This document shows, in pieces, positions 1-64,000 of a DNA stretch of 64,000 nt. Made by a program: the position numbers and the translations under genes. Under the pieces are notes generated by a model. The model saw only the letters and a list, made by a program, of their open reading frames with translations, did no database searches and was not told where the DNA came from. The stretch lies in the NCBI GenBank assembly GCA_963693285.1, contig OY848920.1, positions 10,166,182 to 10,230,181 of the forward strand, read 5' to 3'. Within the stretch, counting starts at the first letter, position 1; every line of letters begins with the position of its first letter. This DNA comes from Xestospongia muta (taxonomy: Eukaryota > Porifera > Demospongiae > Haplosclerida > Petrosiidae).

Positions 1-1682
1 ATTCCTGGAGACTTAGACGTGCTGTAACTGTACGACAAAACTCCTCAATAGCATCTTCATAAGCTTTAATGTGAACATCAGCTTCTTCAACATTAAATTG
101 GTCAACAATGGCTTTTAAAATGTTAATATCAATCAATGTACATTTAACTTTGACAATTTCTAGTACACCATCAAGTGTGTTAGTGCTGGTACGTGATAAT
201 TGAGGGGTGAGGTCAGGATAACAATCTTGGAGAAATGTTTTCAAGTTTTCACAAGTTACAGACATCTCTTTAATAACATTTCGAATTTTGTTAAAGGTTG
301 TTCCAAATTTTACTCTCATTGAATTAAATGTGGGACTCATACTTCGTGGAACAAAAATCCCATCTATAACATAGTACATATTATTACATGAATATACAGG
401 ATATTACCTTGAACAGACTCATTGCTTACATGAGATAGACTATGAGAAGATACTACAATAAGAGATATAACAGGATAATAATATTAATACTAACAAACCA
501 TACCTTCACTGAGTAATGGTTTAGTGTGTGTTGTTCTGTCTTCAAATGATTGCTCTATAATTTTAGTAATATTTTAAAATTACATTATGTAATCAACTTT
601 ATAACTTACTGTAGTCATTCATTATGACATCACCTAATTGTATATTATCAGTGAATCTTTGAAGTACACTGGCAAACACTTTTAGGTTTTGATAGTTGCT
701 ATGGACAGCACCACGTACAGCTTTTAGTAGTGATATTAATGGCTGAGTAGATATAGTTAGTGTATCATCTGAAATGACTCCCTCTCCATGAAGTAGTTCT
801 GCTACTTGAACTGGATATTGAAGAGATTGAGAGAGAGTACCATAATGACAACGTAAAATGTCACTGGCATGATCTTCACAACTACTATGACCTGTCATGA
901 CTACCTTTTGAACATTAGCTATTGTTGTCTGGTCTTCTGGAAATTTTTGACCTTTTAATAATGAAATGTTAAAATAAATTATTAAAATTAATGATATCTC
1001 ACTATATTCACTGATAATTCTCTCAGATAGAACTTTTGTCTCCTCAACCTTGGACAGTACTGTAGCTACTACTTTCAACTTCCTGTGGTCTGAAGATACT
1101 GCTGTATGTATAGCAGATAACAGAGTTGTCTTCTTCTCATTCAGAATACCCTCCATTGTCTCCATTACATCAAGTGTTTCTTCACTGATACATCTCTCAC
1201 TAAATAAGAGCTGGGACACTTTTACAGGATTGATCAGACATTGTGATAGTGTATCAGTATGGTGCCAAAGAATAACAATTGCTTCAGTAGCTGAGGAGTC
1301 CATTCCTGTAATAAAAATAATGACACACACACTATCTTATCAACCAGATTCACTCACCATCAGAGATACAACATTTTCTTAACATGACCAACTCATATTT
1401 ATGAGCAACAGTGTTTTCTTCAATAACTTCTTTCTTCAAAGTATCTACAACTTGTCTTCTGGTAGCATTAGGGTTGGTGTTCAACCACAACTCAAACATT
1501 TTTAATGTCTTGTAAGTAGAATCATCAGGTTGTCTACGAATATCATCCAACTTCTTGGAATCAAGTTTAAGCAGGATTCCAAACTGATACCATTTACCAC
1601 CAATGTGAATATGTTCACATAATTCATCAAGAGATGGTTTCTTTTTTAATAATTTCTCAAATAAAAGATTTCTTGCAGTCAT
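1..1682 (-). CDS. U0: death domain/CARD-like receptor-type gene, 5' part only
   Basis: This is the 5' portion of the repeated gene family, read leftwards and cut by the window edge. Exons are 1682-1358, 1305-1003, 951-610, 554-504, 452-408 and 363-1 (open). Exon 1 encodes a death domain, with a W-Y-Q-F-G helix-2 motif and the typical K-x-F-E-L-W-L segment. Exons 2 and 3 each encode a CARD-like helical bundle. Exon 6 starts the unnamed domain in its type A form (begins DGIFVPRSM). All phases join (325, 303, 342, 51 and 45 nt, each ending in phase 1). The start is the first ATG of the open frame; upstream the frame stays open without an ATG. Its coiled coil and C-terminus lie outside the window. 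The role is unknown; adaptor or sensor signalling through death-fold domains is inferred. Confidence 0.8.
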
Positions 1683-1784
1683 TGCTTCTTCGTCAGAGAC
1701 AACACACCCACTGGTGACCTTTTGGGTGGGGCTCACCTAGGACCACACCTTCTAATATTTTTAACCCTTTTATGTCAAGCTGCA
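1683..1784. promoter_or_regulatory. Shared divergent promoter between U0 and RABL3-like gene
   Basis: Only 102 bp separate the ATG of the leftward death-domain gene from the ATG of the rightward RABL3-like reading frame, so one short segment must serve both starts. It holds GGGTGGGGC at 1724-1732, a KLF/Sp-type box that recurs at the same place in U1, U2, U3, U5 and U6. No TATA box is evident near either start. That the segment is a bidirectional promoter is inferred from the geometry. Confidence 0.5.
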
Positions 1785-2273
1785 ATGTCTTCAGACAATA
1801 TCAGGAAATTTAAAGTTATTGTTCTAGGAGACACAGATATTATAAAAACACACGTTAATATTGTATATTGCCGCCATTAGGAGTAGGTAAGAGTTCTTTA
1901 GTGAGTCTAATATCTGAAGGGGAAGTCCTCACTAATCCCACGTCAACTGTAGGATGTTCAGTAGAAGTCAATGTACCACATCCATCCATTATTGACCACA
2001 CCCACATTATTCTATTGTTTTAGTTACATGAATATACAAGATCTTTATCATCAACTCCAACCAGTTTCTTTGTAGAATTATGGGATATGGGAGGGACTGT
2101 GTCACATGAGAAGGGGCGTGGTATCTTTTATCAACAGATAATCGGTATGTATTAAAGTCACAGTGAAATATCATTGTACATTTGTAGTCTCTTAGAAGAC
2201 TATTAGATGGAACAGTATTGACTCTAGTATTAAGAGAAATGAACTCTTCTAATTTAAACTTGAACAAGGACAG
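1785..2273 (+). pseudogene. RABL3-like small GTPase, 5' exons, degraded copy 1
   Basis: Three exon pieces read as the start of a RABL3-type GTPase: 1785 to about 1836 (ends in VIVLGDT), 1881-1972 (GVGKSSLVSLISEG, completing the P-loop, then TVGCSVEV) and 2024-2144 (FFVELWDMGGTV, the G3 region). A last piece around 2204-2273 matches the LRRxxLEAL region that follows G3 in RABL3. The exon between G3 and this piece, which should carry the VHDLTNKKS stretch, cannot be read. In this copy the first donor is mutated from GT to AT, so exon 1 cannot splice normally, and the motif VEVK has become VEVN. It lies head-to-head with U0. Probably non-functional. Confidence 0.6.
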
Positions 2274-2328
2274 GTAAGTTGAACAGCTGTTTAATAGATT
2301 ACATCATTATGACATCATAGTTACAAAG

Positions 2329-2848
2329 GATGGGATGTGGGCGTGGCTACAATGAAGAGAGAAATGTTTATTGACTTGTTCACCAGAATTTGCTTATGGT
2401 GAAAGTGGTTCAGGTGACAAGATCCCTCTTAATTCTACACTTCAATTTGAGGTTGAACTCTTTCGTTGGGCTGGAGAGGACATTACCAATGATGGAGATG
2501 TAATAATGAGTGTGGTTACCAAGGGAACAGGATACAAGAAACCCTCGGAGGGATCAACAGTCAATGGTATAATATACTAACTATCATATTACATTATAAT
2601 GTACATATATAATGTTATATACTGACTGAAGTAATAGGAACAGATCATAGCTTGTATTGTTAATATATTATGTTACTGTATTAAGACTACTATTAATAAT
2701 ATGTAGTTACTATAGCAACTACATTAGTACTGGTAATTGATCTATCCACTGTACTAGTGAGCAATGGGTGTGGCTCTTAAATTTAGTACAATATTCTAAT
2801 ATAATTATGTTATAGTTTTTTTTATTCCAGTATATATAAAGGGTACTA
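2329..2848 (+). pseudogene. FKBP4/5-like immunophilin fragment, truncated copy 1
   Basis: Exon 2329-2566 encodes the end of one FKBP domain and the linker to the next (SPEFAYGESGSGDK, FEVELFRW, GEDITND), the order seen in FKBP4/FKBP5. Before the SPEF motif the frame shifts relative to the WDVGVATMK stretch, a break shared by all three copies in the window. The next exon begins after the acceptor at 2830, but the family sequence stops at about 2848 and continues directly into intergenic sequence that elsewhere lies after the gene. All TPR exons are therefore missing. This is a deletion product of the tandem array. Confidence 0.75.
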
Positions 2849-3450
2849 AGGTTAAAGGTTTATATACAAATTGTTCCTCTCTTGTCCTCAATAGAATCTC
2901 CTTTACAATAGTGATATGTACATTGTTCATAGAATATAGAGTAAGTTGAGGTCAATTAACATCATCCCATCATTTATTATGTTAGTGAACAAACTTCTCT
3001 ATATCAGAAATATCTATATATAACTTGATCTACTGAACTGACTTCAATAGTCTAGTTATATTTATAATGTGTAGTCTTCTACCTCCTCTGAAAATAAGAA
3101 AGGAGGTGTTGATTTCTCTAAGTAGTTAAATTCTAAATTGTTATGTTTTCCTTCAAACTCTTCGGAAAGTAAAAAGCAAGCAAACAAAATCTCCACAAAG
3201 GGGTTAAAAATGAGACCACACCCATAAATAATTAATCTCACAGGCTCAAATGACCAGCTATCAAAGAACAAAAAAGTGTGACGTTAAAGAAGTAAGTGTT
3301 GAGCAAACTGCTCTATTTTTATTGTCTATTAGTTTTGTTAGGGAAAGAAATTGTTAATAAAAGAAGAGAAAATAATGTCAAGAGAGATGTAAAAAGAAAA
3401 TAAAAGTGAGCGAGAAGACAGATTAAGAATAAACAACAAACTACTTACTA
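2849..3450. other. Repeat-unit flank downstream of U1 (no gene)
   Basis: This is the 3' flank of U1, homologous to the segments before every other LRR copy (11,365-11,959; 19,430-20,019; 27,595-28,195; 61,835-62,417). An open frame at 3062-3271 exists only in this copy and is not credible as a gene. The segment probably holds the 3' UTR of the LRR gene, since conservation among copies is high up to about 3,300; this is inference. Confidence 0.5.
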
Positions 3451-4244
3451 TTACTGGAAAACAAGTCTGTCTTTAATAACTTGATAATTGTCTAACTTTA
3501 TACAATACTCTTCATGTTGACTTGATAAGTATAGTTCCCTTATTGTAGTATTTTTAGTTAGTGATGTGCATATTGTCTTGATATCATCATTGTTCAGTGA
3601 AGTATCGTAGAGATATAGTCTTGTCAATGATGTAGTAGTTTGTATTAGATCTGCTATTGTACTGGTACTAACTGAAGTGATCTGACGATTACGTCCGATG
3701 TTCAACTTAGTCAATGTTTGGTTTTTAATAAGTCCTTTACAGATATATCGGACTCCATTATCAGTGATGTTACAGTTGAAGAGACATAGCTCTTTTAAAG
3801 TTGTATTAGTTGCTAACATAGTAGATAAGTGAGTCATATCTTCATCTGTGATACCAGTAACATTATACAACCATAACTGTACAAGTTTTTTATTATTACA
3901 GAGACTGTCACTGACTTGTTTGATACCACCAGTAAGTGAAGAGGAGTCCAGCCATAGTCTCTTTATTGTTTTATTAGTTTTTAGTATCTCTGATAATATC
4001 GATACACACTCACTGTCCAATGAAGTGTTCACTATATAAAGACTCCTCACTGTACACTTATTAAGATTGTTTATAATAACTGCAGTACTTTCAGGAGATG
4101 ATGAGAAGAGATCAATACTCCATTCTTTTCCTGTTTGTTCTTCTTTTGTTAATTTACTTATAACATCTTCACTTTCTACTACACTTGGTCCAGTCAGTAT
4201 AACTTTATTGTCATCATCATCCCACAGAACACTTCCAGTGTCTC

Positions 4245-6017
4245 CTGTTATAAAACAGAGTTAGTATATAGTATAGTACACACATAGTAATATATACTAT
4301 AACACACTACAATACACAGACAATACACTGAAGAAGAAAGGAAGCCATTACTGTTTACAGACTATGGTTACTATGGTAACGAGTTATAGGGGCTTATTAA
4401 AAACTTATGCTAACAGGAAGAGGCCACTGCATGGCTACAGAATTATTTAATTAGTTAATCACAGAATTACTACCAAATGTTGATATGGCGACAAGTAGAT
4501 TGCTTTGACAATCAATAAAGGAAAAATAACATCTTGTCTATAATAACCAATAATCATTCATAATAGTGCTCCACCCACATATGTTATATAATTCCATATA
4601 TTGTATAACAGGAAACTTTCAAGACATAATTCGTTTTGTTACTAACTATTTGTCTGTTTACATTAACACTGTGATACTATCCAAAATAATGTCAGTTATT
4701 GTCCTCTACTGACAAATATAGTGAAGAGACAGCAGTTGTTTGTAAAAGAGGCTATGTATGAATTAAGTCAACTTTTAAGTTAGTATTGTAACATAAAAGC
4801 TTTGTATAAAGCAATGACGATAATGTTTACAGTGTATGAAATAAGTGGGTGTGGTTATTAATACATTAGAGATTTGTATACTGAAGTCACAAAAGGAAAT
4901 GAAACAACTACGATAATGTTTAAACTGACACATCACTATAGAAACACTGTACATAAAGTATTATAATAGTGTTGAAGTACTAGTTGTGTTGTTATGTTTT
5001 GAGACTCAAAGAATGTCTACTTCATAGATCTACATGGTTTCCCCAATGATCATTACATGTAGTCTTAGATATCTCCTCAGTCTATATCTGCTGATATTAT
5101 TACATATAGAGATATCATATATAGGTGATGTCAATGTAAATTTAAATTTATGCATTTTAACATTACAATATAAGTGTATAGTGTTTTTGTTATTGTGATA
5201 TTTCCTCCATTTTATTGACTCTTTCATTGCTAGCTATTTTCTTGAGCAGGCATATAGTAAAATGTCTGTTGTTGGTGTGTGAAGACTTATGAAAAAATAT
5301 CTAATTAATTATTCATAAAGGCGTGGTCACCATATACAAACTTCAGGTTAGGACATTTAGTATATCTTCTTTACTCAGTTTTTGTTCTCTTAAAAGCATT
5401 TTCTCTCTATTTGTCACATTGTACTCAATAGTTGATATAACTGTTTTATATTTTTATAAATAATTATTCTAGGGATTTCCCCTCAGTTTCTTCTCTAATT
5501 AAGGATCTATGGAGAGTTTGCAGTTCCTTGGTCTCATCCCCAGATGCCAACTTGCTTAATGTGGGGAAAGGCACCTGGTGACTTTAGTCCAATTCCTTGT
5601 ATTTAAACCAATTTTTTGACTCACCAATCAGAATACTCCTAGGGTATGATGTTATAAATGTCACTGTCAAATCTGAGGAATTGAACTAAAGTTACTAGAT
5701 GTCCTTTCTCGAACTAAGTTAGTAGACGTCTGGGGATGAGACTAACAGTTCCTGTGATACATATTCCTAATCTCACAAAAGGAGGAAGGGTTTAATAAAC
5801 CATATACATAATAAATATTGTCTACAGGATACTTTTTATGTAAACCACAAACTACATAATAACACTGTGTATTCACACCCACAACCATTACTAGTAGACA
5901 AAACAAATTATTGTTATGATACTAACATTGGAGAATGTAATGGATTATATTAGTATATTACATCAATAAACATTCTTTTTACTTTGTTATAATAATACAA
6001 ATTACAATATAACCTAC
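4245..6017. other. Expanded last intron of U1
   Basis: This 1.77-kb interval lies between the fused linker exon and the LRR exon; in U2 and U3 the same intron is only about 330 bp. Apart from the MITE at 5529-5745 I see no coding sequence. It contains diverged AT-rich sequence that resembles the 39.7-40.1 kb region in places, such as short stretches around 5,230-5,460 and 39,770-40,000. Confidence 0.45.
5529..5745. mobile_element. 217-bp MITE in U1 intron
   Basis: The direct repeats CAGTTCCT at 5521-5528 and 5746-5753 flank an element whose ends are inverted copies of GTCTCATCCCCAGA. The 8-bp duplication fits hAT- or MULE-type transposition, but the ends do not let me choose. It has no coding capacity. 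Diverged relatives of this end sequence appear near 25,405 and 33,507. Confidence 0.7.
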
Positions 6018-9000
6018 TTGGATGAGGTAAGGAACTGTCTTCAGTTATTGATTTACGAGTCTTTGGTATGAATGCTAGATCTAGTAACAATGTCATATAA
6101 TGAGAAGTGACTAATACCAGTTACCTTTCAAGCTCTGCTTTAACTCCTCAATCTGTTGGTCTCTCTCCCTTAGTTGTAAAGTCAATGACGTTATTATTTC
6201 TTGTAGTGTCTCTAGCTCTTTCTGTCTCTCAGCAGACACTGACTGTATATTCTTCTCAAAAGCTTTATATAAAATGAGAAGAAAATTGATCACTAATATA
6301 TTATGTAAAATACTGACAACATTGGACTTGTGATTGCTGTTGTATAAATTTACCTTCCTTTGTTTTCACAAGTGATGTCAAGTGTTCAATTGTTTTTTCT
6401 TTCATTTCTCTTGTTTCTATATAAAGGAACATTAAGTTATTAATCAGATATTTCATATAATAGACAGCTATTAAATAAAACAGTAGTTGTACACAATATA
6501 CCTTCATTTTGTCTGACAATAGATGACATTTGTATAGTCATCTTTTTCCGCATGGTTTGTTCTAGTTCAAGTCGACTTCTCAACTCCTTTGTGTTCTCTT
6601 CTACAATAGCTCTAACCTCCTATATACCAATAAACAACACATGTAGTAACTGTTGTCTAATACTACTCATCTCTAACCTTGTCTCTTCTATGATCATAAA
6701 TGGTATAGTGACCAATTGTAAGTTGTAGTAATCCTCTCCTCTTCAATGATTCAAGAGTCTCCTGAGCTCTGGCAATAAGTAGAGTTGTTAGATTGAGTGG
6801 AAAAAAACAAGTGACAATGATGGAGTTGCCTTTTGCTAAGTAACGAATCTCCACATCTCTTTCAAATGATTCTGAAAGGATATCCTCGATATCTTCTAAT
6901 GTACAATCTTTAGGATTCCAATTCAAGACAAAGACAGCTGTCTCACATTGGAGAAGAGCAGGAGTGTTTGTAACTTTAAAACTTTCGTTTAAACAAAGAG
7001 AAGCTTTTATTTCTTTACAAAATGACTGAACAACATCTTTGTATGCTTGTATATGTGTCTCAGCTTCTTTGATTTTGAAGTGCTTCACAATACCCTCTAA
7101 ACAACTGATATTGATCAATGTACAATGATCATTAACAACATCTAGAACATCATCAATGGAGGCAGAATGAGCTATTTGAGATTTGAGGTGGGAATAACCA
7201 TCTTTAAGAAATTGTTTCAATTCATCCAGAGGTGGAGGCGTTTTGTTGATAGCTTTTCGGATATTACTGAAGGCTATTGCATATTCTCTTTTAATTGATC
7301 CAAAAATATGCCCAACCTTTCGAGGAATTCTAACTTCCTTTAATACATTATCTGTAATTAGTAATAGTAATTAGTAATTAGTTCTCCTACATTCTTGTAA
7401 TACTAACTTTGACTTGAAGCTGAACTGTTTTCATTTGAAACTGTAGATAATGTTAGGTCTAATAAGTGATCTTTCAATGACAATTTATCAATATAAATTA
7501 TTACCTTGACTTAAACTGCTATTAACTGAAGCTACTGGTGTAGTAGTTGATGAATTATCTAATTTGACTCAATGATATTATGATCTTAATGTATCATATT
7601 ATACCTTCACTAACTACAGTATTAATAGAGTGTTCATCCAATATTTCATTACTAGGAAATGCCTTCTCTATGTCAATATTAGTGTTATAATTATAAATCA
7701 TATGTACTTACCATAATCCTTCAACATATCCTTAGCACATGGTACATTGCTAGTAATTTTTAACAGTACACTAGCAAATACTACAAGGTTACTATGGTTA
7801 CTATGTACAGCATGACGTATAGCTCTTAACAGGACAAACAATGCTTTTTCTTCAGACTGAGATTCTGCAGTACTTCTTACTGTAGAAAAAGTTGCTTGTG
7901 AAATAACTCTCTCTCCACAGAGCACCTCTGCTACTCTAACAGGATATTGAAGAGATTGAGAGAGAGTACCATAATGACAACGTAAAATGTCACTGGCACG
8001 AACTATAATAAAATAAATAAAATTTATAAATACAGTTCACTTATAAATCTACCACTATAATCAGATGTTTGTTCTAAATCATGTCTCTCCTTCTTCCTTT
8101 TTAAATCCTCATCCGATATCTCTTTATCTTCTAGTGGTCGCTTTCCACTTGGATTTAACACATCCCACTTTGTCATCACATTAGATTCCTGTGACACCAT
8201 AGTAACATCTAGTAGTAGTAATTGTACATACAGTAACCTTATAAGTAGTGTCCTCTGATGTAATCCAATTTCCAGATTCTGTAACCTCCATTGTATCATT
8301 AAGACTTGTTGTTCCTATCTCTTGAGCAATATCAGTCTTCATCTGGTCATATATCTGAGCTATAGACATTCAAGAGAAAATACCACCATTAAACCAGGTA
8401 ATATGAAATTGTTCTCTCACTATATTCACTGATAATTGTTTCAGATAGAATTTTAGACTCCTTAAATTTGGACAGTACTGTAGCTACTATTTTCAACTTC
8501 TTGTGATCTGAAGATATTGCTGTATGTATAGCAGATAACAGAGTTGTCTTCTTCTCATTCAGAATACCCTCCATTGTCTCCATTACATCAAGTGTTTCTT
8601 CACTGATACATCTCTCACTAAATAAGAGCTGGGACACTTTTACAGGATTGATCAGACACTGTGATAGTGTATCAGTATGGTGCCAAAGAATAACAATTGC
8701 TTCAGTAGCTGAGGAGTCCATTCCTGTAATAAAAATAATGACACACACTATCTTATCAACCAGATTCACTCACCATCAGAGATACAATATTTTCTTAATA
8801 TGACCAACTCATACTCATGAGCAACAGTGATTTCTTTGATGACTTCCTTCCTTAAAGCATCTACCACTTGTCTTCTGGTAGCATTAGGGTTGGTATCTAA
8901 CCACAACTCAAACATTCTTGATGTTTTGTAAGTAGAATCTTCTGGTAACTTTTGAATATCATCTCGCAACTTCTTAGGATCCAGTTTTAACAGGATTCCT

Positions 9001-9142
9001 AACTGATATCATTTACTACCAATACGAATATGTTCACATAATTCATCAAGAGTTGGTTTCTCTTCTAATAATTTCTCAAAAGAAAGATTTCTTGCAGCCA
9101 TTGCTTCTTCGTTGAAGACAATACGCCCACTGGTGATCTTTT

Positions 9143-9151
9143 GGGTGGGGC
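9143..9151. promoter_or_regulatory. KLF/Sp-like box upstream of U1
   Basis: GGGTGGGGC is found about 40-50 bp before the ATG of U1. The same box is at 1724-1732 (U0), 15976-15984 (U2), 24146-24154 (U3), 32319-32327 (U5) and 36940-36948 (U6). In U7 the corresponding site near 44909 is changed to AGGTGAGGC. Its function is inferred from conservation and position only. Confidence 0.4.
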
Positions 9152-9602
9152 TCATGTAACCCAACCGCTCCTAGCCGGAACAAAATTAATATTCATAATG
9201 GGCGTGGTCTCCATAATTATTATAATTATACATTTTAAATGAATAATAAACAGTAATAAAACATAATACAAATTATATTGTTGCTCAGTTCGGACTAGTG
9301 AGAACTGTGATGGACTCAATCTAATCTAGGAAACACTTGCTTTACAAACACAAAGACAATCTTTATATTCCTCTCCTACAAGAATATATAAATAAACATA
9401 AAGAATGCAGTAACAATTGTTATTGTCAATATCATAATGATATAAATGTACTCTTAGCTACATTATGCTGCATATGCTTGATAAAAAGATTGTAGAATCT
9501 CTGCATACAGGAAGGGGCTAAGGTGATACAACTAACAGTGATCTACAATCAACTAAACAGTAATTGACAAAACTAATATGAAGTAAATTACATATTTTAT
9601 AG
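9152..9602. other. Non-coding start of the alternative intergenic segment
   Basis: After the U1 promoter the sequence is homologous to 36,949-37,410, beginning with a GCTCCTAGCCGGA stretch, and not to the RABL3/FKBP module. I see no gene in it. Confidence 0.4.
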
Positions 9603-10245
9603 AATTCATTCCACACTGGTCTCCAGGTGATCAGGAAGATGCCCATGAATATCTTACTAAGTTCTTCTTCAAATCAAAGAGATGTAGTTATAGTCAATAT
9701 TAGTGCTTTAAGTTTTGATATATTAATGTAATCATAAGTGACACCAGTGTACACAAATTAACTGATACTACAATAACTACTACTAGTAAGAACACATATG
9801 TACATAAAATGTATATTTAACATAATACAATTGAATATCTAAAATGTGGATTGTCCAGATCTTCTTAAAGTAACCAATCAAATCTACAAGTAACTGTTCA
9901 GGTATGACATAAACAGTTATTAGTAATATGTTGATTTTCAATCCAAGACACTCCACTATACTGACTCATTTAATCCATTATCTGGATTTTCCTATCTTAA
10001 GAAGATCATGTTAGTGGGACACAAGTTAACTCCTAACAAACCATTATTCCTAAATATCATATATACATATAGTCAACTCATAAGTCATTGATATATGTTA
10101 GAGAAAGTGAGTCATTTCAATGGAATAATTGGAAGGTAGATCTACACTGGGTAAGACAGTCATTAATAATAATCATATACTGGTAAATGTATAGAGTGCT
10201 CCAGTTCAAAGGAATGGTTCTGACTGTGGAGTCTTTGCTATAATG
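9603..10245 (+). pseudogene. Ulp1/SENP-type and USP-like cysteine protease exon remnants
   Basis: Three exon-like pieces lie in order. The first, 9603 to about 9681 after a TTATAG acceptor, reads HWSPGDQEDAHEYLTKFF; the GDQEDAHEYL part resembles the QDAxEFL motif of ubiquitin-specific proteases. The second, about 10100-10150, ends at LHW before a GTAAGA donor, as in the catalytic His-Trp of C48 (Ulp1/SENP) peptidases. The third, 10197-10245, reads PVQRNGSDCGVFAIM, the C48 Gln...Asp-Cys-Gly active-site motif, before a GTGAGT donor. The catalytic Asp exon and any start are not visible, so this is a remnant or an unrecognised multi-exon gene. A second copy is at 37,411-38,055. Confidence 0.5.
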
Positions 10246-10577
10246 GTGAGTATAGTTAATCATTTTAGTTATTTCAAACACTTAACAATTAGATGGCGCT
10301 ATATATTTTAAGTGAAGTAAAGCCTTGCTTTCAGTATGTATTAAAAAGTAAAGGTGTTGATTAATATGACAACACAATAGGACATATCTAGATTTAGATA
10401 TAAAATTTTACATGAACTACATAACTCAAAGTTATTGTATACAGTATACAATATAATACAGCTGATGTAATAATATCAGACTATAATACCATTAGGTGTG
10501 ATACTGATGAGCAATTGAACTCCTATAGCAATGCAGCAATGGAAAAGTGAAAATCTACAGCACCAGTATTATCATCA

Positions 10578-10865
10578 ATGTCATCTCCATCATCATACTT
10601 AAAACAAAAGAAATCAAACTTTCAAACATCAAAACAAGCAACTCGTGGTTCACTACTTCAATCTTTATTTAATGAGCAGTCACAACTTCCTAATGCTTTA
10701 ACAGATAGAAGTAACAATAAAATTACACTGTTGTCTCTTAAATCAAGTTCTACCAATAAATCAGGAAAACAGAATAAGTCTCCTCTTTCTAAACCATCAC
10801 AGCCTCACATTTACATTTGCCCTAAATGCAAGAAAGAATACCAACACAAACAAAGTCTTAACTAG
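10578..10865 (+). pseudogene. Ser/Lys-rich ORF ending in a broken C2H2-type finger
   Basis: A 95-codon frame, rich in Ser, Lys and Asn, ends in CPKCKKEYQHKQSLN followed by TAG. A +1 shift just before the stop would continue as SHCYLSKYK, supplying the missing histidine. The finger therefore seems interrupted, or the stop marks a junction with the shared flank sequence that starts here. The homologous stretch at about 38,370-38,682 lacks the ATG. It may belong to the same degraded gene as the Ulp1-like pieces upstream; no function is claimed. Confidence 0.4.
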
Positions 10866-11959
10866 CCACTGCTATCTTTCCAAGTACAAAAGAAGCTATA
10901 GTACAACTGATGGTAGATAACACAACTGAACCTTTAGTCTACAAAGAGACAAGGTATGTAGTAAAATTAGTAATAGATGTTTAAAATTATGCATGACAAT
11001 CTGTTAAAATTGTAAATCAATCCTTCCTGTATGATCAAGTAGTATATTTTATTAGTCTACCTCAAATTTAAAATATATAGTAACAGCTGATACTACTTTA
11101 TAGGTAAGATAAATTACATGTTAAGAAATCAGATAAAACAGAACATTCTAAAATATAACAGATATATTAAAATGAGATAATTCCTACACTCTATCCTAAG
11201 AGACATTATGATATTAATGATGTCATTATTACCTCAATATAATAATATATGATGTCATTACCTTAATGACTGATATATGGAGGGAGAGAGAGGGTAATAA
11301 TTGCTTCCAATTACTTTAACTCACTTCACATAATATTCCACATTTAATATACTGTATCCAGTTTAAGGTTAAAGGTTTATATACAAATTGTTCCTCTCTT
11401 GTCCTCAATAGAATCTCCTTTACAAGTGATATGTACATTGTTCATAGAATATAGAGTAAGTTGAGGTCAATTAACATCATCCCATCATTTATTATGTTAG
11501 TGAGTAAACTTCTCTATATCAAAAATATCTATATATAACTTGATCAACTGAACTGACTTCAATAGTCTAGTTATATTAATAATGTGTAGTCTTCTACCTC
11601 CACTGAAAATAAAAAAGGAGATGTTGACTTCTCTACTTTCAGTTAAGAAAATTGTTTAAAGTATGTTTTTTTCAAACTCTCTTCAAAAGTCAAACAAATT
11701 CTTAACAAAGGGGTTAAAAATGAGACCACACCCATAAATAATTAACTCAAGCGCCAAATGACCAGCTGTCAGAGAGCAAAAAAGTGCGACGTTAGAGAAG
11801 TAAGTGTTGAGCAAAACTGCTCTATTTTTATTGTCTATTAGTTTTGTTAGGGAAAGAAATTATTAATAAAAAAAGAGAAGATAATGTCAAGAGAAATTTA
11901 AAAAGAAAATAAAAGTGAGCGAGAAGACAGATTAAGAATAAACAACAAACTGCTTACTA
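10866..11959. repeat. Recurrent array flank (about 1.1 kb) downstream of U2
   Basis: This segment recurs before the LRR exon of U3 (18,930-20,019), U5 (27,085-28,195), U8 (61,320-62,417) and, in part, at 38,690-39,350 and 2,849-3,450. It opens with an exon-like plus-strand stretch reading AIFPSTKEAIVQLMVDN and ending NETR before a GTATGTAG donor. The rest is non-coding and includes TGATGTCATTA repeats near 11,215-11,270. Confidence 0.6.
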
Positions 11960-14900
11960 TTACGAGAACTCAAGTCTGTCTTTAATAACTTGATAACTGT
12001 CTAACTTCATACAATACTCTTTATGTTCTCTTGATAACCATAGTTTCCATATTGTAATATTTTTAGTTAGTGATGTACATATTGCCTTGATATCATCATT
12101 GTTCAGTGAAGTATTGTCGAGAAGTAGTGTTGTCAGTGATGTAGTAGTTTGTATTAGATCTGCTATTGTACTGGTACTAACTGAAGTGATCTGAGGATTA
12201 TGTCCGATGTTCAACAAAGTCAATGTTTGGTTTTTAGTAAGTCCTTCACAGATATATTGGACTCCATTATCAGTGATGTTACAGTTGTAGAGACATAGTA
12301 CTTTTAAAGTTGTATTAGTTGCTAATATAGTAGATAAGTGAGTCATATCTTCATCTGTGATATCAGTAACATTAGCTAACACTAACTGTTCAAGTGTTTC
12401 ATTATTACAGAGACTATCACTGACTTGTTTGATACCACCAGTAAGTGAAGAGGACACCAGCTCTAGTCTCTTTATTGTTTTATTAGTTTTTAGTATCTCT
12501 GATAATATCGATACACACTTACTGTCCAATGAAGTGTTGTATATATAAAGTCTCCACACTGTACACTTATTAAGATTGTTTATAATAACTGCAGTACTTT
12601 CAGGAGATGATGAGTTGAGATCAATACTCCATTCTTTTCCTGTTTGTTGTTCTTTTATTAATTTACTTATAACATCTTCACTTTGTGCTACACTTGGTCT
12701 AGTGAGCCATACACTATTGTTAACATCTCTCCACTGAAAATCATACCACTGAACACTTCCAGTGTCTCCTATTATAAAACAGAGTTAGTATATAGTATAG
12801 TACACACATAGTAATATATACTATAACACACTACAATACATAGACAACACACTGAAGAAGAAAGGAAGCCATTACTGTTTACTGAATATGGTTACTATGG
12901 CAACGAGCTAATAGAGGCGGGGCTTATTATTAAATTTTGCTAACAGGAAGAGTCTACTGAGTGTTGATATTGCTACAGAAGAACAATAAATATAATTCTA
13001 TCATTGCTATCATATTAACTAAAGGATTGTATTAGTATATTACATCAATAAACATTCTTTTTACTTTGTTATAATAATACAAATTACAATATAACCTACT
13101 TGGATGAGGTAATGAACTGTCTTCTTTATCATTAACTGAACCCTTTAACTGATCTTTTAACTCTGATATTGGTAGAGATTCTACAAGAGTATTATAAGAC
13201 TATTTATATATATTGAATAGTACTACCTGTAGTTTCAGTGATAAGTGATGTCTCTTCCTGACTGGACTGTGTTTGAGTCTCCTCAAATCCTTGATCAGTT
13301 ACTGGTTTACGAGTCTTTGGTATGAATGCTAGATCTAGTAACAATGTCATATAATGAGAAGTGACTAATACCAGTTACCTTTCAAGCTCTGCTTTAACTC
13401 CTCAATCTGTTGGTCTCTCTCCCTTAGTTGTAAAGTCATTGACGTTATTATTTCTTGTAGTGTCTCTAGCTCTTTCTGTCTCTCAGCAGACACTGACAGT
13501 ATATTCTTCTCAAATGCTTTATATAAAATGAGAAGACAATTGATCACTAATATATTATGTAAAATACTGACAACATTGGACTTGTGATTGCTGTTGTATT
13601 AATTTACCTTCCTTTGTTTTCACAAGTGACGTCAAATGTTCAATTGTTTTTTCTTTCATTTCTCTTGTTTCTATATAAAGGAACATTAAGTTATTAATCA
13701 GATATATCATATAATAGACAGCTATTAAATAAAACAATAGTTGTACACAATATACCTTCATTTTGTCTGACAATAGATGATATTTGTATAGTCATCTTTT
13801 TTCGCATGGTTTGTTCTAGTTCCAGTTGACTTCTCAACTCCTTTGTGTTCTCTTCTACAATAGTTCTAACCTCCTATGTATCAATAAACAACACATGTAG
13901 TAACTGTTGTCTAATACTACTCATCTCTTACCTTGTCTCTTCTATGATCATAAATGGTACAGTGACCAATTGTAAGATGTAGTAATCCTCTCCTCTTCAA
14001 TGATTCAAGAGTCTCCTGAGCTTTGGCAATAAGTAAAGTTGTCAGACTGAGTGGAAAGGTACAGGTCACAATGATGGAGTTACCCTCAGTCACAATAATT
14101 ACTTTAACTCTTTTATTTAATCTTTCAAAGGCAACTGACAAAAGGTTTTTAATGTCAGTCAGTGAAGTCTTGTCAGGATCCCATTCGAGAACAAATTTAG
14201 CAGTCTCACATTTGAGAGGAGAACTGTTGGACACCACAAGAGATTCCTGGAGGCTTAAACGTGTTGTTACTGTATGACAAAACTCCTCGATAGCATCTTC
14301 ATAAGCTTTAATGTGAACATCAGCTTTTGTAATACTAAATCTCTTGGCAATAGCCTTTAAAATACCAATGTCAATCAATGTACATTTTTCTTTAACAATT
14401 TCCAGTATGTCATCAAGTGTATTACTGCTGGTACGAGCTAACTGAGGACTGAAGTCAGGATAACAATTTCGGAGGAAGGTTTTTAATTTTTCTAAATTTA
14501 CAGACGTCTCTTCAATAGCATCTTGGATTTCACTAAATGTTGTTCCAAATTTTACTCTCATTGAATTAAATGTGGGACTCATACTTCGTGGAACAAAAAT
14601 CCCATCTATGACATAGTACATATTATTACATGAATATACAGGATATTACCTTGAACAGACTCATTGCTTACATGAGATAGACTATGAGAAGATACTACAA
14701 TAAGAGATATAACAGGATAATAATATTAATACTAACAAATTATACCTTCACTGAGTAATGGTTTAGTGTGTGTTGTTCTGTCTTCAAATGATTGCTCTAT
14801 AATTTTAGTAATATTTTAAAATTACATTATGTAATCAACTTTATAGCTTACTGTAGTCATTCATTATGACATCACCTAATTGTATATTATCAGTGAATCT

Positions 14901-15927
14901 TTGAAGTACACTGGCAAACACTTTTAGGTTCTGATAGTTGCTATGGACAGCACCACGTACAGCTTTTAGTAGTGACATTAATGGCTGAGTAGATATAGTT
15001 AGTGTATCATCTGAAATGACTCCCTCTCCATGAAGTAGTTCTGCTACTTGAACTGGATATTGAAGAGATTGAGAGAGAGTACCATAATGACAACGTAAAA
15101 TGTCACTGGCATGATCTTCACAACTACTATGACCTGTCATGACTACCTCTTGAACATTAGCTATTGTTGTCTGGTCTTCTGGAAATTTTTGACCTTTTAA
15201 TAATGAAATGTCAAAATAAATTATTAAAATTAATGATATCTCACTATATTCACTGATAATTCTCTCAGATAGAACTTTCATCTCCTCAAACTTGGACAGT
15301 ACTGTAGCTACCACTTTCAACTTCTTGTGATCTGAAGATACTGCTGTATGTATAGCAGATAACAGAGTTGTCTTCTTCTCATTCAGAATAACCTCCATTG
15401 TCTCCATTACATCAAGTGTTTCTTCAGTGATACATCTCTCACTAAATAAGAGCTGGGACACTTTTACAGGATTGATCAGACACTGTGATAGTGTATCAGT
15501 ATGGTGCCAAAGAATAACAATTGCTTCAGTAGCTGAGGAGTCCATTCCTGTAATAAAAATAATGACACACACACTATCTTATCAACCAGATTCACTCACC
15601 ATCAGAGATACAACATTTTCTTAATATGACCAGCTCATACTCATGAGCAACAGTGATTTCTTTGATGACTTCCTTCCTTAAAGCATCTACCACTTGTCTT
15701 CTGGTAGCATTAGGGTTGGTATCTAGCCACAACTCAAACATTCTTGATGTTTTGTAAGTAGAATCTTCTGGTAACTTTTGAATATCATCTCGCAACTTCT
15801 TAGGATCCAGTTTTAACTGGATTCCTAACTGATACCATTTACTACCAATACGAATATGTTCACATAATTCATCAAGAGCTGGTTTCTCTTCTAATAATTT
15901 CTCAAAAGAAAGACTTCTTGCAGCCAT
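11960..15927 (-). CDS. U2: intact 1,019-aa death domain-CARD-like x2-coiled coil-LRR protein
   Basis: Twelve exons join in phase with no stop: 15927-15600, 15547-15245, 15193-14852, 14796-14746, 14694-14650, 14605-13932, 13873-13756, 13670-13608, 13516-13379, 13334-13227, 13180-13100 and 12768-11960 (3,060 nt). Introns are about 50-60 bp, except one of 331 bp before the LRR exon. Approximate layout: death domain 1-109; CARD-like domains 110-210 and 211-324; Ser-rich linker 325-356; unnamed domain 357-581 (type A; helices, then a strand-rich half with EGNSIIVTCTFPLSL); coiled coil 582-687 with heptads such as LQLRERDQQIEELKQSLK; linker to 750; seven RNase-inhibitor-type LRRs to 1019. No signal peptide, membrane segment or NACHT is seen, so it is probably cytosolic. 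The death-fold plus LRR architecture suggests an innate sensor or adaptor; no family member of known function is recognised. Confidence 0.88.
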
Positions 15928-16036
15928 TGGTTCTTCGTCGGAGACAACACACCCACTGGTGTCTGGTGATCTTTTGGGTGGGGCTCACCTAGCCCCACAC
16001 CTTCTGATATTTTTAACCCTTTTATGTCAATCTGCA
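15928..16036. promoter_or_regulatory. Shared divergent promoter between U2 and RABL3-like copy 2
   Basis: There are 109 bp between the ATGs of U2 and RABL3-like copy 2. The GGGTGGGGC box is at 15976-15984. The arrangement is the same as at 1683-1784. The bidirectional promoter is inferred. Confidence 0.5.
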
Positions 16037-16524
16037 ATGTCTTCAGACAATATCAGGAAAGTTAAAGTTATTGTTCTAGGAGACACAGGTATTATAAAAC
16101 ACACGTTAATATTGTATATTGCCGCCATTAGGAGTAGGTAAGAGTTCTTTAGTGAGCCTAATATCTGAAGGGGAAGTCCTCACTAATCCCACGTCAACTG
16201 TAGGATGTTCAGTAGAAGTCAAGGTACCACATCCATCCATTATTGACCACACCCACATTATTCTATTGTTTTAGTTACATGAATATACAAGATCTTTATC
16301 ATCAACTCCAACCAGTTTCTTTGTAGAATTATGGGATATGGGAGGGACTGTGTCACATCAGAAGGGGTGTGGCATCTTTTATCAACAGACAAATGGTATG
16401 TATTAAAGTCACAGTGAAATATCATTGTACATTTGTAGTCTCTTAGAAGACTATTAGATGGAACAGTATTGACTCTAGTATTAAGAGAAATGAACTCTTC
16501 TAATTTAAACTTGAACAAGGACAG
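16037..16524 (+). pseudogene. RABL3-like small GTPase 5' exons, copy 2
   Basis: Three exons splice cleanly in phase. Exon 16037-16088 ends in VIVLGDTG. A 43-bp intron follows. Exon 16132-16223 completes the P-loop (GVGKSSLV) and carries STVGCSVEVK. A 51-bp intron follows. Exon 16275-16395 reads HEYTRSL, then FFVELWDMGGTV and GIFYQQTNG. This is the RABL3 order: G1, switch I with the VGCS motif, and WDxGG for G3. The next RABL3 exon (the IIFVHDLTNKKS region) is not readable: ATCATTGTACATTTG at about 16421 gives IIVHL but has no acceptor. A further piece, about 16455-16524, reads RRLLDGTVLTLVLREMN. The G4 and G5 motifs (NKxD, SA) are absent because an FKBP exon follows 56 bp later. A complete GTPase cannot be made from this locus. 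Confidence 0.65.
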
Positions 16525-16580
16525 GTAAGTTGAACAGCTGTTTAATATATTACATCATTATGACATCATAGTTATCAAAG

Positions 16581-18529
16581 GATGGGATGTGGGCGTGGCT
16601 ACAATGAAGAGAGAAATGTTTATTGACGTGCTCGCCAGAATTTAGTTATGGTGAAAGTAGTTCGGGTGACAAGATCCCTCCTAATTCTACACTTCAATTT
16701 GAGGTTGAACTCTTTCGTTGGACTGGAGAGGATATTACCAATGATGGAGGCGTAATAATGAGTGTGGTTACCAAGGGAACAGGATACAAGAAACCCTCGG
16801 AGGGATCAACAGTCAATGGTATAATATACTAGCTATCATATTACATTATAATGTACATATATAATGTTATATACTGACTAAAGTAATAGGAATAGATTAT
16901 AGCTTGTATTGTTAATATATTATGTTACTGTCTTAAGACTACTATTAATAATATGTAGTTACTATAGCAACTCAAGTTACTATAGCAACTACAGTAGTAC
17001 TAGTAATTGATGTATCCACTGTACTAGTGAGCAATGGGTGTGGCTCTTAAATTTAGTACAATATTCTAATATAATTATGTTATAATTTTTTTCTCATTCC
17101 AGTATATATAAAGGGTACTATTGGTGACCATGTCATTGAGGATAGGGAAGTGGAGTTTATTGTAGGAGAAGGTGAGTCACCACAGACATGACGTGGGTAA
17201 CACCTCTCCTATAGGTTCGGAGGTCAATGTAATTGAGGGGGTGGAGAAAGGGGTGGAGAAAATGAAGGAGAAAGAAGAGGTCATGTTAACAATACAACCT
17301 GGTTATGCATTTGGAGTGACAGGAGATACAGAAAAAGGTGTCCCTCCTAATACTGAGGTCACCTATTTTGTTAGACTAGACAGTTTTGTTAAGGTAAATC
17401 TGTGAGTGATAAGTAATTAGGTCATGAATATCATTATATTGTAGACGCCCACTAGCTAGTTCTATATCAACTACAATATTGTAGATATCTCTTTATAAAT
17501 AGATGGTTTTCAGTGTCTACTGTTGTCTGACTACTACTTATTGTGTCCAAGATATTGCTTTAATTAAAAGGGTCATCCTCTTTTACATTATAGGCCAAGA
17601 GTTCATATGAATATGATGAAATAGAAGACAGAGTTACTGATGCTACAACTATTAAAGAGAAAGGCACTGTTTATTTTAAAGCAGGAAAATGCAAGTTAGC
17701 ACTAAAGGTTTATAAACGAGGATATGGTCTAGTAGATAAAGTCTCCATTTATAAAGATGAAGAAAAGGAACAAACTAAAAATGTCCGTCTTTTACTTCTC
17801 CTTAACATGGCTGCCTGTCATCTCAAGTTAGATGAAGCTATAGAAGCTAGAGAACAATGTGATAAAGTAAGTATTGATAGGACCCAGTAGAGAAAATCTA
17901 GGACCCAGTGTGACATCACTGTGCCTGATCTTAAATGACACAGATTTTACAACTAGTAATGTCCAATTGTTTCTCTTACAAACAACAGGTTTTAGAAGAA
18001 GACACTGCTAATGTTAAGGCTCACTTCAGAAAGGGACAAGTGAGTATGTCATCTTTATGTAATCACCTGTTCCTTTCATCTCTCTCTTGTACAATGTAGG
18101 GATATCAAAAAATGCAGGACTATGATGAAGCTATGTTATGTTTTCAAGAAGTTGTCAAACTAGAGTCTGGAAATCGTTCAGCTCTTCAACAGATTCAGGT
18201 TTGTCGACAGAAGGTACGACAACAATTAGAGAAAGATAAAAGGTTGTACGCAAATATGTTTAAGAACCTTGGCAAAAGGTCAGGAAATAATGGATGGATA
18301 GACAGTAAAATGGATGGATAGGTTGATTGCCAAATAGATGAATGAATGTAATGGACAGATGAAAGAGATTAATGGACAGATAGATACATATAACTTAACA
18401 TATTATAGAGAGCCATCAGAAGTTGAACCAATGGAGGATACAGCACAGAGTGGATCACCAGAGAAAGATGCTATAGCACAAACAATGGAGGAAGAAGAAA
18501 CCAAACAAGAGGAACCAGTTCAATCCTAA
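16581..18529 (+). CDS. FKBP4/5-like immunophilin, C-terminal half with TPRs (copy 2)
   Basis: Exons are 16581-16818, 17103-17171, 17215-17393, 17594-17866, 17989-18039, 18100-18278 and 18409-18529, in phase from the SPEF motif onward. They encode the end of FKBP domain 1 (SPEFSYGESSSGDK), the linker GEDITND, FKBP domain 2 (PGYAFGVTGD, then PPNTEVTYFVRL), three TPR motifs (start TIKEKGTVYFKAGK, end KDKRLYANMFKN) and an acidic tail. This is the FKBP4/FKBP5 order. In that family the TPRs bind the HSP90 C-terminus and domain 1 catalyses prolyl isomerisation. Here the N-terminal catalytic part is missing, and in the first exon a frameshift lies between ATMKREMFI and the SPEF frame. No start codon is assigned. 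It may be an unprocessed partial duplicate; the parent gene should lie elsewhere. Confidence 0.7.
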
Positions 18530-20019
18530 CATCACATGATAATAGTGTATTGTCTACTATACATTGTTACATTGTAGTAATTATCAATTGTTTATCTTTT
18601 GTTTATTGTTAAGTCCTTGACTCTATTGTTAATGATTTGTTACTATTGTTAGGAGAATACTTTTATTATGTAATAATAATTAATTATTCATTGTTAATTA
18701 TCTTTGTTTATTTTCCTTTACATTTTCTACATTGTTTTAATTTATGCACAATAGTTAATACTGTTATCAGTATGATAATATCAGGTGTTAATAACAGGAT
18801 TATATCCAGTACTTTGAACTAATACTGGAGTCATCAAGTGATTGAGTATAAGACCTGATCAATGACTTTGTTGGTACTTTAAATTATTGTTATTAATGTG
18901 TTCATGTGAGAGAAGACCAGGAGGTACTCCGCTGCTATCTTTCCAAGTACAAAAGAAGCTATAGTACAACTGATGGTAGATAACACAACTGAACCTTTAG
19001 TCTATAATGAGACAATGTATGTAGTAAAATTAGTAATAGATGTTTAAAATTATGCATGATAATCTGTTAAAATTGTAAATCAATCCTTCCCGTATGATCA
19101 AGTAGTATATTTTATTAGTCTACCTCAAATTTAAAATATATAGTAACAGCTGGTACTACTTTATAGGTAAGATAAATTACATGGTTAGAAATCAGATAAA
19201 ACAGAACATTCTAAAATATAACAGATATATTAAAATGAGATAATTCCTACACTCTATCCTAAGAGACATTATGATATTAATGATGTCATTATTACCTCAA
19301 TATAATAATATATGATGTCATTACCTTAATGACTGATATATGGAGGGAGAGAGAGGGTAATAATTGCTTCCAATTACTTTAACTCACTTCACATAATATT
19401 CCACATTTAATATACTGTATCCAGTTTAAGGTTAAAGGTTTATATACAAATTGTTCCTCTCTTGTCCTCAATAGAATCTCCTTTACAATAGTGATATGTA
19501 CATTGTTCATAGAATATAGAGTAAGTTGAGGTCAATTAACATCATCCCATCATTTATTATGTTAGTGAACAAACTTCTCTATATCAGAAATATCTATATA
19601 TAACTTGATCAACTGAACTGACTTCAATAGTCTAGTTATATTAATAATGTGTAGTCTTCTACCTCCTCTAAAAATAAAAAAGGAAGTGTTGACTTCTCTA
19701 CTTTCAGTTAAAAAAAAAGTATGTTTTTTACAAACACTCTTCAGAAAGTCAAAAAAATCTCCACAAAGGGGTTTAAAATGAGACCACGCCCATAAATAAA
19801 TAACTCACAAGCGCCAAATGACCAGCTGTCAGAAAGCAAAAAAGTGCGACGTTAGAGAAGTAAGTGTTGAGCAAAACTGCTCTAATTTTATTGTCTATTA
19901 GTTTTGTTAGGGAAATAAATTGTTAATAAAAGAGGAGAAGATAATGTCAAGAGAAATTTAAAAAGAAAATAAAAGTGAGCGAGAAGACAGATTAAGAATA
20001 AACAACAAACTACTTACTA
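18530..20019. repeat. FKBP 3' flank and recurrent array flank
   Basis: From 18,530 to about 18,929 this is AT-rich sequence after the FKBP stop, including its likely 3' UTR. From about 18,930 it is the same recurrent flank as 10,866-11,959, including the exon-like AIFPSTKEAIVQLMV stretch (about 18,935-19,015). A 61-aa frame at 18,637-18,822 is low-complexity and not credible. Confidence 0.55.
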
Positions 20020-23000
20020 TTACACGAACTCAAGTCTGTCTTTAATAACTTGATAACTGTCTAACTTCATACAATACTCTTTATGTTCTCTTGATAAGTA
20101 TAGTTTCCTTATTGTAGTATTATTATTAAGTGATGTGCATATTGTCTTGATATCATCATTGTTCAGTGAAGTATAGTCGAGACGTAGTTCTGTCAGTGAT
20201 GTAGTAGTTTGTATTAGATCTGCTATTGTACTGGTACTAACTGAAGTGATCTGACGATTATCTCCGATGTCTAACGTAGTCAATGTTTGGTTTTTAGTAA
20301 GTCCTTCACAGATATATCGGACTCCATTATCAGTGATGTTACAGTTGGGGAGATGTAGTAGTTTTAAAGTTGTATTAGTTGCTAACATAGTAGATAAGTG
20401 AGTCATATCTTCATCTGTGATATCAGTAACATTCCACAACAATAACTCTTCAAGTGTTTCATTATTACAGAGACTGTCACTGACTTGTTTGATACCACCA
20501 GTAAGTGAAGAGGAGTCCAGCTGTAGTGTCTTTATTGTTTTATTAGTTTTTAGTATCTCTGATAATATCGATACACACTTACTGTCCAATGAAGTGTCCT
20601 GTATATAAAGACACCTCACTGTACACTTATTAAGATTGTTTATAATAACTGCAGTACTTTCAGGAGATGATGAAAAGAGATCAATACTCCATTCTTTTCC
20701 TGTTTGTTGTTCTTTTATTAATTTACTTATAACATCTTCACTTTGTACTACACTTGGTCTAGTGAGTCTAACACTATTGATATCATCTCTCCACTGAACA
20801 CTTCCAGTGTCTCCTATTATAAAACAGAGTTAGTATATAGTATAGTACACACATAGTAATATATACTATAACACACTACAATACATAGACAACACACTGA
20901 AGAAGAAAGGAAGCCATTACTGTTTACTGAATATGGTTACTATGGCAACGAGCTAATAGAGGCGGGGCTTATTATTAAATTTTGCTAACAGGAAGAGTCT
21001 ACTGAGTGTTGATATTACTACAGAAGAACAATAAATATAATTCTATCATTGCTATCATATTAACTAAAGGATTGTATTAGTATATTACATCAATAAACAT
21101 TCTTTTTACTTTGTTATAATAATACTAATTACAATATAACCTACTTGGATGAGGTAATGAACTGTCTTCTTTATCATCAACTGAACCCTTTAACTGATCT
21201 TTTAACTCTGATATTAGTAGAGATTCTACAAGAGTATTATAAGACTATTTATATATATTGAATAGTACTACCTGTAGTTTCAGTGATAAGTGATGTCTCT
21301 TCCTGACTGGACTGTGTTTGAGTCTCCTCAAGTCCTTGATCAGTTACTGGTTTACGAGTCTTTGGTATGAATGCTAGATCTAGTAACAATGTCATATAAT
21401 GAGAAGTGACTAATACCAGTTACCTTTCAAGCTCTGCTTTAAATCCTCAATCTGTTGGTCTCTCTCCCTTAGTTGTAAAGTCATTGACGTTATTATTTCT
21501 TGTAGTGTCTCTAGCTCTTTCTGTCTCTCAGCAGACACTGACAGTATATTCTTCTCAAAAGCTTTATATAAAATGAGAAGAAAGTTGATCACTAATATAT
21601 TATGTAAAATACTGATAACATTGGACTTGTGATTGCTGTTGTATTAATTTACCTTCCTTTGTTTTCACAAGTGACGTCAAATTTTCAATTGTTTTTTCTT
21701 TCATTTCTCTTGTTTCTATATAAAGGAACATTAAGTTATTAATCAGATATATCATATAATAGACAGCTATTAAATAAAACAGTAGTTGTACACAATATAC
21801 CTTCATTTTGTCTGACAATAGATGACATTTGTATAGTCATCTTTTTACGCATGGTTTGTTCTAGTTCCAGTCTACTTCTCAACTCCTTTGTGTTCTCTTC
21901 TACAATAGTTCTAACCTCCTATATATCAATAAACAACACATGTAGTAACTGTTGTCTAATACTACTCATCTCTTACCTTGTCTATTCTATGATCATAAAT
22001 GGTACAGTGACCAACTGTAAGTTGTAGTAATCCTCTCCTCTTCAATGATTCAAGAGTCTCCTGAGCTTTAGCAATAAGTAGAGTTGTTAGACTGAGTGGA
22101 AAAAAACAAGTGACAATGATGGAGTTGCCTTTTGCTAAGTAACGAATCTCCACATCTCTTTCAAATGACTCTGAAAGGATATCCTCAATATCTTCTAATG
22201 TACAATCTTTAGGATTCCAGTTCAAAACAAAGACAGCTGACTCACATTGCAGAAGAGCAGGAGTATTTGCAACTCTAAAACTTTCGTTTAGACAAAGAGA
22301 AGCTTTTGTTTCTTTACAAAATGATTGAACAAAGTCCTTGTATGTTTGTATATGTATCTCAGCTTCTTTGATTTTGAATCGTGTTACAATACCCTCCAGA
22401 CAACTGATATTGATCAATGTACAATGATCATTAACAACATCTAGAACATCATCAATGGAGTTGGAATGAGCTATTTGAGATTTGAGGTGGGAATAACCAT
22501 CTTTAAGAAATCGTTTTAATTTATCCAGAGATGGAGGCGTTATGTTGATAGCTTCTCGGATATTACTGAAGGCTATTGCATATTCTCTTTTAATTGATCC
22601 AAAAATAGGCCCAAACTTTCTAGGAATCGTAACTTCCTTTAATACATTATCTGTAATTAGTAACAATAAATAGTTCTACTATATTCTTGTAATACTAACC
22701 TTGACTTGAAGCTGAACTGTTTTCATTTGAAACTGTAGATAATGTTAGGTCTAATAAGTGATCTTTCAATGACAATTTATCAATATAAATTATTACCTTG
22801 ACTTAAACTGCTATCAACTGAAGCTACTGATGTAGTAGTTGATGAATTATCTAATTTAACTTAATGATATTATGATCTTAATGTATCATATTATACCTTC
22901 ACTAACTACAGTATTAATTGAGTGTACATCCAATATTTCATTATTAGGAAATGCCTTCTCTGTGTCAATATTAGTGTTTTTGATTATAAATCTATGTACT

Positions 23001-24104
23001 TACCATAATCCTTCAACACATCCTTACCACATGGCACATTGCTAGTAAATTTTAACACTACACTAGCAAATACTACAAGGTTACTATGGTTACTATGTAC
23101 AGCATGACGTATAGCTCTTAACAGGACAAACAATGCTTCTGCTTCAGACTGAGATTCTGCAATACTTTTTACTGTAGACAATGTTAATTTTGAAATAACT
23201 TTCTCTCCACAGAGCATCTCTGCTACTCTAATAGGATATTGAAGAGATTGAGAGAGAGTACCATAATGACAACGTAAAATGTCACTGGCATGATCTTCAC
23301 AACTACTATGACCTGTCATGACTACCTCTTGAACATTAGCTATTGTTGTCTGGTCTTCTGGAAATTTTTGACCTTTTAATAATGAAATGTCAAAATAAAT
23401 TATTAAAAATTAATGATCTCTCACTATATTCACTGATAATTCTTTCAGACAGAACTTTCATCTCCTCAAACTTGGACAGTACTGTAGCTACTACTTTCAA
23501 CTTCTTGTGATCTGAAGATACTGCTGTATGTATAGCAGATAACAGAGTTGTCTTCTTCTCATTCAGAATACCCTCCATTGTCTCCATTACATCAAGTGTT
23601 TCTTCACTGATACATCTCTCACTAAATAAGAGCTGGGACACTTTTACAGGATTGATCAGACACTGTGATAGTGTATCAGTATGGTGCCAAAGAATAATAA
23701 TTGCTTCAGTAGCTGAGGAGTCCATTCCTGTAATAACAATAATGACACACACACTATCTTATCAACCAGATTCACTCACCATCAGAGATACAACATTTTC
23801 TTAACATGACCAGCTCATACTCATGAGCAATAGTGTTTTCTTCAATAACCTTCTTCTTCAAAGCATCTACCACTTGTCTTCTGGTAGCATCAGGTTTGGT
23901 ATCTAACCACAACTCAAACATTTTTGTTGTTTTATATGTGGAGTCATCTGGTAGCTTGTGAATATCTTCCAATTTCTTAGGATCCAGTTTTAACTGGATT
24001 CCCAACTGATACCATTTACTACCAATACGAATATGTTCACATAATTCATCAAGAGTTGGTTTCTCATCTAATAACTTCTCAAAAGAAAGATTTCTTGCAG
24101 TCAT
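20020..24104 (-). CDS. U3: intact 1,040-aa death domain-CARD-like x2-coiled coil-LRR protein (type B)
   Basis: Thirteen exons are in phase: 24104-23780, 23727-23425, 23372-23004, 22959-22897, 22850-22797, 22732-22700, 22650-21977, 21918-21801, 21715-21653, 21561-21424, 21379-21272, 21225-21145 and 20813-20020 (3,123 nt). Domain order is as in U2, but the middle cassette is a different type. The second CARD-like domain ends FTSNVPCGKDVLKDY, the linker has three short exons rich in Ser and Thr, and the unnamed domain begins DNVLKEVTIPRKFGPIFG with only moderate similarity to type A. The flanking exons (1, 2 and 7-12) are close to those of U2, so the cassette has been exchanged as a block. The LRR exon carries its own set of variable surface residues (YIQDTS, TLQLDS, LLLWN). 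Confidence 0.88.
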
Positions 24105-24214
24105 TGCTTCTTCGTTGTAGACAATACGCCCACTAGTGACCTTTTGGGTGGGGCTAACGTAGTACCACACCTTCTAGTGTTTTTAACCTTTTTGTTAATC
24201 TGCAAAGCTTCTAA

Positions 24215-24290
24215 TGTCTTCAGACGATATCAAGGAAATTAATGTTATTGTTCTAGGAGACACAAGTATCATAAAAATACACGTTGTTAA
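24215..24290 (+). pseudogene. RABL3-like exon 1 stub, copy 3
   Basis: The sequence still begins ATGTCTTCAGAC and reads MSSDDIKEINVIVLGDT, then runs within about 30 bp into the sequence that normally follows an LRR stop codon. Everything downstream of RABL3-like exon 1 has been deleted, bringing U4 within 220 bp of the start of U3. Confidence 0.7.
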
Positions 24291-24325
24291 TAAAAGATTA
24301 AGAATAAACAACAAACTACTTACTA

Positions 24326-25667
24326 TTACCAGAACACAAGTCTGTCTTTAATAACTTGATAACTGTCTAACTTCTTACAATACTCTTTATGTTCTTTTGA
24401 TAAGTGTAGTTCTCTTATTGTAGTATTTTTAGTTAGTGATGTGCATATTGTCTTGATATCATCATTGTTAAGTGAAGTATCATAGAGATATAGTCTTGTC
24501 AATGATGTAGTAGTTTGTATTAGATCTGCTATTGCACTGGTACTAACTGAAGTGATCTGATGATTACCTCCGATGTGCAACTTAGTCAATGTTTGGTTTT
24601 TAGTAAGTCCTTCACAGATATATTGGACTCCATTATCAGTGATGTTACAGTTGTAGAGATATAGTACTTTTAAAGTTGTATTAGTTGCTAACATAGTAGA
24701 TAAGTGAGTCATATCTTCATCTGTGATATCGGTAACATTATACAACACTAACTCCTCAAGTGTTCTATTATTAAAGAGACTATCACTGACTTTTTTGATA
24801 CCACCAGTAAGTGAAGAGGAGTACAGCACTAGTCTCTTTACTGTTTTATTAGTTTTTAGTATCTCTGATAATATCAATACACACTTACTGTCCAATGAAG
24901 TGTTCTCAATATCAAGACTCCACACTGTACACTTATTGAGATTGTTGATAATAACTGCAGTACTTTCAGGAGATGATGAGATGAGACGAATACTCCATTC
25001 TTTTCCTGTTTGTTGTTCTTTTATTAATTTACTTATAACATCTTCACTTTCTACTACACTTGGTCCAGTGAGTCTAACAATATTGCGATGATGATACCTC
25101 CGAACACTTCCAGTGTCTCCTGTTATAAAATAGAGTTAGTACATAGTATAGTACACACATAGTAATGTATACTATAACACACTACAATACACAGATAACA
25201 CACTAAAGAAGAAAGGAAGCCATTACTGTTTACTGAATTTTTGTCAAGGAAAATAATACCTTATCTAAAATATCATCAGTTATTTAAAAAGACTAAGGTT
25301 CGGTTTGTATTAAAGGACAATTTACAAATTAAACATTTGTAAATAAATTTTTGGGTACATTTTACTTAGACTATTATTATGGATTTTCTTTTAAAGCAAT
25401 TAGTCTCATTCTCAGATGCTCACTTGCTTATTGCAACTGCATACAAGAAGCAACATTTTTTAAGGGCATTATTAAATGTTATTGTCTTATGAGAGAAGTC
25501 TATTGCTATTAAGAAATAACTGTTAGGATCACAATTATAAGATGCCATTTTTATAATAATATTATCTTGTTTGCAGTTATCATAGCTAACAATGACATTT
25601 GTTCAAAGATACATACTTTCATTTGACTCTTTATCATCAGAATCCTTCAATATGTCATCTGGAGACT
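24326..25667 (-). pseudogene. U4: LRR exon and acidic linker exon only
   Basis: LRR exon 25119-24326 is open for its full 794 nt and ends in the usual TAA. A short acidic exon, 25667-25617, reads ESPDDILKDSDDKES and ends before a GTATGT donor; U6 and U7 have the same extra exon. No coiled-coil, unnamed-domain or death-domain exon is found upstream. The sequence to the right is unrelated and carries a transposon at 25,959. U4 is a 5'-truncated member, although its LRR exon is nearly identical to that of U6. Confidence 0.75.
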
Positions 25668-25958
25668 CTATTGATAAGACATTTACATTAAAATAAACCG
25701 AGATTATTCATAATTTTAATATTTATAATTTAAGGATTATCAATATATATTACTGACAACACTATCACTTTGTGGTAGTAATTTATGACATCGTCATGAC
25801 ATCATTCAGTACAACCATTACTATAATCATCACAGGAACGAAGCACTTAATATTTATAAATTCATTGATTATTTTGGTCGATCACGAGAACACTATTGTC
25901 GTCACATGAACGATCAGAATCATCTGTCATGTGTTGCTTAAACTTGCTTTATATTATA

Positions 25959-26253
25959 GGCAGTGACTAAAGACCCGGTACCAGACCTGCATTAATAACG
26001 CTGCAGTGCCGGAATGAGATCACGTGATGTGTACGCTTTCACGCGCGCTAGCACCTGTAGTTGCGAGAGTTAGTGAAACCGAGACCACATGAACGTGGCT
26101 ATGGAAGCCCAGATCACAGCAAGATTCTTTGTTGGACAGCGTTTTGGGTCATTCAATGAACTACAGACACATCTAAAGCGATATAAAAAGGATCTCATGC
26201 CGGCACTGCAACGTTATTAATGCAGGTCTGGTACCGGGTCTCTAGCCGCTGCC
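25959..26253 (+). mobile_element. MULE-type mini-element with a transposase N-terminal exon
   Basis: The 9-bp direct repeats TATATTATA at 25950-25958 and 26254-26262 bound a 295-bp element. Its ends are inverted repeats of about 65 bp (left GGCAGTGACTAAAGACCCGG, right complement GGCAGCGGCTAGAGACCCGG). A 9-bp duplication and long inverted repeats fit Mutator-like elements. Inside, 26101-26220 is a plus-strand frame of 39 codons (ITARFFVGQRFGSFNELQ, then LKRYKKD) resembling the N-terminus of MULE transposases. The base composition (CpG-rich, with GCGCGC) is unlike the surroundings, which suggests recent arrival. Confidence 0.75.
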
Positions 26254-26262
26254 TATATTATA

Positions 26263-28195
26263 ATAATGGAGTAATGATAAAGTATTCAAGGTAAGATAGT
26301 ATGTTAATGAAGCTATTGTTGGTTGAGTATAGATTGTGTTAGACTTATGATGTGTTTTGTCTTGTTTTCTTAGATGTTGAGCACGTGTTACAATAAAATT
26401 CAGAATTGGGAGGATATTTGATGTTAACACAGATCCTATTGAATGTAAGTGAAGTTATTGTAATTGTATATTTGGAACAAAGATTATTAAAGGACAAAAG
26501 ATGTTTAGTTTATACATTCTTTGGCTTGATAAACATATCAGTGATACCACTCTTCACATAGTCACATTGTATCATATTCATTGTTGTACAAACATTGTAA
26601 CATAATTTACAGACCCATTCACATTTCTTTTCATTTACTATATCAAAAAACATGTAAAATAATTCGTTACATTGTATATATTGATATACCTCTATGTAGT
26701 AATTCATACCAGACATGATCAGTGAAATAATGCTTAAATCATTAATAGTATTGTCATTGATTCATCAGGTAATAATGTTAAAAGGGTATTTGTTGAATTT
26801 CTATGACACAAGAATTATATGTAGTGTAGTAACAAATTCATTGTTCATTGTTCATAGTATCAACTATTATCCTCATGCAACAGCTTTTCATTATTTACAG
26901 TTTTGATCTCATTATCACATCTAAAATATATGGTGTTAATTATATCAGGTGTTAATAACAGGATTATATCCAGTACTTTGAACTAATACTGGAGTCATCA
27001 AGTGATTGAGTATTAAGACCTGATCAATGAGTTTGTTAGTACTTCAAATTATTGTCATTAATGTGTTCATGTGAGAGAAGACCAGGAGGTACTCCACTGC
27101 TATCTTTCCAAGTACAAAAGAAGCTATAGTACAACTGATGGTAGATAACACAACTGAACCTTTAGTCTATAATGAGACAAGGTATGTAGTAAAATTAGTA
27201 ATAGATGTTTAAAATTACGCATGATAATCTGTTAAAATTGTAAATCAATCCTTCCTGTATGATCAAGTAGTATATTTTATTAGTCTACCTCAAATTTAAA
27301 ATATATAGTAACAGCTGGTACTACTTTATAGGTAAGATAAATTACACGTTAAGAAATCAGATAAAACAGAACATTCTAAAATATAACAGATATATTAAAA
27401 TGAATAATTCTTACACTCTATCTTAAGAGACATTGTGATATTAATGATGTCATTATTACCTCAATATAATAATATATGATGTCATTACCTTAATGGCTGA
27501 TATATGGAGGGAGAGAGAGGGTAATAATTGCTTCCAATTACTTTAACTCACTTCACATAATATTCCACATTTAATATACTGTATCCAGTTTAAGGTTAAA
27601 GGTTTATTTACAAATTATTCCTCTCTTGTCCTCAATAGAATCTCCTTTACAATAGTGATATGTACATTGTTCATAGAATATAGAGTAAGTTGAGGTCAAT
27701 TAACATCATCCCATCATTTATTATGTTAGTGAGCAAACTTCTCTATATCAGAAATATCTAACTTGATCAATTGAACTTACTTTAATAGTCTAGTTATATT
27801 ATTAATGTGTAGTCTTCTACCTCATCTGAAAATAAAAAAGGAAGTGTTGACTTCTCTACTTTCAGTTAAGAAAATTGTTTATAAGTTGTTTTTTACAAAC
27901 ACTCTTCAGAAAGTCAAACAAAATCTCCACAAAGGGTTAAAAATGAGACCACACCCATAAATAATTAACTCACAAGCGCCAAATGAGTCGTGAAATGACC
28001 AGTTGTCAGGGAGCAAAAAAGTGCGACGTTAGAGAAGTAAGTGTTTGGGTTTAGGGTTTATTTTTATTGTCTATTAGTTTTGTTAGGGAAATAAATTGTT
28101 AATCAAAAAAGAGAAGATAATGTCAAGTGAAATTTAAAAAGAAAATAAAAGTGAGCGAGAAGACAGATTAAGAATAAACAACAAACTACTTACTG
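26263..28195. other. Intergenic sequence between U4 and U5
   Basis: From 26,263 to 26,940 the sequence is not shared with other units. A minus-strand 68-codon frame (26716-26510) contains CEWVCKLCYN, faintly like a BED finger, but is too short to support. From about 26,940 it matches the FKBP 3' flank, and from about 27,085 the recurrent array flank, including the exon-like AIFPSTKEAIVQLMV stretch. The FKBP gene body itself is absent here. Confidence 0.45.
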
Positions 28196-31100
28196 TTACA
28201 CGAACACAAGTCTGTCTTTAATAACTTGATAACTGTCTAACTTCTTACAATACTCTTTATGTTCTCTTGATAAGTATAGTTTCCTTATTGTAGTATTTTT
28301 AGTTAGTGATGTGCATATTGTCTTGATATCATCATTGTTCAGTGAAGTATAGTAGAGAGATAGTGTTATCAGTGATGTAGTAGTTTGTATTAGATCTGCT
28401 ATTGTACTGGTACTAACTGAAGTGATCTGATGATTATGACTGATGTTCAATGTAGTCAATGTTTGGTTTTTAGTAAGTCCTTCACAGATATATCGGACTC
28501 CATTATCAGTGATGTTACAGTTGGAGAGACGTAGTTCTTTTAAAGTTGTATTAGTTGCTAACATAGTAGATAAGCGAGTCATATCTTCATCTGTGATACC
28601 AGTAACATTATACAACTCTAACAGTTCAAGTGTTTCATTATTACAGAGACTATCACTGACTTGTTTGATACCACAAGTAAGTGAAGAGGAGTGCAGCTCT
28701 AGTCTCTTTATTGTTTTATTAGTTTTTAGTATCTCTGATAATATCGATACACACTTATTGTCCAATGAAGTGTCACATATATAAAGTCTCCACACTGTAC
28801 ACTTATTAAGATTGTTTATAATAACTGCAGTACTTTCAAGAGATGATGAGGAGAGACTAATACTCCATTCTTTTCCTGTTTGTTGTTCTTTTATTAATTT
28901 ACTTATAACATCTTCAGTTTGTGCTAAACTTGGTCTAGTGAGCCGTACACTATTGTCATCATCATACCACTGAACACTTCCAGTGTCTCCTGTTATAAAA
29001 CAGAGTTAGTATATAGTATAGTACACACATAGTAATATATACTATAACACACTACAATACACAGACAACACACTGAAGAAGAAAGGAAGCCATTACTGTT
29101 TACAGAATATGGTTACTATGGCAACGAGCTAATAGAAGCGGGGCTTATTATTAAATTTTGCTAACAAAAAGAGACTACTGAGTGTTGATATTACTACAGA
29201 ACAATAAATATAATTCTATCATTGCTATCATATTAACTAAAGGATTGTATTAGTATATTACATCAATAAACATTCTTTTTATTTTGTTGTGATAATACAA
29301 ATTATAATATAACCTACTTGGATGAGGCAATGAACTGTCTTCTTTATCATCAACTGAACCCTTTAACTGATCTTTTAACTCTGATATTGGTAGAGATTCT
29401 ACAAGAGTATTATAAGACTATTTATATATATTGAATAGTACTACCTGTAGTTTCAGTGATAAGTGATGTCTCTTCCTGACTGGACTGTGTTTGAGTCTCC
29501 TCAAGTCCTTGATCAGTTACTGGTTTACGAGTCTTTGGTATGAATGCTAGATCTAGTAACAATGTCATATAATGAGAAGTGACTAATACCAGTTACCTTT
29601 CAAGCTCTGCTTTAACTCCTCAATCTGTTGGTCTCTCTCCCTTAGTTGCAAAGTCAACGACGTTATTATTTCTTGTAGTGTCTCTAGCTCTTTCTGTCTC
29701 TCAGTAGACACTGACAGTATATTCTTCTCAATAGCTTTATATAAAATGAGAAGAAAATTAATCATTAATATATTATGTAAAATACTGACAACATTGGACT
29801 TGTGATTGCTGTTGTATTAATTTACCTTCCTTTGTTTTCACAAGTGACGTCAAATGTTCAATTGTCTTTTCTTTCATTTCTCTTGTTTCTATATAAAGGA
29901 ACATTAAGTTATTAATCAGATATATCATATAATAGACAGCTATTAAATAAAACAGTAGTTGTACACAATATACCTTCATTTTGTCTGATAATAGATGACA
30001 TTTGTATAGTCATCTTTTTCCGCATGGTTTGTTCTAGTTCCAGTTGACTTCTCAACTCCTTTGTGTTCTCTTCTACAATAGTTTTAACCTCCTATATATC
30101 AATAAACAACACATGTAGTAACTGTTGTCTAATACTACTCATCTCTTACCTTGTCTCTTCTATGATCATAAATGGTACAGTGACCAATTGTAAGTTGTAG
30201 TAATCCTCTCCTCTTCACTGAATCAAGAGTTTCCTGAGCTTTGGCAATAAGTAGAGTTGTTAGACTGAGTGGAAAAAAGCAGGTGACAATGATGGAGTTG
30301 CCTTTTGCTAAGTAACGAATCTCCACATCTCTTTCAAATGACTCTGAAAGGATATCCTTGATATCTTCTAATGTACAATCTTTAGGATTCCAGTTCAAAA
30401 CAAAGACTGCTGTCTCACATTGCAGAAGAGCAGGAGTGTTTGTAACTCTAAAACGTTCATTTAGACAAAGAGAAGCTTTTGTTTTTTTACAAAATGATTG
30501 AACAAAGTTCTTGTATGTTTGTATATGTGTCTCAGCTTCTTTGATTTTGAATCGTGTTACAATACCCTCTAAACAACTGATATTGATCAGTGTACAATGA
30601 TCATTAACAACATCTAGAACTTCATCAATGGAGTTAGAATGAGCTATTTGAGATTTGAGGTGGGAATAACCATCTCTAAGAAATCGTTTCAATTTATCCA
30701 GAGGTGGAGGTGTTATGTTGATAGCTTCTCGGATATTACTGAAGGCTATTGCATATTCTCTTTTAATTGATCCAAAAATAGGCCCAAACTTTCTAGGAAT
30801 CGTAACTTCCTTTAACACATTATCTACAATTAGTAACAATAAATAGTTCTCCTATATTCTTGTAATACTAACCTTGACTTGAAGCTGAACTGTTTTCATT
30901 TGAAACTGTAGATAATGTTAGGTCTAATAAGTGATCTTTCAATGACAATTTATCAATATAAATTATTACCTTGACTTAAACTGCTATCAACTGAAGCTAC
31001 TGATGTAGTAGTTGATGAATTATCTAATTTAACTCAATGATATTATGATCTTAATGTATCATATTATACCTTCACTAACTACAGTATTAATTGAGTGTTC

Positions 31101-32277
31101 ATCCAATATTGCATTATTAGGAAATGCCTTCTCTGTGTCAATATTAGTGTTATGATTATAAATCATATGTACTTACCATAATCCTTCAACACACCCTTAC
31201 CACATGGCACATTGCTAGTAAATTTTAACAGTACACTAGCAAATACTACAAGGTTACTATGGTTACTATGTACAGCATGACGTATAGCTCTTAACAGGAC
31301 AAACAATGCTTCTGCTTCAGACTGAGATTCTGCAATACTTTTTACTGTAGACAATGTTAATTTTGAAATAACTTTCTCTCCACAGAGCATCTCTGCTACT
31401 CTAATAGGATATTGAAGAGATTGAGAGAGAGTACCATAATGACAACGTAAAATGTCACTGGCATGATCTTCACAACTACTATGACCTGTCATGACTACCT
31501 CTTGAACATTAGCTATTGTTGTCTGGTCTTCTGGAAATTTTTGACCTTTTAATAATGAAATGTCAAAATAAATTATTAAAAATTAATGATCTCTCACTAT
31601 ATTCACTGATAATTCTTTCAGACAGAACTTTCATCTCCTCAAACTTGGACAGTACTGTAGCTACTACTTTCAACTTCTTGTGATCTGAAGATACTGCTGT
31701 ATGTATAGCAGACAACAGAGTTGTCTTCTTCTCATTCAGAATACCCTCCATTGTCTCCATTACATCAAGTGTTTCTTCACTGATACATCTCTCACTAAAT
31801 AAGAGCTGGGACACTTTTACAGGATTGATCAGACACTGTGATAGTGTATCAGTATGGTGCCAAAGAATAATAATTGCTTCAGTAGCTGAGGAGTCCATTC
31901 CTGTAATAACAATAATGACACAAACACTATCTTATCAACCAGATTCACTCACCATCAGAGATACAACATTTTCTTAACATGACCAGCTCATACTCATGAG
32001 CAATAGTGTTTTCTTCAATAACCTTCTTCTTCAAAGCATCTAACACTTGTCTTCTGGTAGCATCAGGTTTGGTATCTAACCACAACTCAAACATTTTTGT
32101 TGTTTTATATGTGGAGTCATCTGGTAGCTTGTGAATATCTTCCAATTTCTTAGGATCCAGTTTTAACTGGATTCCCAACTGATACCATTTACTACCAATA
32201 CGAATATGTTCACATAATTCATCAAGAGTTGGTTTCTCTTCTAATAACTTCTCAAAAGAAAGATTTCTTGCAGTCAT
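28196..32277 (-). CDS. U5: intact 1,040-aa death domain-CARD-like x2-coiled coil-LRR protein (type B)
   Basis: Exons are 32277-31953, 31900-31598, 31545-31177, 31132-31070, 31023-30970, 30905-30873, 30823-30150, 30091-29974, 29888-29826, 29734-29597, 29552-29445, 29398-29318 and 28989-28196, with the same lengths as U3 (3,123 nt). Most of the gene is displaced from U3 by a constant 8,173 bp, so it is a very recent tandem copy. The LRR exon, however, differs from U3 at the surface positions (YICDTS, RLELHS, LLELYN, ELRLSN). The adjacent U6 LRR exon, by contrast, is almost the same as that of U4. Confidence 0.88.
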
Positions 32278-32386
32278 TGCTTCTTCGTTGTAGACAATAC
32301 GCCCACTAGTGACCTTTTGGGTGGGGCTAACGTAGTACCACACCTTCTAGTGTTTTTAACCTTTTTGTTAATCTGCAAAGCTTCTA

Positions 32387-32463
32387 ATGTCTTCAGACGA
32401 TATCAAGGAAATTAATGTTATTGTTCTAGGAGACACAAGTATCATAAAAATACACGTTGTTAA
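32387..32463 (+). pseudogene. RABL3-like exon 1 stub, copy 4
   Basis: This is the same stub as 24215-24290, with ATGTCTTCAGAC and the VIVLGDT end, again cut off in front of LRR-gene flank. It is part of the 8.17-kb duplication. Confidence 0.7.
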
Positions 32464-32498
32464 TAAAAGATTAAGAATAAACAACAAACTACTTACTA

Positions 32499-35400
32499 TT
32501 ACCAGAACACAAGTCTGTCTTTAATAACTTGATAACTGTCTAACTTCTTACAATACTCTTTATGTTCTTTTGATAAGTGTAGTTCTCTTATTGTAGTATT
32601 TTTAGTTAGTGATGTGCATATTGTCTTGATATCATCATTGTTCAGTGAAGTATCGTAGAGATATAGTCTTGTCAATGATGTAGTAGTTTGTATTAGATCT
32701 GCTATTGTACTGGTACTAACTGAAGTGATCTGATGATTACCTCCGATGTGCAACTTAGTCAATGTTTGGTTTTTAGTAAGTCCTTCACAGATATATCGGA
32801 CTCCATTATCAGTGATGTTACAGTTGTAGAGATATAGTACTTTTAAAGTTGTATTAGTTGCTAATATAGTAGATAAGTGAGTCATATCTTCATCTGTGAT
32901 ATCGGTAACATTATACAACACTAACTCCTCAAGTGTTCTATTATTAAAGAGACTATCACTGACTTTTTTGATACCACCAGTAAGTGAAGAGGAGTACAGC
33001 ACTAGTCTCTTTACTGTTTTATTAGTTTTTAGTATCTCTGATAATATCGATACACACTTACTGTCCAATGAAGTGTTCTCAATATCAAGACTCCACACTG
33101 TACACTTATTGAGATTGTTGATAATAACTGCAGTACTTTCAGGAGATGATGAGATGAGACGAATACTCCATTCTTTTCCTGTTTGTTGTTCTTTTATTAA
33201 TTTACTTATAACATCTTCACTTTCTACTACACTTGGTCCAGTGAGTCTAACAATATTGCGATGATGATACCTCCGAACACTTCCAGTGTCTCCTGTTATA
33301 AAATAGAGTTAGTATATAGTATAGTACCATTACTGTTTACTGAATTTGGTCAAGGAAAATAATACCTTATCTAATATAATCATCAGTTATTTAAAAAGAC
33401 TAAGATATCAGTTTGCATTGAAGGACAATTTACAAATTAAACATTTGTAAATAAATTTTTGGGTACAGTTTACTTAGACTATTATTATGAATTTTCTTTT
33501 AAAGCAATTAGTCTCATTCTCAGATGCTCACTTGCTTATTGCAACTGCATACAAGAAGCAACATTTTTTAAGGGCATTATTAAATGTTATTGTCTTATGA
33601 GAGAAGTCTATTGCTATTAAGAAATAACTGTTAGCATCATAATTATAAGATGCCATTTTTATAATAATTATGATCTTGTTTGCAGTTATCATAGCTAACA
33701 ATGACATTTGTTCCAAGATACATACCTTCATTTGACTCTTTATCCTCTGACTCTTTATCATCAGAATCCTTCAATATGTCATCTGGAGACTCTATTGATA
33801 AGACATTTACATTAGAATAAACCAAGATTATTCATAATTTTAATATTTATAATTTAAGGATTATCAATATATTATTACTGACAACACTATCACTTTGTGG
33901 TAGTAATTTATGACTGAATTATGACATCATTCAGTACAACCATTACTAGTAGACAAATAAATTACTGTAATGATACTAACATTGAAGAATGTAATGGATT
34001 GTATTAGTATATTACATCAATAAACATTCTTTTTACTTTGTTATAATGATACAAATTACAATATAACCTACTTGGATGAGGTAATGAACTGTCTTCTTTA
34101 TCATCAACTGAACCCTTTAACTGATCTTTTAACTCTGATATTGGTAGAGATTTGAGAGTATTATAAGACTATTTATATATATTGAATAGTACTACCTGTA
34201 GTTTCAATGATAAGTGATGTCTCTTCCTGACTGGACTGTGTTTGAGTCTCCTCAAGTCCTTGATCAGTTACTGGTTTATGAGTCTTTAGTATGAACTCTA
34301 AATCTACCAACAATGTCATATAATGAGAAGTGACTAATACCAGTTACCTTTCAAGCTCTGCTTTAACTCCTCAATCTGTTGGTCTCTCTCCCTTAGTTGT
34401 AAAGTCAATGACGTTATTATTTCTTGTAGTGTCTCTAGTTCTTTCTGTCTCTCAGCAGACACTAACAGTATATTCTTCTCAATAGCTTTATATAAAATGA
34501 GAAGAAAATTGATCACTAATATATTATGTAAGATAATGACAACATTGGACTTGTGATTGCTGTTGTATTAATTTACCTTCCTTTGTTTTCACAAGTGATG
34601 TCAAATTTTCAATTGTTTTTTCTTTCATTTCTCTTGTTTCTATATAAAAGAACATTAAGCTATTAATCAGATATATCATATAATAGACAGCTATTAAATA
34701 AAACAGTAGTTGTACACAATATACCTTCATTTTGTCTGACAATAGATGACATTTGTATAGTCATCTTTTTCCGCATGGTTTGTTCTAGTTCCAGTCTACT
34801 TCTCAACTCCTTTGTATTCTCTTCTACAATAGCTCTAACCTCCTATATATCAATAAACAACACATGTAGTAACTGTTGTCTAATACTACTCATCTCTTAC
34901 CTTGTCTCTTCTATGATCATAAATGGTACAGTGACCAACTGTAAGTTGTAGTAATCCTCTCCTCTTCAATGATTCAAGAGTCTCCTGAGTTTTGGCAATA
35001 AGTAAAGTTGTCAGACTGAGTGGAAAGGTACAGGTCATGATGATGGAGTTACCCTCAGTCACAATAATTACTTTAACTCTTTTATTTAATCGTTCAAAGG
35101 CAACTGACAAAAGGTTTTTAATGTCAGTCAGCGAAGTCTTGTCAGGATCCCATTCAAGAACAAATTTAGCAGTCTCGCATTTCAGAGGAGAACTGTTGGA
35201 CACCACAAGAGATTCCTGGAGGCTTAAACGTGTTGTTACTGTATGACAAAACTCTTCAATAGCATCTTCATAAATTTTAATGTGAACATCAGCTTTTGTA
35301 ATAGTAAATCTCTTGGCAATAGCTTTTAAAATACCAATGTCAATCAATGTACATTTCTCTTTAACAATTTCCAGTATGTCATCAAGTGTATGACTGCTAG

Positions 35401-36895
35401 TACGAGCTAACTGAGGACTGAGGTCAGGATAACAATATCGAAGGAAGGTTTTTAATTTTTCTAAATTTATAGACGTCTCTTCAATAGCATCTTGGATTTC
35501 ACTAAATGTTGTTCCAAATTTTACTCTCATTGAATTAAATGTGGGACTCATACTTCGTGGAACAAAAATCCCATCTATGATATAGTAAATATTATTACAT
35601 GAATATACAGGATATTACCTTGAACAGACTCATTGCTTACATGAGATAGACTGTGAGAAGATACTACAATAAGAGATATAACAGGATAATAATATTAATA
35701 CTAACAAATTATACCTTCACTGAGTAATGGTTTAGTGTGTGTTGTTCTGTCTTCAAATGATTGCTCTATAATTTTAGTAATATTTTAAAATTACATTATG
35801 TAATCAACTTTATAACTTACTGTAGTCATTCATTATGACATCACCTAATTGTATATTATCAGTGAATCTTTGAAGTACACTGGCAAACACTTTTAGGTTC
35901 TGATAGTTGCTATGGACAGCACCACGTACAGCTTTTAGTAGTGACATTAATGGCTGAGTAGATATAGTTAGTGTATCATCTGAAATGACTCCCTCTCCAT
36001 GAAGTAGTTCTGCTACTTGAACTGGATATTGAAGAGATTGAGAGAGAGTACCATAACGACAACGTAAAATGTCACTGGCATGATCTTCACAACTACTATG
36101 ACCTGTCATGACTACCTCTTGAACATTAGCTATTGTTGTCTGGTCTTCTGGAAATTTTTGACCTTTTAATAATGAAATGTCAAAATAAATTATTAAAAAT
36201 TAATGATATCTCACTATATTCACTGATAATTCTCTCAGATAGAACTTTCATCTCCTCAAACTTGGACAGTACTGTAGCTACTACTTTCAACTTCTTGTGA
36301 TCTGAAGATACTGCTGTATGTATAGCAGATAACAGAGTTGTCTTCTTCTCATTCAGAATACCCTCCATTGTCTCCATTACATCAAGTGTTTCTTCACTGA
36401 TACATCTCTCACTAAATAAGAGCTGGGACACTTTTACAGGATTGATCAGACACTGTGATAGTGTATCAGTATGGTGCCAAAGAATAACAATTGCTTCAGT
36501 AGCTGAGGAGTCCATTCCTGTAATAAAAATAATGACACACACTATCTTATCAACATGATTCACTCACCATCAGAGATACAACATTTTCTTAAAATGACCA
36601 ACTCATACTCATGAGCAATAGTGATTTCTTTGATGACTTCCTTCCTTAAAGCATCTACCACTTGTCTTCTGTTAGCATTAGGGTTAGTATCTAACCACAA
36701 CTCAAACATTCTTGATGTTTTGTAAGTAGAATCTTCTGGTAACTTTTGAATATCATCTCGCAACTTCTTAGGATCCAGTTTTAGCTGAATTCCTAACTGA
36801 TACCATTTACTACCAATACGAATATGTTCACATAATTCATCAAGAGTTGGTTTCTCTTCTGATAACTTCTCAAAAGAAAGATTTTTTGCAGCCAT
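32499..36895 (-). CDS. U6: intact 1,030-aa death domain-CARD-like x2-coiled coil-LRR protein (type A)
   Basis: Exons are 36895-36568, 36517-36215, 36162-35821, 35765-35715, 35663-35619, 35574-34901, 34842-34725, 34639-34577, 34485-34348, 34303-34196, 34134-34072, 33791-33726 and 33292-32499 (3,093 nt, in phase). The middle cassette is type A, as in U0 and U2. Two splice features are odd. A 5-bp deletion removed the usual acceptor of the linker exon; the next AG, at 34135, keeps the frame and drops six codons. The unit also has an extra acidic exon (ESPDDILKDSDDKESEDKES) before the LRR exon, also found in U4 and U7. The LRR exon differs from that of U4 by only a few bases. Confidence 0.85.
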
Positions 36896-36948
36896 TGCTT
36901 CTTCGTTGGAGATAATACGCCCACTACTGGTGATCTTTTGGGTGGGGC

Positions 36949-37410
36949 TGACATAGCCCAACCGCTCCTAGCCGGAGGAACAAATGCTTATAATATTCAT
37001 AATGGGCGTGGTCCATAATCATTATAATTATGGATTTTAAATGAATAATAAACAGTAATAAAAGATAATGCAAATTATATTGTTGCTCAGTTCGGATAAA
37101 TGAGAGCTGTGATGAACTCAATCTAATCTAGGAAACACTTGCTTTACAAACACAACTCTTAAGACAATCCTTATATTCTTTTCCTACAAGAATATATAAA
37201 TAAACATAAAGAATGCAATAAGAATTGTTATTGTCAATATCATAATGATATAAATGTACTCTTACCTACATTATACTGCATATACTTGATAAAAAGATTG
37301 TAGAATCTCTGCATACAGGAGGGGGCTAAGGTGACACAGCCAACAGAGATCTACAATCAACTGAACAGTAATGGACAAAACTAATATGAAACAAATTATA
37401 TATTTTATAG
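36949..37410. other. Non-coding start of the second alternative intergenic segment
   Basis: Homologous to 9,152-9,602. A 65-codon minus frame (37121-36924) overlaps it but has no support from the homologous copy. No gene is seen. Confidence 0.4.
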
Positions 37411-38055
37411 AATTCATTTCACACTGGTCTCCAGGTGATCAGGAATATGTCCATGAATATCTTACTAAGTTCTTCTTCAAATCAAAGAGACGTAGTTATA
37501 GTCAATATTAGTGCTTTTGATATATTAATTTAATCGTAAATGACACCAGTGTACACAAATTAACTGATACTACAATAACTACTACTAGTAAGAACACATA
37601 TGTATATAAAATGTATATTTAACATAATACAATTGAATATCTAAAATGTGGATTGTCCAGATTTTCTTAAAGTAACCAATCAAATCTACAAGTAGTTGTT
37701 CAATCAGGTATGACATTAACAGTATTATTTATTAATATGTTGATTTTCAATCCAAGACACTCCACTATACTGACTCATTTAATCCATCATCTGGGTTTTA
37801 CTATCTTAAGAAGATCATGTTAGTGGGACACAAGTTAACTCCTAACTAACCATTACTCCTAAATATCATATATACATATAGTCAACTCATAAGTCATTGA
37901 TATATGTTAGAGAAAAGTGAGTCATTTCAATGGAATAATTGGAAGGTAGATCTACACTGGGTAAGACAGTCATTAATAATAATCATATACTGGTAAATGT
38001 ATAGAATGCTCCAGTTCAAAAGAATGGTTCTGACTGTGGAGTCTTTGCTATAAAA
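37411..38055 (+). pseudogene. Ulp1/USP-like protease exon remnants, second copy
   Basis: The same exon-like pieces as at 9603-10245. The USP-like piece has decayed (GDQEYVHEYL in place of GDQEDAHEYL). The His-Trp piece ends before GTAAGA at about 37,960. The active-site piece reads PVQKNGSDCGVFAIK and ends before GTGAAT, where the other copy has GTGAGT. These differences suggest relaxed constraint on this copy. Confidence 0.5.
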
Positions 38056-38369
38056 GTGAATATAGTGAATCATTTTATAGTTATTTCAAACACTTAACAA
38101 TTAGATGGCACTATATATTTTAAGTGAAGTAAAGCCTTGCTTTCAGTATGTATTAAAAAGTAAAGGTGTTGATTAATATGACAACACAATAGGACATATC
38201 TAGATTTAGATATGAAATTTTACATGAACTACATAACTCAAACTTATTGTATACAGTATACAATATAATACAGCTGATGTAATAATATCAGACTATAATA
38301 CCATTAGGTATGATACTGATGAGCAATTGAACTCCATTAGCAATGCAGCAATGGAAAAGTAAAAATTTA

Positions 38370-39350
38370 TAGCACCAATATCATCATCAACGTCATCACA
38401 ATCATCAGACTTAAAACGAAAGAAATCAAACTTTCAAACATCAAAACAAGCATATCCAACTCATGGTTCACTACTTCAATCTTTATTTAATGAACAGTCA
38501 CAACTTCCTAATGCTTTAACAAATAGAAGTAACAATAAAATTACACTGTCATCTCTTAAATCAAGTTCTATCAATAAATTAGGAAAAGAGAATAAGTCTC
38601 CTCTTTCTAAACCATCACAGCCTCACATTTACATTTGCCCTAAATGCAAGAAAGAATACCAACACAAACAAAGTCTTAACTAGCCACTGCTATCTTTTCA
38701 AGGACAAAAGAAGCTATAGTATACGTACAACTGATGGTAGATAACACAACTGAATCTTTAGTCTACAATGAGACAAGGTATGTAATAAAATTAGTAATAG
38801 ATGTTTAAAATTATGCATGATAATCTGTTAAAAATTATAAACTAGTCCTTCCTGTATGATCAAGTAGTATATTTTATTAGTCTACCTCAAATTTAAAATA
38901 TATAGTAACAGCTGGTACTACTTTATAGGTAAGATAAATTACATGTTAAGAAATCAGATAAAACATAACATTCTAAAATATAACAGATATATTAAAATGA
39001 GATAATTCCTACACTCTATCTTAAGAGACATTGTGATATTAATGATGTCATTATTACCTCAATATAATAATATATGATGTCATTACCTTAATGACTGATA
39101 TATGGAGGGAAAGAGAGGGTAATAATTGCTTCCAATTACTTTAACTCACTTCACATAATATTCCACATTTAATATACTGTTAAGGTTAAAGGTTTATATA
39201 TAAATTGTTCCTCTCTTGTCCTCAATAGAATCTCCTTTACAATAGTGATATGTACATTGTTCATAGAATATAGAGTAAGTTGAGGTCAATTAACATCATC
39301 CCATCATTTATTATGTTAGTGAGCAAACTTCTCTATATCAGAAATATCTA
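38370..39350. repeat. Zinc-finger remnant and recurrent array flank
   Basis: From 38,370 to 38,682 this is homologous to the Ser/Lys-rich finger ORF at 10,578 but lacks its ATG; it keeps CPKCKKEYQHKQSLN before TAG. From about 38,690 the recurrent flank follows, with the exon-like AIFS/PSTKEAI stretch partly disrupted, and stops near 39,350, where other copies continue to an LRR exon. Confidence 0.5.
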
Positions 39351-40460
39351 TATATTGTTGAACTGTAACAATATAAAATCAATTTTAGCTTGACCAACAG
39401 AACGGGTGCTTCTCACTTCACCTACATCTCATTTTGCCTACTAGGTAGGTAAAGTATCAGTTTGCCTACAATACTAACATCAATTATCAAGTATTAATTA
39501 TTTAATACAGAGCTACATACAAGATAACTACTGATAAATAGTCCTTTAGTGTGAAAATATTTTTAAAAAAATAATGCATTGATTGTAGATATTAACACTA
39601 TTTGTTCTTCATTTTAACTATGACATTTGCAACATAATGTCCTACAAGTATTCTGATTGGTGAGCTAATTAGTAGGTAATGTCAGTGTATAATTATGTAT
39701 TATTGATATTATAATATATAGTGTTTGTTCTTATTATTACATTCAACATAGTCCCTTCCTTTTATTGACTTCTGATATTATTGGGTCAGACATGTAGTAA
39801 AATGTTCTGTTGTTGGTATCAATGTGAAGCACATTTTAAAACTTTACAATTAATTAATTATTCATAAGGTGTGGTCATCATGTGGTCATATCCTTTTAAA
39901 TCAGTGCTTGTTCTTTTGAAAGTATTTTTTCTCTATTTCTGTTATGTCATGTTCAATAGTTGATATAGTTGATATTTATTGTTTGTATTTTGTGTTTTTA
40001 TACATATTTATTTTTGAGTTTAATTAAACCATTTAAACCTTCCTCTGTGTGTTTGTAGTTCCTTTAATAAATATTACTAACTCACAAAAGAGGAAGAGTC
40101 TAATAAACCATGTATATATCTATGTCCTTTGTCTTCACCAAACCTATATTGTATATAATTGTTATTGACCAGACTCTTCCTTAGAGAGTATTATAATATC
40201 CTCTAAGGAGACTAGTGACTAGATCATAACTTTTTAACTACATGACTGCATACAAGAAAGCAACCATTTTCTATGAGCATCTTGTGAAAACACTAGAGGT
40301 TGTCTTATGTGTGAAGGGGATAACTAATTGTTTGGGTCAATCGAAATATTATAATCCTAATTGTAGAAAAAATTGACTACAAAAATAAAGGATTAGATTT
40401 CTAGGGTATAAATAGCAACTTTTCTACATTGCATTTGGTTCATTGTGTGATTCTATAGTT
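39351..40460. other. Unique intergenic sequence
   Basis: No gene is recognised. A small palindrome, TTTGCCTACTAGGTAGGTAAA-like, lies around 39,434-39,455. Part of the segment (39,770-40,100) resembles the expanded intron of U1. It is the sequence that replaces an LRR exon downstream of U7. Confidence 0.35.
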
Positions 40461-43400
40461 TCAATCATCATATTGTATGCTGACTGTTTTCCCAACAGCA
40501 AAGAGCTTGACATCGCTAGCACCTGCTCTATGCATTAGACTTGCACAAGCTCGAAGAGTAGAGCCAGAGATCCATATATCATCAATAATGTAGACCACTT
40601 TATCCTTGACTTTGGATGGATCTGTAACTTGGATAGTCTCCTCATGAAGACTTTGATCTCGTGGTCCACCTTGAGCTGACTTTGGAACTTTTCTTGTACG
40701 AATCAACAGGTCCCTACCGTCCTTTATGTTGCCATGAATAAGCCTTCCAACAATTGCATGCAAAAAATTTGGAGATGATTGTGGAGAATGACCTGGAGCA
40801 ATTGCTATAACAATATCTTTGTTATCTAGAATTCCTTTCAGCCAGTCTTTTATTCTCTGCTGAAGATCTTCAACATTATCGCTTTCATAGCCCATTTTCA
40901 GATAAACCAATGATTGTGAATCGCTTCCAGGATAGTGGTTTGGGTTTTTTCCGCCGTAGTATGGATGATACTCCATAAAGTAATCTTCCATTCCAAAACA
41001 CAACTTATTCTGTCTGAACTGTGTTTGTGTTCCTCGATCAGTTACTGGTATATGACCCTTTGATATGAATGCTAGATTTAGTAACATTGTCATATAATGA
41101 GAAGTGAGTAATACCAGTTACCTTTTAAGCTCTGCTTTAACTCCTCAATCTGTTGGTCTCTCTCTCTTAGCTGTAAAGTCAATGACATTATTATTTCTTG
41201 TGGTGTCTCTAGCTCTTTCTGTCTCTCAGCAGACACTGACTGTATATTCTTCTCAATAGCTTTATATAAAATGAGGATCTGATAAACTATGCATATACCT
41301 AATAAATGTTGTCTTTATCTATAAAATTCTTTTTAGATAAACCACACAACATTAACATATTAACATATATAACATTAAACAGACCCTTCATTAAAGGCTA
41401 TTATGACTAGTAACTTGATCATAAGCTCTTAATTTAAGCAAGTTTTTTTAGACTGTAACTAACTGGAGAGATACAAGTAGCAACCATTTTTCACAGGCAT
41501 CTTGTGCAAACATTAGATGTTATTGTCTTATGAGAGAAGTCTAATGCTATCAAGAAATATACATACCTACATACCTTTCATTGACTCTTTATCATCAGAG
41601 TCTTTCAATATGTCATCTGGAGATTCTATTAATAAAGACATTTATATTAGAATAAACCAGATTATTCATAATTTTTAATATTTATAATTTAAGGATTATC
41701 AATATATTATTACTGACAACACTATCACTTTGTGGTAGTAATTTATGACTGAATCATGACATCATTCAGTACAACCATTACTAGTAGACAAAACAAATTA
41801 CTGTAATGATACTAACATTGAAGAATGTAATGGATTGTATTAGTATATTACATCAATATACATTCTTTTTACTTTGTTATAATAATACAAATTACAATAT
41901 AACCTACTTGGATGAGGTAATGAACTGTCTTCTTTATCATCAACTGAACCCTTTAACTGATCTTTTAACTCTGATATTGATAGAGATTCTACAAGAGTAT
42001 TATAAGACTATTTATATATATTGAATAGTACTACCTGTAGTTTCAGTGATAAGTGATGTCTCTTCCTGACTGGACTGTGTTTGAGTCTCCTCAAGTCCTT
42101 GATCAGTTACTGGTTTACGAGTCTTTGATACGAACACTAGATCTAGTAACAATGTCATATAATGAGAAGTGACTAATACCAGTTACCTTTCAAGCTCTGC
42201 TTTAACTTCTCAATCTGTTGGTCTCTCTCCCTTAGTTGTAAAGTCAATGATGTTAGTATTTCTTGTAGTGTCTCTAGCTCTTTCTGTCTCTCAGCAGACA
42301 CTGACAGTATATTCTTCTCAAAAGCTTTATTAAAAATGAGAAGAAAATTAATCGTTAATATATTATGTAAAATACTGATAACATTGGACTTGTGATTGCT
42401 GTTGTATTAATTTACCTTCCTTTGTTTTCACAAGTGATGTTAAATTTTCAATTGTCTTTTCTTTCATTTCTCTCGTTTCTATATAAAGGAACATTAAGTT
42501 ATTAATCAGATATATCATATAATAGACAGCTATTAAATAAAACAGTAGTTGTACACAATATACCTTCATTTTGTCTGACAATAGATGACATTTGTATAGT
42601 CATCTTTTTCCGCATGGTTTGCTCTAGTTCCAGTCGACTTCTCAACTCCTTTGTGTTCTCTTCTACAATAGTTCTAACCTCCTATATATCAATAAACAAC
42701 ACATGTAGTAACTGTTGTCTAATACTACTCATCTCTTACCTTGTCTCTTCTGTGATCATAAATGATACAGTGACCAATTATAAGTTGTAGTAATCCTCTC
42801 CTCTTCACTGATTCAAGTGTCTCCTGAGCTTTGGCAATAAGTGAAGTTGTTAGACTGAGTGGAAAAAAACAAGTGACAATGATGGAGTTGCCTTTTGCTA
42901 AGTAACGAATCTCCACATCTCTTTCAAATGATTCTGAAAGGATATCCTCAATATCTTCTAATGTACAATCTTTAGGATTCCAGTTCAAGACAAAGACAGC
43001 TGTCTCACATTGGAGAAGAGCAGGAGCGTTTGTAACTTTAAAACTTTTGTTTAGACAAAGAGAAGCTTTTGTTTTTTTACAAAATGATTGAACAAAGTTC
43101 TTGTATGTTTGTATATGTGTCTCAGCTTCTTTGATTTTGAATCGTGTTACAATACCCTCTAAACAACTGATATTGATCAATGTACAATGATCATTAACAA
43201 CATCTAGAACATCATCAATGGAGTTAGAATGAGCTATTTGAGATTTGAGGTGGGAATAACCATCTTTAAGAAATCGTTTCAATTTATCCAGAGGTGGAGG
43301 TGTTATGTTGATAGCTTCTCGGATATTACTGAAGGCTATTGCATATTCTCTTTTAATTGATCCAAAAATACGCCCAAACTTTCGAGGAATCGTAACTTCC

Positions 43401-44867
43401 TTTAATACATTATCTGTAATTAGTAACAATAAATAGTTCTCCCATATTCTTGTAATACTAACCTTGACTTGAAGCTGAACTGTTTTCATTTGAAACTGTA
43501 GATAATGTTAGGTCTAATAAGTGATCTTTCAATGACAATTTATCAATATAAATAATTACCTTGACTTAAACTGCTATTAACTGAAGCTACTGATGTAGTA
43601 GTTGATGAATTATCTAATTTAACTCAATGATATTATGATCTTAATGTATCATATTATACCTTCACTAACTACAGTATTAATTGAGTGTACATCCAATATT
43701 TCATTATTAGGAAATGCCTTCTCTATGTCAATATTAGTGTTATGATTATAAATCATATGTACTTACCATAATCCTTCAACATGTCCTTAGCACATGGTAC
43801 ATTGTTAGTAAATTTTAACAGTACACTAGCAAATACTACAAGGTTACTATGGTTACTATGTATAGCATGACGTATAGCTCTTAATAGGACAAATAATGCT
43901 TCTACTTCAGATTGAGACTCTGCACTACTTTTTACCATAGACAATGTTGCTTGTGAAATAATTTTCTCTCCACAGAGCATCTCTGCTACTCTAATAGGAT
44001 ATTGAAGAGATTGAGAGAGAGTACCATAATGACAACGTAAAATGTCACTGGCATGATCTTCACAACTACTATGACCTGTCATGACTACCTCTTGAACATT
44101 AGCTATTGTTGTCTGGTCTTCTGGAAATTTTTGACCTTTTAATAATGAAAATGTCAAAATAAATTATTAAAATTAATGATATCTCACTATATTCACTGAT
44201 AATTCTCTCAGATAGAACTTTCATCTCCTCAAACTTGGACAGTACTGTAGCTACTACTTTCAACTTCTTGTGATCTGAAGATACTGCTGTATGTATAGCA
44301 GATAACAGAGTTGTCTTCTTCTCATTCATAATACCCTCCATTGTCTCCATTACATCAAGTGTTTCTTCACTGATACATCTCTCACTAAATAAGAGCTGGG
44401 ACACTTTTACAGGATTGATCAGACACTGTGATAGTGTATCAGTATGGTGCCAAAGAATAACAATTGCTTCAGTAGCTAAGGAGTCCATTCCTGTAATAAA
44501 AATAATGACACACACTATCTTATATCAACCAGATTCACTCACCATCAGAGATACAACATTTTCTTAACACGACCAACTTGTATTTATGAGCAACAGTGTT
44601 TTCTTCAATAACTTCTTTCTTCAAAGTATCTAAAACTTGTCTTCTGGTAGCATTAGGGTTGGTGTTCAACCACAACTCAAACATTTTTAATGTCTTGTAA
44701 GTAGAATCATCAGGTTGTCTACGAATATCATCCAACTTCTTGGAATCAAGTTTAAGCAGGATTCCAAACTGATACCATTTACCACCAATGTGAATATGTT
44801 CACATAATTCATCAAGAGCTGGTTTCTCTTCTAATATCTTCTCAAAAGAAAGATTTCTTGCAGTCAT
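40461..44867 (-). CDS. U7: intact 1,042-aa death domain-CARD-like x2-coiled coil-phosphoribosyltransferase fusion
   Basis: Fifteen exons join in phase: 44867-44543, 44490-44188, 44135-43767, 43722-43660, 43613-43560, 43495-43463, 43413-42740, 42681-42564, 42478-42416, 42324-42187, 42142-42035, 41988-41908, 41625-41575, 41259-41122 and 41071-40461. The N-terminal 790 residues match U3 and U5 (type B). A second copy of the coiled-coil exon follows. The last exon starts like the linker exon (FISKGHIPVTDRGTQTQ) and runs without a break into a type I phosphoribosyltransferase-like domain with the PRPP-loop motif VVYIIDDIWISGSTLRAC, an IAIAPGHSP loop and an LIRTRKVPKSAQGGPRDQ segment as in ComF-like enzymes. 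The usual acceptor of this exon is mutated to AA; an AG six bases further on keeps the frame. No LRR exon is present. Catalysis is unproven; the family uses PRPP. Confidence 0.8.
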
Positions 44868-44954
44868 TGCTTCTTCGTCAGAGACAACACAACCACTGGT
44901 GACCTTTTAGGTGAGGCTCACCTAACACCACACCTTCTGATATCTTTAACCCTT

Positions 44955-44988
44955 TTATGTCAATCTACACTGTTTTCAGACAATATCA
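44955..44988 (+). pseudogene. RABL3-like exon 1, left half at the transposon insertion
   Basis: The sequence up to CAATATCA is the start of RABL3-like exon 1, but the ATG has become CTG (CACTGTTTTCAG here, CAATGTCTTCAG in other copies). The exon resumes at 57,570 on the far side of the 12.6-kb transposon. Confidence 0.75.
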
Positions 44989-45075
44989 GGGTGGTTCTTG
45001 GTGTAACTTGCCTATGATGACATCATGTGACATCATTACTGTATTATAGGGGTTAAAAATAGTATTTGTATTGTT
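44989..45075. repeat. Left terminal inverted repeat of the transposon
   Basis: Unique-sequence part of the left end, from GGGTGGTTCTTGG to about TTAAAAATAGTAT. It contains two TGACATCA sites (part of GATGACATCATGTGACATCA), a CRE-like motif also found in the right end. Confidence 0.85.
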
Positions 45076-45098
45076 GGAATTATAGATAGAGACAGGTA

Positions 45099-47355
45099 TG
45101 TTTGGTAATACTGGTATTGTAGGTAATACTGGTATTGTAGGTAATACTGGTATTGTAGGTAACACTGGTATTGTAGGTAACACTGGTATTGTAGGTAACA
45201 CTGGTATTTCAGGTAATACTAGTATTGTTGGTAATACCGGTATTGTAGGTAATACTGGTATTGTAAGTAATACAGGTATTGTTGGTAAGACAGGTATTGT
45301 AGGTAATACTGGTATTGTAGGTAATACTGGTATTGTAGGTAATACGGGTATTTGAGGTAATACTGGTATTGTAGGTAATACTGGTATTGTTGGTAATACT
45401 GGTATTTGAGGTAATACTGGTATTGTTGGTAGACTGGTATTTGAGGTAATACTGGTATTGTTGGTAAGACAGGTATTTGAGGTAATACTGGTATTGTAGG
45501 TAATACTGGTATTGTTGGTAATACTGGTATTTGAGGTAATACTGGTATTGTTGGTAAGACAGGTATTTGAGGTAATACTGGTATTGTTGGTAAGACAGGT
45601 ATTTGAGGTAATACTGGTATTGTTGGTAATACTGGTAATGTTGGTAATACTGGTATTGTTGGTAATACTGGTATTGTTGGTAATACTGGTACTATTAGTA
45701 ATACTGGTATTTGAGGTAATACTGGTATTGTAGGTATTATAGGTAATACTGGTATTGTAGGTAATACTGGTATTGTGGTTATACTGGTATTTGAGGTAAT
45801 ACTGGTATTGTTGGTAATACTGGTATTGTTGGTAAGACAGGTATTGTAGGTAATACTGGTATTGTTGGTAATAATGGTATTGTAGGTAATACTGGTATTG
45901 TTGGTAATACTGGTACTATTGGTAATACTGGTATTGTTGGGAATACTGGTATTTGAGGTAATACTGGTATTGTAGGTAATACTGGTATTGTTGGTAATAC
46001 TGGTATTTGAGGTAATACTGGTATTGTTGGTAAGACAGGTATTTGAGGTAATACTGGTATTGTTGGTAAGACAGGTATTTGAGGTAATACTGGTATTGTA
46101 GGTAATACTGGTATTGTTGGTAATACTGGTATTTGAGGTAATACTGGTATTGTTGGTAAGACAGGTATTTGAGGTAATACTGGTATTGTTGGTAATACTG
46201 GTACTGTTGGTAATACTGGTATTGTTGGTAATACTGGTACTATTGGTAATACTGGTATTTGAGGTAATACTGGTATTGTAGGTATTATAGGTAATACTGG
46301 TATTGTAGGTAATACTGGTATTGTGGTTATACTGGTATTTGAGGTAATACTGGTATTGTTGGTAATACTGGTATTATAGGTAATACTGGTATTGTTGGTA
46401 AGACAGGTATTGTAGGTAAAACTGGTATTGTGGTTATACAGGTATTTGAGGTAATACTGGTATTGTTGGTAATACTGGTATTATAGGTAATACTGGTATT
46501 GTTGGTAAGACAGGTATTGTAGGTAATAATGGTATTGTTGGTAATACTGGTAATGTAGGTAATAGTGGTATTGTAGGTAATACTGGTATTGTAGGTTATA
46601 CTGGTACTATAAGTAATACTGGTATTGTAGGTAATACTGGTATTGTTGGTAATAATGGTATTGTTGGTAATACTGGTATTGTAGGTAATACTGGTATTGT
46701 GGTTATACTGGTATTTGAGGTAATACTGGTATTGTTGGTAATACTGGTATTGTAGGTAATACTGGTATTGTTGGTAAGACAGGTATTGTAGGTAATACTG
46801 GTATTGTTGGTAATAATGGTATTGTTGGTAATGCTGGTAATGTAGGTAATAATGGTATTGTTGGTAATGCTGGTAATGTAGGTAATAGTGGTATTGTAGG
46901 TAATACTGGTATTGTAGGTTATACTGGTATTATAAGTAATACTGGTATTGTAGGTAATACTGGTATTGTTGGTAATAATAGTATTGTAAGTAATACTGGT
47001 ATTGTAGGTAATACTGGTATTTGTGGTAATACAGGTATTTGAGGTAATACTGGTATTGTTGGTAATACTGGTATTGTTGGTAATACTGGTATTGTAGGTA
47101 TTATAGGTAATACTGGTATTGTTGGTAAGACAGGTATTGTAGGTAATACTGGTATTGTTGGTAATACTGGTAATGTAGGTAATAGTGGTATTGTAGGTAA
47201 TAATGGTATTGTAGTAAGACGGTATTGTTGGTATTACTGGTAGTGTATGTAATACTGGTATTGTAGGTATTAAATTTATTGGTATTATTGGTATTGTTGG
47301 TAATGCTGATAATATAGGTTATACTGATAATATAGGTAATACTGGTACTTTAATT
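45099..47355 (+). repeat. Left 18-bp satellite array (GGTAATACTGGTATTGTT)n
   Basis: About 120 copies of an 18-bp unit made of two related 9-mers, GGTAATACT and GGTATTGTN, with variants GGTATTTGA and GGTAAGACA. Unit variants form higher-order blocks (repeated GGTATTTGA-containing stretches near 45,400-46,260). It ends in degenerate copies near 47,280-47,355. Open frames through it (GNTGIV hexapeptides) only reflect the 18-bp period. Confidence 0.9.
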
Positions 47356-47519
47356 ACTTTAGTTTGATGGTTATTTTATTATTATTTTGTTTGTATTGCA
47401 AGTAGGACTGGTTATTTTATTAACTTAGTAAGGTTTATATCATGAACACTTGATAAACTAAATTGAACGTGATAATGATTAAATGAACTCTTTGCTAGAC
47501 TACATATTTGAAATAAATG
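47356..47519. other. Spacer between left satellite and ATPase gene
   Basis: Unique AT-rich sequence holding the likely 3' end of the ATPase transcript. No gene is seen. Confidence 0.4.
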
Positions 47520-50500
47520 TCAATATAAGCTTTTTCCTTTGCATATTTGCTTTGATAGTGAAGGTGCTGGGCCACTGGACCTGGTATTGTATTTTCTTCT
47601 TTTTTGAGGCAAAGTGACAGAGAGTTGATCAACTATGGTATGTTGTTGAGGTGAACATGTTATTGGACTGGCAGATGATTGGTTGGGAGTGTCAATCTCC
47701 ATAGATGGTTGAGATATACATGTTATTGGACTGGCAGATGATTGGTTGGGAGTGTCAATCAATTGTATGTCCATAGATGGTTGAGATATACATGTTATTG
47801 GACTGGCAGATGATTGGTTGGGAGTGTCAATCTTTATAGGTGGTTGAGATGTACATGTTATTGGACTGGCAGATGACTGGTTGGGAGTGTCAATCAATTG
47901 TATATCCATAGATAGTTGAGATGAAGACTTTAATTGAGTAGCGGAAGGTTCATCTGTAATGTCAAGAACATGTATGTCAGATGGTGGTGAATTGAGTGTA
48001 GCCTGGGTGGCATGAGCAGGTGGTTGGTCAGAATTGCAGGCATCATTTAGGGATGGAGACATAATGGTAAGTTGAGATGTACTCTCTATGGGTGAAGAGG
48101 CTTCAACAGTTGTAGATGATGATGAGGTTGCTATAAAAAAGCTAAATCAACCGACACAATGTAGTAACTTAGTTATACCTGCTTCAAGTTTCTTTTGGAG
48201 TTGAATAGAAAAGGCTGATGCCAATATAACTGTACATTTAATAGTTTTAAACCGAGAAAATTCAGTAGGTACCTAAGAAATGAAGATACAGCACTATGTT
48301 TGCACTATTTCATGAGTTACCATGTATATACTAGCAATACAGCCAAATACTAACTGTACATTTGTACATTCTGAAAAGTTAACTTACAATTCCTTTACTA
48401 GCCAGCTCTGGAGTTGAAAATGGTCGAGGATTGTTATGTTTGCCATTCTTAGTGTCATGCAGGTATGATCGGATGGTGCATTTGGCATCCATGCTTAAAC
48501 CAGGGACCTTGTTTAACAAAACACAATATGCTGGATGTTTGTCATAGATAATGTTGGTACGGAAGAAAGTGACTACCTAGAAAAGGGATTTCTAAATTTT
48601 AAAATGACTTAATGCTATAACATATTTAATGCTTGTACATGTACTTAGTGGTATATTGATGCATAGGGTCTATCATAAGTGAATATCTATAAACATGTTA
48701 CAACTTGTCAATCAATCACCTGTGATGCTGGCAATCCTTCAATGCATTTTAATAACTCTTCCCCAAACTTTTCACTGTCGTTGATACCCAACTTAAATGA
48801 CTTCGACTTGTTTTCAATGTCACAAGGAGAATCTGATTGCAGCTGACTGGCACAGGTAAGAACTTCTTGACTGAAGTGTGTATCCAGTAGTTCTTTCATG
48901 CTATCCATTTTAGCTTCTTTCAAAAGCTATTAAGGATACAAAGGTATTAATGTATAATTGTAATATAGCATATTTATTCCATAATGTGCAATCTCATACG
49001 TAAGTATTATGTTTTAAATACCACTCAAAGATGAGTTGATATGGCAAGCACAATGTAAACAAAAATAGCATTTCAGTAGTATTACTATTACCAAAGTGCT
49101 ATTTTTGTTGTCATTGTGGTAACACATTCAATTCTTTGTAAAGACAATTTATAGACATCAACAGATTTAGTCAGGCTTGTTTAACACAATAATTATAGAG
49201 GATTTATTTTACATATCAACAGGCTTATTCAACACTGTATAGACATTTAACAGGCTTATTCAGCACAATGGACAGATGTTTTAACACATCAACAGGCTTA
49301 TTCAGCACAATATAGAGGATTGATTTAACATCAATTCAACACATCCATATATGGAATATCCATGTAACACATCTAAATAATTATACTCATCTTTCTACTA
49401 CACCTGTGACTATCAAACTAATGGGCACTGATACTTATTCTAGTAAAATGTACTTTGGCATGACAATAAGGTGTAAAACAAATTGTTTATGTAATGCTCA
49501 CCTGTGAGGAAAACCAATATAGGATGGAGTATGATGGTAGAACTCTTGGTATTATGTTATCTCCAGCTAACGAAGAGAGGCGAGGAAGAATTGTGTCATC
49601 AACCTCCTTTACACCTGAAGTAAAAAATTGCTGTCCGAGAGACACACAAAATCCCACACAGGTGGAACAATTCTCCCATAGTTCTGCTAGCTCCATGTAA
49701 TCTGAGAGTGACAGTTTGAGTGCTGGTGATGAGAACTGTATCATTAGACATCTTGAGGCATATCTATAAATATATTAGAGAATTTGTACTTGTATCACCA
49801 GATGAAAACCAAGAACATGTTATGCATATGTGCATAAGCAAATCAAATCCTTTTGTGATTTTATGATTTATTAGGAAGGACATGATGATGTGTCAAAGAT
49901 ACAATAGAAATTGTAAATTCATGATGAGCCTTCATTTAAAACATAACTGGACTTAAATAGCTTTGGATTATCAATAAATGTCTATACTATACAAATTGCT
50001 ATATTTAATAATTTCCTCAAAACATTATAGCGTGTACTAGCTTTAGCTGACCTTTGCTGATCAATGGTGGTGAAATTAGCAGAAATTACACATGTCGATG
50101 TTGGCTTCCTTTCTCCATATCCCATTGTCCCAGACTTGGCTCCATTATATAGGTCAATTATTAACCTACTAATATCATTTTTAGACTGTGGGTCGTCAAC
50201 TCCTAGAGGGATACTACTGGAAGAACACATTTGAAGCATTTTCTCCTTAGTGATTTTGCTAAAAAATCGAGATTCTTGAGCTCCCAGTAAGCTTAGACCA
50301 CATAGCAGGGCAGTGGTTTTGCCTGTAGCCGAATTGCCAAATGCCAGGGGAATTGGGCAGAACTTGAGTTTCTTCAGCACACTCTGATAGTGAAGAGCAA
50401 GTACAGTGGCTGAGATAGTCATAACACATGGTAAAAAGTTGTGTTGCATGTGAATTCGTAAACTTTCAAATAAGCTGCAAAGAGGGTCTGTTGTTAATGG

Positions 50501-51285
50501 TAATTCTATACTGCATTGATCACAGTCCAAAGCTACTCCAGGACCATTATAGACATGCCCTATCCATATGTACTGACTACAACCCTCATCCAAAATTTCC
50601 CCTGTTGATGACAAATGTGTCATGCTACCCATGACCCACGACCCATCCGGTTGAAGTCCAACCTTTTCTACCGCGTATTTCCTTGGGAGCTTGGCGGCTT
50701 TCCGCTTTCTGAATTGAATGTACTCCCCTAACTCTTTGTCGGAAAAACTGCATTGGAGACATGCTGCTTTAAAAGAGGAATTAAGACATTTAACAAAGTC
50801 AGATTTTTTGTTTGTACTGTCGGCTGTGAAGTAACAGGGTCTATACAGAGTTGTAAATAACATTACTTACCAAAGATTACTATACCTGGTGTTGCTGCTT
50901 TGACATGGAGTCAAATGAACAAAGTACCCTGAACTAGCTGGTACACTGCAAATCACTTCGGCAATTAGGTCGAAGTTAAAATCCGAGGCAGGATGATACC
51001 TTCCTTTCTTCAATATACCAAATGTGTCTTCATCGTGGAAACCTGTCGTAATTTGATAATTATGTGTGTGTGCATACATATTTATATATCAATTATCAAT
51101 TTTTTATGAAATTGACTAAACTAAACACAGGGCATAATAAATTTGCATTCACAATATATTGACTCACGTGAAATGTTTGGAGTCTCTTTTTCGACGCTTT
51201 CTCCTCTACTTGGGGCTCTGGTCTGAGTTGATGATTCGTGTTCACTCTCAAGTAAGTCAACCTCTACGTTGCTCTCCGTCGACAT
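47520..51285 (-). CDS. Transposon-encoded 801-aa DUF927-like P-loop ATPase
   Basis: Eight exons join in phase: 51285-51168, 51042-50871, 50816-50052, 49751-49502, 48926-48720, 48576-48388, 48272-48179 and 48130-47520 (2,406 nt). A Walker A motif, FGNSATGKTTAL, lies near residues 255-266. It is followed about 40 residues later by an acidic motif, IPLGVDDPQSK, then NGAKSGTMGYGERKP and CVISANFTTIDQQR, an order like that of DUF927 primase/helicase-associated ATPases. The C-terminal 200 residues are Ser/Pro/Thr-rich with a repeated DTPNQSSASPITC element (four copies) and a basic end (KRRKYNTRS). The gene is divergent from the transposase. A helper or helicase role in transposition is inferred. The DUF927 link is made by motif order only; other SF3/AAA-like ATPases are possible. 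Confidence 0.75.
49140..49340. repeat. Short tandem repeats in an ATPase-gene intron
   Basis: Four to five imperfect copies of a unit containing AACAGGCTTATTCAGCACAA, each about 40-55 bp, inside the 575-bp intron between exons 4 and 5. No coding role is seen. Confidence 0.6.
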
Positions 51286-51563
51286 GGTGACTTTCAATCA
51301 CTGCAGCTGAAGATTATAGGACTAACTCGTCCTAAGAAACTGTAGCTGAAAAATATGTTCTGAAGCCTGAAATATAGGACAAACGTCACTCAAAAACTTG
51401 AAATAGAAATTCGATGAGACTCCAGCTGAAAAATTAAATGTTTTTGAACAATGCACGCTCATACTCACATTATATAGTATTATTGTATATCCGTACACCC
51501 ACGTATCCTACAATATTTTAATTATCATCGCTATTTTGTGAGTGAAGTTAGTCCTGAGAAATT
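51286..51563. promoter_or_regulatory. Divergent promoter region of the transposon
   Basis: The 278 bp between the ATPase ATG (51285, minus) and the proposed transposase ATG (51564, plus). Both transcripts must start here or in their 5' leaders. Repeats of a GAAACTGTAGCTGAAAAAT-like motif occur at about 51,300-51,440. A TATATAG is at 51,473. The assignment is by position. Confidence 0.45.
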
Positions 51564-51871
51564 ATGAGATCTTTTTCTTCCTTTTCAAAGTTTATGTTGA
51601 CTGCATCTACCTTAATACTTGTCTTCAATTGCAGTGAGAGTGTAGAGATACCAGAGGAATGGAAGAAGTACTTGTTACAGATGTTGACTAGGTAATTTTA
51701 AAATAAGAATATCCGTCATATTAGCTCTATATATACATAGAACTAGAAATATAAATAGAAAGCACCTATCACAGTCCATTATAAATTAACATCGTAACAA
51801 TCTTTTATTAATCTTTTTATCTTTTTATTTGGATAAATAATTTACTTTGTATATACCTTTTAAATTATAAA

Positions 51872-51903
<32 letters not shown>

Positions 51904-54900
51904 TATGTATGAATAAAATACAAGTGAAGTGGACTATGGAATACGAACTACGACAAAAATAGACATAAAATTATTGATTATCACATTGTCTAAACATACG
52001 GTGTCACCAGAAATTAGCGATTATTTCACTTCGCGATTTCGCAATTTTACCGTGTATTCACGATTATTATGAAAATATAACATTGCCGATTAAATTGAGA
52101 ACCAAGATGTGGAAAGAATCATGAATTGTTTGTAAAATCCTGAATAGATAATTGAAATAATCGTGAATTAATTAACGGGAAAAATTGTGAATCATTAAAG
52201 TGCAATAATCATGAATTTCCAGTCAAATCATGATTTTAGACTGTGCAACAATCATGAATTTTATGTCTACTTTTGTCGTAGTTTGTTTTCCATAGTGGAC
52301 CCTTCATAATTTAATCTTCCATGTAGGATGCAGAACATAACAGCAATTATACAGCCTCCAACATTTCAAGCCTTGTTATGTAGTGACGTACCAAGTGATC
52401 TCAACCACCTTATATTACCACATGTAATTTGTTGGCACCCTTTGATACAATTTCCATTGTTAACAGATTCATTAGAAGCATGTCCAGTTGACAAATGTAA
52501 AGGAAAACTTCAGTTCCATGAGTGGGCATGTGGTCAGAGCAAGGGCAAGCAACCAAGACTTTTGCACGATATCCAACACACAGTATTACTTGCAGGGGCC
52601 ATTTATAAATGCACTGAAGGACAACATACAATATATTCTACTGATCCTCTAATCCTTCAGAAGATTGGTGTAGCTCACTTACCATTCTTTCTTTTACACC
52701 GTTCTGGATTTACACGTATATTTGTACATTGTGTTGTTAGTCTTGCTCACGAAGGCTTAAATATAAAAGCAATTGCTCGACATATTCAGAGCCTACGAGA
52801 AGAGTATGCTTCTGAACTAATTCTGAAATTAATGAAAGACTGCAGGTGCATTGGTAAAGAATTGACACAGTCAGAGATTGATTCCCTCACTGCCTCAACC
52901 TCTGTTTCTTCCATAGCACAACCATTTCCATCTAATGACATTATTGCACGATGTTTTATCATACATTTTCAACAAAATGAAGACATTTATACTGCCCATA
53001 TGATGAATTTATCCATAACAAAAAGTATCCGTTTAGACCACACATTTAAGGTGGCATCAAATATTGGATATTTACGACCTGATGGAAGGTGGGTCACCCA
53101 GTATGGCAGTGTGCTTATGGTGTTGAATGAAGAAGGTGAAGTTGTAACTTGGCAGTTTACCAACTCAACCTCAATTGATGAAGTGCAACCTCTATTGTGT
53201 AGTCTAAAAGAAAGAATCAAAGTTTCTGAAGGCACCCATTTGACAATATATGTTGACAACTGTTGTCATGTTCGGTCCAAGCTCAAGTCAATATTTGGAA
53301 ACGACACAATTGTGAAGTTAGACATATTTCATGCAATACAACGTATAACACGAGTTATGTCAAAAAAGCATTTGCTGTTTTTCACCTGTATGAATGATTT
53401 CAAAATGATTTTTAGAAAGCCAAGTGATATTGGACAAAAAAGGACAATGAGTACACCCACTTCTGAACAAATTCTGGTAAACATAGAAAACTTTGTCACA
53501 AAGTGGAAAAATGCTGAGCACAATGGACATAAAATTCTAAATGAAAAGGTTATGGAGCAAATATACTCTTTGCAGGTTCATATCAGACATGGTTGCCTAT
53601 CAGATATAGAACCTGGTGGTGGAACCAATTATAATGAGGCTTTACATCGGTATATCAATCCCCACTTTAGTCATGCAGGTCGAATTGGACTTCCTTTAGC
53701 ATATGCTATTTTGACAATTCTATTGTACAAGCATAACTGTAAAAAGTTACCTAAAGCATCTAAGTCACTGTCTGCCACATTAGCAACAAAATGCAAACCT
53801 GCACAAATGGTATCAGGTTCGTTTGGAATTGTAGGAAGAGATGGTTATGGACCACGAGACCAGTGGATGAGAATCAAAATAGATGACTTGATAACAAAAG
53901 GTGATGATTCGGAGAGTTTATTATATTTCACTGGTGATGGCGATGATTGTTTTACAATGTCCATTACAGATATTCACCGAATAGTGAAGAACGCACAGTA
54001 TTCAACTGATGTCGCAAAACACATGCAGCAAATTTCTGATCATTCACAAACCTTCTCCTACCGAATGATGCCATTTATGTCCGGGGTGCCATCAATGTAC
54101 TTCCACAGTTTGGATAACAATACAAATCAGAGTTGTATGACACATGAGAAACGTCTAACTGGTGTATTAGATGCTTGGAACATGTGCAAACATGAAATTG
54201 AAGGAGATGGCAATTGCTGTTTTACAGCTGTTGCTTTTGGTCTGATCACCAACAGTACAAACCTAACATATGAAAACAAACAGTTTCTACTATCTTGTGG
54301 AATTGATCCATCAATGGATGTGCAAGCCATAGCAACTCAACTTAGACATCTTGCTGTAGCTGAATGGACTGAAAATTATTGTTACTATCAAGACTTCGTG
54401 CCTGGTGTGGATATTCAGCAGGAAGCTTCCAAGTTTCTATCCTCTGGATTTTACTACGGGGACCTAGCAGACACAATGATTTTAGCATTATCAAATGCTC
54501 TTCAAACTACCATAATAGTATTTTCATCCATTGAATGCCATCCAGTTTTCTGTATATCACCACGAATGCAGACAATTGCTATGCCAATTATGGTAGCATT
54601 TACACAGTATGGCTCTGGACATTATGATGGGGTACTCAGTAAGAGTAAAGGTGACCAGACTCCAAAGATGCATCTGACATGTAGCTGTGGAAAAAATGAC
54701 AAAGAAGACAAACTCCACTGTCAAGAAATAAAGTGTAAGTATACAACAGTAATCCGTTGTCATTGCTTGAAAAACAAAAGAGCCTGTTCAGAATATTGTC
54801 GTTGCAAGAACTGTGGTAACAAACTTGGAAAAAGAGTAGTACATGAAACCCATCAACGCAAAAGGAGAAAGCATGAATGGCAAATGTTTCGTCAGCTAAG

Positions 54901-55210
54901 TAGTATTGAATTTGCAGATGTTAAACTGGAACAATTATCAGGAGGACCATTAACTATCATGGAGTTTTTTGTTTTGGAAAATGTACTGGTTTACTGTGAG
55001 GAAGAAGCAATAGAACCTACTCCAGAAAATATTTCAAAATTATATGGACACATTTTGGCCACAACAACATTGTCCAGTCCTACTTTACCTCTCAGTCATA
55101 AGAATGAACGGGACATAAGTACATTTCTCGCCATGCACCAAAAAAATCTAGCTAACTTTCAATGGCTGTGCAGAAATCAACTTGATTGGAATACAAACAA
55201 TGAATTGTAG
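51564..55210 (+). CDS. Transposon-encoded 1,003-aa DDE transposase with OTU and CXC domains
   Basis: Two exons, 51564-51691 and 52327-55210, join in phase (3,012 nt). N-terminal region: CPVDKC and a later CTEGQH zinc-ligand set. The transposase core has candidate catalytic acidic residues in RLDHTFK (D280), IYVDNCCH (D353) and TNYNEALHRY (E480). An OTU-like cysteine protease domain spans about 665-815: EIEGDGNCCFTAV supplies the Cys loop (C673), and GSGHYDGV the His (H808). A cysteine-rich CXC/tesmin-like segment, about 829-873, contains RCHCLKNKRACSEYCRCKNC. OTU enzymes remove ubiquitin, and CXC domains bind DNA. The combination suggests a transposase that also edits ubiquitin marks, which is inference. 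The upstream exon supplies EIPEEWKKYLLQ; its first 23 residues are hydrophobic and the true start could differ. Confidence 0.85.
51879..51908. repeat. TA microsatellite
   Basis: About 28 bp of alternating TA in the transposase intron, broken once by TACATA. Confidence 0.85.
51934..52295. mobile_element. 362-bp MITE nested in the transposase intron
   Basis: The ends are inverted repeats of about 38 bp (CTATGGAATACGAACTACGA on the left, complement CTATGGAAAACAAACTACGA on the right), flanked by direct TGGA at 51930-51933 and 52296-52299. The interior holds several imperfect copies of ATCATGAATT-like and CGCGATTT motifs and no coding sequence. It lies wholly within the 635-bp intron, so splicing of the transposase is preserved. 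Confidence 0.75.
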
Positions 55211-55350
55211 AAAAAAATGAAGAAAAAATCAGTAATATACAGACAATTTTCTTATAATTTGAGTTATAATATAATTAGTAGAATGAAACAAATCACATAG
55301 TAGGCAGTACTCTTCTATTATTATTAATGTGAAAAGTTAAAAAAATACAC
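55211..55350. other. Transposase 3' flank
   Basis: AT-rich spacer between the transposase stop and the right satellite; likely 3' UTR. No gene is seen. Confidence 0.4.
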
Positions 55351-57478
55351 AGTATTACCAACAATACCAGTATTACCTACAATACCACTATTACCTATAA
55401 TACCAACAATACCAGTAATACCTACAATACCAGTATTACCAATAATACCAGTATTACCAACAATACCAGTATTACCAATAATACCAGTATTACCAACATT
55501 ACCAGTATTACCTATGATACCTGTATTACCAACAATACCAATATCACCTATAATACCTATAATACCAGTATTACCAACAATACCTGTCTTACCTACATAC
55601 CAGTATTACCTATAATACCTGTATTACCAACAATACCAGTATTACCGATAATACTTATAACACCAGTATTACCTACAATACCAGTATTACCAACAATACC
55701 AGTATTACCAACATTACCAGTATTACCTATAATACTTGTATTACCAACATTACCAGAATTACCTATAATACTTGTATTACCAACAATACCAGTATTACCT
55801 ATAATACCAACAATACCTGTATTACCTACAATACCAGTATTACCAACATTACCAGAATTACCTACAATACCAGTATTACCAACAATACCAGTATTACCAA
55901 CATTACCAGTATTACCTATGATACCTGTATTACCAACAATACCAACAATACCTGTATTACCAACATTACCAAATTACCTACAATACCAGTATTACCAACA
56001 ATACCAGTATTACCAACATTACCAGTATTACCTATGATACCTGCATTACCAACAATACCAACAATACCTGTATTACCTACAATACCAGTATTACCAACAT
56101 TACCAGAATTACCTACAATACCAGTATTACCAACAATACCAGTATTACCAACATTACCAGTATTACCTATGATACCTGTATTACCAACAATACCAACAAT
56201 ACCTGTATTACCTACAATACCAGTATTACCAACATTACCAGATATTACCAACAATACCAGTATTACCAACATTACCAGAATTACCTATGATACCTGTATT
56301 ACCTACAATACCAGTATTACCTACAATACCAGTATTACCAACATTACCAGAATTACCTATAATACTTGTATTACCAACAATACCAGTATTACCTATAATA
56401 CCAACAATACCTGTATTACCTATAATACCAGTATTACCAACATTACCAGTATTACCTATAATACCTGTTTTACCAACAATACCAGTATTACCTACAATAC
56501 CAGTATTACCTATAATACCTACAATACCAGTATTACCTCAAATACCAGTATTACTAATAGTACCAGTATTACCAACAATACCAGTATTACCTCAAATACC
56601 TGTCTTACCAACAATACCAGTATTACCTCAAATACCAGTATTACCTACAATACCAGTATTACCAACATTACCAGAATTACCTACAATACCAGTATTACCA
56701 ACATTACCAGAATTACCTACAATACCAGTATTACTAACAATACCAGTATTACCAACATTACCAGTATTACCTATGATACCTGTATTACCAGCAATACCAA
56801 CAATACCTGTATTACCTACAATACCAGTATTACCAACATTACCAGAATTACCTACAATACCAGTATTACTAACAATACCAGTATTACCAACATTACCAGT
56901 ATTACCTATGATACCTGTATTACCAACAATACCGACAATACCTGTATTACCTACAATACCAGTATTACCAACATTACCAGAATTACCTACAATACCAGTA
57001 TTACCAACATTACCAGTATTACCTATGATACCTGTATTACCAACAATACCAACAATACCTGTATTACCTACAATACCATTACTACCAACATTACCAGAAT
57101 TACCTACAATACCAGTATTACCAACAATACCAGTATTACCAACATTACCAGTATTACCTATGATACCTGTATTACCAACAATACCAGTATTACCTATAAT
57201 ACTTGTATTACCAACAATACCAGTATTACCTATAATACCAACAATACCTGTATTACCTACAATACCAGTATTACCAACATTACCAGTATTACCTATAATA
57301 CCTGTTTTACCAATAATACCAGTATTACCTATAATACCAACAATACCTGTATTACCTACAATACCAGTATTACCAACATTACCAGAATTACCTACAATAC
57401 CAGTATTACTTACAATACCAGTATCACCTATAATAACAGTATTATCTATATTACCTGTAATACAAGTATTACCTAGAA
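55351..57478 (-). repeat. Right 18-bp satellite array, inverted relative to the left
   Basis: The same 18-bp unit as the left array but in reverse complement (ACCAGTATTACCAACAAT on the plus strand), about 115 copies. Variants differ from those on the left: higher-order blocks with CCTATGATACCTGTATTACC recur about every 90-130 bp between 55,910 and 57,160. Frames of 480 and 408 codons through it are by-products of the period. Confidence 0.9.
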
Positions 57479-57569
57479 TGCATACTATTTTAACCCCTAT
57501 AACACAATTATGATGTCACATGATGTCATACATGATGTCATCATAGGCAAGTTATACCAAGAACCACCC
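57479..57569. repeat. Right terminal inverted repeat of the transposon
   Basis: Complement of the left end, from CTATTTTAACCCC to GAACCACCC, with an additional 12 bp (one more TGATGTCATACA unit) compared with the left. TGACATCA/TGATGTCA sites are repeated three times. Confidence 0.85.
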
Positions 57570-58047
57570 CAATATCAGGAAAGTTAAAGTTATTGTTCTA
57601 GGAGACACAGGTATTATAAAAATACACGTTAATATTGTATGTTGCCGCCATTAGGAGTAGGTAAGAGTTCTTTAGTGAGTCTAATATCTGAAGGGGAAGT
57701 CCTCACTAATCCCACGTCAACTGTAGGATGTTCAGTAGAAGTCAAGGTACCACATCCATCCATTATTGACCACACCCACATTATTCTATTGTTTTAGTTA
57801 CATGAATATACAAGATCTTTATCATCAACTCCAACCAGTTTCTTTGTAGAATTATGGGATATGGGAGGGACTGTGTCACATGAGAAGGGCCGTGGTATCT
57901 TTTATCAACAGACAAATGGTATGTATTAAAGTCACAATGAAATATCATTGTACATTTGTAGTCTCTTAGAAGACTATTGGATGGAACAGTATTGACTCTA
58001 GTATTAAGAGAAATGAACTCTTCTAATTTAAACTTGAACAAGGACAG
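57570..58047 (+). pseudogene. RABL3-like GTPase 5' exons, copy 5, interrupted by the transposon
   Basis: This is the rest of exon 1 (57570-57610, VIVLGDTG) after the insertion, then exons 57655-57746 (GVGKSSLV, VGCSVEVK) and 57798-57918 (FFVELWDMGGTV). The remaining piece, around 57975-58047, reads RRLLDGTVLTLVLREMN. The VHDL exon is unreadable, as in copies 1 and 2. With its start codon lost at the left end and 12.6 kb inserted, it cannot produce the GTPase. Confidence 0.7.
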
Positions 58048-58602
58048 GTAAGTTGAACATCTGTTTAATATATTACATCATTATGACATCATAGATTATC
58101 AAAGGATGGGATGTGGGTGTGGCTACAATGAAGAGAGAAATGTTTATTGACTTGTTCACCAGAATTTGCTTATGGTGAAAGTGGTTCAGGTGACAAGATC
58201 CCTCCTAATTCTACACTTCAATTTGAGGTTGAACTCTTTCGTTGGACTGGAGAGGACATTACCAATGATGGAGGTGTAATAATGAGTGTGGTTACCAAGG
58301 GAACAGGATACAAGAAACCCTCAGAGGGATCAACAGTCAATGGTATAATATACTAACTATCATATTACATTATAATGTACATATATAATGTTATATACTG
58401 ACTGAAGTAATAGAAATAGATTATAGCTTGTATTGTTAATGTATTATGTTACTGTATTAAGACTATTATTAATAATATGTAGTTACTATAGCAACTCAAG
58501 TTACTATAGCAACTACAGTAGTCCTAGTAATTGATGTATCCACTGTACTAGTGAGCAATGGGTGTGGCTCTTAAATTTAGTACAATATTCTAATATAATA
58601 AT

Positions 58603-59469
58603 GGTTTGGTGCCATTTCATCTAATCCCAATCATAATCCTTGCTCTTCTTGGTGGAGTGACACCAGTAGCCAATTACTGCATGCTAACTTCAGACATCAA
58701 TGTAGATGCCTGTTGCTGCAGCGAGAGTGTGGAGGTTTTCAATGGTTGAAAAGATAATAATTTTGTCCTGTTCTCCATCTTCCACCAGGAGGAATGGTTG
58801 GCCATTCAGTGTTTGAGCCCATTCACCCTCGAAAGTCACTTTTGCTTGTGTCTGGGGCATGAGAGGGAGTCGTTTTCTTCTTTCACGGTAGAGTGAGGAC
58901 TTAATGGATGGTAGTGTTGGCAATTTTTGCTGCTATATCTTCCATGTCTGGTCTGGTAGATAGCTGAAGGATCTCATTTTGGTACATCACATTTACAGGC
59001 TGGATTGTTTCCAAGACCTTTTTCTTCAGGGAAGACACGAGCTTCTCTGCCTCAATTTCAGCTTGGTTTGATGGATGGCTGTGGTTGTCACTGCATGAAA
59101 CCAGCTGATCATCCTGGGTGACGATCCTACCATTGCAGCTTCTGTTCTTGCATTGCTAGTATATTCGACCATCATGACATCTGTTAAATGTATACTGAAA
59201 GCCTCTGTAGGTGAGAGAGCGGGCACCTCTTTGTGTGGTTACAAATTCCATCTTCAGTAGTTGTAGGCTGGCTGGTGAATTAATCAATGAAGTATGGACC
59301 CCAATTTATAACATTTAGGTGTCACAAAGGAATAAACAAATAAATAAACAAACAATAAACATGTGTGTGTCACAAATAGTGAGAAAAAACATCTATATAT
59401 GGTTTAGATGAGTTGGCACTAATTTCAGTATTTTAGAGGAATTGGGATTAGACGAAATGGCACCAAACT
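58603..59469. mobile_element. 867-bp MULE-type element in FKBP intron
   Basis: Inverted ends (GGTTTGGTGCCATTTCATCT on the left, complement AGTTTGGTGCCATTTCGTCT on the right) lie between direct repeats ATAATAAT at 58595-58602 and 59470-59477. The homologous intron in copy 2 (about 17,070-17,100) lacks it. Inside is a decayed transposase gene on the minus strand. Confidence 0.75.
58683..59251 (-). pseudogene. FLYWCH-finger/MULE transposase relic
   Basis: From ATG at 59251 the frame reads EFVTTQRGARSLTYRGFQYT, as in FLYWCH zinc fingers, then an in-frame stop where the W of the motif is expected, CKNRSCNGRIVTQDDQLVSC, a coiled stretch ending RPDMEDIAAKIANT, and, after a one-base shift, SIKSSLYRERRKRLP and PFLLVEDGEQDKIIIF. 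This order matches FLYWCH-MULE transposases. The catalytic region is missing. Confidence 0.7.
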
Positions 59470-60920
59470 ATAATAATTATGTTATAATTTTTTTTCTCAT
59501 TCCAGTATATATAAAGGGTACTATTGGTGACCATGTCATTGAGGATAGGGAAGTGGAGTTTATTGTAGGAGAAGGTGAGTCACCACAGACATGACGTGGG
59601 TAACACCTCTCCTATAGGTTCAGAGGTCAATGTAATTGAGGGGGTGGAGAAAATGAAGGAGAAAGAAGAGGTCATGTTAACAATACAACCTGGTTATGCA
59701 TTTGGAGTGACAGGAGATACAGAAAAAGGTGTCCCTCCTAATACTGAGGTCACCTATTTTGTTAGACTAGACAGTTTTGTTAAGGTAAATCTGTGAGTGA
59801 TAAGTAATTAGGTCATGAATATCATTATATTGTAGACACCCACTAACTAGTTCTATATCAACTACAATATTGTAGATATCTCTTTATAAATAGATGGTTT
59901 TCAGTGTCTACTGTTGTCTGACTACTACTTATTGTGTTCAAATTATTGCTCTAATTAAAAGGGTCATTCTCTTTTACAATATAGGCCAAAAGTTCATATG
60001 AATATGATGAAATAGAAGACAGAGTTACTGATGCTACAACTATTAAAGAGAAAGGCACTGTTTATTTTAAAGCAGGAAAATACAAGTTAGCACTAAAGGT
60101 TTATAAACGAGGATATGGTCTAGTAGATAAAGTCTCCATTTATAAAGATGAAGAAAAGGAACAAACTAAAAATGTCCGTCTTTTACTTCTCCTTAACATG
60201 GCTGCCTGTCATCTCAAGTTAGATGAAGCTATAGAAGCTAGAGAACAATGTGATAAAGTAAGTATTAATAGGACCCAGTAGAGAAAATCTAGGACCCAGT
60301 GTGACATCACTGTGACTGATCTTAAATGACACAGATTTTACAATTAGGAATGTCCAATTGTTTCTCTTACAAACAACAGGTTTGAGAAGAAGACACTGCT
60401 AATGTTAAGGCTCACTTCAGAAAGGGACAAGTGAGTATGTCATCTTTATGTAATCACTTGTTCCTTTCATCTCTCTCTTGTACAATGTAGGCATATCAAA
60501 AAATGCAGGACTATGATGAAGCTATGTTATGTTTTCAAGAAGTTGTCAAACTAGAGTCTGGAAATCGTTCAGCTCTTCAACAGATTCAGGTTTGTCGACA
60601 GAAGGTACGACAACAATTAGAGAAAGATAAAAGGTTGTACGCAAATATGTTTAAGAACCTTGGCAAAAGGTCAGGAAATAATGGATGGATAGACAGTAAA
60701 ATGGATGGATAGGTTGATTGACAAATAGATGAATGAATGAAATGGACAGATGAAAGAGATTAATGGACAGATAGATACATATAACTTAACATATTATAGA
60801 GAGCCATCAGAAGTTGAACCAATGGAGGATACAGCACAGAGTGGATCACCAGAGAAAGATGCTATAGCACAAACAATGGAGGAAGAAGAAACCAAACAAG
60901 AGGAACCAGTTCAATCCTAA

Positions 60921-62417
60921 CATCACATGATAATAGTGTATTGTCTACTATACATTGTTACATTGTAGTAATTATCAATTGTTTATCTTTTTGTTTATTG
61001 TTAAGTCCCTGACTCTATTGTTAATGATTTGTTACTATTGTTAGGAGAATACTTTTATTATGTAATAATAATTAATTATTCATTGTTAATTATCTTTGTT
61101 TATTTTCCTTTACATTTTCTACATTATGTTTTAATTGTATACACACACAATAGTTAATACTGTTATCAGTATGATAATATCAGGTGTTAATAACAGGATT
61201 ATATCCAGTACTTTGAACTAATACTGGAGTCATCAAGTGATTGAGTATTAAGACCTGATCAATGAGTTTGTTGGTACTTTAAATTATTGTCATTAATGTG
61301 TTCATGTGAGAGAAGACCAGGAGGTACTCCACTGCTATCTTTCCAAGTACAAAAGAAGCTATAGTACAACTGATGGTAGATAACACAACTGAACCTTTAG
61401 TCTATTAAGAGACAAGGTATGTAGTAAAATTAGTTATAGATGTTTAAAATTATGCACGATAATCTATTAAAATTGTAAATCAATCCTTCCTGTATGATCA
61501 AGTAGTATATTTTATTAGTCTACCTCAAATTTAAAATATGTAGTTACAGCTGGTACTACTTTATAGGTAAGATAAATTACATGTTAAGAAATCAGATAAA
61601 ACAGAACATTCTAAAATATAACAGATAATATTAAAATGAGATAATTCTTACACTCTATCTTAAGAGATATTGTGATAATAATGATGTCATTATTACCTCA
61701 ATATAATAATATATGATGTCATTACCTTAATGACTGATATATGGAGGGAGAGAGAGGGTAATAATTGCTTCCAATTACTTTTAACTCACTTCACATAATA
61801 TTCCACATTTAATATACTGTATCCAATTTAAGGTTAAAATCTTATATATACAAATTGTTCCTCTCTTGTCCTCAATAGAATCTCCTTTACAATAGTGATA
61901 TGTACATTGTTCATAGAATATAGAGTAAGTTGAGGTCAATTAATGTCATCCCATCATTTATTATGTTAGTGAGCAAACTTCTCTATATCAGAAATATCTA
62001 TATATAACTTGATCAACTGAACTGACTTCAATAGTCTAGTTATATTATTAATGTGTTGTCTTCTACCTCCTCTGAATATAAGAAAGGAGTTGTTGACTTC
62101 TCTACTTTCAGTTAAGAAAATTGTTAAAGTATGTTTTTTCAAACTCTCTTCAGAAAGTCAAACAAAATCTCCACAAAGGGGTTAAAACGAGGCCACACCC
62201 ATAAATAATTATCTCATGAGCGCCAATTGACCAGCTGTCAGAGAGCAAAAAGTGCGACGTTAGAGAAGTAAGTGTTGAGCAAAAGTGCTCTATTTTTAAT
62301 GTCTATTAGTTTTGTTAGAGAAATAAATTGTTAATAAAAGAAGAGAAGATAAAGTCAAGAGTAATTTAAACAGAAAATAAAAGTGAGCGAGAAGACAGAT
62401 TAAGAATAAACAACAAA
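60921..62417. repeat. FKBP 3' flank and recurrent array flank before U8
   Basis: From 60,921 to about 61,315 this is homologous to the flank after FKBP copy 2, and from about 61,320 it is the recurrent array flank with the exon-like AIFPSTKEAIVQLMV stretch. No gene is recognised. Confidence 0.55.
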
Positions 62418-63217
62418 CTAACTATTACAGAACACAAGTCTGTCTTTAATAGCTTGATAACTGTCTAACTTCTTACAATACTCGTAATGTCGACTTGATA
62501 AGTATAGTTTCCTTATTGTAGTATTTTTAGTTAGTGATGTACATATTGTCTTGATATCATCATTGTTCAGTGAAGTATAGTCGAGATCTAGTGTTGTCAG
62601 TGATGTAGTACTTTGTGTTAGATCTGCTATTGTACTGGTACTAACTGAAGTGATATGATAATTATGACTGATGTTCAACGCAGTCAATGTTTGGTTTTTA
62701 GTAAGTCCTTCACAGATATATCGGACTCCATTATCAGTGATGTTACAGTTGGAGAGACATAGTTCTTTTAAAGTTGTATTAGTTGCTAATATAGTAGATA
62801 AGTGAGTCATATCTTCATCTGTGATACCAGTAACATCAGACAACAATAACTCTTCAAGCGTTTCATTATTACAGAGACTATCACTGACTTGTTTGATACC
62901 ACCAGTAAGTGAAGAGGATGACAGCTCTAGTTTCTTTATTGTTTTATTAGTTTTTAGTATCTCTGATAATATCGATACACACTTACTGTCCAATGAAGTG
63001 TCTTGTATATCAAGACTCCTCACTGTACACTTATTAAGATTGTTTATAATAACTGCAGTACTCTCAGGAGATGATGATTCAAGAGTAATACTCCATTCTT
63101 TTCCTGTTTTTTGTTCTTTTATTAATTTACTTATAACATCTTCACTTTCTACTACACTTGGTCTAGTGAGACTAACAATATTGTCATCATCATACCACCG
63201 AATACTTCCAGTGTCTC
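62418..63217 (-). CDS. U8: LRR exon of the array family, 5' exons missing
   Basis: A single 800-nt open exon with the family acceptor (TTATAACAG) and phase. It encodes the 75-residue pre-LRR segment and seven LRRs with its own variable residues (LDIQDTS, KLELSS, LLLSDVT, ELCLSN). It ends in VFCNS then TAG, six bases later than in the other copies. The usual upstream exons are not found in the next 500 bp; a RecQ-like exon in the same orientation lies there instead. It may be a 3' fragment or the C-terminal exon of a different fusion. Confidence 0.65.
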
Positions 63218-63739
63218 CTGTTATAAAACAGAGTTAATATATAGTATAGTACACACATAGTAATATATACTATAACACACTACAATACATAGACAACACA
63301 CTGAAGAAGAAAGAAAGCCATTACTGTTTACTGAATATGATTACTATGGCAACGAGCTAATAGGAGGCGGGGCTTATTAAATTTTGCTAACAGGTAAAGT
63401 CTCTTGAGTACTGATATGGCTAGAAAGGAACAATAGATATAATTTTATCATTGCTATCACATTAACAGAACATATCACTGGATATCAGGTACTCATATAT
63501 CAACTGGAGACTTGTGATCTGTAGAGTTTACTGACTGACTAGTCTAGTCTCGTGAGTCAGACCCTTTGCTTAGAGAGGAAGGGTCTGGTCTACCACGCAT
63601 AGTGCAGTTGTCTCCTTCCCCAGCATTCCTGAGGAAACCACTATTTCGTCAACAGGTACTTGAGCAATCCACAATTGTTTACGTAGTTTCATAATAACAT
63701 AATGTGTTAGTTACTGCTAACGAAGTCTTCACGTATTAC
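63218..63739. other. Gap between U8 LRR exon and helicase exon
   Basis: Homologous to the last intron of U2 up to about 63,440, then unique. A hairpin, CAGACCCTT at 63558-63566 paired with AAGGGTCTG at 63579-63587, lies inside a short GC-richer stretch that may be a MITE remnant. No coiled-coil exon is found. Confidence 0.45.
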
Positions 63740-64000
63740 CAGAAATAGATACAGAAGAGGTTCCCTTAGAAGAGAAGACTTGTACCTGGTCTGGAATCAA
63801 TCCAGACAGGGGAGAGACTAGTGTGGCATATATAAGGCTTTTGCCATTCCCAGTTGGTAAAGTGACAAACACATCCATACCACTAATAAAAGCTTCTATA
63901 GCCGTCATCTGCTCTGACTTAACTCTGTTATATCCTAGCTTAGTGAACGCTTCTCGAACAACCTGCAGTCTCTTTTTTCCATAATGATTCAAGTGGTCAG
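63740..64000 (-). CDS. RecQ-like helicase exon, open at the window edge
   Basis: The minus-strand frame is open from the window end to a GTAATA donor at 63739. It reads VREAFTKLGYNRVKSEQMTA, then IEAFISGMDVFVTLPTGNGKS and LIYATLVSPL. This is the RecQ order: motif 0 (R-x-x-Q), then motif I with Walker A LPTGNGKS. RecQ enzymes are 3'-5' DNA helicases; the motif II-VI exons are not in view, and after the donor no further helicase exon is seen before the U8 LRR exon. The donor phase (1) matches the U8 LRR acceptor. Confidence 0.7.

Follow-up and report, generated by a model that had tools for sequence, protein, structure and literature searches.

Why are the copies of a leucine-rich repeat (LRR) exon within one sponge genome nearly uniform in their scaffold while they differ so strongly at a recurrent set of codons? 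This question is raised by the window, the whole stretch of 64,000 nucleotides of Xestospongia muta DNA analyzed here (C4:10166182-10230181, in a genome of 158 Mb and 28 contigs), whose minus strand carries a tandem series of genes with a single common plan. A Death-domain exon is followed by two helical exons, a middle-domain exon of ~235 residues, apparent coiled-coil exons and, as the last exon, the LRR. In the gene that ends with LRR exon U1 these parts, all on the minus strand, are the Death-domain exon (8769..9155), the first and second helical, death-fold-like exons (8338..8748 and 7707..7997, both identified by homology search), the middle domain (6663..7370), which is probably a divergent TRADD-N domain after a helical stretch, the apparent coiled-coil exons (6121..6660, recognized by eye) and U1 itself (3451..4260, match 3454-4260), which was identified by its open reading frame, Pfam LRR_6, an AF2 model and relatives of solved structure. 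The open frame of U1 spans 3451-4260, with an AG acceptor near 4245, from which the exon starts, and the stop codon at 3451-3453. The extent of 3451-4030 given in the original prediction thus covers only a part of this exon.

The six further LRR exons that had been claimed were all present on the minus strand of the window. U2 (11960..12784, match 11966-12784), U3 (20020..20829, match 20026-20829), U5 (28196..29005, match 28208-29005) and U6 (32499..33308, match 32505-33308) were identified by open reading frame and homology search, U4 (24326..25135, match 24332-25135) belongs to a duplicated segment whose offset is ~8.2 kb, and for U8 (62418..63233, match 62430-63233) the remainder of the gene is located outside the window. 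Due to the segmental duplication with the 8.2-kb offset, U4 has no middle-domain exon of its own before the next LRR exon upstream (28208-29005), and it could serve as an alternative last exon of the gene that has its middle domain at 30138-30842. The U2 gene encodes a second type of middle domain (13917..14645, minus strand) that is 50% identical to the first. The Death-domain exon of the gene next downstream of the U1 gene (1350..1736, minus strand; 76% identical to that of the U1 gene) matched PF00531 with an E value of 5e-8 and 33.3 bits against a cut-off of 22.6, and its homologues occur at seven places in the window. No Pfam family exceeded the cut-off for frame 599-1336, a homologue of the first helical exon at 8338..8748, and a PDB sequence search with the helical exon yielded no match below an E value of 0.79, which we regard as noise. 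The gene at 42728-44921 possesses Death, helical and middle-domain exons; a homology search at E values up to 1e-4 found no LRR exon of the family after it, and a phosphoribosyltransferase-like frame (40461-41117, PF00156) is present downstream in its place. Two minisatellites with an 18-base unit (45104-47347 with 126.7 copies and 55344-57444 with 123.7 copies) have units that are reverse complements of each other. The ~8 kb between them contain a 966-residue ORF with weak similarity to OTU proteases (E 0.021) as well as other ORFs, and arrays and interval together may constitute a large mobile element whose ends are inverted satellites.

AlphaFold modeled the LRR exon with high confidence as an LRR of the ribonuclease-inhibitor type (RI-type, pLDDT 93.6), and both its sequence and its fold matched the RI-type LRRs of ribonuclease inhibitor, NLRP and NOD2. 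NLRP3 and NOD2 share this fold but differ from the genes described here in that the window has no NACHT domain, which NLRs need. The lack of NACHT that had been proposed was borne out, as the 98 NACHT matches scored across the genome (97 of them over the cut-off; 102 of 155 candidates scored) all lie outside the window, and the nearest match on the same contig is at C4:8.37 Mb, ~1.8 Mb away, with none on C4 beyond it among the 102 scored of the 155 candidates. The NACHT profile also matches in 11 of 14 control genomes, in three of them over the cut-off. NACHT matches were observed on C1, C2, C3, C4, C6, C12, C13 and others, many of them in open frames of ~700-1200 codons, and these 98 scored matches suggest that the genome also has a sizeable NLR-like repertoire beside this family. 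NLRs of Dysidea are a subject of PMC12909245, as far as its accessible text goes.

The identity of the middle domain was less readily apparent. TRADD-N was not among the Pfam families shown for it, and the PDB matches of its profile were discarded as noise (E 0.002 or worse, mostly heptad repeats of coronavirus spikes). The relative L059 (C4:7497440-7498240), 36% identical to the middle domain and the sole one examined of eight NCOA6_TRADD-N matches in the genome, resembles NCOA6_TRADD-N (PF13820) over its second half with an E value of 0.0067, which is below the cut-off. The model of the middle domain has the expected TRADD-N strand order at moderate confidence, and places Ser183, which is invariant in 55 middle-domain sequences, as the first residue of strand 183-191 following strand 174-180. 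Ser183 corresponds to the Ser that is described as conserved in TRADD-N at the beta2-beta3 turn (PMC8195603). In its available text, the same study reports lineage-specific TRADD-N expansions in marine invertebrates, with 357 copies in the NCOA6 clade of Amphimedon, proposes an immune role for the expansion and describes a plan of N-terminal Death-like domain(s), TRADD-N and a variable C-terminal domain, for which an LRR preceded by SH3 is one of the most frequent choices (Kaur et al. 2021 eLife, PMC8195603). Death domain and LRR are both present in the window genes and the plan fits, while a scan of the LRR exon gave no SH3 match at E values up to 1. In view of the sub-threshold profile match, we regard it as likely, though not proven, that the window genes belong to this expansion and that their middle domain is TRADD-N. 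Architecture and expansion would accordingly appear to be described already, while the parts of PMC8195603 available to us deal with architectures and TRADD-N entropy and not with concave-face codons of the LRR, exon homogenization or linkage. Among the open-access titles and abstract openings retrieved, none reported selection on the concave face or its reach into the two caps, exon homogenization or unlinked codons.

The LRR exon of this large family of presumed cell-death signaling proteins has 143 or more scored copies (548 candidates), only one of which has an internal stop, and the middle domain has at least 150 (617 candidates). The scored LRR copies reside mostly on C4, the contig of the window, and the rest on C1, C2, C3, C7, C9, C12 and C14; homologues bear the precomputed Pfam labels PF27087 and PF27089. 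We analyzed 48 intact LRR exons, namely the seven of the window and 41 others located in 40 fetched stretches that represent the best 40 of 136 matches by similarity to U1, a choice that biases backbone similarity upward. Their protein identity to U1 was 81-86% and the DNA of each was distinct. Ten more distant copies entered only the motif check and the variability comparison. The site scan and the linkage analysis comprised 46 copies, and the 44 codons with an amino-acid entropy above 1 bit are referred to as hypervariable.

Variability was concentrated at the strand positions. The motifs quoted in the original prediction for repeats 1-3 could be recognized by eye on the minus strand, and among the 48 copies mean entropy reached 1.54, 2.24, 2.04 and 1.43 bits at strand positions x3, x5, x7 and x8, respectively, versus 0.05-0.14 bits at L1/L4/L6 and 0.31 bits elsewhere (permutation p=0.0001). 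In the seven copies of the window 82 of 269 columns vary, and 27 of the 32 x3/x5/x7/x8 columns do so. Strand positions therefore lead as had been claimed, but the statement that the copies vary almost only at ligand-facing codons was too strong, since 50 of the 205 columns outside the defined strands vary as well (19 in residues 1-45, 24 in 46-247 and seven in 248-269). At least 1.5 bits were reached at 31 of 269 positions among these 48 paralogues, which are not alleles, and 32 non-redundant distant members were variable at the same positions (Spearman 0.63).

The same positions were under diversifying selection. NG86 estimates of dN/dS were 3.46 at x3/x5/x7, 4.5 at x8, 0.14 at L1/L4/L6, 0.67 in loops and helices and 1.35 for the whole exon; the concave face as a whole gave 3.5, or 7.6 when set against the dS of the whole exon. 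As a control, Death and middle-domain exons of the window and the fetched stretches exhibited values of 0.26-0.38, or 0.26-0.56 with the helical exons included. A FUBAR-like scan, which relies on one tree although exchange violates this assumption and with which the tree-free counts agree, detected selection (PP>0.95) at 49 of 269 codons, including 27 of the 32 x3/x5/x7/x8 positions. With strand faces assigned by alternation rather than from coordinates, the selected codons comprised 33 of 39 outward positions (x8 included), none of 22 inward positions, seven of 113 in helices and nine of 95 in loops, or 16 of all 208 non-strand positions. In the AlphaFold model further strands are found at 11-14, 19-23 and 266-268, and six of the seven outward residues there (12, 14, 19, 23, 267 and 269, not 21) were selected. 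In calibration the scan yielded no false positive among 269 codons in any of eight neutral and purifying simulated replicates, and 52-269 calls in four replicates simulated with beta>alpha. The per-codon check and the structural mapping thus both upheld the proposed diversifying selection on the predicted ligand face: dN/dS at the strand positions was not below 1, and on a high-confidence LRR model the variable sites were not evenly spread. Constraint is seen on the scaffold and on the buried residues, in contrast to the outward codons of the strands, where dN/dS is well above 1.

A different pattern emerged for the exon as a unit. Upstream of it diversity was ~0.04 over the first ~45 aligned bases, 0.09 to ~85, 0.2 to ~125 and ~0.4 beyond; downstream it was 0.03 over the first 40, 0.12-0.14 to 160 and ~0.45 beyond 240. 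Pairwise homology extents supplemented this multiple alignment of the flanks. Homology was lost within 200 bp on each side in 292 of the 946 pairs measured on both sides, and the backbones of these pairs differ by 4.5%, compared to 3.5% where homologous intron extends over more than 700 bp (n=86 pairs). Middle domains differ at up to 64% of residues, and mean backbone distance was 3.0-4.1% in all four distance classes. The Mantel correlation between backbone and middle-domain distance was weak (r 0.27-0.29, p 0.008-0.017), as was that between backbone and physical distance (r 0.33, p 0.013). Between W10178147 and W10198686 the middle domain and the following intron are 96-97% identical and the exon backbone differs by 3.3%, while forced alignment of the last 300 bp of the intron and of the downstream 400 bp gave 52% and 45% identity. 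A uniform LRR exon amid otherwise old and divergent genes requires conversion or exchange at the scale of the exon, and this discordant divergence supports exon-scale exchange between genes. No clear recent exchange tract was found among the sampled pairs, as only one of 1035 passed a GENECONV-like test (200 permutations), at the threshold. Four genes with 95-99% identity in the last 300 bp of the intron had a backbone distance of 0.023 versus 0.035 in random quadruples (P=0.07), a comparison that bears on whole-exon replacement versus change in place in near-identical gene pairs.

Comparisons of close relatives indicated how fast the contact codons change. The pairs L031/L030, W10178147/L043 and W10186207/W10194389 have introns that are 96.6-98.7% identical and differ at 26-28 of the 44 hypervariable codons, which is about the level of unrelated copies (28.9 differences). 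In the youngest pair, L009/L013, three of the eight differences in 5657 bp are in hypervariable codons, and the recent duplicates 24332 and 32505 differ at two of the 44, one difference being synonymous and the other located off the strands. In five cases a database protein could be compared with a copy that is 95-99% identical to it and may be an allele or another locus. Of the 27 differences counted, with a start-codon artefact at residue 71 excluded, 16 were in hypervariable codons, a class whose definition was itself based on these copies.

Such rates could point to targeted diversification, in which a mutator, hypermutation or RT-like templated mutagenesis rewrites the contact codons and selection is a mere filter. 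Consistent with this, contact codons look saturated where introns have diverged by ~1-3%, no association beyond ~6 bp was found at either hypervariable or conserved variable sites, the genealogy has a star shape (0.43 of 4.40 in internal branches), synonymous singletons are in excess (48 of 82 variants vs 19 expected) and diversity often resides in one codon position (|pi1-pi2| 0.253 observed vs 0.133 simulated). The PHI test was significant at 12-60 bp for hypervariable sites, a signal that we take to be confounded because contact codons are clustered in the repeats, and at 12 bp (p=0.021) but not at 30-100 bp for conserved sites. We nevertheless consider targeted diversification very unlikely, because the synonymous rate at contact codons was not raised (class means of 0.22-0.36 vs 0.34 elsewhere in the site model), so that mutation does not appear to be locally elevated, and because third positions were spared at several codons with highly variable first two bases. 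Counting had given a synonymous divergence of 0.094 at strand leucines vs 0.046 in loops, which we set aside in view of site-model class means of 0.20-0.29 vs 0.34. Adenine-directed mutagenesis of the bacterial DGR type fails as well, the consensus at the 75 positions with pi>0.3 being A at 26, G at 24, T at 18 and C at seven. Diversity in one codon position would be most simply explained if only certain residues are tolerated, for example N/D/H/Y at several of the x8 positions. The change by whole codons emphasized in the original prediction is accounted for by saturation, since two- and three-base differences (0.204 and 0.032) were no commoner than under simulated point substitution (0.231 and 0.049). 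Without an excess of multi-base changes or a raised synonymous rate, ordinary mutation together with very strong diversifying selection suffices, and neither short templated patches nor local hypermutation need be invoked. The suggested templated exchange at the scale of codons is likewise needless and did not hold up, given the loss of linkage beyond ~6 bp, the lack of multi-base excess and the single pair found in the gene-conversion check. That single shared tract also argues against the unlikely possibility that the contact-codon variants are old, held by balancing selection and shuffled by frequent short conversion, with only the backbone being young. The absence of linkage across the exon, the recurrence of the same codons in many copies and a mean third-base diversity of 0.144 at x3/x5/x7/x8 vs 0.042 in loops and helices would fit such a history. 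This excess was, however, lower than point substitution with amino-acid selection produces (0.147 observed vs 0.208 simulated), and third-base diversity was 0.00 at codons 50, 78 and 190, while old variants should be accompanied by synonymous differences in the third base of the same codon, at a distance of 1-2 bp over which linkage does persist.

That the outward residues are simply unimportant and drift neutrally under relaxed constraint is hardly credible. Solvent-exposed positions of any LRR tolerate change, but neutral drift predicts dN/dS near 1 rather than the observed 3.5-7.6, helix positions were scarcely affected and in three gene pairs the divergence of the hypervariable codons exceeds that of the introns by a factor of 10-20. 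The reading we prefer, with a probability of roughly 0.7, is that concerted evolution at the scale of the exon has acted together with intense diversifying selection to shape a recognition repertoire. Judged from its sequence, the family would encode recognition receptors of a cytosolic type, in which the more constant N-terminal part (Death, the two helical exons and the TRADD-N-like domain) may signal and the RI-type LRR of the last exon may bind its target via the concave face, the N-cap hairpin and the C-cap strand. Exchange would spread a working LRR scaffold between gene bodies, and selection for new specificities would quickly re-diversify the contact codons, resulting in a germline repertoire of many unlike receptors. 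The ligands may be foreign or allogeneic molecules, and binding would lead to assembly through the death-fold domains. Allorecognition is strong in sponges, and diversification for self-partner specificity or allorecognition instead of pathogen recognition is a minor possibility. The pattern resembles that of the fungal het-d/het-e genes, for which the available text of PMC1805685 reports concerted evolution and diversifying selection at a few interaction-surface codons of NWD proteins, but the architecture looks intracellular, which is a poor fit to allorecognition at the cell surface.

In their manner of evolution the closest analogues are these fungal genes and the plant hvNLRs. The former differ in their WD40 repeats and the exchange of single repeats, whereas the unit here is an entire RI-type LRR exon joined to a Death/TRADD-N-like body. 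Plant hvNLRs are characterized, in the accessible text of PMC8226289, by at least ten positions above 1.5 bits clustered on the predicted binding surface of the LRR; the 31 such positions observed here are alike in this respect, while the lack of NACHT in the window and the comparison of paralogues of one genome instead of alleles of a species are not. The parallel with agnathan VLRs that had been drawn is limited by their germline organization. In VLRs as well as in animal NLRs the concave face of the LRR is the recognition surface, but agnathan VLR genes are incomplete in the germline and are completed somatically. The exons described here are complete in the germline, with all 48 full-length exons free of stops (full-length matches having been chosen), as are 142 of the 143 scored matches.

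A constant scaffold with a fast-changing inner face would be expected where receptors and their targets are engaged in an arms race. What the family points to is an extensive set of NACHT-free receptors in a sponge, whose probable contact sites are now located at the resolution of single codons. It is quite improbable, in our estimate, that it constitutes an anticipatory germline repertoire in which an LRR cassette is copied onto many Death/TRADD-N bodies and the contact codons are randomized fastest, possibly by an active locus-directed mechanism. Whether early animals had anticipatory recognition in parallel to the plant hvNLRs becomes a testable question, and the combination of a constant scaffold, unlinked contact codons and an exchangeable exon may offer a clean case in which to examine to what extent receptor diversity can be driven by selection on its own.
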